DNA from: Porphyra umbilicalis
Lineage: Eukaryota > Rhodophyta > Bangiophyceae > Bangiales > Bangiaceae
Length of the DNA stretch: 64,000 bases
NCBI GenBank assembly: GCA_002049455.2
Contig: KV918803.1
Location: 124,001 to 188,000, forward strand
Reading direction: 5' to 3'
Shown: piece after piece, positions 1-64,000 of the stretch
Layout of the letters: each line of letters opens with the position of its first letter
Position numbering within the stretch: position 1 is the stretch's first letter
Notes under the pieces: model-generated
The model's input: only the letters and a program-made list of their open reading frames with translations
What the model was told of the DNA's origin: nothing
Database searches by the model: none
Position numbers and translations under genes: made by a program

Positions 1-232
1 CCCCCGCGTGGCCGCACCACGGGCCGCCACGTCAGGGCGGGGTGCGTGGCCCAGATTCCCCCTCGTCTCTACTTACCGCCTCGGTGGACTTGTCTTTCAT
101 CGAATTTAGTAGTATTGGCTGGTTGGCGGTGCGGGCCAATTCCCACTAGGGGAATTGGGCCCGCACGTCGGTTTCCGTCATTAATAGGACGAAGGGCGAC
201 GACAAACCCCAACGGACGGTAGCGCGGCTCAG

Positions 233-2101
233 ATGGGGACCCGCACGTGGCGCCACGGGCGCATCGCGCGCGGATCTCGGCGATCGACCGGGCGTCGCCC
301 CGAGACGGCGGCCGACACGACCGAGTCGCGGCTGCTCATGGCGGAAATGCGGCAGGAGCTCGGAGAGCTCCGCCGCCTACGCGACCAAATTGTGGAGACG
401 GCCTCCTCGGCGGCTATCCCCGACACGCTGCCCCCGCCGGCGCGAGCGGCCCCGCGAGCGGCGCCAAGCGCCTCCGCCCGATCGGCGGCGCCGGCACCCG
501 GGTGGGCCACGTCGCCGGCCGGCGGCGTCCACGCGGGCGCCCACTAGTCCGATAGCGAGGTGCACTCGGAGGCCACGGGGGAGCCCGCGGCATCCATGGC
601 GGAGTTCCGCGAGTCGATCGTGGGCGAGGCGGTCCGGCGCCTGCGTCGCGACCAGCGGCTGGAGCGGGTCACGGACCCCCGGTTCGCCCCATTGTTCAAG
701 ACGGACGCGTACCGTCTGTTTGACCGCACGCCTGGGTTCTCGCGTACCCAGCGTGCACAGCAGCGGTACAACCGGCGGGACCTCAAGGAGATGATGCTGA
801 CGGAGGACCGGCGTTGGGACGCCAAGGATCGCGTGAGCGTGATCAACTTCCTGCGGAAGCTCAAGAACTCGTGCGACGCCCTCGGCGTGGCCGAGTGGGC
901 CGCGGTGTACCTGCTGCAGTGGCTGGTCTCCGAGACCGTCATGGTGGTCATCCGCCGCGTGGTGCCCATGGGCAGCGACACGGCGGCGGTTGCCGCCCAG
1001 CCCAAGTTCAAGCACATCATCCGGGAGCTGCTGGAGGAGTACTTGGACGAGGACGTCCTCTCCGACCGCCTCCGGGAGCTGCAGTACGCGAAACAGCACG
1101 CCTGGGAAACCGAAGGGCAGCTTGGCGACCGCATCGTGGCGTTGAAGGCCGCCCTCGGGGCACTCCTGGACGGCAAGGAGCTAAAGGCGGTCCTGGTGCA
1201 GGGCGTGGGGGAGTCCCTCGGGGCCGCCGCGCGGCAGTACAAGACGGCCGGTGGGTCGTTCACTAAGCTGAAAGCCCACCTCGAGAGGGAGGGAAAGTCG
1301 TCGCGCGCTCTGCACAAGACCAAGCTGGCGCTCAAACCGCCAGCCCGGAACCGGTTGTCGCTGAAGCCACGGAGCAAGGCCCCCGCATCGAAGGCGCTCG
1401 GGGGCGCCGCCCCGGTGGACGGGGACGTCGCCAAGGTAGCCGCGGCCGCCGCGTCCTGGGACTGGCACGCGGCGCAAGCCGCCTTCGCAGCGGCCGAGGT
1501 GGGGGATTCGCAAACCCTCCTGGCCGGTCAGGCCGAGTCAGCCCCGGCTGCGTGGGGACCAACCCCTTCTCCCCGGACGGGCTACCGGCGTACGACGGAG
1601 TTCGCGTCCCCGCTGACACGCGGGCCAGGGCCGGCCGCGTCCGGCGCTGCGGGGAGCCGGTTTGGGACGGGGGTCCCCATTCCTGGGCACCGCAATCACG
1701 CGTTTTGTCACGCGGGGCGTGACCCCGCACACCCACGCGGGTATCCCGCTAGTGGACCCACGCGCCGTCGGGGGGCCTACGTCGTGTGCTACGACCCTGG
1801 ACACTGGGCGGAGCAGTGCCCCATCATGACCCCGGGGCAGCAAGAGCGCACTCGTCACGCCCGGGAGGCGGTCCGGCGCGGACGGTCGACGACGGGCGGC
1901 GGCCCGGCGGCGGTCACCGCGCAGGCGGCCGCCTCGGGGGTCCACGTCCTCCAGGAAGTGGAACGCAACCCCGAATCCTACGAAACCGACGAGGGAACGA
2001 CGACCGAGGAGGAGTGGCGCCAGCTGACCCGCGCTGGGTCGAGCGAGGACGCGGATGAGGCAGCAGGCGACGCCGACGATGAGGCCCAGGGAAACGAGTA
2101 A
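233..2101 (+). pseudogene. gag region of element A
   Basis: Structural-protein region of element A. The first part contains a short predicted coiled-coil (around MAEMRQELGELRRLRDQ, near 336-386), followed by a charged, helix-rich capsid-like stretch and a basic, Pro/Gly-rich tail. Near 1,785-1,820 there is a CX4HX4C core (CYDPGHWAEQC), a degenerate form of the CCHC zinc knuckle. That position, just upstream of a protease, fits nucleocapsid. The call rests on position, the knuckle-like motif and the neighbouring protease; capsid sequence itself is poorly conserved between families. Fossil, not expected to be functional. Confidence 0.65.
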
Positions 2102-2379
2102 GGGGCAGCCTCCTACGTGGGCTGCCCACCGATGCCGTGCGCCTCAAACCCGCCCGACGACCCGTCTACATCACGGCAGCCCGACAACGGGCCATCTGGC
2201 GCTGTGGACGGGGCGTCCGGCCCTTGCCCGCCTTCCGCAGCCGCATACTGCCCCGCCCGGCCGAAAAGCCCTGGCGGGCAGACCCTGTTCCCTCGGCCGT
2301 GGCAGCGGAAAGGCCGGCCAGCACCCCACCTCCGGCGGAGTCGGCGCCCTCGACCGAGGAAGCCGAGATCCTCCTCGTG

Positions 2380-2930
2380 ACGTTGCACAACTATAAGATC
2401 AGGGCCTCAATAGGGCGCCACGCCTCCAACATGGTCGCATCCTCTGTCGTCATCGACACCGGCGCAGGCGCCAGCGTCATCCGGCCTGAGGCCCTCCCCG
2501 ACGAGTGGCACGCGGCGTTCACGCCCCACGACCCGGGCGGCGGGCTCCGGCTCCGTGACGCGAACGGCAACCAGCTGGTGACATCGAGATCGGTTTCCCT
2601 ATTGTTCCGGGCGGGGGGGCTGTGCGTGCCCTGCACGTTCCAGGTGGTCGCCAAACTCTCCGTCCCCGCTCTGTTAGGGTGCGACTTCCTGGACGCGAAT
2701 GCCCACGCCATCCTACCGTCGGACCAAGCCGTGCGCTGGCGGGACGGCACGGCGTCGGCGATCGTTCGGGGGCCCAATGACCAGATCGACCGCCGCGCCT
2801 CGGCGTCCCGCGTGCTGCGGATGGCCAACAAGACGCAATTGGCGCCACGGTCGGCGACGCTCGCCTGGGTGCGCACCCCGTCGGGAGGCCTGGGTCAGGT
2901 CTTTGGCGCCTCCCGGTTGATGACGATGCA
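2380..2930 (+). pseudogene. aspartic protease region of element A
   Basis: Retropepsin-type aspartic protease region. The active-site signature DTGAGASVI is read at about 2,455-2,481, and a second hydrophobic segment with LLGCDFLDANA lies about 70 residues later, as in Ty3/gypsy proteases, where a hydrophobic-G motif follows the catalytic loop. The frame runs up to the hAT insertion site at 2,926-2,933. In the family this enzyme processes the Gag and Pol polyproteins. Part of a fossil element. Confidence 0.75.
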
Positions 2931-2933
2931 CAG

Positions 2934-3515
2934 CAGGCCCTGTCATAAGTATCGTTTTCAGCTTCGGGTACGGTATATACAACTCCTTGAATTCGAGTAC
3001 GAGTGCTGGCCACGTCTATCTTCACGTGTATCAATACGAAAAATACCTTGAGAACACGGGTAGGAATCAATTCCGAAATTGATTGACTTGGAACAGCTGC
3101 CGACCTTTAGCAGCGCCAAGCGCCTATTTTTCCGGAGCATGTCGGATCCGTTCCGTCACGTGAGTCATCCTGTTTGCGGCGTTTTCAACAGCTCGCGTGA
3201 GAATTCTAACGGGCGCCCTTTGGCGAGCACACCACGGTTTGGAGAATCCACCCCAACTAGAACCGTTGTAATATTCAAATCAAGTCCAAAGATCAACTGG
3301 TACTTAGCGGGGGTGAAACGACATAATTGTATTCGAATGGCGCGCTCTTCTGGCTTTACTTCCGCTGTCGGTCGGAATTGATAGATACCCACGGCTACCT
3401 ACTCAATTGTTCATTTGGGTGTGGGTGCCAGCCGCCTTGCTGCCTACGGGTACGGGAGTTCAGAGACTTACACCTGTTAATACACCTACTCACAATATAT
3501 GTATGGTAGGGCCTG
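2934..3515. mobile_element. hAT-type MITE inserted in element A
   Basis: A 582-bp AT-richer block inside the GC-rich retroelement. It is flanked by a perfect 8-bp direct repeat ATGCACAG (2,926-2,933 and 3,516-3,523). Its ends are inverted: CAGGCCCTGTCATA at the left and, read from the other strand, CAGGCCCTACCATA at the right, 12 of 14 matching. An 8-bp duplication with CAGG-type ends is diagnostic of the hAT superfamily. No transposase is encoded, so it is non-autonomous. Part of its interior (about 3,160-3,390) resembles 27,360-27,610 elsewhere in the window. Confidence 0.88.
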
Positions 3516-6352
3516 ATGCACAGGGCGACGGTCGCCCACGGGGTGCACGAGATCCTTCCCGACATCACCTTCCCGGTCGTCATTTCGAACTTCGGGGACT
3601 GCGAGGTGACCCTTCGACCGAGGACGGCCGTCGGACGGGTCGAGGTGCTAGCCACCGGCGTCATCGCCTTGCCCTCGCCCGTGGCACGTGGGCGGGCGGG
3701 ACCCACGCGGATCGACGTCCCAGCGGACGACCCCTCGTTCTGCGCTGCCCCCTCGCCTACCGTGGGCAACCGGGCCACGCCGGCCCCAACGGCGGCAGGT
3801 CCGACGGACCCATTGTGTACGGTGCAGGAGGACGAGGACCCTCGCGCGGCGGGGCACGTCCCGGAGCGCGACGCCGCGCGGGTGGAGGAGGACCCCCGGG
3901 GGGCGGGACCCAGCTTTGCGGGGGCCCCGCAGCCGGGACACACGGGCCCACCACGGGTGGAGGACGTCCCGTTACCCGAGGCCGAGCCATAGCTCCAAGA
4001 GCGGATCCGGGCGGTGCTGCACCGGCATGAGGCCATGTGGTCGGGCCAGGCGCTGGGCGCCATCAAGGCCACGCGACACCACATCGAGCTCTCCCCAGGG
4101 GCGAAGCCCGTGCGCGTCCCACCTCGGCGCGCGGGACCCAAGGCCCGCCAGGCGAAAGCCGCCGAGAACCCGCGCGAGCTGGCGGCCGACGTCATCGAAC
4201 CAACGTCGTCCGAATGGGGATTCCTCGTGGTGTTGGTGCCCAAGAAGGACGGTACGCTGCGGTTTTGCGTCGATTACAGACTCCTGAACGCCGTGTGCAA
4301 GCGCGACTCGTACCCGCTTCCAAGCATGGACGAGTGCATCGACAGCCTCGGCGAGGCCAAGGTCTTGTCGACGTTGGACTGCAACGCCGGATACTGGCAT
4401 GTGCTCATCGCCGACGGCGACCGCGAAAAGACGGCCTTCGTCTGCCACAAGGGGGCCTACCACCACAAACGCATGCCCTTCGGGCTGAAAAACTCGCCCG
4501 CGACATTCCAGCGGGCGCTGGACATCATCCTGTCCGGCGTCAAGTGGCAAAGCTGCCTGGTGTACCTCGACGACGTAATCGTCTATTCGAAGACGCAAGA
4601 GGAGCACGTCCAACACTTGGACGACGTCTTGGGCCTTCTGCGGGCCACGAGGGTTACCCTCAAGTTACCTAAGTGCCGCTTCTTCCGGACAACGGTCGAA
4701 CTCCCAACGACGCGAACGCAAGTGAGGAGCTTTATCGGCATGTGCAACGTCGTCCGGAGGTTCGTACCGAACTTCGAGCGGGTGGCCACCCCGCTCACGG
4801 ACCTCATGGGCTCGACCGCCCCGGTCACGGTGCCTCCGCCAACTACGGAGCAGTTGTTCTCGTTCGAGGAGCTGAAGCGCCAACTGACGCAGCCCGCGGT
4901 GCTCTCCCTACCGCGAGCGGGCCACAAATACGTGCAATACGCGGACGCATGTGGCACGCAAGTCGGAGAAGCGCTGCTGAAGGAGCAGGAGGAAGGTGGG
5001 CACCGCCCGGAGGCTTACATTAGCCGCGTTCTCGAAGGCGCTGAGCGGAACTTCGGCGTGACCGAGAAGGAGTGCATTGCCGTCGTTTGGGCGTCCCTCA
5101 AGTTTCGCGCCTACTTGGAGGGGGACAGGTTTTTGGTCCGTACGGACCACGACTGCCTCCGCTGGCTCCTTAACATCGACGGTACCGCGCATGGGTGCCT
5201 CGCCCGTTGGCGCATGCGCCTCAACGGGTTGGCCTTCGACATCGCGTACAAGCCGGGGAAAACCCATTGGCTAGCCGACGGCATGTCCCGTCTCGTGACG
5301 TCGGGCGCCGACCGCTCGGCATCGGACACTGACCTGCCCGTCTTCTTCCTCACGCGGGCGGAGACGGCCCGGGGCCTGGAAGCCCCCTTTGCCGCAAGAT
5401 TGTCCAAGACCTCAACGCCGGTCACGCGGTGCCGTTCTTTGAGGACAGCGACGGAATCGTTTGCCGGCGGGCCGCCCTTGACGGGGCCGCACAGATCGTC
5501 GTGCCAGTGCCCCTCCGGGAGCGCATCCTGCGACTGGAGCCAGAGATCACCTTTGCGGGCCACCCGGGAGAGTCCCAGATGTACACCGCCATGCGGCGGT
5601 ACTACTACTGGCCCGGCATGGCCGCCGACGCGGTCCTCCATGTCCGTAACTGCGCAAGTTCCGCGCTGGGCCGTGTCCGCCCGCTGCGGGCCGTCGCGGC
5701 CCTGCAGCTCTTCCCAGCGACGCCGCCCTTTCAGGACGTGGCGACGGACCTGTTTGGACCGCTGGCAAAGACCGCCGCCGGCAACGAGTACATCATGGTC
5801 ACTGACCGCTTCTCGCAGCTGGTGCTGGCGATCCCGATGGGCAAGGTCCGCGCGGTGGACTGCGCCTCCGTCCTCCTGGACTATTGGATCGGGGCCTACG
5901 GGCCCCCGGACCGGGTCCTGTCGGACGGGGGGCCCCAGTTCACCGCGCAGTTCTGGCACCAAGAATGCAACCGCTTGTCCGTCGAGGCCAAGGTGACCAC
6001 GCCGTCGCGCACGCAGACGAACGGGCAGGCAAAGCGGTTTAACAGCACAATGGGGCGCATCCTCGACCACTACGTCGCCGAACACCCCACGACGTGGGAC
6101 CAGCTCCTGCCCGCGCTGACGCTGGCGTATAACACGCAGCCGCACGCCGCGACCAAGGTCGCCCCGCTGGAGTTGGTGAACCTCTTGGGGGTGGCCAGTT
6201 GGTCCATCAAGGACCAGACGCGGACGAGCCGGTACCCAGCGACGGCGCAACGGGGCACCCACGCCGAAAAAAAGAAGCAAGCCGCGTTTCTAACGCGCTT
6301 AGTGCGCCATATCTCACGGGTCCGGGAGGCCCTGGCGGCGGCGCAACAGCAC
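3516..6352 (+). pseudogene. pol region of element A (RT, RNase H, integrase)
   Basis: After the hAT insertion the pol region resumes. RT (about 4,210-4,690) shows the LVPKKDGTLRFCVDYR block, SMDECIDSLG, FGLKNSPATFQ and the catalytic YLDD box at 4,563-4,574. RNase H follows (about 4,920-5,290) with the AVVWASLKFRAYLEG and RTDHDCLRWLL segments and the terminal ADGMSRL motif. Integrase (about 5,560-6,250) has the YYYWPGMAADA zinc-domain segment, then DLFGPL, SDGGPQF and a TNGQAKRFN block in the DDE core positions. The region ends at the LTR of element B. Fossil with several breaks. Confidence 0.85.
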
Positions 6353-6852
6353 TGTAGCGATTCTAAGCACCACCAAGTTGGTTCGTCGTCTGGCCGAAGT
6401 GACCTCTTGATCAGCTCGGTCCGTCGAAGGAACTGCCCCAGAAATCGACCGACAGCCCAGCCTTCCTCCAACGGGAGGAGAGGATCACGGCCAAGCCCAG
6501 GGGGGAATCGTAGTCCAAAGCACAGTTGGTTTTATCAAACAGCGACGAGGACGGCGTCCCCACTCTCAATAAACCCCTCCCAAACCCGAACGCCGGTGGC
6601 CAAAGTAGCCACCCCAAGTACGCCAAACAGATAAATCCCTCCAAACAGAAAAGTTCAAACAAGTAGTAGGGGGGTTGGGAAAACCACTGGGGAAAAAAGC
6701 CCCGCCCCGGACCGAATCCAATCTCCCCAAGATCTGGACAGGTCATTCCCTTGCTGGCCCGGAACGGGATATTTTGGGACGGCCCCCCGGGGGTGTTTTG
6801 TCCACAGCTGAGGGGCCACGCCCCTTCCAACTGGGGACCCCCGACCGCCACA
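6353..6852 (-). repeat. 3' LTR of element B
   Basis: About 500 bp, begins TGTAGCG and ends CGCCACA on the + strand, the TG...CA ends of an LTR. The same sequence occurs at 13,935-14,430, 22,944-23,439 and 24,692-25,166. On the + strand it carries AATAAA near 6,569. Its left edge abuts the integrase of element A and its right edge abuts the region leading to the antisense ORF. Confidence 0.85.
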
Positions 6853-7394
6853 CAGCCCCCTCGTCGCGTGACGTGGCGTCCCTGCCCGTCCCGCGACGAC
6901 CCCTGAGGAGGGGGTTCCGGCCCGGCCCCCTGGCCGGGTGCCGGCCACAACCGCCACCCCCCCCCCCGATCCTCGCCCCAGGGGGGTTGTCGAGGTCGGT
7001 CCGCGGACGGGATCGGCCCCACGCGACACCGGCGTGGCGTGGCGCGCGGCCCGCACCGGTGTCTCGCGGCCCCCACACCCCCCGAGACGCACGTTGGCCC
7101 CATCCCTCCCCGTAGGCCCACACGCACACCCCGGTCTCACCCCCCCCCTCACAGGCGACTCCACGACTGCTCCACGCCACGCCACGACGTAGCTCTCCGC
7201 GCTCGCTGCGACGCGGTGTTCGCCGACTCGTTCCTCCGCCCACCCCACGACGTGCCGTCCACCCCCCCCCATGGCGCCCGCCGCTTCTTGCTTCTGTCGG
7301 CCCCCGGGGGTCCCCCCCCCCCCTCCCCCTTGTCGGACCGAGGACCCGGCGGCCGCCCGTCGACGGGACGCCCGCGCCCGCGTCGTCCTCGGCG

Positions 7395-8826
7395 ATGGCC
7401 GACGAGGAGATGCGCTACCAGACCGTCGTGGGCCCCCTGCCCGTCTTGTCCAATCCGGCGACATGGGCGCCCGCGTGGGCCCGTGAGGAGGCCCGCAAGG
7501 GGGCGACGGGATCGCTGGCCCACGCGACGCTTCGGGGCATCGACTCGACGCGCCCCTCCAACCCGTTGGCCAAGCACATCGCGGCGATGCCGCACGCCCT
7601 CGTGCCTTCCCTTGACGACCGCGCCTCGTCGATCACCGTGGTGCGGCGTAGCCGCGAGGTGGGGTACCGCCGCTCGTACGTGGGCTTCATGGACGACCCC
7701 TCGGTGAGCCCGCCGTTGGTACCGACATTCGAATACATTCTCACGTGCCCGCCCTTCATCGACGTGTCGGACGCGGAGGGCCCCACGACGGTCCAGCTGA
7801 CCATGGCTCGCAACGTGGGCTGTCTTCCGTAGTGAATGGGCTCTCGCGGCGGCCGTTGTTCTCCTCGAGACGTTTCGCACCCGTCGGGTCTTGTGGCGTT
7901 ACCCCCGCGTCTGCTCGATTGGATCTGCTCCGTAGGGGCGTCCAGCACCTGCGTCAAATCCACGGGTCCCGAAACGGAGGCGGCCGCCACCCTCGGGGCG
8001 TTGTTGGACCTCCCGGACCAGCTTCCCGACACGGAGGCCTTCCGCCAGCGCCTCCGCGCGCGTAGCACCGACCGTCGGGACCGCGAGGGTTGGATTTGGG
8101 CGTCCCTCGAGGTGGACGACGACGGAACCCACGCCAAGGTCGCCGAGGACCTTCGCCCCTTGGAGTTGCCGTACACCGCGGACATCCTCGAGGCGCGCGG
8201 CTACGGCCCTGCTCGTGGGGGTTGCGCCGCCGCCGCCTCGGTCGCCCGCAGCCCACGCTACCCCGAAGGTGGGACCGCGCCGCCCGCTACCTCTGTGGGG
8301 ATCGGCGCCGCGGGGTTGTCCCCTCCGGGTCCGTCGCCGCCGGCCGCATCCGCCGCCCCTTCTGGGGGTCACTCCGGGGGTAGCCTCATCGTCTCGTTCG
8401 ACCCCGTGGAGCACCGTGACATCCCCGACGTGGCCTTCGACCAACTCGACCACATTCCCTCGGACCGTGTCCCGCAGGGTTTAGCGCGCGTCGTGGCTAG
8501 TGACCCCGGGGAACTCCGCGGCTACACCACGGGGACCCTGGTAACCGGCTTGAGCCACACCGTGGTCTCTCTTGGCGACTAGATCGCCCAGTGGGCCCGC
8601 GACCACCCCGGGGTTCCGCCACGTCACTTGGAAGAGTTGCTTCAGTTGGTCGGTCGGCGCAGCATCCGCGCGGTTCTCCTTCGCGAGGTCGGCGTGGCCG
8701 CCGGTGGGGCCAACAGCCGTCAGCAACATCACCGCGACCGCGACGCCTACCACGAGGAGCCGGCGGCGCAGCGCCCCCGCGGTCCGCCCGGTACCGAGTG
8801 GGGCGGGCCTTCGTCGGCCCGCCGTT
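7395..8826 (+). pseudogene. antisense accessory ORF of element B, broken copy
   Basis: Homologous over its length to the intact ORF on the - strand of element C (20,763-22,397). It starts with the same MADEEMRYQTVVGPLP and shares blocks such as REVGYRRSYVGFMDD, GWIWASLEVDDDGTHAKV and LIVSFDPVEHRDIPDVAFDQ. It runs opposite to gag-pol of its element. It is broken, with a few breaks. An AATAAA lies at 8,958-8,963, about 130 bp after its end. Between that point and the end of pol (about 9,290) I see no other coding sequence. No known protein family was recognised. Confidence 0.7.
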
Positions 8827-8957
8827 GACCCGGCATTGGGGGGGGTAGTGATGTCGGAAGGGGTGGGAGAACAGCGCCCTCGGGAGTCGTAGTCGTAGCG
8901 CGTAGTAGTGTAGGGGGTCTCGTAGTGTCGACGGTGCCGTACGGCGCGTCAACGACC

Positions 8958-8963
8958 AATAAA
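8958..8963 (+). promoter_or_regulatory. poly(A) signal for the antisense ORF of element B
   Basis: AATAAA in the sequence CGACCAATAAACCCCACG, downstream of the antisense ORF on its own strand. The same sequence stands at the equivalent place in element C (20,650-20,655, - strand). Confidence 0.55.
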
Positions 8964-9289
8964 CCCCACGTGGGTCGTTTGCGTATCACCCTTGGGAGAA
9001 TTCCTTGTTCATCAGGCCGAATCCCGGGCCCCCTTTGTTGTCCATCATTTGACAGGCCCCCGCCGGTCAGCCGTCACGTACCACCACCGCCCCTGCATAC
9101 CGTCCATGCCATCCGATCGCCTTGGCTTTCCTCCCCCCGGGTCACTGGAGAAGACGGCCAGCCCGTCTCGCAGTCGGAACGGTCGCCACCACGGCCACGT
9201 GGCTCCGACCGGGACACGTGTCGATCCCAAAAATCTGCCACGATTCGAAACTTGAAACCCACGTGTCCCACGTGGGAATTGCCTTGAGC

Positions 9290-12110
9290 GAGGAAGTCGA
9301 CGACCGACCCGGCTTCTTCGACTCGTAGGCCCACACGCCGCATATACTGGTGCACCTTATGTCGGTCGAATCGACTGGCCAACTCGAGTATGTCCTCCTC
9401 GGGGTGGTACCCCCACCAGCATGTCCACAGGCGTAGCGTATCATCGTTAGCGAGTTCGTGGCCCACGAAGGCCTTCCAGACGAACACCTTGCCCGTGTGT
9501 TGATGCCTCTCGGGGACCACAATGTCTTGGGGTACCCCGAGGTTCTGCAGGAGCGTCTGTGGATCCCCCGGCGGGCCCGGCGCCGCCGTCACGTGGTCAC
9601 TGCTTACCGTCTCAGGGTACCCACCGATGTCCAGCGAAAACGTGCCCTCTCCGCGGGATAACACCTTGTACGGCCAGGCCGCGCGGGTCCTGAGCTTATA
9701 CTTGGTCCGCGCGTGGCCATCGACGAACACCCAGTCCCCCGCGTGGACGTCCTTGTTGACCGGTCGTACGCGGGCGTCGTAGTTCCTCTTGTACCGCCGC
9801 TGGGCCTGCGTGAGGGACTTCCGCACCTTGTGGATTAGGTTCCGTAGCCGCGCTCGGATGCCCTCGCGGACGGCTCGTGGGCTGCCGTCCGTCTCCTCGG
9901 GTGCCGGGGAGCCGACGAGGCGCTCCACGGAGAGGCTCCGCACACGCTCGGGGGTGACAAACTCGAGGGGCGCCACCCCGGTGCTCTGCTGCGGTCGGCT
10001 ATTGTAGGCCAACGTCAGCATCGACACCAACTCGTCCCATCGGTCTTGGTGGTCCTCGACGTACGTCTGCAACTGGCCCACGATGGTCCGGTTGTACCGT
10101 TCCACTTGGTCGTTCGTCTGCGGGTGGTACGTCGTGGAGTACCGGTTGGAGATCCCGAGGAGCGAGCCAACCCCTTGGAAGAACGTGGAGCGGAACTGGG
10201 GGCCATTGTCCGACAACATCGTCGCCGGGGGTCCGTACGCCGCCACCCAGTTGTCCAAAAATGCTGCCGCGATGGTTTCCGCGTCGATGCGCCGAAGGGG
10301 GATGGCCCGCGTCATCTTGGAGAAACGATCCACGATGAACAACAGATGTTCGTTCCCCGCCGCCGTCCGGGGGAGGGGGCCGAGCAGGTCCATGCACAGA
10401 TCCGTCAGCGGTTCCGTAGGGGAAAAGGTCTTGAGGTAGTTGGTCTTGCGTCCCTTGCCGACGCGGTTCCTCGCGCACTGCGTGCAGTTGGCCACGAAGG
10501 CGTAGACGTCCACCACCATCGATTCCCAATAAAACCACCGTCGCATCGACGTGTACATCTTGTTCGCCCCCGGGTGCCCGGCCTGCGGAGGGTAGTGCTC
10601 CCTCATCATCACCTCGTAGCGCATGTGAGTCGGCACGCAGACTTGCGTGGCCCCGTCCAACGGCGCCGTCCGCACCAACAGGCCATTCGGGTCCTCGTGC
10701 AGCCGCGACTTGTCGGTGCCGTCCATCGCCGCGCGGACCTCCTTGCACCGTACGTCCTCCGCCTGCCCCTCGAGGAGCTCGGCGAGCGTCAGGGGGCCTA
10801 GGAGTCCCCCCTTGGTCTCCGGTGGCAATTGCCACGCGGCGGACGAGTCGGGCAAAGCCAGACATGGTACCGCGTCGGTTATCGCCCCTTCGTCTCCCGC
10901 GGGTGTTGAGATGCGAGACATCGCGTCCGCCGCGTGTTGTGACGCCCCGGGCCGCGTCTGTACCACGTAATCGAACTCCGCCTATCGCAACCGCCACCAC
11001 GCCAGCCCCCCGTGGGCCCCGTCCATGTGCAGCATCCACTTGAGCGCCGCGTGGTCCGTGCGTACCGGGAAGCGAGTTCCTTCGACGTAGGGGCGGAGAA
11101 GGAGGGACGCCCACACAACCGCGAGGCACTTCCGCTCCGTCGCGCTGTAATTACGCTCCGTCGCGTTGAGGGAGCGGCTCCAATGGCCCACGGGCCGCGT
11201 GGATAGGTCGGGTTGTTCTTGTCGGAAGACCGCGCCGACCTGCCCCGCACTTGCGTCCGTGTCCAACGTGTAGGTCCCTTTTCGCCGCGGTAGGGCGAGG
11301 ATGGGGGCCTTCGGGAGGCGCCTCTTGAGTTCCTCTAATGCCCTCAGGGCCTCGTCGGACAGCTTCCCACACCGGGCGGGCCTCTTGGAACTCGTCATGG
11401 CGGCCAACGGCCGCGCCACTTGGGCGTAGTCCTTGACGAACCTCCGATACACGTTACACATCCCGAGGAAGCTACGTAGGTCCTGCTTGCACCGCGGGGG
11501 AGATGCCTCCTTGAGTCCGCGGATGTTCTTGTCTTGTACCTTCAGCTCCCCCCGGCCCACGATATGGCCCAAATACTCCACCTCCTCTCTTGGAACAAGT
11601 GGTACTTCTTGGCCTTCAGGGAGACCCCCGCGCCGCGCAGCGTCGTAAAGACATCCCGGAGATGTTCCACGTGTTCCCCCGCCGACTGCGAGAAGACGAT
11701 GATGTCGTCGAGGTACACGAGGCAGCTCTTCCACTTGAGTCCCCCGAGGATCATGTCGATGGCCCGTTGGAAGGTCGCCGGGGCATTGGACAGACCGAAG
11801 GGAAGGCGGATATAGCGGTAGGCCCCCTCGTGGCAAACGAAGGTTGTCTTGTCCCGGTCCTCGTCCGCCACGGGGATCTGCCAATACCCCGAGTTGCAGT
11901 CGAGCGTCGAGGACACCTTGGCGTCCCCGAGGAAGTCAATACAATCGTCCATTCGTGGCAACGGGTACACATCCCGCACCGTGACCTCGTTAAGTCGGCG
12001 GTAATCCACACAGAACCGCACTGTCCCGTCGGGTTTCGGAACCAGAACCACAGGGAAGGCCCACTCGGCGCTTGAGGGCTCGATAACCCCGAGGTCCCGC
12101 TGGCGTTACA
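9290..12110 (-). pseudogene. pol region of element B (RT, RNase H, integrase, chromodomain-like tail)
   Basis: Read on the - strand: RT block VLVPKPDGTVRFCVDYRR and MDDCIDFLGDAKVSSTLDCN (about 12,050-11,870), FGLSNAPATFQ and the YLDD box near 11,720; RNase H (about 11,320-10,930) with LDTDAS, AVVWASLLLRPY and RTDHAALKWML; integrase (about 10,660-9,900) with an HHCC-type zinc segment, then MDLLGPL, SDNGPQF and QVERYN as the DD35E positions; and a C-terminal WKAFVGHELANDD ... WGYHPEEDILEL stretch like a chromodomain. Chromodomains on integrase define chromoviruses. Fossil with several breaks. Confidence 0.85.
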
Positions 12111-12149
12111 CCTGCTTGGCGATGATGCCCCTCGAAGCGTAGCTTGCCC

Positions 12150-13200
12150 GATAGGGTTGGGCTCGCCGTGGCCGTGCCCCAGGGGTCGGCTCCATCCGGT
12201 GCGGGGTGACGTCAACCTTGCCGAGTTGCCCTGCCCATAGCGCCTTGTATTTTTCGAGGAGGTCGTCCACGACACCGCGGAGCGTACCGGGGACACCCTC
12301 TCAGTGGACCTCCGGCTTGGGGCACGTCTTGTCCGGCGGGTGGGGCGGAGGTTGTCCCTCGTCGATCCCCTCTTCAGCTTGCCGCCCCGTCTTGACCTCT
12401 TCGTCGGGCTTGTCACGGGCCGCCCCCATTGTTAGGACCGCCTGCGGTTCCTCCTCCTCCTAGACGACGTGTAGCGGTCCATTGTAGGCCGTCGCGGTTC
12501 TGATGACGTATCCCTTCGCCTGGTGTACCGGCGCGGTTCCGATGTTTGTCAGGTAGAGGGACCGCGGGGTGTTGGGGGAGAACTCCGCGACGGCGTTGTG
12601 CAACAGTACCTTCCGTCGGCTCATTTTGACGGGGCGTTCCCGTACCAGGTGGACCCCCTTGACGTTGCAGCACAGTTGGACCGCCTGGATGCACCGCCGG
12701 CCCACGGTCACCCCTTGCCGAGGCCGGATAGCCCCAAATTGGGCCTTCGGCTTGTTTCCTCGGCGTGGGGGAGCGGGCCGCGTGTTTCCCGTCCAGCTCC
12801 GCATCGCCACCGTGGACGTGACGTCGTCCCACTTGATCGTTTGCGTCTTGGGGGAGATGGTGTCCACGTAGTTGCGCTGGAAGTCCCACCCGAGGATGAG
12901 CGGTACCGACAGTGCCTAGACCACGAGGAACTCATACTCCATTGCGGCACCACCGTCGTAGATCGTCAGCGACACCTCCGCGTTCACCTTGAGCAGCTGC
13001 CCCGAGGCGTCACTCACTTGCGTCCGGGGCGGCGCCCGCGATGCATACTCGGTCCACCCTTCGGGCAACATATCCGCGCGGATCACACTTGGCCCGGCCC
13101 CAGTGTCGACCACCGCCCTCGTGGGGACGGGGGTCTGCCACGGTGCTAGCTGGTACGACGCGCTAATCTGAAAATGCTCTTTCCGTAGTAGCAAAAGCGT
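12150..13200 (-). pseudogene. protease and spacer region of element B
   Basis: Aspartic protease of the retropepsin type on the - strand, with the VVDTGAGPSVI active-site loop near 13,120-13,090 and a conserved following segment ILGWDFQRN near 12,890. Then comes a linker (LPKTQTIKWDD-like, charged, ending near the RT). It aligns closely with the same region of element C (16,400-17,380). Fossil. Confidence 0.75.
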
Positions 13201-13369
13201 CCCCTTGAACCGCGGGCGATATCGCCCACGACGGCAGGGGCAGCGGGCCGGGACAGGCCACGTCGCGGTTACCCCAAGGGAGGCAAACGTGACGTGACGG
13301 GGGGCGACCGGGGAGTTGGGGCGGACAGCGGGGATGGAGGGGGATGGCGATGTCAGCCCCCCTAGGCGT

Positions 13370-13929
13370 TCCCCGCCCCGCGGCGCCCCTTGGCCGGGGT
13401 TGCCACGGGCGGGGCGTCCCGCACTCCCGTCCTTGTTGACTCCGCGCCGCCCAACCGGTCGTCCCATACCAGGGCCACGACGGAGATGCAATTAGCGACG
13501 ACGACCGCCCCCGCGTTCCTCTGTCGAAGGAAGGTGCTCCGCGCGGCTTTCACGAGGTCCCGGTGTTTGTCCGTCAGAATCTTGCAATAACGGACCCAGT
13601 GTCCGCGCGTCCAACACATATAGCACAGGGGGGGACCCGTCGGGGCATCCCGCCGAGCGTAGGACGCTCCTACGGCCGTGCGGAACCCCGGGGTACCCGA
13701 CGGCAGCACCGCGACCGTGTCGTACGTCACCGTACAATCCTCCTCCCACGGGGAGTGGAGTTGGTTGACCGAGAGGCCTCGGGGCCCCGTCGACGTCTGT
13801 CCCTTCCGCCATGATCCCCCGGATGACCCCCGGCTGGCCAACGCCATGACGTCCTTGGCGGCCCGATACTTCCCCGCCACGTACGTCGATAACTGCTGGT
13901 AGCTTCGTTGCGCCGAGTTGTACACGAAG
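13370..13929 (-). pseudogene. C-terminal gag part of element B, on the left of the nested element
   Basis: Carries the CCHC zinc knuckle CYMCWTRGHWVRYC (CX2CX4HX4C, near 13,600) and the SYQQLSTYVAGKYRAAKD block, both present in element C's gag. It is interrupted at 13,930 by element C; the rest of gag lies at 23,445-24,548. The target duplication GCATC at 13,930-13,934 and 23,440-23,444 falls in this coding sequence. Fossil. Confidence 0.8.
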
Positions 13930-13934
13930 GCATC

Positions 13935-14430
13935 TGTGGCGGTCGGGGGTCCCCAGTTGGAAGGGGCGTGGCCCCTCAGCTGTGGACAGCACACCCCCGG
14001 GGGCCGCCCCGAAATATCCCGATCCGGGCCAGCAAGGGAATGACCTGTCCAGATCTCGGGGAGATTGGATTCGGTCGGGGGCGGGGCTTTTCCCAAGTGG
14101 TTTTCCCAGCCCCCCTACTACTTGTTTGAACTTTTCGCTTTGGAGGGATTTATCTGTTTGGCGCATTTGGGGTGGCTACTTTGGCCACCGGCGTTCGGTT
14201 TGGGAGGGGTTTATTGACAGCGGGGACGCCGTTCCCGTCGCCGTTTGATAAAACCAACTGTGCTTTGGACTACGATTCCCCCCTGGGCTTTGCCGTGATC
14301 CTCTCCTCCCGTTGGGGGAAGGCTGGGCTGTGGGTCGATTTCCGGGGCAGTATCTTCGACGGACCGAGCTGATCAAGAGGTCACTTTGGCCAGACGACGA
14401 ACCAACGTGGTGGTGCTTAGAAGCGCTACA
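13935..14430 (+). repeat. 5' LTR of element C
   Basis: 496 bp, begins TGTGGCGGTC and ends AAGCGCTACA, giving imperfect inverted ends with TG and CA. Nearly identical to 22,944-23,439. The left flank GCATC is the target duplication. Confidence 0.92.
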
Positions 14431-14435
14431 ATTTC

Positions 14436-14452
14436 TGGTGGAGCAGCAGGGG
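14436..14452 (+). other. primer-binding site of element C
   Basis: TGGTGGAGCAGCAGGGG begins five bases after the 5' LTR. TGG pairs with the CCA tail of a tRNA, as expected for a minus-strand primer site. The identical sequence follows the 5' LTR of element B (24,670-24,686, - strand). The tRNA species was not identified. Confidence 0.65.
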
Positions 14453-14573
14453 ATTCCGGCCGTTGCCACGCCCGTACTGGGTAGCCGGTTCCCCGATCGT
14501 CTGTTGGTTTGTGAGTTCAAGGCGACGTGGATCTCCGCGTCGGTCTGTCGTCGATTACCGTCCGGCCACTACG

Positions 14574-16250
14574 ATGGCGTCGCCGTCCGACATCCCCAAG
14601 TCGAACGCGATCGCTAGCGGTATGCCGGCGGGTACATCCGCGGTGACCCCAGCGGTCGCTGCAACAAGGGGATCCGCGGCCGGATCAGGGATTCCCTTCA
14701 CTCCGCCTCGGCCATTGGCGGACCTCGTGGGCGAAACGGTACGGCGGGTCCCGCCGGGGGCCGGTGCCTTGCTCCCTCGACGTCAAGACGAACGGACGGG
14801 ATTGGTGGATCAAGATCGTGATCCGGCGACGCCTTTAGCGATGGCCGATCTGGACACGGCGCTGTCGACGTTCCGCGAGTCGTTATTGGCCGACGTTTCT
14901 CGGGTCATCGCGGCGAGCCCCGCGGGCTCTGCTCAAGATGCCCCCCGTCGAGATTCTCCAGTGGACACGCGGAAGAGCCGCAGCAAAGGGAAGTCACGGC
15001 GTCATCGTAGTCCCTCGTCGTCATCATCGTCTTCATCTTCCTCGACGTCGCCGGCGACAACCGACAACGACGACGACCACGTGGGGCGCAAGGTGGGGTC
15101 CGGCAAGTTGGCGGTCCTCGAGTGCCCGGACGATCGCTTCGCGGGCGTCCTGGACTACCGATCGTACCGCCTACGGAACCGTCACTCGACCTACGGGGCG
15201 TCGCAGGCCCGCAAGATGGGACGGACGGCCAAGAATATGAAGTTCTCCTTCGGGGGGACCCCGATGTTCAACGGGAAGGAACCCCTCAAGGTCTTCTCGT
15301 GGCTCCGAAAGTTCGTCAAGGCCTGCGATGACAACGACGTGTCCGAGGGGATGGGTTTGTACCTAATTCCCAACTTCCTCGCGGGCGACGCTGAGACGCG
15401 GTTCACTCGGAACCTACCGGGGTAGGATATCGCGGGCGGACGGGGCTCGCTTGGATGCTTTCCCGCGGCGGTCAATTGGTTGTTGTCGACCTACGCGGAG
15501 CCGCACGCTTTCGGGCTGGCGCAGGACAAGTTTAGCCGAGCGGCGCTCGTGGACAACGAGGGGGTGGACGCCTTCGCGGCACGTCTACGGAGCCTCGCTG
15601 AGCTTTGCGGCAACATCCACTCCGAGGGGACGATGAAACAGCAGCTGATCCAAGGGTTACCGGAGTATCTACGGACGGACGCCTTCGTGTACAACTCGGC
15701 GCAACGAAGCTACCAACAGTTGTCGACCTACGTGGCGGGGAAGTATCGGGCCGCCAAGGACGTCATGGCGTTGGCAGGCCGGGGGTCACCCGGGGGATCA
15801 TGGCGGAAGGGACAGACGTCGACGGGGCCCCGAGGCCTCTCGGTCAACCAACTCCACTCCTCGTGGGAGGAGGATGACACGGCGACGTACGACACGGTCG
15901 CGGTGCTGCCGACGGGTACCCCGGGGTTCCGCACGGCTGGGGGAGCGCCCTATGTTCGGCGGGAGGCCCCGACGGGTCCCCCGCTGTGCTACATGTGTTG
16001 GACGCGTGGCCACCGAGTCCCTGATTGCAAGATTCTGACGAACAAACACCGGGACCTCGTGAAAGCCGCGCGGAGCACCTTCCTTCGACAGCGGAACGCG
16101 GGGGCGGGCGCCCCCTCGGATCGCACCTCCGTCGTGGCCCTGGTATGGGACGACCTGTTGGGCGAGGCGGAGGCAACGAGGACGGAGGGGGGGGACGCCC
16201 CGCCCGTAGCAACCCCGGCCAAGGGGCGCCGCGGGGCGGGAAACGCCTAG
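14574..16250 (+). pseudogene. gag region of element C
   Basis: Starts MASPSDIPKSNAIASGMP at the first Met shared with element B's gag. It has an N-terminal Ser/Thr/Pro-rich part, a basic and serine-rich SKGKSRRHRSPSSSS segment, and a capsid-like core around FSWLRKFVKACDDND (near 15,295-15,340). It then continues with LSTYAEPHAFGLAQDKFSRA and QQLIQGLPEYLRTDAF, and ends with a CCHC zinc knuckle CYMCWTRGHRVPDC near 15,987-16,028 in a basic context. This is the Ty3/gypsy arrangement of capsid followed by nucleocapsid. Fossil, slightly broken. Confidence 0.8.
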
Positions 16251-16379
16251 GGGGGGTGGCATCGCCATCCCCCTCCATCCCCCCTGCCCGCCCCAACTCC
16301 CCGGTTGCCCCCCGCCACGTCACGTTTGCCTCCCCTGGGGTAACCGCGACGTGGCCTGTCCCGGCCCGCTGCCCCTGCC

Positions 16380-17380
16380 GTCGCGGGCGATACCGCCCGC
16401 GGTTCAAGGGGACGCTGTTGCTACTACGGAAGGAGAATTTTGAGATTAGCGCATCGTACCAGTTTGCGCCGTGGCAGACCCCCGTCCCCACGAGGGCGGT
16501 GGTCGACACTGGCGCTGGGTCAAGTGTGATCCGCGCGGATATGTTGCCCGAAGGGTGGACCGAGTATGCATCGCGGGCGCCGCCCCGGACGCAAGTGAGT
16601 GACGCCTCGGGGCAGCTGCTCAAGGTGAACGCGGAGGTGTCGCTGACGATCTACGTCGGGGGTGCCGCTATGGAGTATGAGTTCCTCGTGGTCAAGGCAT
16701 TGTCGGTACCGCTCATCCTCGGGTGGGACTTCCAGCGCAACTACGTGGACACCATCTCCCCCAAGACGCAGACGATCAAGTGGGACGACGGCACGTCCAC
16801 GGTGGCGACGCGGAGCTGGACGGAGAACACGCGGCCCGCGCCCCCTCGCCGAGGAAACAAGCCGAAAGCCCAAGCTGGGGCTATCCGGCTTCGGCAAGGG
16901 GTAACCGTCGGCCCGCGGTGCATCCAGGCGGTCCAAGTGTGCTGCAACGTCAAGGGGGTCCACCTGGTACGGGAACGCCCCGTCAAAATGAGCCCACGTA
17001 AGGTACTGTTGCACAACGCGGTCGCGGAGTTCTCCCCCAACACCCCGCGGGCCCTCTACCTGACAAACATCGGGGACGTGCCGGTGCACCTAACGAAGGG
17101 GTACGTCATCGGAACCGCGACGGCCTACCATGGACCGCTGCACGTCGTCGAGGAAGAGGAGGAACCGGGGGCGGTCCTAACGATGGGGGCGGTCCCCCGT
17201 GACAAGCCCGACGAGGAGTTCAAGACGGATCGGCAAGCCGAAGAGAGGATCGACGAGGGACAACCTCCACCTCACCCGCCGGACAAGACGTATCCCAAGC
17301 CGGAGGTCCACTGGGAGGGCGTCCCCGACCCGCTTCGTGGTGACGTGGACGACCTCCTCGAGGAGTACAAGGCGCTGTAG
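16380..17380 (+). pseudogene. protease and linker region of element C
   Basis: Retropepsin-like aspartic protease with the VVDTGAGSSVI loop at about 16,498-16,530 and the downstream LILGWDFQRNY segment near 16,712-16,744. Its frame overlaps the end of gag by about 225 bp in a different phase, which fits the frameshift used between gag and pol in many Ty3/gypsy elements. After the protease there is a charged linker rich in Pro, Glu and Asp leading to RT. Confidence 0.75.
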
Positions 17381-17429
17381 GCGGGGCAACTCGGCAAGGT
17401 CGACGTCACCCCGCACCGGATCGAGGTGA

Positions 17430-20329
17430 CCCCCGGGGCACGGCCACGGCGGGCCCAACCCTATCGGGCAAGCCACGCTTCGAGGGACATCATTGCCAAG
17501 GAGGTGCAACGCCAGCGGGACCTCGGGGTTATCGAGCCCTCAAGCGCCGAGTGGGCCTTCCCTGTGGTTCTGGTTCCGAAACCCGACGGGACAGTGCGGT
17601 TCTGTGTGGATTACCGCCGACTTAACGAGGTCACGGTGCGGGATGTGTACCCGTTGCCACGAATGGACGATTGTATTGACTTCCTCGGGGACGCCAAGGT
17701 GTTCTCGACGCTCGACTGCAACTCGGGGTATTGGCAGATCCCCGTGGCGGACGAGGACCGGGATAACACGACCTTCGTTCGCCACGAGGGGGCCTACCGC
17801 TACATCCGCCTTCCCCTCGGGCTGTCCAATGCCCCGGCGACCTTCCAACGGGCCATCGACATGATCCTCGGGGGACTCAAGTGAAAGAGCTGCCTCGTGT
17901 ACCTCGACGACATCATCGTCTTCTCGCAGACGGCGGGGGAACACGTGGAACATCTCCGGGATGTCTTTACGACGCTGCGCGGCGCGGGTGTCTCCCTGAA
18001 GGCCAAGAAGTGCCACTTGTTCCAAGAGGAGGTGGAGTATTTGGGCCATATCGTGGGCCGGGGGGAGCTGAAGGTACAAGACAAGAACATCCGCGGACTC
18101 AAGGAGGCATCTCCCCCGCGGTGCAAGCAGGACCTACGTAGCTTCCTCGGGATGTGCAACGTGTATCGGAGGTTTGTCAAGGACTACGCCCAAGTGGCGC
18201 GGCCGTTGGCCGCCATGACAAGTTCCAAGAGGCCCGACCGGTGGGGGACGCTGTCCGACGAGGCCCTGGGGGCATTCGAGGAACTCAAGAGGCGACTCAC
18301 GGAGGCCCCCATCCTCGCCCTGCCGAGGCGACAAGGGACCTACACGTTGGACACGGACGCAAGTGCGGGGCAGGCCGGCGCGGTGCTTTTACAAAAACGA
18401 CCCGACCAATCCACGCGGCCCGTTGGCTATTGGAGCCGCTCCCTCAACGCGGCGGAGCGAAACTACAGTACGACGGAGCGGGAGTGCCTCGCGGTTGTGT
18501 GGGCGTCCCTCCTTCTCCGCCCCTACGGCGGGGGGACCCGCTTCACGGTGCGCACGGACCACGCGGCGCTCAAGTGGATGCTGCACATGGACGGGGCCCA
18601 CGGGTGGCTGGCGCGGTGGCGATTGCGACTGGCGGAGTTCGACTACGTGGTACAGACACGCCCCGGGGCGTCACACCACGCGGCGGACACGATGTCACGC
18701 ATCTCAACACCCGCGGGAGACGAGGGGGCGATACCCGACGCGGTACCTTGTCTGGCGTTGCCCAACTCGTCGGCCGCGTGGCAGTTACCGCCGGAGACCA
18801 AAAGGGGACTCCTAGGCCCCCTGACGCTCGCCGAGCTCCTCGAGGGGCAGGCGGAGGACGGACGGTGCAAGGAGGTCCGCGCGGCGATGGACAGCAACGA
18901 CAAGTCGCGGTTCCGCGAGGACTCGAACGGCCTGTTGGTGCGCACGGCGCCGTTGGACGGGGCCACGCAAGTCTACGTGCCGACCCACATGCGCTACGGG
19001 GTGATGATGCGGGAGCACTACCCCCCGCATGCCGGACATCCGGGGGCCAACAAGATGTACACGTCGATGCGACGATGGTTTTATTGGGAGTGTATGGTGG
19101 TGGACGTCTACGCCTTCGTGGCGAACTGCGTGCAGTGCGCGCGGGACCGCGTCGGCAAGCGACGGAAGACGAACTACCTCAAGACATTCCCCCCGACGGA
19201 GCCGCTGACGGACCTGTGTATGGATCTGCTCGGTCCCCTCCCCCGAACCGAGGCGGGGAACGAACACCTGCTGGTCATCGTGGATCGCTTCTCCAAGATG
19301 AAGCGGGCCATCCCCCTTCAGCGGATCGACGCGGAATCCATCGCGGCGGCCTTTTTGGACTACTGGGTGGCGGCCTATGGACCCCCGGCGACGGTGTTGT
19401 CCGACAATGGCCCCCAGTTCCGTTCCACGTACTTCCAAGGGGTTTGCTCGCTCCTCGGGATCTCCAACCGGTACTCCACGACGTACCACCCGCAGACGAA
19501 CGACCAAGTGGAACGGTACAACCGGACCATCGTGGGCCAGTTGCAGACGTACGTCGAGGACCACCAAGACCGATGGGACGAGTTGGTGTCGATGCTGACG
19601 TTGGCCTACAATAGCCGACCGCAGCAGAGCACCGGGGTGGCGCCCCTCGAGTTTGTCACCCCCGAGCGTGTGCGGAGCCTCTCCGTGGAACGCCTCGTCG
19701 GCTCCCCGGCACCCGAGGAGACGGACGGCAGCCCACGAGCCGTCCGCGAGGGCATCCGAGCGCGGCTACGGAACCTAATCCACAAGGTGCGGAAGTCCCT
19801 CACGCAGGCCCAGCGGCGGTACAAGAGGAACTACGACGCCCGCGTACGACCGGTCAACAAGGACGTCCACGCGGGGGACTGGGTGTTCGTCGATGGCCAC
19901 GCGCGGACCAAGTATAAGCTCAGGACCCGCGCGGCCGGGCCGTACAATGTGTTGTCCCGCGGGGAAGGCACGTTCTCGCTGGATATCGGCGGGTACCCTG
20001 AGACGGTAAGCAGCGACCACGTGACGGCGGCGCCGGGTCCACCGGGGGATCCGCAGACGCTCCTGCAGAACCTCGGGGTGCCCCAAGACATCGTGGTCCC
20101 CGAGGGGCATCAACATACGGGCAAGGAGTTCGTCTGGGAGGCCTTCGTGGGCCACGAAGTCGCGGACGACGGCACGCTACGCCTGTGGACCCGCTGGTGG
20201 GGGCTCCACCCCGAGGAGGACACCCTCGAGTTGGCCAGTCGGTTCGACAAACGTAAGGTGCACCAGTATATGCGGCGGGTGGGCCTACGAGTCGAAGAAG
20301 CCGGGTCGGTCGTCGACTTCCTCGCCTAA
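17430..20329 (+). pseudogene. RT, RNase H, integrase and chromodomain-like region of element C
   Basis: RT (about 17,540-18,110) has VLVPKPDGTVRFCVDYRR, GLSNAPATFQRA and the YLDD active site near 17,899-17,910. RNase H (about 18,330-18,700) has LDTDASAGQAGAVL, ECLAVVWASLLLRPY and RTDHAALKWML. Integrase (about 18,980-19,720) has the H-H-C-C zinc module ending VANCVQCARDR, then MDLLGPLPR, LSDNGPQF and NDQVERYN as D, D and E. The C-terminus (about 20,120-20,285) reads FVWEAFVGHEVADDGTLRLW ... WWGLHPEEDTLELAS, a chromodomain-like module that in chromoviruses directs insertion to particular chromatin. Fossil, few breaks. Confidence 0.88.
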
Positions 20330-20649
20330 GGCAATTCCCACGTGGGACACGTGGTTTTCAAGTTTCGAATCGTGGCATTTTTTTTGTGTTCGACACGTGT
20401 CCCGGTTGGAACCACGTGGCCGGGGTGGCGACCGTCCCGACTGCGAGCCGGGTTGGCCGTCTTCTCCGTGACACAGGGGGAGGTGAGGGTCAAGGCGATC
20501 AGGTGGCGTGGTCGGTACCAGGGGGCGGGTTGGTACGTGATGGCTGACCGACGGGGGCCGATCCAATGATGGACCACGACGGGGTCTAAGATTCGGCCTG
20601 ACGAACAAGGGGCTCTCCCAAGGGTGATACGCAAACGACCCGCGTGGGG

Positions 20650-20655
20650 TTTATT
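20650..20655 (-). promoter_or_regulatory. poly(A) signal for the antisense ORF of element C
   Basis: AATAAA on the - strand, about 110 bp beyond the stop of the antisense ORF, in the same CCAATAAACCCCACG context as in element B. It lies between the two convergent reading frames, about 320 bp after the end of pol. Confidence 0.6.
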
Positions 20656-20762
20656 GGTCGGTGACGAGCCGTACGGCCCCGTCTACGCCACAACACCCCC
20701 CCTACACTACTACGCGCTACGACTACAACTCCCGAGGGGGATCGTTACCCCACCCCCCCGGG

Positions 20763-22397
20763 TCAGCGGCGGGCCGACGAGGGCCCACCCCACTCCGGAC
20801 CGGGCGGACCACGCGGGCGCTGCGTCGCGGGGTCCTCGTGGTAGGCGTCGCGGTCGCGGTGATGCTGTTGACGGCGGTTGGCCCCGCCGGCGGCCACGCC
20901 GACCTCGCGAATGAGGGCCGCGCGGATGCTACGACGACCGACAAGCTGAAGCAACTCCTCCAAGTGACGGGGCGGAACCCCGGGGTGGTCACGGGCCCAC
21001 TGGGCGATCGAGTCGCCAAGGGAGACCACGGTGTGGCTCAAGCCGGCTACAAGCGTCCCCGTGGTGTAGCCGCGGAGTTCCCCGGGGTCACAAGCCACGA
21101 CGCGCGCCAAACCCTGCGGGACACGGTCCGAGGAGATGTGGTCGAGTTGGTCAAAAGCCACGTCGGGGATGTCACGGTGTTCCACGGGGTCGAACGAGAC
21201 GATGAGGCTACCCCCGGAGTTACCCCCAGAGGGGGCGGCGGAGGCGGCGGGCGGCGACGGGCCCGGAGGGGACAACACCACGGCACCAGTCACCACGGAG
21301 GTAGCGGGCGGCGTGGTCCCACCCCCGGGGTAACGCGGGCTGCGGGCAGCCGAGACGGCGGCGGCCCAACCCCCACGAGCAGGGCCGTAGCCACGCGCCT
21401 CGAGGATGTCCGCGGTGTACGGCAGGTCGAAGGGGCGAAGGTCCTCGGCGACCTTGGCGTGAGTGCCGTCGTCGTCCACCTCGAGGGACGCCCAAATCCA
21501 ACCCTCGCGGTCACGGCGGTCGGTGCTACGCGCACGAAGGCGCTGGCGGAAGGCCTCCGTGTCGGGAAGCTGGTCCGCGAGGTCCAGCAAAGCCCCGAGG
21601 GTAGCAGCCGCCTCGGCGTCGGGACCCGCGGGGTTGATGCAGATTTTGGACGCCCCGAGGGAGCGGATCCAATCGAGGAGACGCGGGGGGTAACGCCACA
21701 AGACTTGGCGGGTGCGGAACGTCTCGAGGAGAACGACGGCCGCCGCGAGGGCCCACTCGCTACGGAAGTCGGCCCACGAGGCGCGGCGGCCCGCGTAGAG
21801 GTCGTCCGTGGCATACGCGTGCACCCACGGGAGTTCCACCATGCAGCCGTACGGGACTTCCACCCCGGACCACCACGCGGGAGTCGGCAGGTAGAAGCGC
21901 GAGCGGGTCGCCGTGGCGCAGCTCGAGTACTCCGCCTGGTGCCACGCCACGAGGTTCCCGGTGAGGCCGCCCCGGTGATTGCGAGCCGTCGTCAGCTGCA
22001 CCGTCGTGGGGCCCTCCGAGTCCGACACGCCGATGAAGGGCGGACACGTGAGGATGTATTCGAAGGTCGGCAGCAACGGCGGGTCCACCGGGGGGTCGTC
22101 CATGAAGCCCACGTAGGAGCGGCGGTACCCCACCTCGCGGCTACGCCGCACCACGGTGATCGACGAGGCGCGGTCGTCCAAGGAAGGCACGAGGGCGTGC
22201 GGCATCGCCGCGATGTGCTTGGCGAATGGGTTGGAGGGGCGCGCCGAGTCGATGCCGCGGAACGTCGCGTGGGCTAGCGACCCCGCCACCCCCATGCGGG
22301 CCTCCTCACGGGCCCACGCGGGCGCCCATGTCGCCGGATTGGACAAGACGGGCAGGGGGCCCACGACGGTCTGGTAGCGCATCTCCTCGTCGGCCAT
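20763..22397 (-). CDS. antisense accessory ORF of element C, unknown function
   Basis: An uninterrupted frame of 544 aa from MADEEMRYQTVVGPLP; an in-frame extension reaches an earlier Met at 22,505, but the ATG at 22,397 is the one shared with element B. It runs opposite to gag-pol, between integrase and the 3' LTR. The N-terminal 350 residues look folded, with many aromatic residues (WWSGVEVPYG, WADFRSEWALAAAVVL, GWIWASLEVDDDG). A Pro/Ser/Gly-rich linker follows (SPPGPSPPAASAAPSGGNSG), then a second conserved part (LIVSFDPVEHRDIPDVAFDQ) and a basic His/Arg/Asp tail. No transmembrane segment or signal peptide is evident, so it does not look like an envelope. I recognise no family. Some plant Ty3/gypsy elements (Grande, Retand types) carry antisense ORFs at this position; the role is unknown there too. 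Confidence 0.75.
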   Translation of the reverse strand: MADEEMRYQTVVGPLPVLSNPATWAPAWAREEARMGVAGSLAHATFRGIDSARPSNPFAKHIAAMPHALVPSLDDRASSITVVRRSREVGYRRSYVGFMDDPPVDPPLLPTFEYILTCPPFIGVSDSEGPTTVQLTTARNHRGGLTGNLVAWHQAEYSSCATATRSRFYLPTPAWWSGVEVPYGCMVELPWVHAYATDDLYAGRRASWADFRSEWALAAAVVLLETFRTRQVLWRYPPRLLDWIRSLGASKICINPAGPDAEAAATLGALLDLADQLPDTEAFRQRLRARSTDRRDREGWIWASLEVDDDGTHAKVAEDLRPFDLPYTADILEARGYGPARGGWAAAVSAARSPRYPGGGTTPPATSVVTGAVVLSPPGPSPPAASAAPSGGNSGGSLIVSFDPVEHRDIPDVAFDQLDHISSDRVPQGLARVVACDPGELRGYTTGTLVAGLSHTVVSLGDSIAQWARDHPGVPPRHLEELLQLVGRRSIRAALIREVGVAAGGANRRQQHHRDRDAYHEDPATQRPRGPPGPEWGGPSSARR

Positions 22398-22930
22398 CGC
22401 CGAGGACGACGCGGGCGCGGGCGTCCCGTCGACGGGCGGCCGCCGGGTCCTCGGTCCGACAAGGGGGAGGGGGGGGGGGGACCCCCGGGGGGCCGACAGA
22501 AGCAAGAAGCGGCGGGCACCACGGGGGAGGGGTGGACGGCACGTCGTGGGGTGGGCGGAGGAACGAGTCGGCGAACACCGCGTCGCAACGAGCGCGGAGG
22601 GTTACGTCGTGGGGTGGCGTGGCGGAGTCGTGGAGTCGCCTGTGTGGGGGGGGGTGAGCCCGGGGTGTGCGTGTGGGCCCACGGGGAGGGGTGTGGCCAG
22701 CGTGTGTCTCGGGGGGTGTGGGGGCCGCGAGACACCCGTGCGGGCCGCACGCCACGCCACGCCGGTGTCGCGTGGGGCCGATCCCGTCCGCGGACCGACC
22801 TCGACAACCCCCCTGGGGCGAGGATCGGGGGGGGGGGTGGCGGTTGTGGCCGGCACCCGGCCGGGGGGCCGGGCTGGAACCCCCCTCCTCAGGGGGTCGT
22901 CGCGGGACGGGCAGGGACGCCACGTCACGC

Positions 22931-22943
22931 GACGAGGGGGCTG
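22931..22943 (+). other. polypurine tract of element C
   Basis: GACGAGGGGGCTG directly precedes the 3' LTR. A purine run at this place primes plus-strand DNA synthesis in LTR elements. The same sequence, reversed, adjoins the 3' LTR of element B at 6,853. Between here and the antisense ORF (22,398-22,930) lies GC-rich non-coding sequence with G and C runs. Confidence 0.55.
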
Positions 22944-23439
22944 TGTGGCGGTCGGGGGTCCCCAGTTGGAAGGGGCGTGGCCCCTCAGCTGTGGACAGCA
23001 CACCCCCGGGGGCCGCCCCAAAATATCCCGATCCGGGCCAGCAAGGGAATGACCTGTCCAGATCTCGGGGAGATTGGATTCGGTCGGGGGCGGGGCTTTT
23101 CCCAAGTGGTTTTCCCAGCCCCCCTACTACTTGTTTGAACTTTTCGCTTTGGAGGGATTTATCTGTTTCGCGCATTTGGGGTGGCTACTTTGGCCACCGG
23201 CGTTCGGTTTGGGAGGGGTTTATTGACAGCGGGGACGCCGTCCCCGTCGCCGTTTGATAAAACCAACTGTGCTTTGGACTACGATTCCCCCCTGGGCTTT
23301 GCCGTGCTCCTCTCCTCCCGTTGGGGGAAGGCTGGGCTGTGGGTCGATTTCCGGGGCAGTTCCTTCGACGGACCGAGCTGATCAAGACGTCACTTCGGCT
23401 GGACGACGAACCAACGTGGTGGTGCTTAGAACCGCTACA
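22944..23439 (+). repeat. 3' LTR of element C
   Basis: 496 bp, TGTGGCGG to CCGCTACA, same length as the 5' LTR and about 2 percent different from it by eye. Followed by the target duplication GCATC (23,440-23,444). Confidence 0.92.
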
Positions 23440-23444
23440 GCATC

Positions 23445-24548
23445 CGTCCGTAGATTCTCCGGTAGGCCTTGGATCAGCTGCTGTTTCATCGTCCCCTCGG
23501 AGTGGATGTTGCCGCAAAGCTCAGCGAGGCTCCTTAGACGTGCCGCGAAGGCGTCCACCCCCTCGTTGTCCACGAGCGCCGCTCGGCTAAACTTGTCCTG
23601 CGCCAGCCCCAAAGCGTGCGGCTCCGCGTAGGTCGACAACAACCAATTGACCGCCGCGGGAAAGCATCCAAGCGAGCCCCGTCCGCCCGCGATATCCTAC
23701 CCCGGTAGGTTCCGAGTGAACCGCGTCTCAGCGTCGCCCGCGAGGAAGTTGGGAATTAGGTACAAACCCATCCCCTCGGACACTCCGTCGTCATCGCAGG
23801 ACTTGACGAACTTTCGGAGCCACAAGAAGACCTTGAGGGGTTCCTTCCCGTTGAACATCGGGGTCCTCCCGAAGGAGAACTTCATGTTCTTGGGCATCCG
23901 TCCAATCTTGCGGGCCTGCGACGCCCCGTAGGTCGAGTGACGGTTCCGTAGGCGGTACGATCGATAGTCCAGGACGCCCGCGAAGCGATCGTCCGGGCAC
24001 TCGAGGACCGCCAACTTGCCGGACCCCACCTTGCGCCCCACGTGGTCGTCGTCGTTGTCGGCTGTCGCCGGCGACGGAGAGGAAGATGCAGACGACGATG
24101 ACGACGAGGGACTACGGTGACGCCGTGACTTCCCTTTGCTGCGGCTCTTCCGCGTATCCACTGGAGAATCTCGGCGGGGGGCATCTTGAGCAGAGCCCGC
24201 GGGGCTTGCCGCGATGACCCGAGAAACTTCGGCCAATAACGACTCGCGGAACGTCGACAGCGCCGTGTCCAGATCGGCCATCGCCAGAGGCGTCGCCGGA
24301 TCACGATCTTGATCCACCAATCCCGTCCGTTCGTCGTGACGTCGAGGGAGAAAGGCATCGGCCCCCGGCGGGACCCGCCGTACCGTTTCGCCCACGAGGT
24401 CCGCCAATGGCCGAGGCGGAGTGAAGGGAATCCCTGATCCAGCCGTGGATCCCTCTGTTGCAGCGACCGCTGGGGTCACCGCGGATGTACCCGCCGGCAT
24501 ACCGCTAGCGATCGCATCCGACTTGGGGATGTCGGGCGGCGACGCCAT
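23445..24548 (-). pseudogene. N-terminal gag part of element B, on the right of the nested element
   Basis: Begins MASPPDIPKSDAIASGMP at 24,548 on the - strand and matches element C's gag closely, including the basic SKGKSRRHRSPSSSS segment and the LWLRKFVKSCDDD core. It is cut at the insertion site of element C. The remainder is at 13,370-13,929. Fossil. Confidence 0.8.
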
Positions 24549-24669
24549 CGTAGTGGCCGGGCGGTAATCGACGACAGACCAACTCGTAGTTCCACGTCGC
24601 CTTAAATCCACAAACCAACAGACGATCGGGGAACCGGCGACCCGGTACGGGCGTGGCAACGGCCGGAAT

Positions 24670-24686
24670 CCCCTGCTGCTCCACCA
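24670..24686 (-). other. primer-binding site of element B
   Basis: On the - strand TGGTGGAGCAGCAGGGG follows the 5' LTR after five bases, identical to the site in element C. Confidence 0.6.
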
Positions 24687-24691
24687 GAAAT

Positions 24692-25166
24692 TGTAGCGGT
24701 TCTAAGCACCACCACGTTGGTTCGTCGTCTGGCCCAAGTGACCTCTTGATCAGCTCGGTCCGTCGAAGATACTGCCCCGGAAATCGACCAACAGCCCAGC
24801 CTTCCCCCAACGGAAGAAGAGGATCACGGCAAAGCCCAGGGGGGAATCGTAGTCCAAAGACCAGTTGGTTTTTGTCAAACAGCGACGAGGACGGCGTCTC
24901 CACTCTCAATAAACCCCTCCCAAACCCGAACGCCGGTGGCCAAAGTAGCCACCCCAAGTGCGCCAAACAGATAAATCCCTCCAAAGCGAAATGTTCAAAC
25001 AAGTAGTAGGGGGGTTGGGAAAACAAGTACTACAATCTCCCCGAGATCTGGACAGGTCATTCCCTTGCTGGCCCGGATCGGGATATTCTGGGACGGCCCC
25101 CTGGGGGTGTGCTGTCCACAGCTGAGGGGCCACGCCCCTTCCAACTGGGGACCCCCGACCGCTACA
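24692..25166 (-). repeat. 5' LTR of element B
   Basis: About 475 bp, TGTAGCGGT to ACCGCTACA on the + strand, which gives perfect 9-bp inverted ends. Same family as the other three LTRs and visibly more diverged from its partner at 6,353-6,852 than the two LTRs of element C are from each other. Confidence 0.88.
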
Positions 25167-26620
25167 CCACCGCGTGCGCCGCCGCCCCTGCAGTCACGTC
25201 CGCCGCCACTGCCACGGCGGGAAGGCGGGCGGCAGACGAGGGCGCCACCGGCGCACCCGCGGCGCGGACTGCCACCGCCGCCATGCGCGCCGACCCACAC
25301 CGCGACACAGCGGCACGACGGGCATGGCCGGCGCCGGCCGCAGCCGCGGCGGACGTCGTGTCCGAGACCGCCAAGCACAGAGCGGCCGCCGCCGCGGCCA
25401 CTACCGAAGTAGGCGAACAGACCAGCCACGAACTGCGCGCCAACCGGCAAGCACGCCACTCTGGGGGCGGCGGGGGCCCGCGCACGTCGCGCTGCCACGG
25501 CGTGTCACTGTTGCCTACACGGGAAAGGATGACGCGACGATCCCCCCACCCCCTCTTACCCTGCCCTTGCCGTGTGCAGCGCGATGCCTACTGCCCTCTC
25601 GCCGATAGAACCCAGAAAGGGGGGCGAGAGCCGCGGACACGCCACTGCCATCGACGGCGGCGGCGGCCAGGCCCGTGCTGCAGCGCACCGTGGCATCCCA
25701 CGCACCCGCGTCGCCACGCACGCGGTCGCCGCCGTCCCAGCGCAACTCATTATGCAAAGGGCACGAGGCGCCACGAGAGAAAGGCGCCCTCGTGTGGACG
25801 ATGTGCTGAACGCGCCAACAGTTTCTGCCCTAGGGACGAGGTGCGGCGGTCATTGCGGGAGGCGCGAGGGGACCCCTCTCTGTTCAACGACAGAATTTAC
25901 GAGACGCGAGTGCTGACTCCATTTCTCGTTCCTGGGGGGCACTGGCAGCCGGCAGAGGATCTGGTCCACATTCCCAACCACCGGATGTGCGTAAACCAAC
26001 GGAACGACACCGAGGTCGCGTACAGGAAATTCCGCCGCGGGATATGGTCATCTCACGAGGGAGGCGTTTGCGGGCAATTTCGTCCTCAGGGGAGTCCCCC
26101 GGGCGCTGCGGGATTCGGTAAATCCCAGGACACGCGCACAATACCCAGGAGAGCCTCCGTATTAGACAGCGCAATCAAATTAGGCCCTGGGCCGAAGGGG
26201 TTTGAAAGCCATTTCGGATGGAGCGTGGACGGGCCTCGGACGGGCCAGTACAATTCGGGTCAAGGGCCATCAGAGTGTCCGGCAGAGCGTGATCCGTCAA
26301 CTGGACCACTTCCCAGCCATCAGATAGTCTCGATCTTTCGTCGTTTGGTCTCGATCAGGCCACGATTTGAACACGAGTGCTCATTCGTGTCGGTGGGCCG
26401 CGTCGAGAGACAGGCGATTTTGAGGTACCCAGAGGGGGTGTTGGGGTATGGTCAAACGTTCACGCCCGCGGACATGGCAAATTTTGGAAAAGCACCATAA
26501 TGACTCTCCAAAGCCAGGATACAGTATAATCTGAATCGAATTAGCACCTTTCTTGATCCGGCTCACAGAATCTTCGCCGCATTGCTGGCGCGAGGGGATG
26601 CCTCCCCACCGGGTTTTTTG
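25167..26620. other. GC-rich stretch without a supported gene
   Basis: A frame is open on the + strand to about 26,500, but its first part starts inside the LTR of element B and its composition (Arg, Ala, Pro, His) is what high GC alone gives. The last 700 bases are less GC-rich and still open, so a real exon cannot be excluded. No motif, domain, repeat or splice pattern was recognised. Confidence 0.3.
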
Positions 26621-27176
26621 CAGGGATGGAAAAAATCGCGATTTTTTACATCTCGGATCGATCAATCAATAGATTAATCTATTAAATCTCGATTTTTCAA
26701 TTAATCAATGGTTTTATTGCTGCCTGTGACTTCGACTGCGGGCTGTGTCTGACCATCCAAGTCGCCGCCTCGTCGCTGGTCTGAGGGTGCTCGCTTGCCT
26801 CGGTCGGTGGTGGACTTTTATACTTCACACTGAGTGGCGCGTCGGTCATCCTGAGGTGGAAGAGAGAAGAGCGGAGAGGCCGAGGTGGTCGCCGTTGTCC
26901 GTCCAGTGCGAGGTGAGGGTGAGTGAGGTGCCGCCACTGTAGCCGAGGCCGCCCCCGCTGCCGCTCTCCACCGTTGTGACCACCCCGCCTCCGCACCGTC
27001 AGCCACCAAGATGCGTGTCGCACCACAGGCAGCGGCCGAGACCCGAGGCGACAGCCATCTGGCATTAAGATAAAAAACACATAAAAAACGGGAGAACGGC
27101 AACTGATTAATCTATAGATTAAATATGTATTAAATCGATTTAATTTAATGCATGCATTTTTTTGGTGCCAACCCTG
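26621..27176. mobile_element. hAT-like MITE with AT-rich ends
   Basis: The left end is CAGGGATGGAAAAAAT; the right end read from the other strand is CAGGGTTGGCACCAAA. The 8 bases outside are GTTTTTTG and GTTCATTG, six of eight matching, which I read as a decayed 8-bp duplication. The ends are AT-rich with words such as TTAATCTAT and ATTAATC repeated in inverted order, while the centre is GC-rich. 556 bp, no transposase. The superfamily call rests on CAGGG ends and 8-bp flanks. Confidence 0.6.
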
Positions 27177-27183
27177 GTTCATT

Positions 27184-27848
27184 GTGCTTATCAAAAACTC
27201 TGGACCTTGGTGCATCAGCATCCGTTGCAAAATTCGCTCTTTAATTGGCTCAGAGGGTGGTTCATGATGCTGAAGCGGATGTTCCAGATCTAGTGTTCGT
27301 GAGAAGCACAACAGGCGCCAACATCTGGCAGTGCCAAGCAGCGATCTTGCCAAAGATTCTCCGAACGGTTCTGTCCCGTGTGTGAACCCGTTGGCTTTGT
27401 TGACAACGGCCTGCACGAGAACCCGAACGGGCGCTTCCTGGTGAGCAGACGAAAGTTCCGAAGATACCTGCTGACGACGACCGTGGCATCATCCAAATCT
27501 ATTCCAACTACCAAATGGTACTTGACGGCGGTTCACCGCAAAAGAAGCTTGTGAATAAAAGCGCCTCTTTCCAGCAGACGTAAGGCTGTACCTGGTCAGA
27601 TATCTCCTATCGATAAATTTTTGACCAGATGCATCATCCAAGAGAATATATTCAATCTGTCTATCCGGACCGTATCCGAAAAACGCACTAATTGAGTATC
27701 CCATTATAATATTTATCCTTAATCCGTCCGGCCCAGCAAGATCTGATTTTGGATAGATGACTTCGTCAATTACCACATCCAGAGTGCATCTCAGGCAATG
27801 TGGATTATGTCCTAATGCGACAAAAAATGCCTGATTCCAAAGCCCCTG
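27184..27848 (-). mobile_element. hAT-related segment, one end only
   Basis: Read on the - strand it begins CAGGGGCTTTGG at 27,848, sharing its first nine bases with the ends of the hAT element at 43,228-44,429, and it interrupts a gag remnant. The other end was not found and may have been lost where the MITE at 26,621-27,176 lies. The stretch 27,360-27,610 aligns with 3,160-3,390 inside the hAT MITE of element A. On the - strand both give related peptides (IDLDDATVVVSRYLRNF here, LDLNITTVLVGVDSPN there), suggesting a shared, now decayed, coding segment. A 95-aa frame (27,489-27,776, - strand) is open but unrecognised. Confidence 0.4.
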
Positions 27849-28588
27849 GTTGGCATAACCATCAGTACCTCTGACTTAACAGGTTCGTTCCTAAAATCTT
27901 GAAGGACGTAGAAGGCTTCGCCTTTCGAGATGTCGTTGTCGTCACAGGCCTTGGCGAACTTGCGCAAGAACTAGAAGACCTTGGCAGGGGAGAAACCGTC
28001 CCACTCGTCGCGTACCCCGAAGGATTGAGCCACGTCCTTCTTGCGCAGGCCCAAAGTACGGGCCTGGCGCCGCTTGTAGACAACTGACTTGTTTTATAGC
28101 GCGTAGGTCTCACAATCGAACATCATCCGGTAGTACGGGTGGTTCACCGCAATCTTGGGCGGCACCACCCCAGTCGGTGGTGTCGGTGTGGCTTGAGTCG
28201 GCCACCCCTCTGCCTCCAGACCGGTCGCGGAGGAGAGTTGCGTCGGGAACTCCGTGTCAATACCCCGGGGTAACTCTCGCACCGCTCCCCCGCCTGGCTC
28301 CCCCCCCGCCGAGTCAGGAGGCCGTAGGGTCCTTGGGTCAATACCCCGAGTACCCCTTCCCACCTTCGACGGCGTGGGGGTAGCGCGGAACGCACCTGGT
28401 AGGGCCGCAATGGCGGACTCGTCATTCGAGCGGGGGACGTCTGTGGTCGACGACGACGACGAGTTGTCGCGTCGGCGCCGTCGAGAAGAGCGCTGGGCTC
28501 GGCCCCGGCGCTTTGCGGGCCTGGGCGTAGAACCCCTCAACATCGCAACTAGCGATCGGGTAACTTCAGACCGAACGAACTCGGCCAC
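27849..28588 (-). pseudogene. gag remnant of a third Ty3/gypsy lineage
   Basis: On the - strand the region contains a Ser-rich basic stretch followed by a segment with the order QARTLGLRKKDVAQSFG ... FLRKFAKACDDNDIS. It parallels the gag of elements B and C (QARKMGRTAKNMKFSFG ... WLRKFVKACDDNDVS). The rest is clearly different, so it is a distant relative. Only gag is present; it is cut by the hAT-related segment on its C-terminal side. Old, broken fossil. Confidence 0.65.
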
Positions 28589-28589
28589 G

Positions 28590-28950
28590 GCGTCTCGTCA
28601 TTCGAGACCCTGGCCATCCCTGACACCCCGTGAGCCTTCGAGAGCACGACTAGAGCTCCCATCCGCAGGCTCTTGTGCCGAGTCTGGCATCGCGCCCCCT
28701 TCCTAAGTACCGAGAGAGGATCTCCCACCGGGCCTGAGGGCCGAGGGACCGATACCGTGGGTCCTGGCGCTGTGGTCGTGCACCGGGGCACCCTTGGCAC
28801 TCCATGAACCTGGGGGAGCACGACTAGAGCTCCCACCCGCAGGTTTCCGTGCCGGTCGTGGCACAGACCCACCGCCCCACGCGGTATCTTCGGGCAGCTG
28901 TCCCACGCCGAAATGAGTGCCAGCACTACACAGGGCCGTCTCGGGGTGAG
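28590..28950. repeat. direct repeat pair of about 70 bp
   Basis: The block around GAGCACGACTAGAGCTCCCA occurs at about 28,638 and again at about 28,815, roughly 177 bp apart, with further matching sequence on both sides. It lies directly beyond the gag remnant and could be part of its 5' leader or LTR. No gene seen. Confidence 0.45.
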
Positions 28951-29373
28951 TACTATAGCTTTGATGTGTGTTCTCTTGCGTTGTGCGCCATGTGTCGCGA
29001 CACAGTGCTGTGTTTCATGGCCGGGCGCGTTCTGCACGTGAGTCATGCACGGGCTAAGTCTGTCTGAGCAACGCCCTATGAGATGGAAAGCGCTTCAGTT
29101 GCGCATTGCAGGTGCAAAACACCTTGCCTGTCACACGCGATGCGAGAGCGCAGGCCGCCAGCATCCGTATGAGCCCCGTGTCGTGACTCCGGCATGGACA
29201 CTTCGATTGGTACATAGAACATGCCATGCGGCTTTGAAAAAAGATCCAGTCATTGACAAACGAACACACACAAACATGCACACACACCCACAGGCACTTA
29301 CGAGCCCTCATTACTCGCCAGCGCGTGACCGCCATGCCCGTCGGCGAGCCCACGCAAGTGCAGTGAGATCCTT

Positions 29374-30780
29374 TCACAAGTTCATACCGACGGCCGGGTC
29401 CGTCGCCTGCACCCGAGTAAGGAGGTCGGAGAAGAAACCGGGAGGGGAAAGCATGCCCTGGTTGACTTGGAGCGCGGGGTCAGCTGGGATACCGTCAGCG
29501 GCCCGGCCAAAGCGTCTGCGTGATGGCCCAGACGGACGACCTCGGCCACCAATGTCGCCGGCGCCACCATCCCCAGCACCCCTGTGGCCGTCGCCACCAT
29601 CCCCGCCGCCGCCGCCGGCACCACCACCATCGCTGCCGCCACCGCCGCCGGCGCCACCCTCCCCAGCATCATCACCGCCGTCGCCACCATCCCCGTCGCC
29701 AGCGCCGCCAGCGCCACCATCGCCGCCGCCTCTGGCGACGGCGCCGGCATCCCCATCCCCACCATCATCAGCATCCATATCCGGATCCCCACCAGCGCCG
29801 GCGCCGCCATCCCTATCCCCCCCGCCGCGGGCGCGATCAATTCTGGCTCCACCATCGCCGCCACCGCCAACGGCTGCGGGCGCACCCCCGCCACCCCCGC
29901 CACCGCCGCCACCGCCGCCACCGCCGCCACCCCCGCCGCCGCCGCCGCCTCCATCACCGCCGCCGCCACCATTCCCGCCGCCGCCACCGCCGCCGCCGCC
30001 ATTATCCCCACCATCTTCACCGCCGCCGACGTCACTGCCGTCGCCGCCATTGGCGGCACCGGCGCCCGCGCCCTCACCGTCTCCCGCAACGCCGCCACCG
30101 GGACCACCAATGTCAACATCTGCGCCATGCCGCTGAATGTTGTGGACGAATGACGGCCGCCGCGCCTCCACGACCATGTTGTGCATGATGCACACGGCCT
30201 TGGCCGTGAGGATGTGGTGAGCCACTCTGTGGTGGCGCGCGGGGTGGAGAGCCACCTTGAATTGATGGTACATGGTGCCGTACAGGCGCTCGACCTCCTT
30301 GCGAGCGCCTTCTTGTACGGCGTTAAGCTCAAGCTCTTTCGGGGTGCCGGGGTTCTGATGGGGGCGAACTAGAAAGAGGTAAGAGGGATAGATATCGTCG
30401 ACTAAATAGTACAGATACGTGTACCACCGTCCGTTCACTTCAAAAGAAAAGTGACGTGGCGGCCACTAGCCGCGCACAACACGAGAAAATAAAGGGCTCT
30501 GATTGAGGACGTTGATGTCGTTGTTGCTTCCTGGCGAGCCGGCAAAGACGTGCCAAACCCAGAGGTCGTGGTCGCACACCATCTCCAGGTCAATCGACCG
30601 CTTGCCCGACCTGCCCTTGTGATGTCCCGTCGCCGACTTCGGGCAGCCGTGCCACTCCCAGTGGCTGCAGTCCAAGCTGCCTATACAGCCGGGCAAGCCC
30701 CGGTGCTTGTTGAACGCCAGGCTGCGCGTGATGTCATCGTCCGTCGGCGCAGAAGCGCAGAGGCACGGCACTCCATGTCA
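29374..30780 (-). pseudogene. PIF/Harbinger transposase, truncated copy in H1
   Basis: DDE-type transposase of the plant-transposon (DDE_Tnp_4/Plant_tran-like) family. It retains GCIGSLDCSHWEWHGCPKS with the first catalytic Asp, HVFAGSPGSNNDINVL with the second, and ARKEVERLYGTMYHQFK with the catalytic Glu, followed by a Gly-rich tail. Compared with H2 the first 190 or so residues are missing, the frame being joined to 5' leader sequence. A TAG stands where H2 has Glu in VVRGEWPP, near 30,466. It is therefore inactive by itself. The Gly-rich tail is about 150 residues and made of GGC/GGT-type codons. Confidence 0.85.
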
Positions 30781-30879
30781 GATACTGCGTCCCACTTCGC
30801 AACGACACTCGATGGCGTGCTCCCTCGCACAAAACCAGGTACTCCGCGCACGCACGTGCAACGCATAGCTGCAAACGAA

Positions 30880-32040
30880 TGAATTGGAAACATACAAGTC
30901 GGTTGGCAACGATATCGACCGGGCCCCCGTCCTTGGCGACGCTTCTTGTCGGTTGGAGCGGGGCCAAGCACCGCGGATGGCGCCTGCGCCGGCAGAAATT
31001 CGGGCGTTCGTCGGCGGCGGAGCCGGCGGGCGTCGCGGCGTTGGTCGGCGGCAGCACCGACGTGCACGGGGGCTCTGCTTGCCGGCGGCGGTTGTCTTGG
31101 TCGGCGGCGGCGGCAGGGACTGGGGCGTTGGTTGGCGACGGCGGCGGCGGGGAGAGCCGATGGCGTCCCCGGCGTCAGCATCGAGGGCACCGGCTGGCGG
31201 TTGCAGTGGGGGCGTGGAAGTGACTTCTGCGGCGGCGGCAGGAGTCTTGGTTGGTGGCGGCGGGGGTCTTGGTTGGCGGCGAGCGGGGTCTCGGTTGGCG
31301 GCAGCGCCTACGGGGGCGGTCGCGTTGGTCGCTGGCGACGGCGGGGACGGCGACTTCGGTCGGTAGGTGGCGGAGGCAGGGGTCTCGACCTGTGGCGGGG
31401 ATGGTGGCGGGGGCGGCGCACGTCGTCGGCGCCCACGAGAATGCGGGCGTTGGTCGGCGGCGGCTACGGGCACCGCAGCGTTTGTCGGCGGCGGGGACAG
31501 GGACAGGGGCCTCGGTCGGCGGTGGGTACGGAGGCGGCACAGTCGGTCGGTGGCGCCGACGGCGGACGCGGGGGCGTCGGTCGGCGGCGCCGGCGGGGGA
31601 AAGACGCGGGGGCGGGGGCGGCAGTCAGTGAAAGAGACGGGGGCGGCAGTCGGCGGAACCGGGCGCCGCGGCGACGGCGGTGGGGCCGGTGACCGGGGCG
31701 GGGACGTTGGCGGCGATCGGCTGGGGCGGCGGCGGGGCCAGGGACTGTGTTGGTGGTGCTCGGCGGGAGCGGCACTCGGCAGGGGCGACGGACGGCGTTG
31801 GCGATGGTCGGCGGGGCAGGGGACGACGTTGGCGGTATTCGAGGGGGCGGGAACGAAGTTGGCGATGTCGGCAGGGGGGACGGTTGGCGGTCGGCGGGGG
31901 CGGGGGCGCGGGTCGGGACGTTGGCGGGGCCGACGGACGGCGTTGGCGATGGTCGGCGGGGCCGGGGAAGGCGTTGGCGATGTTGGAGGGGGCGGGGACA
32001 GTCGTCGGCGGTCGTGCCCAAGGTGACTCTTTCGTTCTTC
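30880..32040 (-). repeat. GC-rich degenerate minisatellite in H1
   Basis: Runs of Pro/Ala/Arg codons on the - strand with recurring words such as ADQR, PPTK and AAAD give a long open frame. It corresponds in position to the cleaner repeats at 58,500-59,870 in H2. On either strand open frames here are mostly a result of composition. Confidence 0.5.
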
Positions 32041-32064
32041 ATGGGCGACACAAGAGCTACACAA

Positions 32065-33205
32065 TACGACAAAGTGTCGCCAGAGAATCGCACATGGAGT
32101 CTAAATGTGTCGCAGATGGAAGCACCACGGCAGCACTTCAGTGGCGGAGACGCATCCGGCTTTGCCGATTTCTGGCATAATCTGCGCAACTTATGTACCA
32201 CTGATTTTGGGCACATATTTCAGTACTATTTGGCAGGTGCTGATTTTTTAAACTAATTTAGTGCCAATCAACGACGCGACCAACCATATTCGTCAAATGA
32301 CACTGTCGATCACGCAACGCCGCTGCTGCCGCGGCTGCAGGGGCGGCGGCCCCCCTACCCCCCCCCCCCCTGCGGTCCGCCGCGTCGGCGGGCCGCAACC
32401 CCCGGCGGGGGTCCCCCTCCCCCCCCCCAGCTGCCGCTGACCGCGCCTCCGCAAAGGCGCGGCGCCGCCGCTGTGACAACACGCTCAGCCCACCCCACCC
32501 AGTTTGGGGGAGGGCGAGCCAAACCGTGTCGCCCGGTAGTCCTGTCGGGGAATACCCGCCCCGGAAGGAAACCCCGAAGAGCACACACGCACGGCGTCGA
32601 CCGGGGAAAGGCGCCCCGAGCGACAAACACGAGTTGTGTGACCGGAAGTTTACTTGCCCGCGTCGAAGGCCTCGAGGCGACACTCACGCCTCACCCTCTT
32701 ATCCCATCCGTTCCCCTCGGACCCTCGGAAAACCCTCCTCAGACACCCTCAAAGGACCCACGGAAAGCCCTCTCCTCAGGGCCGACTGGGCCCATAACCC
32801 GGAGGACGGCCGAAGCTTCGAATACCGCCTTGAGTAGAGGCGGGGGGAAGGGTGCTACGTGACACCCTCGCGGCGCCCCGGAGTCAGGGGCACAAAGTAA
32901 CATAAGTCGATAATCCAAGTTGGGTTTACACAAAATTAGGCCCTTAAGTAGGGGCCCACCCGGGGAGTTACTAGTCCCAGGGATGTCTCGAGATCGCGGT
33001 TATGGTTGGTGAGCCAAGGGGTGATCACAAGTGGATCGCCACCGGAACGACTCGAAATATGCGGAACTAATGCATATTTGCCCTGAACGGGTTTGACGGT
33101 GGTCGGGATTTGTAGTGGATCCTGTCCGACCGGTTTTCCGGATCGGCTAACCCCCTCGTGACTGGAAGAAGGCCCCGTGCCGAGGCCTGACAAGCAGTAA
33201 TGCTG
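32065..33205. other. non-coding stretch with C-run tract
   Basis: The first 200 bases are AT-richer and end the H1 region. At 32,340-32,430 there are long C runs. The rest has several stop-rich short frames. No gene, TIR or RNA was recognised. Confidence 0.3.
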
Positions 33206-33625
33206 TCACACCCGCAGCATCGCGCGCACGACGAGGGCCCCCCCCAGCAGCACCGCCTCCGCGCCGTAGCGGTTGGCCAAAAACGCCTCGTGGGCGGCGA
33301 ACACCGCGTCCTCCCAGTCGACGGCGAGCACGTAGGAGGCGAGCGCCTTGACGGCGGGAGGGAGCCGGCGGCGTGGCCGTCAGCACCCGCGGCGGCGGCG
33401 GGGCCGTCGGCACCCGCAGCGGCAGCGTTCGCGGCGGCGTAATGGTTGGCCGTTGCTGCCGCCGCCCACCCGTCCCAGTCGTTCCGTAGTGCGTCGGCCG
33501 TCAGACGGCCTGCCGCGGGAGCGGGGGAGGGGACATCCGCCACCACTTGTGGGCAAGGCGCGTCAGCGGCCACCGCCACGTCGGCACCGTCGTCGGCCGC
33601 CGCTTCGCCGCCGCCGTCTGCCGCC

Positions 33626-33663
<38 letters not shown>

Positions 33664-34587
33664 GTCGGCCGCCGCGTCAATGCCGCCGCCGCCGCCGCCC
33701 GCCACCGCCGGCGCGGACGCGTCAATCCGCGCGACGACAGCGGCGACGGTCCCCCGCGGGCACGCGCGGCGGGAGCCCGCCGGTGCTGCCCGCCCCCCCG
33801 CTCGCGCCGCCGACCCGTCGGGCGACACCGCGGTGGCCCTCGTCGGCGGCGGCGGCGGGGCGGGCACGTCGGCCGCGGGCGCGGCCGCTCTTGCGCCCGC
33901 CAACGGGGCCTCTGCCGCGTTTTCCGCCGCGCGCGCGTTAGCGGGCGGCGCCGACGGCGGTCGCCGGCGGGGCGACCGCGACGGCCGCCGCCACTCTTGC
34001 CGCCCGTCGGCGGCGGCCGCGTCAACGCGCGGCCGCCCCGCGCGCGGCCGCGGCCCCGCGTCGGCGCTGCCGCGGCGACGCGGCGGGGAGGCTGCATCGC
34101 TCACCGCAGCGGCAGGCGCCGCAAACGCCGGCAAGCGTAGGTGAGGCAGGAGCCGGTGTCGCTCGCCCGACAACGTCCCCCTGCTGCCGCCGCCGTCTGC
34201 TGCGGCGGCGGTCGTGGGCGGCGCGTGCCATCTGCGCGCCGCCGCGGACGGCGGGGGGGGCGCCTCTTCTCGCGCCGGCCGCCGCCGCCCTTCGCGGGTC
34301 GGCGAGACCGCCGGCGGCGCCGTAGCCGCTCCCGCGGTATAAGGGAGCACGAAGAGGCTGCAGAAGCTGCTTTCGGCGCCGCCGCCGGCGGGGTGGCACG
34401 CCGCACTAGACAGCAGCGGCGGCGGCGGCGGTGACGGCGACGGCGACGGGCGCGGCGGGGGTGGGGGCGGCGACATCGGCGCCGTGGCCAGCCCCGACAG
34501 GCAGCGGATTGCCAGGTTGCAGAGAGGCGCGGAGAGCGCGTCGGCGGCGTCCGCCTGGGGGGGGACGTCGGGGGACAGAGGCGGCAT
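33206..34587 (-). CDS. alanine-rich hypothetical protein
   Basis: On the - strand an Ala/Pro/Arg/Gly-rich frame starts with MPPLSPDVPPQADAADALSA and runs about 400 residues. It includes LRNDWDGWAAAATANHYAA and reaches a GSLPP segment. From there a different frame looks more protein-like: LPPAVKALASYVLAVDWEDA continuing to VLLGGALVVRAMLRV and a stop at 33,206. The two parts both have a D-W-(D/E) helix pattern. Either a frame error or an unseen short intron separates them. Composition alone could open the first frame, while the last 55 residues are the best evidence for a true gene. Family unknown. Confidence 0.35.
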
Positions 34588-34834
34588 GGGGGGAGCACCC
34601 AGGCGGCCGGCAGAGGGCGCCTGCCGGGCGCCGCCGCCGTCCCCGTCGGTGCCCGTCCGCCGCCGACCCGCCGCCCCGCCGCCCTCCGCCGTGACCGCGG
34701 CCGACAGCGGCCGTCACTGCCTTCGCCCCGCCGCCCCCGCCCCCCCCCCACCCTAACCCCGGCCGCCGCCGCCCCCGCCAAAGCCACAGCCACCACCAAC
34801 ACAGCCGCCTTCGCCACGGCCACTCTCGGAGCTG

Positions 34835-35507
34835 CGCAGTGGTGACTAACCGGGGGTGGGACACCAGTGCCATTTTGGGCCATGTGGACCCACATTCGGT
34901 CATGGAATCGACCAGCGCGGGTTCACACACGCACACTTTTTCCACACACCTTTGTGGATGATATTTCCTGTCTTCTGGGGTTGGATGCCTTCACACCGCC
35001 AGAAGCGTCTCGACGAGAGAAAGTGCATTGCGCTGAGTCTGGCCGCCCAAGTGGACAGGAAGTGCGCTTCACAAAGCCATGTGGAACAGCCGTAGCGTCC
35101 GTCCACAAAGGCATGTGGAGGCGACCGCTGCTGTGTGGGCGGCGTGTTGCGTGTGGGGATATCTCCCAACAGTAAGGCGTCAAGACGAGGGTGCTCTCCC
35201 ACCATGTTGGCCCAGTGGAGATCATGGCGCGACGTCAGAAGAAAGTTTCGAGCTCTCATTGGTCATCATCAGCTTGAAGACAAAGCGTTGATTGGCTGTT
35301 TTGCACTGTCGGGCTCTCTGTTCATGGGGAGATTCCATGAGCTGATATGCCGTGGGTCAACTCACGAACTGTCACCCACAACGGCCACCACAGAACCATG
35401 TCAATGTGTGTGGGTTTTGTCGACCTGCGCACGCCCCACACGTCGGTCTGACCTTTCCACATGGTATAAAGTCGTTTGTGTCCCACCCCCGGTTAGTCAC
35501 CACTGCG
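34835..35507. mobile_element. 673-bp MITE with perfect 30-bp terminal inverted repeats
   Basis: The ends begin CGCAGTGGTGACTAACC on the left (34,835-34,864) and are exactly inverted on the right (35,478-35,507) over 30 bp. CTG flanks both sides (34,832-34,834 and 35,508-35,510), consistent with a 3-bp duplication. Because the very ends are palindromic (GCGC), a 4-bp GCGC duplication fits as well. No long ORF of known type inside. A 3-bp duplication would suit PIF/Harbinger or CACTA elements, but the superfamily is unresolved. Confidence 0.75.
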
Positions 35508-35560
35508 CTGGGGCCAACGTGCGGGCGGCGGTGGCGGGGGATGAGCGCTGGCCGCCTTTA

Positions 35561-35760
35561 GAGCATTCCCACCAATGTCGGGCCAACGGTCTGAAACGGT
35601 GTAACGTAACCGCTACGTGTGGCCCTGCGAGTGGTCAGTTGCCAACGGGCCAACGCGTTGCCAACGGGCAATGTAATGGGTGAAATACAGTGGGCTACCT
35701 TTCGAAGATCTGAGCGCCGTTGGCCTCGACGTTGTTGGCCGCAGTCGGTGGTTGCCAACA
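35561..35760 (+). mobile_element. Tourist-like (PIF/Harbinger type) MITE end
   Basis: TTA followed by GAGCATTCCCACCAATGTC, then GGGCCAACG, nearly identical to the left end of the MITE at 57,648. The sequence after it is rich in GCCAACG and CGTTGGC words as in that MITE. The right end could not be fixed, so the end coordinate is a guess. Confidence 0.45.
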
Positions 35761-38700
35761 AAGGTCACGTATCAGCGTCGTCGCAAGTATCGAAATGAAG
35801 CGGCATCCATCGAATATGTGCCGAACGTGTCACGGAAAGCGTGTGAACGGAGCCCGAACCACCCAAATCAAGGCAATCTAGCGAGACACGTGGAGGCCTT
35901 TCGGTATCATTTCGGATCGAGTCCGCTCGAGTGCGTGACGTGTGATGCGGTCGCACCCTCTCTGGTGGTGGAAGGTGTTGGAGCCTGAATCATGCCGGTC
36001 GAGCGGTCGCCTGCAGCCACAGTGGCCTGACGAACCACGCAAACGGGTGGCCTGAGAGCCGTGTGCCTGTCCCCCTCGACCGTGTGCGTGCCACCTTAAG
36101 CTGACTAGGGCGGTTTCAACGGCTCTGTCACGCCCCGTCTCCAGGCTCTGCTGTCCAGAAAATGGCAAGGCTGGGCCAGAATCCCTTTATGCTAAGCTCG
36201 CGGTGGGCCACATGCGTCTGTCTGTATGTGCAGCCAACCAATGGGTCGCCCGCGATCGGGTCGCGCACACGGGCTACAATGGCAAACAAATGGATTGCGC
36301 AACGGCCCAGATTTTCAGCGCATTCCGACGACAAACATTCTAAGGACCTGCTTGAACGCCCGGATCGAATACATCCAGATCTGCGAGCGGCGCAGCGCGA
36401 GGCCGTCGAAGTGAATGCCTTACAGTAAACAATCTTGGCGAACACGGTGGAATGTCGGAATCTCGTTCCTTAGGGCACAGTTACATTGACGAGAGCGTGG
36501 ATCGTTGTGGATAAAATCGGGCAGCACGAAAGGCACGAAAACTTGAGAGCAAAAGTGGTGACGCAGCACTCCCACAAGCAACACCCCGACCAAGGGTGGT
36601 GCTCAAAGAAACGCTGCGTCGTACCGGAGGCTGCGCCACCGCCCGCTAGCCGGTGCCGGCTACTGCTTTTATACCCTCAAACGATGTCTGCACAGGCCGC
36701 ACCCCCCCGCTCGTGGGCGTCCCCATAGGGGGGAGGGAGCCTTCGACAGGCACCCAACAGGCAGACAACAGGGGGGCACGCGTCCACACCCCCCGGGTGC
36801 CAGCAACGAAGCAAAGGCCCAGCGCTACCGGGGCCCTCCGGCGCCCCTACGTAGGCGCCGGGTCAAACATCAAGACGACGATGGGTCCTGCCCAAGAGGG
36901 TCGGCGCGTCAAATCAGAAAACAACCGCAACGCGGTGCCGCCCGGCCCACCACCGGCGGCGTTCAATCCAGCCAATCAGACGCCGCGCGCGGTCCCACCA
37001 CACCGCCGCGGCCCGTCATTGGCCACCGCCAAGGGCCTCCATCACGCCGTGCGCGCGGTTGACGCCATGGCTGACAGTGGCACGAATCGTAGATTCACAA
37101 TCGTGGACCAATAACCGAATATAGACACGTTGCACGAAAATATGAGACACGTTTTGTTAGTCCATCATTGCTCGGTTTGGTCTCAGAGCAGAGCCACCAT
37201 CGCCACATCGACTCCGAACCCGAACTCATTTAAGGCTGCCACGTAAAGAACGTGTGTGGATATCATTGGGCATCCGGCACGTTCCCACCCTGTTCCGAAC
37301 TGCCATATATATATGCTTCGTACTGGTCAACAAACAGGGGCTACATTGGCAAACCGAAGCAAAAATATGTGAAAATCACCAGCCGCATTGCTGGCTCTGG
37401 CGTTTCACATTCATCGGCCTCGGGCGCTACTCAGGAGGGAGCTCAGGCTGCCAGGTGTGGGCCTGCGATCTCAGACAATGGCGACAATCGCGAGCGCAAT
37501 CGTTGTTGGATTCGAGCCCGATATTGCCCGATGACAGGGCTACCTGTGCCCATATAGCCACTTCAGAAGGCGGTCGTCCGGCGATTCGGGCCCAATTTGC
37601 GATCATCACGTGTCTCAGCGCTGTTCTACTTGATCTCACCGTGCCAGATTTTAGAGTGACGCCACTAGGGCGCTTCTGAAGCGGTCTACGTTGTGAGATG
37701 ACCCAGGCGGCATCGCACGAGGCGAGGACGCTGGGCCTGCGGGCCGCTCTTGGCCATGCACCAGGCGGTGCTCGCCAGGTCATAGGCCGGCTGCTTTGCG
37801 GGGGTGTTCAGACAGCAGGGCACGAGCCGCGGATTTTACGTTGGGGGCGTCGTTTGGGCCGCATTCGGCCACTTCTACCCCTGCGCTGAGCACCGCACGG
37901 GCCGGGCCCAAGAGGGGGACACGAGTCCGGGATGACACGCAGCCAGACCCTCGTGCGTAGCCTGCAACCGACCCCCGACGCGGCCCCGCCACGGGCTGGG
38001 CTTAAGCGGAAGGAGCGACCCGCGGAAATTCCGTCGGCGGTCCCCTGTGGGCAGAACTCAGCTGGTCCCCACCCCGGCGACGACATAGGTGGGGCCACAG
38101 AGAAAATCACGCGTGGCGGACGATCCGTCGGCGGCCTCGCGTGGGCCACATTGATTTCGCACCGGCCCCAAGTACGTTGCTAGTGGGGCCAACACTGCAG
38201 TGCGAGTGGCCAAACAGCAGCACAAAAGATGTCCGGAAGCAATTCTGGGCAGGCCCCTATCAGCCTGTTTCGCCTCACCCGTGCCCCGACTCTGACGCGG
38301 GCACGGCACGGAAAAATCCTCGGCGCGCCCCTGATGGCCGCTTTCGGACCACCAATTCCACGTCTTTGCTGCGGGCACGGCACCACAGCACGACATCACA
38401 CAGAAGTGTCCGACAGTCCATCCGTATGCCACTCAGAGGGTGGCACGTGACCCGTCGCTGACATTCCTCCTCACATGGGGGCCTGCCTGACACTGCCGAG
38501 CTTTGCTTTATTGCTGGCAATGGAGTGATTGGATGGGCCTCGAGCGCCGGTGCGCTTTTCGGACGTGACCAGGCGACTAGGGCACGCGACGGGACCGCCT
38601 CACAGGCCACTCGGAGCCTGTCGGCCAGGGGTGCCTGGGCACAGAGAAAGACTGTGTATGGAAGCAAGTGTCTCGCTCACCTGACCCGCGTTTTGCAACG

Positions 38701-38929
38701 GCGCTCACCGTGACAGGCGTGCCCACCAGTTCCAGTCCACTTCTCCACCGTTGGCGCTGCCGCTCCTGGGTCTGACGTCCTGCTCACCATCCCCTCTACC
38801 GCGTCCACTCCCCTCCCGTGACGTGACCTCTGCGCCGCCAAGGGCTGGCCTACTACAAGGATGCACTTGTCACAGCTGCCTCTTTCTCCCTCTTCTCCCT
38901 GCTGCGCTTTGCGCCTGGAGGCCGAAACC
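35761..38929. other. 3.2 kb without a supported gene
   Basis: Moderate GC. Many short frames on both strands, none with a recognisable motif. An open frame at 36,653-37,114 (+) is Pro/Arg/Ala-rich and unrecognised. There is an ATATATAT stretch near 37,304. The last 80 bases before 38,930 are pyrimidine-rich (CTGCCTCTTTCTCCCTCTTC), resembling a 5' UTR of the next gene. Confidence 0.3.
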
Positions 38930-40155
38930 ATGTACGAGCGTGATATGGCTGAAGCTACCAAGACTGGCCATGACGCGGCGAAGAAGATGATTACCGTGAT
39001 CAAGAGCGAGCTTGATTCCTCGACTACGGGCAAGGGCGTGGCCAGTGCGTTGGCCGCCACGCGACATCTGGCCTCGGGAAAGGCCGGTAGCAGCGGGAGT
39101 GGGAAGCGAAAAGCTGACGGCTACGACGTGGTCGATGAAATGGCCGACAAGAAGGTTAAGGTGGACGGAGAGGCGGGGCTGCGCGCAACGGCTCTGACAG
39201 CGCCGTCCAGGCGGCCAAGAAGACGGTGGCCGGCATGTCGGCCTCGGACAAGGCCGACGTGGTTGACGCGGCCGCCGCGAGCTACAAGTTCCCTGTCGAC
39301 AAGTTTACTCGTGCGCTCAAGGCCGTAGACGCGCTGGGCCTGAAGTGGTCAACGCGCGCGCAGCGAGCGGTCCTCCGTGGGGCTACCATGGAGCAGCGCG
39401 CCATTGCATTCCTGTTGGCCGAGCGTATCTACGCGGCCAAGCTGCGGAAGGTGGCCGCTGCAAAAGTCTACTGCAACGTGGCGCGCCAGTCGCACTTGGC
39501 CCTCAAGGCAGCGAAGGATTTCGGGCCGCATGGAATGGCCTACGTCAACAGCCAGGCCATCAAGGACGGGTACCAGGGTCCATTCAAGGCTGATACGATT
39601 GCGGCCGTGGTCGCATCAGCTGCCAAGGACAGGGCGGCTTCGGCGTCAGCGGAGGAACCTGAGAAGGATAAGGGGAAGGGCAAGGCCGTCGCGGCCCGGG
39701 CGGGCGCGCATGGGACGGCCCAGCGAACTGTCGCCGCGGCATCGATAGGAATGAGCAAGGCCGCCGTGGCCTCGGCTGCTGAAGAGTCAGCGGGGATGGT
39801 CAAGGCCGCAGCGGCCGCGGCGGTCAAGACCGACGACGATGACGTTGTCATTGTCAACGTCTTCCTCTCGAGAATGACCGTGGCTGCGGGTTCCGCTGGT
39901 CTGCTGGGAGCGTGTAAGCCGAAGACGACGACATGTGGGGGGCCAGTCACCGCGGCGGGTGAGGCTCCTGGGGGGGCAGCAGCACCAGGGTGGGCCAATG
40001 AGGTCGGCCGAGGCTCCTTTGCTAGACATGAGCCTCCGCAGGACGAGGCAGAGGCTCGTGTGGCGCATCGGGATGGATCTATACCGTCTGTGGCAGGTGT
40101 GCTGGGATACTCGGACTTTGACGGTCCGGAGTCGACCTCGTGGCTGGGAGAGTGA
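38930..40155 (+). CDS. Ala/Lys-rich hypothetical protein, probably nuclear
   Basis: Begins MYERDMAEATKTGHDAAKKM at 38,930 after a pyrimidine-rich leader. The first frame contains a GKRKADGYDVVDEMADKKVK segment with a basic, nuclear-localisation-like GKRK. Near 39,155-39,205 coding sense passes to another frame, continuing with MSASDKADVVDAAAASYKFP, KFTRALKAVDALGLKWSTRA and AERIYAAKLRKVAAAKVYCN to a stop at 40,155. The switch may be a very short intron (GTTAAGG to CTGACAG is possible, though phase is not proven) or a frame error. Near 39,832 DDDDVVIVNVF looks like a SUMO-interacting motif, hydrophobic VVIV after acidic residues. Alternating helical charged segments suggest a helix-bundle protein. 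Family not recognised. Confidence 0.5.
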
Positions 40156-40194
40156 CGGGTTTTGTCTCCTTGTGGGGGTGTGCCGTGAAGGTTG

Positions 40195-40345
40195 GTGATG
40201 ATTGCGGGGCGGCCGCTTGTAAGACGCGGCCGCGTACTGTGTAGTGGCCGGGTGGCCGATTGTAAGACTGCTTGTTATGTTCTGGGCGAGCGGCCGCGTG
40301 TACAGCGCGGCCGTGTATTGTGCAGTAGTCGTAGCGATTGTCGTA
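40195..40345. repeat. short repeats around GCGGCCGC
   Basis: GCGGCCGC with following CGTACTGTGTAG-like sequence occurs about three times within 150 bp after the preceding gene, probably in its 3' flank. Beyond this to 40,950 nothing is recognised. Confidence 0.35.
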
Positions 40346-40959
40346 GCCATTGGCGTAGCAGTAGGCGGCACTTCGGCCAGCGCTGGTAGATGCTGCGCGC
40401 CTGTTTCATGTTCTCGCATATGAAGGAGTCGTTCTTTGTATTGTCTGGTTTTTGTTTCCTGGCAGAAGACACTGGTTAAATCAGCGCTTGCCCATCATTT
40501 GTTGATGCCCTACTCTGTTGTGGTACGTTCATTGCTTCATGTTTTTCTGTGGTTCGACAGATAGTGGGCAACACGAAGAGCCCGTCTGGCCATGCAGAGG
40601 CCAGAGATTTGTACGTGCCTTTCAATGTGCAGCACATGGTTCCAGCACCCTTCCGGCCTTTTCGCTCGCCAGGGCTACCAGTGCTGCACGCTTCCCGTAT
40701 GTTCTTCAGTATATGTCCGACCCGTGGATTAATCAAAAAGTTTTCTTTGTCATGTCCCATTGTATCTCGGACGCGTCCTGAAACCGGCGGCGCCTATCTT
40801 GTCATCGATCCGTTTCTGTGATGCCGATCACCACGTTGTCCGAGCAATGAATGGGCGCGGCGGAGTGCGCTGTCCTCAGTGCGAGCCGAGAAGCGGGGCC
40901 CCAGGTGTCAGCAGGCGTTCCCATGGAAGCCCCCCCCTCACGCGTCACAACAGCGAGAG

Positions 40960-41290
40960 CGGCAATAAAAGTTGCATGGCCGGGATCATGCAATGGCGTG
41001 TTCTGAATGATTGAGAAGAAGAGATGGCACGGCGCCACGTATTGACTGACTCTCACTCTTCAAAAGCACGAAACCGGCAGCGAAGGTCGCATGGCCCGAA
41101 TCATGCAATGGCGGGTTCTGATTGGCTCAGAATAAGCAATGCGACGGCGCAAAGCGGTGACCGGATGTTCCCCTTGCACACCACGAGATTGACAGCAGAG
41201 GCAGAGTGGCCCGGATCAACGAATGGTGGATTCTGATTGGCTAAAAACAAGAGATCTCGAAGATCTTAAGGCGCCACGTGATGACGCGCG
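40960..41290 (+). repeat. three degenerate repeats of about 120 bp with inverted CCAAT boxes
   Basis: The unit GCATGGCC(G/C)G(A)ATCATGCAATGG(C)G(G/T)TTCTGA followed by ATTGGCT or a variant occurs near 40,975, 41,085 and 41,205. Two copies carry TTCTGATTGGCT, an inverted CCAAT box. It could be a duplicated promoter region or a small transposon array. No gene lies in 41,300-42,280; frames there are unrecognised. Confidence 0.45.
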
Positions 41291-42280
41291 CATCGGTGGT
41301 GACGGAGCATCAGTCCCTGTCCAATGGCCGGCGCACTAACCGAGGCACGATCGGCCCTGCGAGGCGTGGCCAGATTTTAGCGATGGAAGCACCGCGCCGC
41401 GGCCCCTACTCAGAGGCTGTCCCCCACTAGCAGCTGAATGGGACAGGCGGCCGCTTCGTGGCCACGCTGCGTGAAGACCGCATGTCTGGGACGGGTCGCC
41501 CATTCTGGCGCCCGGGAGAGGGGTCCTAGATTGTAAAACTGTTTGCCATCTGGACTGTCGGCCAGTGGCCGCGCTGTCCTTCTCGCAGGGTGACCGGGTC
41601 GCCACGGCTCGCATGATGCGGGGAAATCCGACGGCGCAGAGAGTTCCACTTTTTTTTCTGACGCAGAAAGCGCGCGTGAATCAGAACTGGCAGCAGACAG
41701 TCATTGCTTCATCTGCAGCTCGCTAGGGTAGGGCGTGGTGGTCCTCATATCGGCTGCCCTGGCCATCGGCGCGCGTTTGGCCCCTCATGAGCCTGGGCCA
41801 CTATCCCAGCCTCACTAGGCTGTCAGGACTCCGGAGGGACACTTGTTCTGACCCGCTCGGGCGCCACACGATCCAGGCCCGAGCGGCGAGCTGTGGGGCC
41901 ACACAGGGAGCGTTGTGGCAGTCTCTCTTGAGGCAGCCAGTGGTCCGCGCCGTGGGGCAATCTAGCAGACTCCCTGGGCGCAGTGAAGACACTCAAAGGC
42001 GGTACCACCGCGTGCGCACCAGTACTATCACCAGGGTTTGGGGTTCGCACCTGCCAACTGGCCGCGCTGGCCACGCGCCGACCCGACCACGCACGCTCCG
42101 TCATCGACACGCCGAGCGCGCACTCTCCGTCACTGCCGCACCGCCGTATTGCCCACTCGACGTTGCCGTGCTGCCGCATCCCGATCGCACAACGCCAATG
42201 GGGCTGTACTGCGCCGTTGATTTGATTGATACGGCCGCTCGCAAGCAGCAGCCGTTTTTTTTTACCGCGGTCATCGACTT

Positions 42281-42892
42281 GTGCGCGCGCGCCGGCGGCA
42301 TCTACGCGACGAGCTGTTGCCACCTAGCTGCGCTTGGTGTTGTCGCTATCGGATCCGCAGAGCCAGCAACACATTACGGCTCTTTCCGAACTCCAGCCGA
42401 GCGGCAGCGATGGCTGCGACTCCCCCGCCTTTCCGCACGACCCCTCCGCCGACGCCACCACGCGTGCGCACTCCGCCGCCTCCGACACCCGGGCCGAGCG
42501 CAGCTGGAGCGTCGTCACCCGCCCGACCACACGCGGTCATCAGCTCCCACACTGTGGCCCCTGCTTGTGCGTCTGTCTGTGACGTAGGGGCTAGTGCCTC
42601 TGCGAGCCCGGCCGGCGCGGCGGTCATGCCGGAAGCCGGTGACACTGCCGCTTTTCCCCTGACGGCCAGGACGTGCCCTCACGACGATTCCCCCGCTTAC
42701 ACGCCCCGCCCACGCTACGGCTCGCGCGCTCCGACCATCTCCAAGGCCCAATTGCAGCGGGGCGTGCGTAGCATCTGCACCGCGTGGAAGAGGTCCCAGA
42801 GCGTTAGCAGCAACGTTTCCATGTGCCCCGGCAATTGCCCGTGCCCTTCGGCTGTCCGGCCCGCGGCGCAGCCGGGCTGGGGCTGGCAGTAG
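42281..42892 (+). CDS. Pro/Ala-rich hypothetical ORF
   Basis: A frame of 203 codons; an internal MAATPPPFRTTPPPTPPRV start is plausible. The C-terminal part has Cys residues (MCPGNCPCPSAV). A GTAGGT at 42,889 and a CACAG at 42,928-42,929 could form a 41-base intron leading to the next ORF, but the phases do not join to that ORF's Cys-rich frame. Composition could explain the frame, so confidence is low. Confidence 0.2.
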   Translation: MRARRRHLRDELLPPSCAWCCRYRIRRASNTLRLFPNSSRAAAMAATPPPFRTTPPPTPPRVRTPPPPTPGPSAAGASSPARPHAVISSHTVAPACASVCDVGASASASPAGAAVMPEAGDTAAFPLTARTCPHDDSPAYTPRPRYGSRAPTISKAQLQRGVRSICTAWKRSQSVSSNVSMCPGNCPCPSAVRPAAQPGWGWQ

Positions 42893-42952
42893 GTCTGGCA
42901 GGGTGACACTGCTTTTTATAGCCGCACAGTGGAGCGGCGGGCGAACCGGCGC

Positions 42953-44564
42953 ATGTGTTTGGTTTGTCGATGCACTCTCACGGTCGGAGACGATCACCCT
43001 CTGTGCCCGCCGTGGTGCCCCTGCCCCTGGGCGTCTCCCCCCATGGCCAAGCTACCCCCGGACGAGAAAGGCGTTGAGCGGTCATTTTACTGGGAGAGCC
43101 ACCAGCAAGTGCTTGCAGAGAGACGCGCTGCGGACGAGGAGCGGGCGCGGCAGCAACCACCGCGGTGGGTACGCCGCCTCTCTCTTCCCGACAGCCAGGG
43201 CAGGCGCGAGGAGTATTGGGTAAACGCCAGGGGCTTATGAATATGCCATATTTGTGACGACTCAGATATACTCAGCACCATCATTTTTTTAATCAGATAA
43301 GAACTTTGCCGCAACTTCTTGAATACGGATAAGATGCGTATCCGCAGCCAATACGAGAAGGATATGAATAAGAATACGGAATCTATCCAGAATATATCAG
43401 ATTATTGAACAAGTATGTCCGATAGGATGTACTTTCAAGGCGTGTTGCCAAGAAAAAACAAAGAGCAGGTCGTGCTGCGAGTTGTGAACGCGGCCCATGC
43501 CAGACCATAACTCGCAGCACAGCGGGCCAAAAACCGTCGTCAGGAGCACGTCTGCTTTTGGGTGTTTTGGGAAGAACAAATAATTTGCAAACCGCCTTGG
43601 GGCTCTGTCAAGGCTGCGTTTTTCAAGAAAGGTCGCCAAAAACATCTGTTCGCCGGGATAGATGCATCTCCACTCGTGAAAAGGGAGACACAGCATAAGA
43701 CGTATACACTCCACCCTTCCAAAAAGAGAGAGAGACGGTGAAGCATCTATGGCCCGGCTAGCAGGCGCAATGTGTGAGGTGAGGAACGATTCCAGTTCAC
43801 GCAAACACAAGTATGCAAGGACCTCGCAGGGAATGGCCTCTGAAAGCCTGTCAAGCGGGGTCGATCTGTTTTTTGCACAGAAGGTCTGGTTGATCAAGCA
43901 GGAACACGGGCCTCCAAGAGGCTCAAAACAGGCAAAAACAGAAATGCTTTTGACTACGGTTCAGGGCCTGCTGCGCAGTGAGCGTTCGAAGGTCAATGTG
44001 AGGCAAAGGGCTTTGGCTTTCGTGTCCATCATGGTATCTTGGTTAGCCTTTTGTCCTGATTTTCATTCTGATGCTTGTGGGCCTTCCATGGGGGACCACG
44101 CGCGACGTTTGTCACAATTGTTTACTGTCGACGATCGGCCCTGAGTTTTCTCACTACTGTTCAGCACTTTTCGAAAATGTACCTGCGTCTTTTGTCACGA
44201 CTTTAAGCATTGTCAGGCACCTGGCAAGAAAAGTTTCCTGAGTTAGTCAGATGCCTGCATCCCACGCCGGCTAAGTATTTGGACTTGCGTTTATCCTCTT
44301 CGGTGCCATTAAATGGCGGGACCATTCAGATATGAGTATGTAAAATCGGGCTCGCTATTTTTGAATATGAGTATATCCGAGTATATCTATCCATTAATTC
44401 AGAGTGCCATTTATTCATGAAAGCCCCTGGTAAACGCCAACATTCCCGCGCCGCCTGTGTGGTGGGAGCCCAAGGCTTTGGGCCGTCTGCTGTTGAAACG
44501 CAGTGGGGATAGGGGATGGGGAACCACGGTGAAGTGGTTGAGTGGTTTGAGCTTGTGTGTATGA
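42953..44564 (+). pseudogene. small Cys-rich ORF split by a hAT element
   Basis: Starts MCLVCRCTLTVGDDHPLCPP, a cysteine cluster (CxxC, then C.PPWCPC) that could bind zinc, followed by a charged stretch (ERSFYWESHQQVLAERRAAD) to EEYWVNA. There a 1,202-bp hAT element is inserted at 43,228. On the far side the second copy of the target GTAAACGC (44,430-44,437) continues in the same phase for 44 more codons (VNANIPAPPVWWEPKALGRL ...) to a stop at 44,564. So the empty site would have been an open frame of about 135 codons, which argues that the ORF was real before the insertion. The family is not recognised. An intron acceptor-like CTTTTTATAGCCGCACAG lies just upstream. Confidence 0.45.
43228..44429. 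mobile_element. hAT-type non-autonomous element
   Basis: 1,202 bp with a perfect 8-bp duplication GTAAACGC (43,220-43,227 and 44,430-44,437). The left end is CAGGGGCTTATGAATA; the right end read from the other strand is CAGGGGCTTTCATGAATA. AGATATACTC repeats lie just inside both ends, as expected of subterminal transposase-binding repeats. AT-rich edges. An ORF of 166 aa on the - strand (43,397-43,897, MINQTFCAKNRSTPLDRL) and one of 131 aa on the + strand (43,749-44,144) are open but not recognised as hAT transposase; they may be remains or captured sequence. Confidence 0.9.
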
Positions 44565-44585
44565 GTGCGAACGTGCTTTGTTGGT

Positions 44586-46986
44586 TACAGTCGTTCCACC
44601 AAAAACCTAGCACACCCGCGGGACCAGTAGTTCCATCGACATCTCACATGTGCCTCTTCTGCTCTCCAATGCTATCTTTTTTAGACATGCGCTGTTGAAA
44701 CTTCCTCGAACATGACCAATCCACGATTACAGCGGAGGCGCGGCGGGCCTGAGGGACCTTCTCAAGAGGGACATGGGCTTTCTGAAACAATATTCCCGAG
44801 ACAGCTGAAGCTGCACCGATTTTCGGAACTCGTGGCAGGTCCATTGCACGCGTGGCACGAGAATGTCGCCTACGTTCACAAGTGTTGGGCACCATCACGC
44901 ATGGCAGCAAATTGTTCCCTCGATAGATCCTCCGGCCCTGCGCTCTCATTGGCGCGGAAGTCCACAAGGCACTGCCCACATTCTCGCTGATGTGGTGGAC
45001 CAATGAGAGAGCGCCAGAGTGCCTCTATTGAGAACGGGCCCTGCAATAGATGCCTCACTTGTTACCGGCTCACACGCAGCGGGAACGCACGTTACGACTC
45101 ACTGAAATTGTTCTGTTGGAAGCCGTCGCCTGTTTTCGAAATGGGCTCATCACACGCAAGCTGGACTGCCACACGAGGCAGCAAAAAACAGCAAGGACTT
45201 CTCGAGGGCCTTCACTGGCCCCCCACGTCGGGGTGCCAGGCCCGTCGACCAATTTCGCTGTTCCGCCTGTGGCGTGCGTGCCAGGCGTCACACGTCGAGT
45301 GTCAATGATCAGAGCGCGGCCCCGGCCGTGTCGCCCACTTCTGCTGACAGCCCAGTGCGAGCAGGACAGAGACCAGTAGATCTCGTCCTCCGCGCCACTT
45401 CGAACCGCTGGCAAGTCCATTGCGAAATCATAGGGAATCGCAGCATCTTTTGACCCTATCTTGATCCCTGAACGATGGCCCGACGGTCCAGATCACAGGC
45501 CCGTTCTGGGTCGGTCGAGGTCACATGATCAAATTTGTGACGATCAGAACGCAGATGTCGACCGGACGCCGGCGTCGTCGATTCGGACCACGTCGCCGCC
45601 GCGATCCGCAGCCCCCCCACCCCCCTCCCCACCGCCGACGTCGCCGTCGCCGCGGCTGCGACCGAGGCGTCCCCCCCACCCCCCCCCCTGCCGCCCCACG
45701 CTCCCCCCCGCCCCCCCCCCCCCCCCTCCTGTTCCAATCACTTCTGTTTCTCGTCTCGTCTTGCATTCGTTTTTCTTGCTTTCTTTTTCGTGGGTCATCT
45801 GCCTTGTTCTTTGAGCTGTTCCTTTGTGTCGAAATAAAAACACACGCCGCTCCTGTTCTTTTTTGTCTTGGTCATTGTTGTGCGCTGCGATACTGAGTTT
45901 GCGGTCGCTGCAGTTTATTGCACTTCTTTACTGTCGGCATCAGTTCTTCTCGCCCGTCCACAATGCGTAAAATGCTGCTGCAAGTCGTGGAGGGAGAAGC
46001 CGCCTCGAACTCAGAGTCCACAAACCCACCGCCGTGACCATTATTCCTCCTTCAAAAAAAAAAAACACGACGCAAGAGAGCCACCGCCGGTGATCAGCAC
46101 CAACAAGGGAGCATGACGAGGGCGGCAGTGGTAGAAACGACAAGAAAAAAGAACAGCATGTGTTTATCTCAACGACACAGAGGGAATGCCCAAAGAACAA
46201 GGCAGATGACCCACGAAAAAGAAAGCAAGAAAAACGAATGCAAGACGAGACGAGAAACAGAAGTGATTGGAACAGGAGGGGGGGGGGGGGGGCGGGGGGA
46301 GCGTGGGGCGGCAGGGGGGGGGGTGGGGGGGACGCCTCGGTCGCAGCCGCGGCGACGGCGACGTCGGCGGTGGGGAGGGGGGTGGGGGGGCTGCGGATCG
46401 CGGCGGCGACGTGGTCCGAATCGACGACGCCGGCGTCCGGTCGACATCTGCGTTCTGATCGTCACAAATTTGATCATGTGACCTCGACCGACCCAGAACG
46501 GGCCTGTGATCTGGACCGTCGGGCCATCGTTCAGGGATCAAGATAGGGTCAAAAGATGCTGCGATTCCCTATGATTTCGCAATGGACTTGCCAGCGGTTC
46601 GAAATGGCGCGGAGGACGAGATCTACTGGTCTCTGTCCTGCTCGCACTGGGCTGTCAGCAGAAGTGGGCGACACGGCCGGGGCCGCGCTCTGATCATTGA
46701 CACTCGACGTGTGACGCCTGGCACGCACGCCACAGGCGGAACAGCGAAATTGGTCGACGGGCCTGGCACCCCGACGTGGGGGGCTAGTGAAGGCCCTGGA
46801 GAGCTCTTCGATGTCATGCGTTGCCGTGTGTGATGGAGCACCCACAATCTATTGAGCACAGAAGTGGGTTTGAGGCTTTTTCTGGGACACGTCACTTACT
46901 TATAGCCGCGCTTGCAAGAGACGAGGAACATATGGGACGCACTTTTGATGTCGGCCGAGTGCTAGGTTTTTGGTGGAACGACTGTA
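44586..46986. repeat. 2.4-kb inverted repeat (hairpin-forming locus)
   Basis: The left arm 45,180-45,870 and right arm 46,130-46,820 are nearly identical reverse complements, about 690 bp each, around a spacer of about 260 bp. They include long C runs on the left (45,600-45,727) and G runs on the right (46,270-46,335) of different length. Outside them, 44,586-44,613 and 46,959-46,986 are a perfect 28-bp inverted match. The left side has about 450 extra bases (44,720-45,180), which include a diverged duplicate of the arm sequence around GGCAAGTCCATTGC. Each arm can encode the same approximately 70-residue peptide starting MDLPAVR. No transposase or target duplication was recognised. Confidence 0.85.
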
Positions 46987-47271
46987 TCTCTCCAAAGCGC
47001 CCCTCTTCCCATCAAGGGCACTCCTCAAGTAGTCCACGTCGGAGCACTCAAGCCCACCACGCAGCCCAAGCAGCTCGCCCGCGCACGCGCCCGCCCACAC
47101 TCTAAATCAAAACGCTCACCAAATCAAAGCATCAGGGATCAAAGCAAAGCCCACGCAAATCAAAGCATCAGAAGCGCAAGAACAAAAAATGTGAAATCGC
47201 AAAAATTTCACTCAAAATCGCACGGGTACAAATGTCGAATGCACCAGCGGTCACCAAACCGCGAGGAAGTC

Positions 47272-47366
47272 GCATGGGTAGCCTAGTGGGAAGTAGGCAC
47301 CCACTCTCATTAGGCGTGACCTTCGGGTCGCGTCCGGGAGTCGGGGGTTCGAACCCTGTCAATACC
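47272..47366 (+). other. tRNA-like sequence with A and B boxes
   Basis: TAGCCTAGTGGG (47,279-47,290) fits the pol III A-box consensus and GGTTCGAACCC (47,346-47,356) the B box. Between them CGTGACC-TTCG-GGTCGCG (47,315-47,332) forms a 7-bp stem with a UUCG loop, like a long variable arm. A GCC/GGC D-stem is possible. The acceptor ends do not pair and the T-stem has mismatches, so this is not a working tRNA. It is more likely a tRNA-derived SINE or tRNA pseudogene. It lies just downstream (on the - strand) of the zinc-protein exon. Confidence 0.6.
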
Positions 47367-47407
47367 TGGTTTCTTGAATTTTGCTTTTTTACAGCAGGAG
47401 GGCTTAC

Positions 47408-47824
47408 AGCGGCGTTGAGCATGACGTTCCAACACTTCCAACACGCGTCGTGTTGGACACGCATCCACTCGGCCACGTCTCTCTCGGAGAGATAAGGGCA
47501 CTCAAAATCGGACTTGGTCAGGGCCGGGGCGCCCGGACGACGCGTGATGTTGCCTTTGTTGTCAATGTTGAACCGCGACGGGTCCAGCCGCAGGGTGTTC
47601 ACGCGGTGGCCGTCCTTGTTGCACTTCGGGCAATTCTTTTCGAGGTGGGCACAATCCGCTGTGAAGCACCTCCCCTCCTTGTGGAAGGGGTGGTCAGCCG
47701 GAAGGGCGTGGAGGCAGGGCCACGACCTGAAGACGCACGTCCGTTGCGAGTGGGACCCCGTCCTCTTGCTCCCACTGTCATCGGGGCCGAGGTCAAACCC
47801 ACAGAGCAGGCACTTGCCCGTCAT
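47408..47824 (-). CDS. Cys/His-rich zinc-binding protein, exon
   Basis: On the - strand from ATG at 47,824: MTGKCLLCGFDLGPDDSGSK, then C and W residues. It continues with PCLHALPADHPFHKEGRCFT and ADCAHLEKNCPKCNKDGHRV. The order C-x2-C ... C ... C-x-H ... H-x2-H ... C ... C ... C-x2-C gives eight or more potential zinc ligands, similar in spacing to RING or related cross-brace fingers, though I cannot assign the exact class. The rest ends ERDVAEWMRVQHDACWKCWN and VMLNAA. A good donor GTAAGC follows at 47,407 on the - strand. If it is used, the tRNA-like sequence beyond lies in an intron. The frame stays open upstream to 48,808, but that part looks compositional, so I start at the Met next to the cysteine cluster. 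Confidence 0.5.
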
Positions 47825-50800
47825 GTCGCCGCACCGACCCCCGCCCGACGGCGTCGCTACCGCACGACCGCCCGCCCCCCTTCTCACGTGCGTCGCGCGC
47901 GCCGGACGGCCCACCTGCAAGACCACCCGACCGCACGACCTCCACGCCGCGTCGATGCCCGCGCCCCGGCCAACCGCTCGTGACGCTCTTATGTGTGTCG
48001 TCCGGCAACGGGGACCCCAACTTGTCACAGCACGCGTCCATCTGAGGGCGCCTGACGCAACGGTACAAACTGGCGCGGGGGGGAGGGAGAGGCAGGAGGG
48101 AGCGACAGAAAACTCCCTCAAACGAGAACGCGCGGCACACTCTCGAGGGGGGGGGTGGTGGTGGGGCGTCGGCCGGAGCACGCCGCAGGTCGGCGAAGCG
48201 CAATCGCGACCGGGTTTGAAGGTGTGGGGGAAACGGCGGCTCGGCCCCACGCCTGCGCCACTGCCTGCATCGCGCGAAGAACGAACGAGGGGCACGAGCG
48301 TAGCAGGTGAACAGCCATCGGCAAGTGCGCGCGCGGCGCAAGCGATTGCGGTGGCAGAGAAAAAGGGCGGCAATCGTCGAGAGAGGTCCATGGAGCGAGG
48401 TGGGCATTTGCATCCCGGGTCCGACAGGGATCGCGACCACGTCGGATGTGTACGGGTTTCAAGAGCTGCTCTCATCTCGAGACCACGATCGGACGGCCAG
48501 CGATAGTGCCCCGGTGGATCCAGGCACCCCGCGTGACGGGCTTTCGTCCAATGAAAATTCAACAGAATCCCGCATGCCGGATCGCGGGACAGCGTCGCCG
48601 CACAGCCGGGTCGGTAAAGTCCCATGTAGCCCCCATTCGTTAAGATTTGCATGCTCGACCTACGGTTTGCACCCTGTCGGAGCGTGCACGAAGTGGAGCA
48701 CGTTTCCCCTCGGACGAGCCGCCGAGTGCCACTTAGGGCCACCGAAATTTCACGAAATCTGACGACCTGCCTGCATGGGCGCTCTGGGAGGGGACTAATG
48801 ATCTGCATTAGTGGCCATTCCCCACCATGCCGGTCTCTGTTGCACGAAGTGGAGCACTTTTCTCCTGGGACGAGTCCCGGCAGGCCCTTAATCAGAATCG
48901 GTCCACCTGACTAGCGTCGCGGGCCACAGTCGGGGCCGCAATCAGCGGTCAGTGCGCCAACCACGCGCGACTCACCGCGTCGGACACGGTATTCGCACTC
49001 GCGAGCATTCCTTCTGTAAGGAAACGTGCTCGCTGTGGGAAACGTGCCTGCCAGGAACGGCCCGCTGAAGGGGGTAAAACGTGCTGCACGTTTGGGCGCA
49101 TACGCGCAGGGCCCATTTTTTAGGGATCTGCCATACACGTCGAATCGACGGGGAGCGTTTTTTGAAATACAACCTCTCCCTCGTCGGGAATGTGTACCAC
49201 CCTACTTGGGGGGTACTGGCGCGTACTGGGGCCCGATTTTCGTACTGTGGGGCCAAAACGGAGGCCCGGAGCCCAAAATGAAGCCCGGCCGCAGCCAGGC
49301 CTGTGCCAGGGCGGCCGAAACGTGGGCTACAAGTCTGCACGTCACGTTCTCGAGACGGCTCGAGACGGCTCGAGACGGCGACTGGATTCCGCGTATTGTA
49401 GCCCACCTCTGAAGCAGGCTACAAGTCGATCAAAACGCAGGCAAATCGAGGCCTCAGGGGCCAATTCATCGGCACTCTGCACACGCTCGCCATGCCCAGA
49501 TGGCTCCCAAGTTCTACGACTTGTGGCCCGCCCGAAAGCAGGCTACAAGTGGACCGATTGGGCCCACCTTCAGCAACCACTGGGCAGCTTGGCGCGGGAA
49601 GGCGGCTCCGGGTCACAAGTCAGAGATGATCAGCGTCGCTGGAATGCCCGGCGGCCTCTTCACTGAACACGTGGGCAGCTGACAGATTCGTGGCTGCCAA
49701 ATGTCGCACATCATGCCTGGTGTACAGTGAGTGGTTCCTTCGTCAGCCGACTCGAAGGAGGAGCCAATAATATGACGTGCTGAAGCATGAACGTCGTGAT
49801 GGGACTTGCCAAATGACACGGGCTCACGCGCTGTCAGCTGTGGTGGTCCGCGCCAATACGAATGTCATGCCATCTTTGTGCCTGGGTTGTTTTTCGGTGG
49901 CACCACACGGCCGCATGAAAACACCGCCTTGCAGACTTCGAGCGAATCGCGCCCCGTTCAATCTCACGCGGAGGCTCCTACCGGCTGGTGGTGATCCCAG
50001 GACAGTTACGTGGCAGTCCGACGCTGTGGATCGAGGCGACCGCAAGCCTGATCCACGGGCGCGACCCTCGCGAGCACGCGCCGACAACAGAGTCGGAACA
50101 TGACGGCTCCCGTGCCATGCGACCTTGCAATCGGACCCACCGTCTTCCCCAGCCCCACATCCTCCCGCCTTCCTCCTCGCCGACTCGCCCAGGGGCGCCC
50201 CGGCTCTTCTCTTATAGTTTCCAGGCATGCAAACGCACGAGATCTCTTTTGACGTGAACTGTGCAGTACACTGCACGGGTCACGGTTGGCACTTGTGCGT
50301 GCTAGGCATTGCGCCTCTTTCGCGTGTGTTTCTCTTTTTGGTGTGAAAGTGACATACGAGAATACCATCAACTGCCTGCGCTCGAGTGGTTCAATTCCTT
50401 GGAAAACCGTGCGCTGCCGACAGAGAGAGTGCTGACCGATTCTCCTTTTCTCTGCTCCTCTCGTGCCTGCCTTGGACTTTGTGATCGCCTCTCGTCTGCT
50501 TGTCCTGGTGTCACTGTGATCTGCTGCCTGGTGTCATGTTTTTCTCGCGTTGGTGGTGGCTTGGAAGGCCTGCTTCTTATCGTGTTCGCGTTCCGCCTCC
50601 GCTCTCTGCCCTCTGCTCTGGTTGTTTCTTTTGTCTTCCTGCCTGTTGTCCTTTTTCTTGGAGTCCTGGGTGGTGCGCAGGCATATGCCTGCCTGCAATA
50701 GTGGTAGTCTCGGCGTGTATGTGGGTGTGGGCAGTAGGGCTGATGAAGCGTAGGAAAAAAAAGCCCGCACGCAGTGTCAGCAATCCTCTAGAACGACTGT

Positions 50801-51560
50801 TGGCAGGCCCGAAGCGTAGCGCCCACAAAATTCGGCAGGACGCATCTCTGCGAGACACGTACCGTTGTCGGCGCGCGATACGTTTCAATGGAATGGTCGG
50901 CTACGCTTCAAGTCTTGTGCAATTGCATTCCGTCTGGACAGGGCCCCCACAGAGCCCTTGAGGGGGGGGTGTATGATAACCACCACCCCTCGCAGAGACA
51001 TCATTGGCCAATGTCACAGTACATGCCCGTCTTAAAACGTGAATAATCGCTGGTGTACTAATTTGGAAGAACACTGTGGGGAAACGAGGCAAGTAACCCC
51101 GCGAATATGTGTACTGGGCCCATTTCACCTCAAAATGAAATGTGACGCGCTGTACTGGTCAGTACGCCCAAGTACAGTGGTACACTTTCCCGACGCTGCT
51201 GGTGTCAAGGTGCGATCCGAGGCCATGGAGGCTGCGTCTCAAGGCCTGTGCACCCACACGTGGGTACATACGGTGGCCACCGTGCCATTGGATTTGAGAT
51301 GTTCCGTGGTGGCTGACCCGTGCCGAGGGCTGGAGAGGACACTGCTCGACACATAGGTGCACCCTTCCAATTGGACAGAGGCTGCGCTCGGGGAGTTTGA
51401 AGACGGTGAGACCGGACCGCTTGCTTTGCTCGCGTCGTCCCTCGCCGTTGATCACCGCCCAGGCGCAGACGGTACGGCCGTGGGGGGAACACGCGGCTCA
51501 CCTTCCCCCGCGGTCTGGATACGACCGGCCCTAGTGGGACCGTTGGCGTCGGCGGTCGTC
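47825..51560. other. 3.7 kb without a supported gene
   Basis: Short frames only. A 34-base stretch starting TGCACGAAGTGGAGCAC occurs at about 48,686 and again at about 48,841 in the same direction, with GGACGAG at its end. CTCGAGACGG is repeated three times at about 49,352-49,378. A hydrophobic 130-aa frame at 50,309-50,701 is unrecognised. The last 200 bases before 51,561 are the probable 5' region of the methyltransferase gene. Confidence 0.3.
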
Positions 51561-52723
51561 ATGGCGTTCCCGACGCGGTCATTGCTCAAGCGGGTGCCGG
51601 TCGCGACGGTGGTGCGCGTTGGGATGGAGGTCGTCCTGGTGACGGCGCTGGTGCTTGTCTTGTCGACGGTGTTGGGTAAGGGAAGTGCCTCGAGGGGGGG
51701 CTGGCCGACGGCTGCAAGCCTCTGGCAGTGCGCACCGGCGCTGGTGAACGCCAAGCCGGCGTGCTGCGGGCCGGGTTGCCGCGGGGACATGGGAAAAGCG
51801 GCCAGCCACTATGACGAGAAGTACTTCCAATGGCAGGTGCGTGCGAGGATTGTTGGTGTGGGCTGACTCGATGCGCTGTGTGGTTTGTGGTTGCTTTAAG
51901 AGGAGCGGGGATGAGGGGTTGGGGCTGGGTGGAGAGGGGGAGTGGAGGTGACAGCGCCAACGTGGATGTGGGACCGCCCAAGACATTGCGGGCGTAGATG
52001 GGACCAGCTGGTCTGTGCGGGGCTGCGCTTTGGGACGGGCTGAGAAGGGAGAGAGGTGTCACCATGCGGAGCTTCTTGTTGACACACCTCTGTCCCGCTC
52101 TGCGTCCGTTCCTTTGCTTGTGCGTGCAGACCTCCCAAGGCCGGACCAAGGCCCTTAACACCAACTTCAACAGCCTCTTCCAAACGCGCCCCACTGACGT
52201 GGTCGGCGACCTGGGCGCCGGGGGCGGCCACATCTTGGCGACCCTAAACGTCAGTCGGCGGGTGGCCATTGAGCTCAACCCCCACGCGCGGGCGTCGATG
52301 GCGGTCAACTACCCCGACGCGGCCATCCACGCCGTCCAGTACATTGAGGATGTGGAGGACAACTCACTGGACCTCTTGTTCTCGACGAGTGTTATTGAGC
52401 ACCTCGAGTGCCCGCTGACAGAGCTCCGCGCGGCGGCCGCCAAGATCAAGGTCGGCGGCCGCATCATTGTCGGCATTAAGAATGAGGGCGTCCAGGTCGG
52501 GCGCCAGTGGACTGACCCAGCACAGGACATCGACATGCACCTGTACACTTGGGCGCCGCAGATGCTGGCCAATTTGCTCTATGCGGCGGGCTTCCAGGTG
52601 GACCGGGTCGACCCGCCAGTGGCGGCGGCCGAGAGCGCCTCTGCCACCTGGACGGCCAGCGACCGCGCCAGCTACAAGGCGTTTGTGTACCACTGGGCGT
52701 ATGCGACCAAGGTAGGAAAATGA
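51561..52723 (+). CDS. membrane-anchored class I SAM-dependent methyltransferase (two exons)
   Basis: Exon 1 is 51,561-51,836 and exon 2 is 52,130-52,723, joined by a 293-base phase-0 intron (CAG|GTGCGT ... TGCGTGCAG|ACC), giving 289 aa. The start GTCATGGCG is a good eukaryotic context. Residues about 22-38 (MEVVLVTALVLVLSTVL) form one membrane-spanning or signal-anchor segment after a basic N-terminus. HYDEKYFQWQ (83-92) is the conserved entry motif of this methyltransferase group. VVGDLGAGGGH (about 116-126) is SAM motif I, followed by the acidic end of strand 2 in AIELNP. SVIEHLECP and KVGGRIIVGI are the later conserved blocks, and HLYTWAPQMLANLLYAAGF matches the C-terminal helix of the Methyltransf_23-type fold. 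Substrate unknown. AAG|GTAGGA just before the stop could be another donor, so a third exon is possible. Confidence 0.8.
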
Positions 52724-52989
52724 GAGCCTTGATGCTTGACGGCGGCTGCTGCTGTGGGACGCCCGTGAGGGCGCGGCGCCCTGGCAGGCGCATGGAGGCG
52801 GGAGTGGCGAGAGGTGGGGTGTGCACTTGTGGGGGGGCTCTGGCGTTGGTGCTTCTAGGTACCGGGGCACGACGGTCCAGCAGCCAGCACGTGATTGCGA
52901 CTGCATTCTCAAGCCCCTTCCCGTGTGGCCCGGCCACGCGCCCACCCGAGTGCCCGAGGCATGGACGTCTGTGGATGGCAGGAAAGGCG

Positions 52990-54045
52990 GCCAACGGGCA
53001 AGGTGTAGAACCCCCCCCTCACCCCCCCCTCCCCACCCTTGCGCGTCTTTACCCCCATTGACCGGCCCGCCACAGCGGGGGGCACCCCCGGGGGGGTGGC
53101 CACTGGCGGCGCTGCCCGGGTGCCGCCCGCCACGCGGGCGGGCACGCGTCGGAGAGGCCCGTCGACGGGGGGGGGGTGGCGGCACCGCCCCCACCGCCCC
53201 CCCGCCCCCACAGTGACTGCTTTGCGGACCGCCTCTGTGGCGGTGGGCGGGGCAAAGAGGCCGGCTGCCCCGGCGGCGGCGGCGCCCCCCGTGGGGCAAA
53301 GGGGTTGGGTTGTTCCTGCCGGGCGAGCCCGAGGGGCCCCCCTAACCCCCGCCCCCAGAGCAAACCCCGTGCGGCCGCCGCGCCACGGCGGCCCGCCTCC
53401 CCCCCACCGCGCACCCGCCCGCCGAGCACCCGCCCGCCGTGCGGGCGCCGTCTCCCGCCGGCCGTGCGCCCGCAGCGCAGCCGCCGGCTGTGGGTCCAAC
53501 CGCCCACCGCGCGCGCGCACAGACACACTGGCCACGCGCCGCCGCGGCCGACGCTCGCCGCGCCGCCCGCCACTCCCCGGTCCGCCCGCCCCCCGCCGCG
53601 CCGCCCGCCACCCCCCGCGCCGCCCGCCGCTTGCCGCTTGCCGCGCCTCCCGCCGCGTGCCGCGCCGCTCGCCCCGACCGCCAGCCGCTCCGCCCCTGCC
53701 GCCCCGCCGCGCGGCCGCCCGCGCACCGACGCCCCCCCGCCGCGTCGGCAAACACACCCCCCCCCCCCTCCACCGCCGTTGCCACAGCAGCGGCGGCGGC
53801 CGCCCGCCCGCCGCCGCCGCCGCCCGCGCCCCCTGCCCCTCGGCCGGCGGCGACTGGGGCGGCGGCGGGGGGGGACGGCAGGGGCGGCTGGCGGGGTGCG
53901 GCGGCACCGCTGGCGCCATTGACGCTGCCGCGCCCGGCCGCGCGCACCCCGGGCGGCCGCCCGCCGTGCCGCCCCGAGGGGCCACCCCCCCCCCCCCGCC
54001 CGCCCGACAGCGACGGCGCGGGGGGGCGGCCACCGCGGCGGCCGC

Positions 54046-54085
<40 letters not shown>

Positions 54086-55228
54086 AACGCCGCCCGCCCC
54101 GTCTGCGGGCGCGCGCCGCCGCGCGGGGGCCCCCGCGGGGGCCCCCGACGCGCCGCCGTCGCCCGCGCCCGCGGGGGGGCGGCGCCGCCCGCCGGCGGCG
54201 CGGCGTAGGCGCGGCGCCCGCGGCAGCGGCAGCGGCAGACGCTGCCGCGCCGACCTCGACGCCGTCCACCAACCCCCTCCCGGGCCCCTCTACTCCCCAC
54301 CCCGTCACCCTCACGGTGGCGGCGTGGGACCCCGGCGCGGACCCCAACGGCGCCATCCCCCCCCCCGCCCCCCGGCGGCCGCGTATGGGTGCGTGTGGGT
54401 GGCAGGGGGGGCGAGTGCGCTCGCATCGTCGTCCACGCGGGCCCGCCGCGTCTTTCGGGCGGCGGGCCACCTGCTAGCGCCGGGGGGGCGCCTCGTCCTG
54501 GCGGGCGGCTTGGAGGGGGCGGCCGTGTGGGCGGCCGCCGCCGCCGCGGGGGCGGCCGGCGGCGGGCGGGGCGGCGGCGGCGGTGGGGGCGGCGGCGGCA
54601 GCGACGGGGGGGGCCCCCGTGGCTGTCGGCGGCCGACGAGGCGGGGCGGCCCCCCGCGTCGGCGGCCGCCGCCGCCGCCGCCGCCGCACCCACCGTGGTT
54701 GATTGTGGCTCCCACGCCCTCGGCTTCCCCGGGGGCCTCGGGCGCCTCCGCGGGTGGGGGGTGCGGGTCGAGGTGGCGCTCGGGGGCGCGGCGGCGGCGG
54801 CGGCGGTTGCCGCCGCCGCTACCGCCGGCGGCACCCCCGTGCGCGTGGGTGGGCGGCGCCCCCCCCCCCCCCCCCCGGTCGTGGCGTACCTTCCTCACCC
54901 CCCGGCGGTGGCGGCGGTGGCGGCGGTGGCGGCTGGGGAGGGGATGGCGGCGGCGGGGGGGTGGTCGTACGCGGCGCTCCACGCCGCCCACTGGCAGTTG
55001 GCAGCGGATTTGTGGGGGCGGGGGCGGGGTGGGGGGTATGAATACGGGCTATCAGACGCAGAGCCGGGGCTTGTGCCGCTCTTTGGGGGGGAGGTGTATG
55101 TGGCCGAGGGGGTGGTGGCGTGGGGGGGGGGGGGGGGGGGGGTTGGGGGGGGGGACGGGAAGGGGGGGGCGCCCGCCGGGCAGTGGCGGCGGGTGGGGTG
55201 GGGGGGGGGGGGGGGCGGCACACGCCTA
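52990..55228. other. extreme-GC tract with uncertain ORFs
   Basis: About 2.2 kb of nearly pure G and C, with CCG/GCC triplet runs near 54,040-54,085 and G or C runs up to 15 or more. Long frames are open on both strands (for example + 53,439-55,229 and - 52,909-54,834), as expected of such composition. On the + strand near 54,440-54,530, RRVFRAAGHLLAPGGRLVLA resembles the late motif of class I methyltransferases, so a decayed or frame-interrupted methyltransferase gene downstream of the intact one is conceivable but not shown. Confidence 0.3.
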
Positions 55229-55480
55229 GTGTCTATTCCCCTGAGGGGATCATTTGATCCTCTGAGGATCAATTGATCCTCATATGAGGCACCTCAAAAA
55301 AGAACCTTCCTGACGTCCGTTCTGTTTTTTTTCGATACAGGCGAACGCAGCGTGCCCGTCTTACCCGTCGGACTGTTCAAGGGCACCTGAGGGCACAAAA
55401 ACGTGCACGGCAAGGAAGAAAGATTCCTTTTTTTCGCGTAAGTAGGATCAATTGATCCTCAAGATCAGGGGAATAGACAC
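55229..55480. mobile_element. 252-bp TA-flanked MITE (Tc1/mariner-like)
   Basis: Starts GTGTCTATTCCCCTGA and ends with its exact reverse complement (TCAGGGGAATAGACAC), flanked by TA on both sides (55,227-55,228 and 55,481-55,482). The palindrome continues one base beyond (C...G). Inside, near both ends, lies the palindrome AGGATCAATTGATCCT (about 55,263 and 55,444), which may be a protein-binding repeat. TA duplication is the Tc1/mariner hallmark. AT-rich compared with the preceding GC tract. Confidence 0.75.
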
Positions 55481-55924
55481 TAGTTATCCCTGCCAGGAAA
55501 CGCAATTGAAAGGACGGGAAGCAGGGAGGGGAAGTCCAAATCACACTAAGATTAAGTGTGACCTAATCAGCACTAGTAAACAGATCGATTGATTGACATT
55601 GCAGTCGATCGGTCTCTTGTATCTCAATCGAGCGATGAGAATCGGCGTGTTTGCACGTGTCAATCAGCGCGATCGCTCGACTGGGAACGATCAACCATGG
55701 TGGAAGTCCTACAGTCATGATATAGTCATTATCGATGAACTGACGGGTGCCACTTGAGATGGGAAGCTTTCCCGAAGTGCATTAAATCGGTTACTGGGTG
55801 GTTACGGTCACAAGGAAACTCATGTTCTGCGGGTGGGAAACCTGTCATTGCCATTGTGATATCATACTCGATGTCAAGTTGCGTTCGCAGCCGCACTGGA
55901 TTGTACCATTCTCGTGGATACAAG

Positions 55925-56570
55925 AGCTGAGTCCCTGCCCCGCCGGCCGTGCTTTGGGAGGATCCCTGCCGGCAGGCGATTGTCCTGTTTTGCAGTCAAT
56001 AATGGGCATGGAGGCTGCTCAGGCCATGTCATCGCTCGGTCCCACAGCCGCTGGTCTTGTTTTGGGGCTTTTCCCGCCGGCAGGCGCTGGTCATGGTAGC
56101 CTGTTTTGCTGTCAAAAATGGGCATGGAGGCTGCTCAGGCCATGTCAGCGCTCGGTCCCACAGCCGCTGGTCTTGTTTTGGGGCTTTTCCCGCCGGCAGG
56201 CGCTGGTCATGGTAGCCTGTTTTGCTGACAAAAATGGGCATGGAGGCTGCTCAGGCCATGTCAGCGCTCGGTCCCACAGCCGCTTGTCTTGTTTTGGGGC
56301 TTTTCTCTCCGGCAGGCGCTGGTCATGGTAGCCTGTTTTGCTGTCAAAAATGGGCATGGAGGCTGCTCAGGCCATGTCAGCGCTCGGTCCCACAGCCGCT
56401 TGTCTTGTTTTAGGACTTTTCCCGCCGGCAGGCGCTGGTCATGGTAGCCTATTTTGCTGTCAGAAATGGGCATGGAGGCTGCTCAGGCCATGTCAGCGCT
56501 CGTTTCCAGAGCCGTTTTTCTTGCATAGGGGCCTACGTCTTTCTGCCGATAGGCGCTGTTCATGGCACCG
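55925..56570. repeat. 116-bp tandem repeat array
   Basis: GGGCATGGAGGCTGCTCAGG recurs at about 56,004, 56,120, 56,236, 56,352 and 56,468, an exact 116-bp period. Inner units are nearly identical; the first and last are diverged, giving about 5.5 units. The period is not a multiple of three, so it is not a protein repeat. The stretch 55,481-55,924 before it holds no gene but has inverted words such as TCACACTAAG/CTTAAGTGTGA near 55,540. Confidence 0.9.
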
Positions 56571-56844
56571 AACTTATCCCCAAGCGCTCAGGAAATATTC
56601 TTCTCAGAGCAACTGAGCGCCATGATACGGGAGCAATGGCTGTGCCGCGGGACAATTCTATATTGCTGGCGCTGGTCATTGTCAGGCAGTCGCTATGCAG
56701 GGCGGTCAACAGAGGGTGGGGGTGGACAGCTGGATGCCGTTCACCTTATCAGCCACTGAGACACTTCCAGCGCTGTGCTACATCGACGCCAGCGTTTATT
56801 TTGTCACACAATGATACACTGCTGATTGGCTTCTGGTCTGTCTG

Positions 56845-57171
56845 TTATTTGTCATTTTTGGTGTTCAATTTAAGCCCTTGGCAGAAAAACATGAGATCCA
56901 TTCGCTCTGCTTTTACATATGCGATTGCGTATCCTAGAAGGACGTTTCGGCTTCCACAGGCCTGCTGATCAGCGTCCAAACTCTGGACATCTGCGCGAGT
57001 GACCTGGATGCCAGTGTAAGGTCCTCGGGAGTACACGAAGGCGACGTCACCGTCGTCATCCAAAGAGTCTCGAGACTCACTAGGAGGCGCGACGCGGGCC
57101 GCATCAGACACCTCCGGGGCACTCAGGTCGAAGAAGTCACGGCGAGGCTCCGCGTCACTCCGAGTGCGCAT
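56845..57171 (-). CDS. possible Ulp1-like (C48) cysteine protease fragment
   Basis: 108 codons from MRTRSDAEPRRDFFDLSAPE, then an acidic SRDSLDDDGDVAF segment and YTGIQVTRADVQSLDADQ leading to NVLLGYAIAYVKAERMDLMF and F. The pattern 'I-x-VT-x-x-D-x-x-x-L ... hydrophobic-xx-Y-xx-AY' resembles the start of the Ulp1/SENP peptidase domain, where a similar stretch precedes the catalytic His, Asp and Cys. Those catalytic residues are not present here, so at most it is the first exon or a remnant. Ulp1-like genes are sometimes carried by DNA transposons. Alternative: an unrelated orphan ORF. Confidence 0.3.
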   Translation of the reverse strand: MRTRSDAEPRRDFFDLSAPEVSDAARVAPPSESRDSLDDDGDVAFVYSRGPYTGIQVTRADVQSLDADQQACGSRNVLLGYAIAYVKAERMDLMFFCQGLKLNTKNDK

Positions 57172-57647
57172 GGTGGGCGGCTCCAGTTGAACGGGAAAAG
57201 TGGTTCACAGAGTAGATGGCCCCATGCACCGAGATGATTGCGGTGCGTTGTGACACGCCAGAACGAGGAGGCCACGAAAGGGGATGAAAGGTCGGCAACG
57301 TCACTCACAACACACACCGCCCCCGCGGGTGCACGCCTGCCTAGTGTAGTCCCCGTCAAGGTGTGGCCACAGCGAAAAAGGGGTTACGAGGAGTGAGTGA
57401 TGACAGCAAAGCGTAAACAAAGATGCCGTACGCTGTGAGAGTTGGCGTGCGCTGTACCCGCCGACCGTGTCCGTCGTCAGGTGAGCGCGAGGCCGGGCGC
57501 GAGGACGGGGACGAGGCCGAGCGCAAAAACGAGCGCGAGGTCGGGCGCGAGGACGCGCGCGAGGACGACCGCGGGTGGTGTTGTCCGTGCGTGCACTGAT
57601 GCCAGACAGCGGGGCGCGCCCGGAATGAGTCACTCCGTTGGGCTTTA

Positions 57648-57909
57648 GAGCATTCCCAACAATGTCGGGCCAACGCCATATTGGGCACACGTTGCAGAAA
57701 CGTGTCTCAAATTCGCCGTTGGCCAGTTCTCGGGGCGGGTAACAATGTCGAACGTGCACGCGGCGTTGCCAACGGAGGTCAAGCGAGTTAAAACGCGAAT
57801 GTACTTGCGCCCGATTCGGGGTCGGAGCCGTTGGCCCCAGGGCCAACGAGTTGCCAACGGAGCCTCCGTTGGCAACTCGTTGGCCCTGGGGCCAACGGGT
57901 TCTGTGCTC
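57648..57909 (+). mobile_element. Tourist-like (PIF/Harbinger type) MITE with long palindrome
   Basis: Left end TTA|GAGCATTCCCAACAATGTC; right end read inversely GAGCACAGAACCCGTTGGCC next to TGA, so a 3-bp flank TTA/TGA with one difference. GAGCAT-type ends next to TTA are typical of Tourist MITEs in plants. The left 28 bases match the MITE end at 35,561. Inside, 57,828-57,898 is a perfect palindrome with 35-bp arms and a single central base. 262 bp, no ORF of its own. The region before it (57,172-57,647) holds repeats of GCGCGAGG near 57,478-57,570 and no gene. Confidence 0.6.
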
Positions 57910-58503
57910 TGATTGGTCCATCGCGGTTTCACGGGGTTAAATGAGTGACAAGTGGCAGTTCATATTGTCCTCAGATTGCCCAATTTATCATATTTTTGTT
58001 TCGACAGCCACCCACGGATGGAATATTGTACCTCTCGGAACTGGACGGCCGCATGCCATCTCGACCCCAGAGCCCGGATCGTTGAAGTGTGTCACGTATC
58101 TCTCGTGCGGTGGCGTGTGGCCGAACGCGCTTGCGGGCCTGTCGGACACGCGGCGCGATCGCACCGACACTGGTAAAACAACTGGATCGGAGCGCTCGTG
58201 CGGGCACACGAGGCGGGGCCGGGCCACAGTCCCGCGCCCGGTCGCCAAATGGCCGCACCTGCGGCCACGTAGTGAACTGAGCAGAACCCTCCACCCTTGA
58301 CAGCACCCCAGGGCACCCCTGACAACCGCCACACCCCCACAGCCACCCACAGCCCACACAACACAGACGCCTGGGCGGCCAGAAATACCGCCCTCTCTAC
58401 CACCCACTACCGCATCCCGCGCGCGCGCTTTCTGCCCCCCCACCACGCCACCCGCGCACACCGGCACCCCCGCCGCCGCCCCCACGTCGCCGCCGCCCCC
58501 GCC

Positions 58504-59058
58504 GACCGTTGCCGCCACCCACGCCACCGCCACCGACCGCTGCAGCCACCCACGCTACCGTCCCCGTCGTCGCCGTCCGCCCCCCCGCCCCCGCCGATCG
58601 CCGCCGCCCCCGCCGACCGTTGCCGCCACCCACGCCACCGCCACCGACCGCCGCAGGCACCCACGCTACCGTCCCCGTCGTCGCCGTCCGCCCCCCCGCC
58701 CCCGCCGATCGCCGCCGCCCCTGCCGACCGTTGCCGCCACCCACGCCACCGCCACCGACCGCTGCAGCCACCCACGCTACCGTCCCCGTCGTCGCCGTCC
58801 GCCCCCCCGCCCCCGCAGATCGCCGCCGCCCCCGCCGACCGTTGCCGCCACCCACGCCACCGCCACCGACCGCCGCAGGCACCCACGCTACCGTCCCCGT
58901 CGTCGCCGTCCGCCCCCCCGCCCCCGCCGATCGCCGCCGCCCCCGCCGACCGTTGCCGCCACCCACGCCACCGCCACCGACCGCCGCAGGCACCCACGCT
59001 ACCGTCCCCGTCGTCGCCGTCCGCCCCCCCGCCCCCGCCGATCGCCGCCGCCCCCCGC
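58504..59058 (+). repeat. five 111-bp tandem repeats (37 codons)
   Basis: GACCGTTGCCGCCACCCACG recurs at 58,504, 58,615, 58,726, 58,837 and 58,948. Being a multiple of three, the period keeps any frame open; one gives the repeat ATHATVPVVAVRPPAPADRR. Looser related repeats continue to about 59,870. It lies upstream of the transposase of H2 and corresponds to a degenerate region in H1. Whether it is translated is unknown. Confidence 0.9.
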
Positions 59059-60268
59059 ACCGGCCGCTGTCGACGCCGCCCACGCCGACCGTTGCCGCAA
59101 CCCGCGCCCACGCCACCGACCACGACCGCCGCTCGCCCCCCCCGCCCCCGCCCATCGCCGCCGCCCCCGCCAACCGTTGCCGCCACCACCGCCGCCACCG
59201 CCGACCGTCGTCGCCCGTCGCCCCCCCCGCCCCCGCCCATCGCCGCCGCCCCCGCCAACCGTTGCCGCCACAAGCGCCGCCACCGCCGACCGTCGTCGCG
59301 GCCCGCCTTCCCCCCCCCCGCCCATCGCCGCCGCCCCTGTCGCCCAAGCCGACCGTTGCCGCCGCCCGCGCGGCCACCGCCGACCATCGTCGCCGCTCGC
59401 CCCCTCTGCCCCCGCCCATCGCCGCCGCCCCCGCTGACCGTTGCCGCCGCCCGCGCGGCCACCACCGTCCGTCGTTGCCGGTCGCCCGCCCCGCTCCCGC
59501 CCATCGCCGCCGCCCAAGCCGACCGTTGCCGCCGCCCGCGCCGCCACCGCCGACCGTCGTCGTGGCTCGCCCCCGCCGCCCCCGCCCATCGCCATCGCCC
59601 AAGCCGACCGTTGCCGCCGCTCGCGCCGCCACCACCGACCTTCGTTGCCGCTTGCCTCTCCCGCCCCCACCAATTGCCGCCGCCCAAGCCGACCGTTGCC
59701 GCCGCCCGCGCCGCCACCACCGACCGTCGTTGCCGCTCGCTTCTCCCGCCCCGGCCGATTGCCGCTGCCCAAGCCGACCGTGGCCGTAGCCCGCGCCGCC
59801 ACCACCGTCCGTCGTTGCCGGTCGCCCCCCCCGCCCCCGCCCATCGCTGCTGTTCTCGCCAACCGTTGCCACCTGCGCCTCCGTCCCCGTCGTCGCCGTG
59901 CACCTCCCCGGCGCCACCGACCGCCGCCGCCGCCACCACCCGCCGGAATCACCGTCCCCGCGGCCGACGGCGGCCCTCGCCGCCCGCCGTCGCGTCACCG
60001 ACCCCCGTCCTCGCCATCGCCGTGTGGCCCGCGACGACGCTGGTCGCTACCGACTTGTGCGTTTCCCATTCAATCGTTTTCGACAATGCGTTGCACTTGT
60101 GTGTGCGGTGTACCGGGTGTTGTGCGGGGGAGTACGCCAGCGAGTGTGGTTTCGACGTGGGATGCAGTATCTGACATGATGTGCCGTGTCACCGCGATTC
60201 TGTGCTTCCTGTGGCATTGTTGGTCGGTGCGTTCCCCTGCAATCCTTATTTCTTTGTTGATGCAGACC

Positions 60269-62095
60269 ATGAACGTCCACGACGAGGAGCACGGCGACGA
60301 CATGGGGGGTGCTGTGGACCAGGACGACCTCTCCTCGGGCCTCGCGATGGCTGTGAGCCACCATCTTCGGCTGCTGCAGTTGGCGCGGCGGGTCCGCGGT
60401 TGTCAGCGCCTGCGGCGACGGCACCGCGGGTCGGTTCGTGGGCGCGTGCCCAACAAGAAGCGCGACTTCAACCTCGGGCTGCGCAACATTTTGCGCGACT
60501 ACTGGGGTGTGGACGGGGAGCCGCCCGTCTTCGACGAGGCGGACTTTGAGAGCCGGTTCCGAATGCCACGCGCTGTCTTCATGCGCGTCTACAATGACAT
60601 AAAGGACGAGCCGTTTTTCCGCCAACGCGTCAACGCCACCGGGCGACCCCAGGCGCATCCGCTTCAGAAGGTCGTCGCCGCGCTGCGCGTTCTTGGCAAC
60701 GGCGAGGCCGCGGACCGCCCCGATGAGTACGTCCGGTTGTCGAAGTCGACCACCAATGCCGCCGTCAAGAGCTTCATCGAGTTCATCGTCAACAAGTACG
60801 AGTCGACCTACCTGCGCGCGCCGACGAACGAGGACATCACGCGCATCCTGGCGTTCAACAAGGACCGGGACTTGCCCGGCTGTATCGGCAGCTTGGACTG
60901 CAGCCACTGGGAGTGGCACGGCTGCCCGAAGTCGGCGGCGGGACAGCACAAGGGCAGGTCGGGCAAGCGGTCCATTGTCCTGGAGACGGTGTGCGACCAC
61001 GACCTCTGGGTTTGGCACGTCTTTGCCGGCTCGCCAGGAAGCAACAACGACATCAACGTCCTCAAGCAGAGCCCTTTGTTTTCTCGTGTCGTGCGCGGCG
61101 AGTGGCCGCCACGTGACTTTTCTTTTGAAGTGAACGGGCGGAGGTACACGTATCTTTACTATTTAGTCGACGGTATCTATCCCTCTTACCCCTTTCTAGT
61201 TCGCCCCCACCAGAACCCCGGCACCCCGGAGGAGCTTGAGTTCAACGCCGTACAAGAAGGCGCTCGCAAGGAGGTCGAGCGCCTGTACGGCACCATGTAC
61301 CAGCAATTCAAGGTGGCTCTCCACCCCGCGCGCCACCACAGCGTGGCGCACCTCATCCTCACGGCCAAGGCCGTGTGCATCTTGCACAACATGGTCGTGG
61401 AGGCGCGGCGGCCATCATTCGTCCACAACATTCGGCGGCATGGCGCAGATGTCGACATTGGTGGTCACGGTGGCGGCGTTGCGGGCGACGGTGAGGGCGC
61501 GGGCGCCGGTGCCGCCAATGGCGGCGACGGCAGTGAAGTCGGCGGCGGTGAAGATGGTGGGGATAGTGGCGCCGGCGGCGGTGGCGGCGGCGGGGATGGT
61601 GGCGCAGGCGGCGGTGACGGCGGCGGCGGCGGCGGCGGTGGCGGCGGTGGCGGGCACGGCGGGGGTGGCCCCGCAGCCGTGGGCGGTGGTGACGCTGGCG
61701 GCGCTGGCGGCGGGGATGGTGGCGACGGCGGTGAGGATGCTGGGGAGGGTGGCGCCGGCGGCGCTGGCGGCAGCGATGGTGGTGGTGCCGGCGGCGGCGG
61801 TGGGGATGGTGGCGACGGCCACGGGGGCGTTCGGGGTGGTGGCGCCGGCGACATTGGTGGCCGAGGTCGTCCGTTTGGGTCATCACGCGGACGTGTTGGT
61901 CGGGCCGCTGACGGTGTCCCAGCTGACCCTGCGCTCCAAGTTAACCAGGGCATGCTTCCTCCCCCCGGTTCCTTCTCCGACCTCCTTACTTGGGTGCAGG
62001 CGACGGACCCGGCCGTCGGTATGAACTTGAGAAAGGATCTCACTGCACTTGCGTGGGCTCGCCGACAGGCACGGCGGTCACGCGCTGGCGAGTAA
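60269..62095 (+). CDS. PIF/Harbinger DDE transposase (H2)
   Basis: 608 aa from MNVHDEEHGDDMGGAVDQDD. The Met follows TATTTCTTTGTTGATGCAG, a good intron acceptor, so an upstream 5' exon is likely. N-terminal basic helices (RRVRGCQRLRRRHRG) precede VFDEADFESRFRMPRAVFMR, the typical entry to this family. The catalytic core has GCIGSLDCSHWEWHGCPKS (first Asp), HVFAGSPGSNNDINVL (second Asp) and GARKEVERLYGTMYQQFK (Glu), and ends with AVCILHNMVVEARR. It matches the plant-transposon protein family (DDE_Tnp_4/Plant_tran type) throughout and appears intact. The last 190 residues are an unusual Gly/Asp-rich tail (about 61,440-61,860) ending in a basic segment. It cuts and inserts the element, normally with a Myb-like partner. 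Confidence 0.92.
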   Translation: MNVHDEEHGDDMGGAVDQDDLSSGLAMAVSHHLRLLQLARRVRGCQRLRRRHRGSVRGRVPNKKRDFNLGLRNILRDYWGVDGEPPVFDEADFESRFRMPRAVFMRVYNDIKDEPFFRQRVNATGRPQAHPLQKVVAALRVLGNGEAADRPDEYVRLSKSTTNAAVKSFIEFIVNKYESTYLRAPTNEDITRILAFNKDRDLPGCIGSLDCSHWEWHGCPKSAAGQHKGRSGKRSIVLETVCDHDLWVWHVFAGSPGSNNDINVLKQSPLFSRVVRGEWPPRDFSFEVNGRRYTYLYYLVDGIYPSYPFLVRPHQNPGTPEELEFNAVQEGARKEVERLYGTMYQQFKVALHPARHHSVAHLILTAKAVCILHNMVVEARRPSFVHNIRRHGADVDIGGHGGGVAGDGEGAGAGAANGGDGSEVGGGEDGGDSGAGGGGGGGDGGAGGGDGGGGGGGGGGGGHGGGGPAAVGGGDAGGAGGGDGGDGGEDAGEGGAGGAGGSDGGGAGGGGGDGGDGHGGVRGGGAGDIGGRGRPFGSSRGRVGRAADGVPADPALQVNQGMLPPPGSFSDLLTWVQATDPAVGMNLRKDLTALAWARRQARRSRAGE

Positions 62096-62664
62096 TGAGG
62101 GCTCGTATGTGCCTGTGAGTGTGTGTGCATGTGTGTGTGTGTTTATTTGTCAATGACTTGTTCTTTCGTCAAAGCCGCATGGCATGTTCTGTGTACCAAT
62201 CGAAGTCCCCATGTCGGAGTCACGACTAGCGGCTCATGCAAATGCTGGCGGCCTGCGCCCTCGCATCGCGTATGACAGGCAAGGTGTTTTGCACCTGCAA
62301 TGCGCAACTGATGCGCTTTCCATCTCATAGGGCGTTGCCAAGACAGACTTTACCCGTGCTTGACTCACGTGCGGAACGCGCCCGGCCATGATGAACAGCA
62401 GGGGGTCGCAACTGATGGCGCATACTGCAAGAAAACACACAACAAAGCTAACAAAAGGAGCACCGCTTGCGACGCGCTAGCTCCAACACAGGCATGCGAC
62501 TGCACCCGACCACACCAAACAAGGACAATGTGGGTGACCTGCAATGTCTCCCATCCGTCACACATGCACGTCCGCCGCACTAGAGTCACTGGCACACAGC
62601 AACGTCCTGCGGCATGCGTCTCACAATCACTCCAGCGGTCAAACCCTCCGCACCCCAAAGGTCC

Positions 62665-64000
62665 TCACTCGTCCTCTTCATCATCAGTGACCTCCTTGTT
62701 CACAGCACCGCCGGTTCGCGCAGACACAGCGCCCGTCGTCCGGACCGTACGTCCCGCGCCGCGACTGCGCATGTCGCCACGCGCGGTAGGCGCCGTGACG
62801 CTGCTCCCGCCTCCCACGTCCGGCCCAGTGAGGTCAATGGCTGCCTGGTTCTTGTCGATGCGCGCCTGCCCCACCTTGGACTTGGCCGCCATCGCGTGGC
62901 GGCCGCGCGCCAGGCGCACGCGCTCTGCAGAGCCTCTCTTGTCCAGCCCCGACGCCTCGGCCACATTGGTGGTCGCGTCGCTGTCTTCGCTTGATGCGAC
63001 GACCGGCTCCTTGCCGCCCCCCGCGGCCATCGCGGCCGACGCGGCCGCAGCTGCGCTCGCGCCCGCTGCAGTGGCCGACTTGGTCGATGGCGACGCGCCC
63101 CGCACCGCGACCGCACCGCTGGCCACGGCCGCCGGCGCCGTGGCATTGATGGCCGCCATGCCGATGTTGAACATGTCCTTCCGCATGGCCTCAAAGAACG
63201 TCTTGGCCTCGTCCGTGCCCTTGTTTTCGGCCAAGTTGAAGAACGCGGCCGCCGCGCGCTTGGACTCGAGCTGCGTCCGCTTGGCAGCCTCCGAAACCAT
63301 CGCCTCCATCGTCTTTCTCGAGCGCACGAGCTCCACACCAAGGACGCCCGCGCTCTCTTGCATGTCCTCTTTGTTGTTGGGCATGCGCTTGGCCGCCTTG
63401 ACGCCCATGTCCGGTCGCGGCTGGAGAGCGGGACGCTTCCCGCGTGAGGGCCTGTCGCCGCCGCCGTTGCCATCATCGCCGCCGTCAACGTCCAGCTGAC
63501 CACCAATGCCGTGAAAGCGGTCAGCGACGGCGTTGGCGTCGGCCGCCGCCCCGCTGAACTTGTCCATCTCTCTCAGCACGCGCCACATCGGGATGCACGC
63601 GCACGTCACCACGTGACCGGTCCGCTCCGCCCGCGCCTTTCCCTGCCGCTCGCGCTCGTCGTCCGAGCACGCGTCCTGCCGCACGGCTTGGTACGCCGAC
63701 ACGCCAGAGAAGAGGCCCGCGGCGGCGCGCACGAGGTCCTCCTCGGTCAGCCCCCCCGTCAGCTGCTTCTTGTCGGACACCACCTTGAAGAAATGTGCGA
63801 AGCGCTGCACGTCGGGCGCAAACTTGCGCTCAAACTGCGTCTGCATGGAGCCCGCCGTGCGCTCGCTCCATCGGCCCTTCAGGTCACTGGGCTTCAGGCT
63901 TTTGGGGATGCGCTGCACAAAGTCCTCCTTAATGGTGTCCCAGAGACCGTCCTTCGACCAGTCCGCGCCCATGTCCGACCGCTGCGCCACCAACTTGAAC
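62665..64000 (-). CDS. Myb/SANT-like DNA-binding protein of the Harbinger element, N-terminus beyond window
   Basis: 442 codons are in the window and the frame is still open at its right edge; no ATG precedes the first visible residues, so the start lies outside. LWDTIKEDFVQRIPKSL ... SDLKGRWSERTAGSMQTQFE, then GGLTEEDLVRAAAGLFSGVS and IPMWRVLREMDKFSG follow the pattern of trihelix/Myb-like proteins (W...I...F ... LK-RW ... TEEDxxxxA ... W-xLR-xxKF) that accompany plant PIF/Harbinger transposases. The middle is basic (SRGKRPALQPRPDMGVKAAK) and Ala-rich, and the end is acidic (KEVTDDEEDE). It converges on the transposase gene with 569 bp between stops. In characterised systems such a partner binds the ends and brings transposase to the nucleus. 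Confidence 0.7.
   Translation of the reverse strand, partial: FKLVAQRSDMGADWSKDGLWDTIKEDFVQRIPKSLKPSDLKGRWSERTAGSMQTQFERKFAPDVQRFAHFFKVVSDKKQLTGGLTEEDLVRAAAGLFSGVSAYQAVRQDACSDDERERQGKARAERTGHVVTCACIPMWRVLREMDKFSGAAADANAVADRFHGIGGQLDVDGGDDGNGGGDRPSRGKRPALQPRPDMGVKAAKRMPNNKEDMQESAGVLGVELVRSRKTMEAMVSEAAKRTQLESKRAAAAFFNLAENKGTDEAKTFFEAMRKDMFNIGMAAINATAPAAVASGAVAVRGASPSTKSATAAGASAAAAASAAMAAGGGKEPVVASSEDSDATTNVAEASGLDKRGSAERVRLARGRHAMAAKSKVGQARIDKNQAAIDLTGPDVGGGSSVTAPTARGDMRSRGAGRTVRTTGAVSARTGGAVNKEVTDDEEDE

Follow-up and report, generated by a model that had tools for sequence, protein, structure and literature searches.

Antisense open reading frames (ORFs) of LTR retrotransposons have been described mostly from flowering plants, as far as the accessible parts of two papers go (PMC7264820, PMC11963269). 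In Retand elements, classed as non-chromovirus, the interval from pol to the 3′ LTR holds an antisense ORF across the whole lineage, according to the available text of the Retand paper (PMC11963269). The product of Grande gene23, which is expressed from its own promoter, is nuclear as told in the available part of a review, which also reports an antisense ORF in Boty of Botrytis, a fungal LTR element (PMC7264820). An antisense ORF between pol and the 3′ LTR is therefore a known kind, since the review and the Retand paper describe this same placement in plants and in one fungal element; the earlier note on this DNA had named antisense ORFs of Grande and Retand types. The locus compared here with these systems lies in a stretch of 64,000 nt of Porphyra umbilicalis DNA (the window), in a retrotransposon designated element C. 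That the host is a red alga is borne out by its phycobilisome matches, 10 of 11 of which fall on a single contig of 185 kb, taken as the plastid genome. Allophycocyanin alpha has its best match in 5tjf_A, a Gracilaria structure, while the named homologues closest to the antisense protein come from Pyropia and the window's high GC content is reminiscent of Bangiales.

Element C (Table 1) has the PR-RT-RNaseH-INT order, the LTRs and the target duplication of a Ty3/gypsy element. It has TG..CA ends, and its LTRs differ from one another by 11 mismatches in 496 nt. It is inserted into an older relative, element B, and is itself decayed, since its gag-pol frame is interrupted by the stops given in Table 1. 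L029, a relative of C found in the same genome, gave weak zinc-knuckle matches. We call the C lineage 'chromovirus-like', a putative assignment that rests on a below-threshold chromodomain match in this one relative (PF00385, Chromo; 20.1 bits, E = 6e-4, cut-off 25.1); no chromodomain was reported for C at E ≤ 0.01, and its last 60 pol residues gave three PDB matches (E ≤ 10), with no chromodomain structure among them.

Table 1. Features of element C, of its antisense gene and of the surrounding element B (positions in the window)
Feature	Position	Strand	Remarks
Element C, Ty3/gypsy LTR retrotransposon, nested within element B	13935-23439	+	∼9.5 kb
5′ LTR of C	13935-14430	+	496 nt
3′ LTR of C	22944-23439	+	496 nt
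Target duplication GCATC, left copy	13930-13934	.	5 bp; flanks C
Target duplication GCATC, right copy	23440-23444	.	5 bp; flanks C
Gag-like frame of C	14421-16250	+	CCHC-type knuckle recognised by eye; interrupted by stop 15423
Aspartyl protease and pol start of C	16025-17380	+	pol-frame stops 17378, 17882
RT end, RNase H, integrase and chromodomain-like C-terminus of C	17885-20329	+	
Antisense gene of C, 544 residues	20763-22397	-	ATG at 22397, stop codon 20763-20765
Overlapping sense frame, 549 codons, judged non-coding	20628-22277	+	N/S 1.40 of null, shared variants
AATAAA beyond antisense stop	20655-20650	-	107 nt past stop; in C and B
Presumed promoter and leader region of antisense gene	22398-23439	-	basis: position
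Element B, 3′ part, interrupted by C	6353-13934	-	
Element B, 5′ part	23440-25166	-	
B's copy of antisense gene, broken	7299-8825	+	opposite strand to B

Other repeats occupy the window as well. Element A, a Ty3/gypsy element at 548-6352 (+ strand; protease-like region 2083-3051, RT/RNase H 3993-5996), adjoins B's LTR at 6353, and its pol has ∼75% DNA identity to that of C over a short stretch. An 885-codon frame at 59438-62095 strongly matched Plant_tran / DDE transposases (PF04827, E = 5.7e-60; PF13359), and 28956-30750 is an inverted copy, ∼90% identical, of much of 60818-62450. An inverted repeat at 45170-46832 (555-nt arms, 97% complementary, 553-nt spacer) is a possible foldback element. 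Tandem arrays are found at 58358-59920 (∼85- and 111-nt units, in DNA of 75-81% GC) and at 55868-56563 (116-nt units). Two kilobases within 52909-55229 are 84-86% GC and contain long overlapping open frames in several frames; the one searched gave no Pfam match.

The earlier note had described in both B and C a long ORF running against gag-pol, followed by AATAAA, and had taken the long intact frame and the conserved signal together to suggest a separate transcript. The minus-strand frame of C, between integrase and the 3′ LTR, is indeed open for 612 codons (20763-22601), 544 of its residues following from an ATG with which the start of P0040, a homologue 40% identical, aligns. The gene is also present in B, where the frame is broken (it lacks 200 nt that C has and carries a TAG at codon 463). 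Frame length itself proves little, because the window contains 12 stop-to-stop frames of at least 544 codons, one of them the 549-codon sense frame that overlaps much of this ORF; coding is indicated by the substitution pattern, which is the evidence. The AATAAA was likewise borne out in C and B, and it is retained in 18 of 21 C-type rows, with 60 of 428 same-length stretches of the region better conserved. It is absent beyond the stop in two members of a divergent family (L029 and L030) and in all 17 truncated copies considered below, 16 of which have AGTAAA instead; the loss in these copies was probably one event. As a general mark of the antisense gene the signal was therefore rejected, failing as it does outside the C family.

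A search of the genome (83.8 Mb, 665 contigs) with C's protein gave at least 78 matches, the best 75 of 310 candidates having been scored. Selection was analysed in 22 copies on C's frame (20 genome places in long form, plus B and C) and in 18 copies of pol; the neutral null relocated each change to a different site with an identical trinucleotide context. Differences by codon position numbered 6550/5144/13961 in the antisense ORF (22 rows) and 5542/4523/11353 in pol (18 rows). Among variants shared by at least two copies, N/S was 0.34 of the null in the antisense ORF (z of synonymous changes 9.7) and 0.30 in pol (z 9.8), these z values, like those that follow, not being independent-sample statistics because the copies share ancestry. 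Singletons, which are mostly post-insertion changes, were nearer neutral (antisense ORF 0.81, z 2.4; pol 0.89, z 1.6). The comparison of synonymous and non-synonymous change that the earlier note had called for thus shows the older change to be non-neutral. Other members also keep the frame, as that note's reading demanded: 10 of the 22 rows are stop-free despite being decaying insertions, and other element families also have open homologous frames. We conclude that the antisense ORF is genuine and encodes a protein, on which purifying selection is about as strong as on pol.

The twelve frames of this length in the window, and the low value of one sense frame, would suit the explanation that the ORF is a chance long frame in GC-rich DNA or mirrors a sense frame that does the coding. 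Read in its five remaining frames, the ORF region gave shared-variant values of 1.46, 2.47, 1.40 (for the sense ORF that overlaps it), 0.44 and 2.36. However, the frame at 0.44, a sense frame (-1/1), contains 309 stops in the 22 rows, while the open sense frame, at 1.40, contains 24 (the region counted extends beyond that ORF's end). Pol has the same mirror effect on its own opposite strand (0.41), and both mirror values fit third positions lying back to back. Chance or mirroring can be regarded as refuted. It is also highly improbable that the antisense transcript itself is what matters, as a source of small RNAs, the frame being a by-product. Antisense element transcripts can feed silencing, according to the available part of the review (PMC7264820), but selection here acts on amino acids, and the codon-position pattern disfavours such an explanation.

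The position of the gene was followed with C's pol, for which the genome search gave at least 57 rows, representing 55 places (best 55 of 1763 candidates scored). At 52 of these 55 listed places the gene was found on the opposite strand no more than 4 kb downstream, 23 times full or partial and 29 times truncated, the median pol-to-gene gap being 449 and 456 nt, respectively. No same-strand homologue was seen at any of the 55 listed places, and three were without any listed gene. In position, strand, presence in most copies and pol-like conservation, the gene corresponds to an antisense additional ORF between pol and the 3′ LTR (aORF-3R). When integrase cores were searched (best 150 of 1246 candidates scored), 72 of the 150 scored cores were followed within 4.5 kb, on the opposite strand, by one of the antisense genes listed. 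Core-to-gene gaps were 781-4230 nt for C-type genes (n = 23), 1288-1932 nt for truncated ones (n = 30), 1662-1677 nt for a distant type represented by L068 (n = 10) and 2003-2039 nt for a group 34-40% identical to L068 (n = 9). In one same-strand case, at 3.3 kb, the core has an opposite-strand partner of its own as well; three homologues among those listed lay upstream of an integrase core. The other 78 of the 150 scored cores had no antisense gene among the matches listed. Integrase cores in 1325-codon frames (for example G000:C246:80961, C154:111235 and C9:395198) represent a numerous Ty3/gypsy-like family with no antisense relative among the matches listed, possibly a lineage without the antisense gene.

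Homologous genes occur in several element families of this genome. The divergent family (L029 and L030) has the same layout, with an antisense protein 38-39% identical to C's and, in L029, a pol ∼61% identical; contig C70 carries a pol with 59% identity to L029's and, after it on the opposite strand, a gene with 37% identity to P0040. The distant family (L068 and C222) was linked to C's protein by hhalign with a probability of 98.7 (E = 1.7e-16; 28% identity over 358 columns). A genome search with the core of the L068 family gave at least 151 matches (best 150 of 306 candidates scored). They include groups with 43-48% and 34-40% identity to L068, and many lie in open frames of 500-900 codons; in the 43-48% group, none of 15 rows adjoined an integrase core among those listed. 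Beyond this genome, where the earlier note had proposed to look, 39 relatives were found by protein search and 138 by alignment search (best 120 of the 138 listed), mostly metagenome proteins. The sole named source organism among the relatives listed was Pyropia vietnamensis, whose hypothetical protein MMPV_010044 is 45% identical over 96%; MMPV_001850, MMPV_008457 and MMPV_009928, also hypothetical, are further homologues. It might be argued that the gene is captured host cargo, since Pfam gave no convincing match to any known domain family, those of mobile elements among them; its recurrence in one and the same position across many copies and several families makes this very unlikely.

The product shows no apparent membrane segment (highest 19-residue hydropathy mean 1.07), as the earlier note had stated, and that note had assigned it to no family. 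Pfam gave no convincing match for 14 members of the protein family; the only matches, to TraD in 4 members (best E = 0.015) and to TerB_N in 1 (E = 0.098), were taken as chance. PF04195 (TRP28), the domain of the Retand antisense protein, was not found in the 14 members at E ≤ 10, a search in which HMMER filters drop most matches above ∼0.1, or in the whole genome, where a control set was likewise without a match above the cut-off. A search of the PDB by sequence gave one match (E = 1.2), and an IMG/VR scan gave 34 pattern matches, none of them a relative. Pfam and fold searches together found no known fold or domain, the structure model being of low confidence. A structural or particle protein, either a capsid accessory or envelope-like, would suit the location, since env-like genes sit between integrase and the 3′ LTR according to the accessible portion of the review (PMC7264820). 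The opposite strand, the lack of a membrane segment and the absence of any viral fold match at E ≤ 0.001 with the low-confidence model speak against such a role, which we consider improbable; the gene was rejected as an envelope-like ORF, which would be on the sense strand and encode a transmembrane segment.

Many copies of the gene end after codon 216. All 17 that were examined have one deletion junction, and these 17 copies form a single clade in the antisense-gene tree (support 100/100). Over the remaining codons, N/S for shared variants was 0.90 (z 0.6) in the truncated copies versus 0.47 (z 4.3) in 21 full copies, and pairwise dN/dS was 0.64 versus 0.37; a TAG at codon 22 is common to 5 of the 17. 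Singletons of the truncated clade gave 0.73 (z 2.6); relaxation is therefore incomplete, with a residue of constraint or of shared history. The 400 codons near the end of pol gave 0.23 beside both the truncated and the full gene (14 and 18 usable rows out of 17 and 21, respectively). With the truncated gene largely unconstrained and the adjoining pol constrained, the antisense gene seems not to be needed in cis. In the pol tree the truncated copies form no clade (p-AU 2.5e-7; at least 8 changes). Since the truncated gene is a clade while the adjoining pols are not, the simplest reading is that 3′ segments recombine between full and truncated elements. On this reading, copies have multiplied while lacking the gene in cis; and because copies with a broken gene multiplied, the gene may be dispensable. 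The truncated clade provides a natural loss-of-function experiment, in which cis and trans roles are separable by comparing copies. Pol pairs with closely similar scores were also seen ∼8 kb apart on one strand (G000:C17:420098-430483 and G000:C136:182501-193030), as if two truncated elements stood in tandem, perhaps sharing an LTR.

The success of the truncated class bears on whether the protein helps or restrains its element. A lineage lacking the full gene rose to high copy number (the gene is truncated at 29 of the 52 listed paired pol places), as might be expected if the protein served copy-number control or self-limitation. A helper would more readily account for the strong purifying selection and the wide conservation, however, and we regard self-restraint as unlikely. 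The reading we favour, and think probable, is that the antisense frame is an accessory gene of a red-algal Ty3/gypsy (chromovirus-like) lineage, with its own transcript and a trans-acting product that is likely a nuclear or nucleic-acid-associated regulator. The minus-strand transcript, implied though not shown by the selection on the protein, would start in or near the 3′ LTR, run tail-to-tail with gag-pol and, in the C family, end after the AATAAA. Its predicted product would be soluble and comprise a middle part that is conserved, a linker rich in Pro and Ala, and a helical C-terminus; it would act in trans in the life cycle of the element, most likely in the nucleus or on nucleic acids, where it may regulate element expression, counter silencing or influence the choice of insertion site. 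The nuclear or nucleic-acid role is an analogy with Grande gene23 and Retand ORF4, antisense proteins for which such roles have been proposed (PMC7264820), because no fold or domain supports it directly. More tentatively, an ancient new superfamily of antisense accessory proteins could define a large red-algal retrotransposon lineage, the protein being a shared trans-acting good supplied by full elements and used by a multiplying gene-deleted class that exchanges 3′ segments through reverse-transcription recombination.

Among the known systems close to this one, Retand has an antisense ORF in the same interval between pol and the 3′ LTR. The pol-to-LTR region is 2.6 kb in C and 2.9-6.6 kb in Retand (available text of PMC11963269); Retand elements live in angiosperms, whereas the host here is a red alga, and the Retand antisense protein carries TRP28 (PF04195), which was not found here, the genome control set also being matchless. 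Grande gene23 and the RIRE2 antisense ORFs of maize and rice share with C an antisense accessory gene in a different host group, and Boty shares an antisense ORF in an LTR element outside plants, both comparisons being by description. The MMPV proteins of Pyropia vietnamensis are homologous to C's antisense protein and are known as hypothetical annotations, as proteins alone. A literature search of titles and abstract starts, with most subscription papers outside its reach, gave no report of antisense ORFs in red-algal elements or of this protein superfamily. What is probably new is the protein superfamily, found in a red alga and in chromovirus-like elements. What the red alga adds to the known kind is a protein family with no known domain but with the same layout, pol-like selection and homologues down to 28% identity; if this is true, the origin or the persistence of antisense accessory genes extends far outside the land plants.
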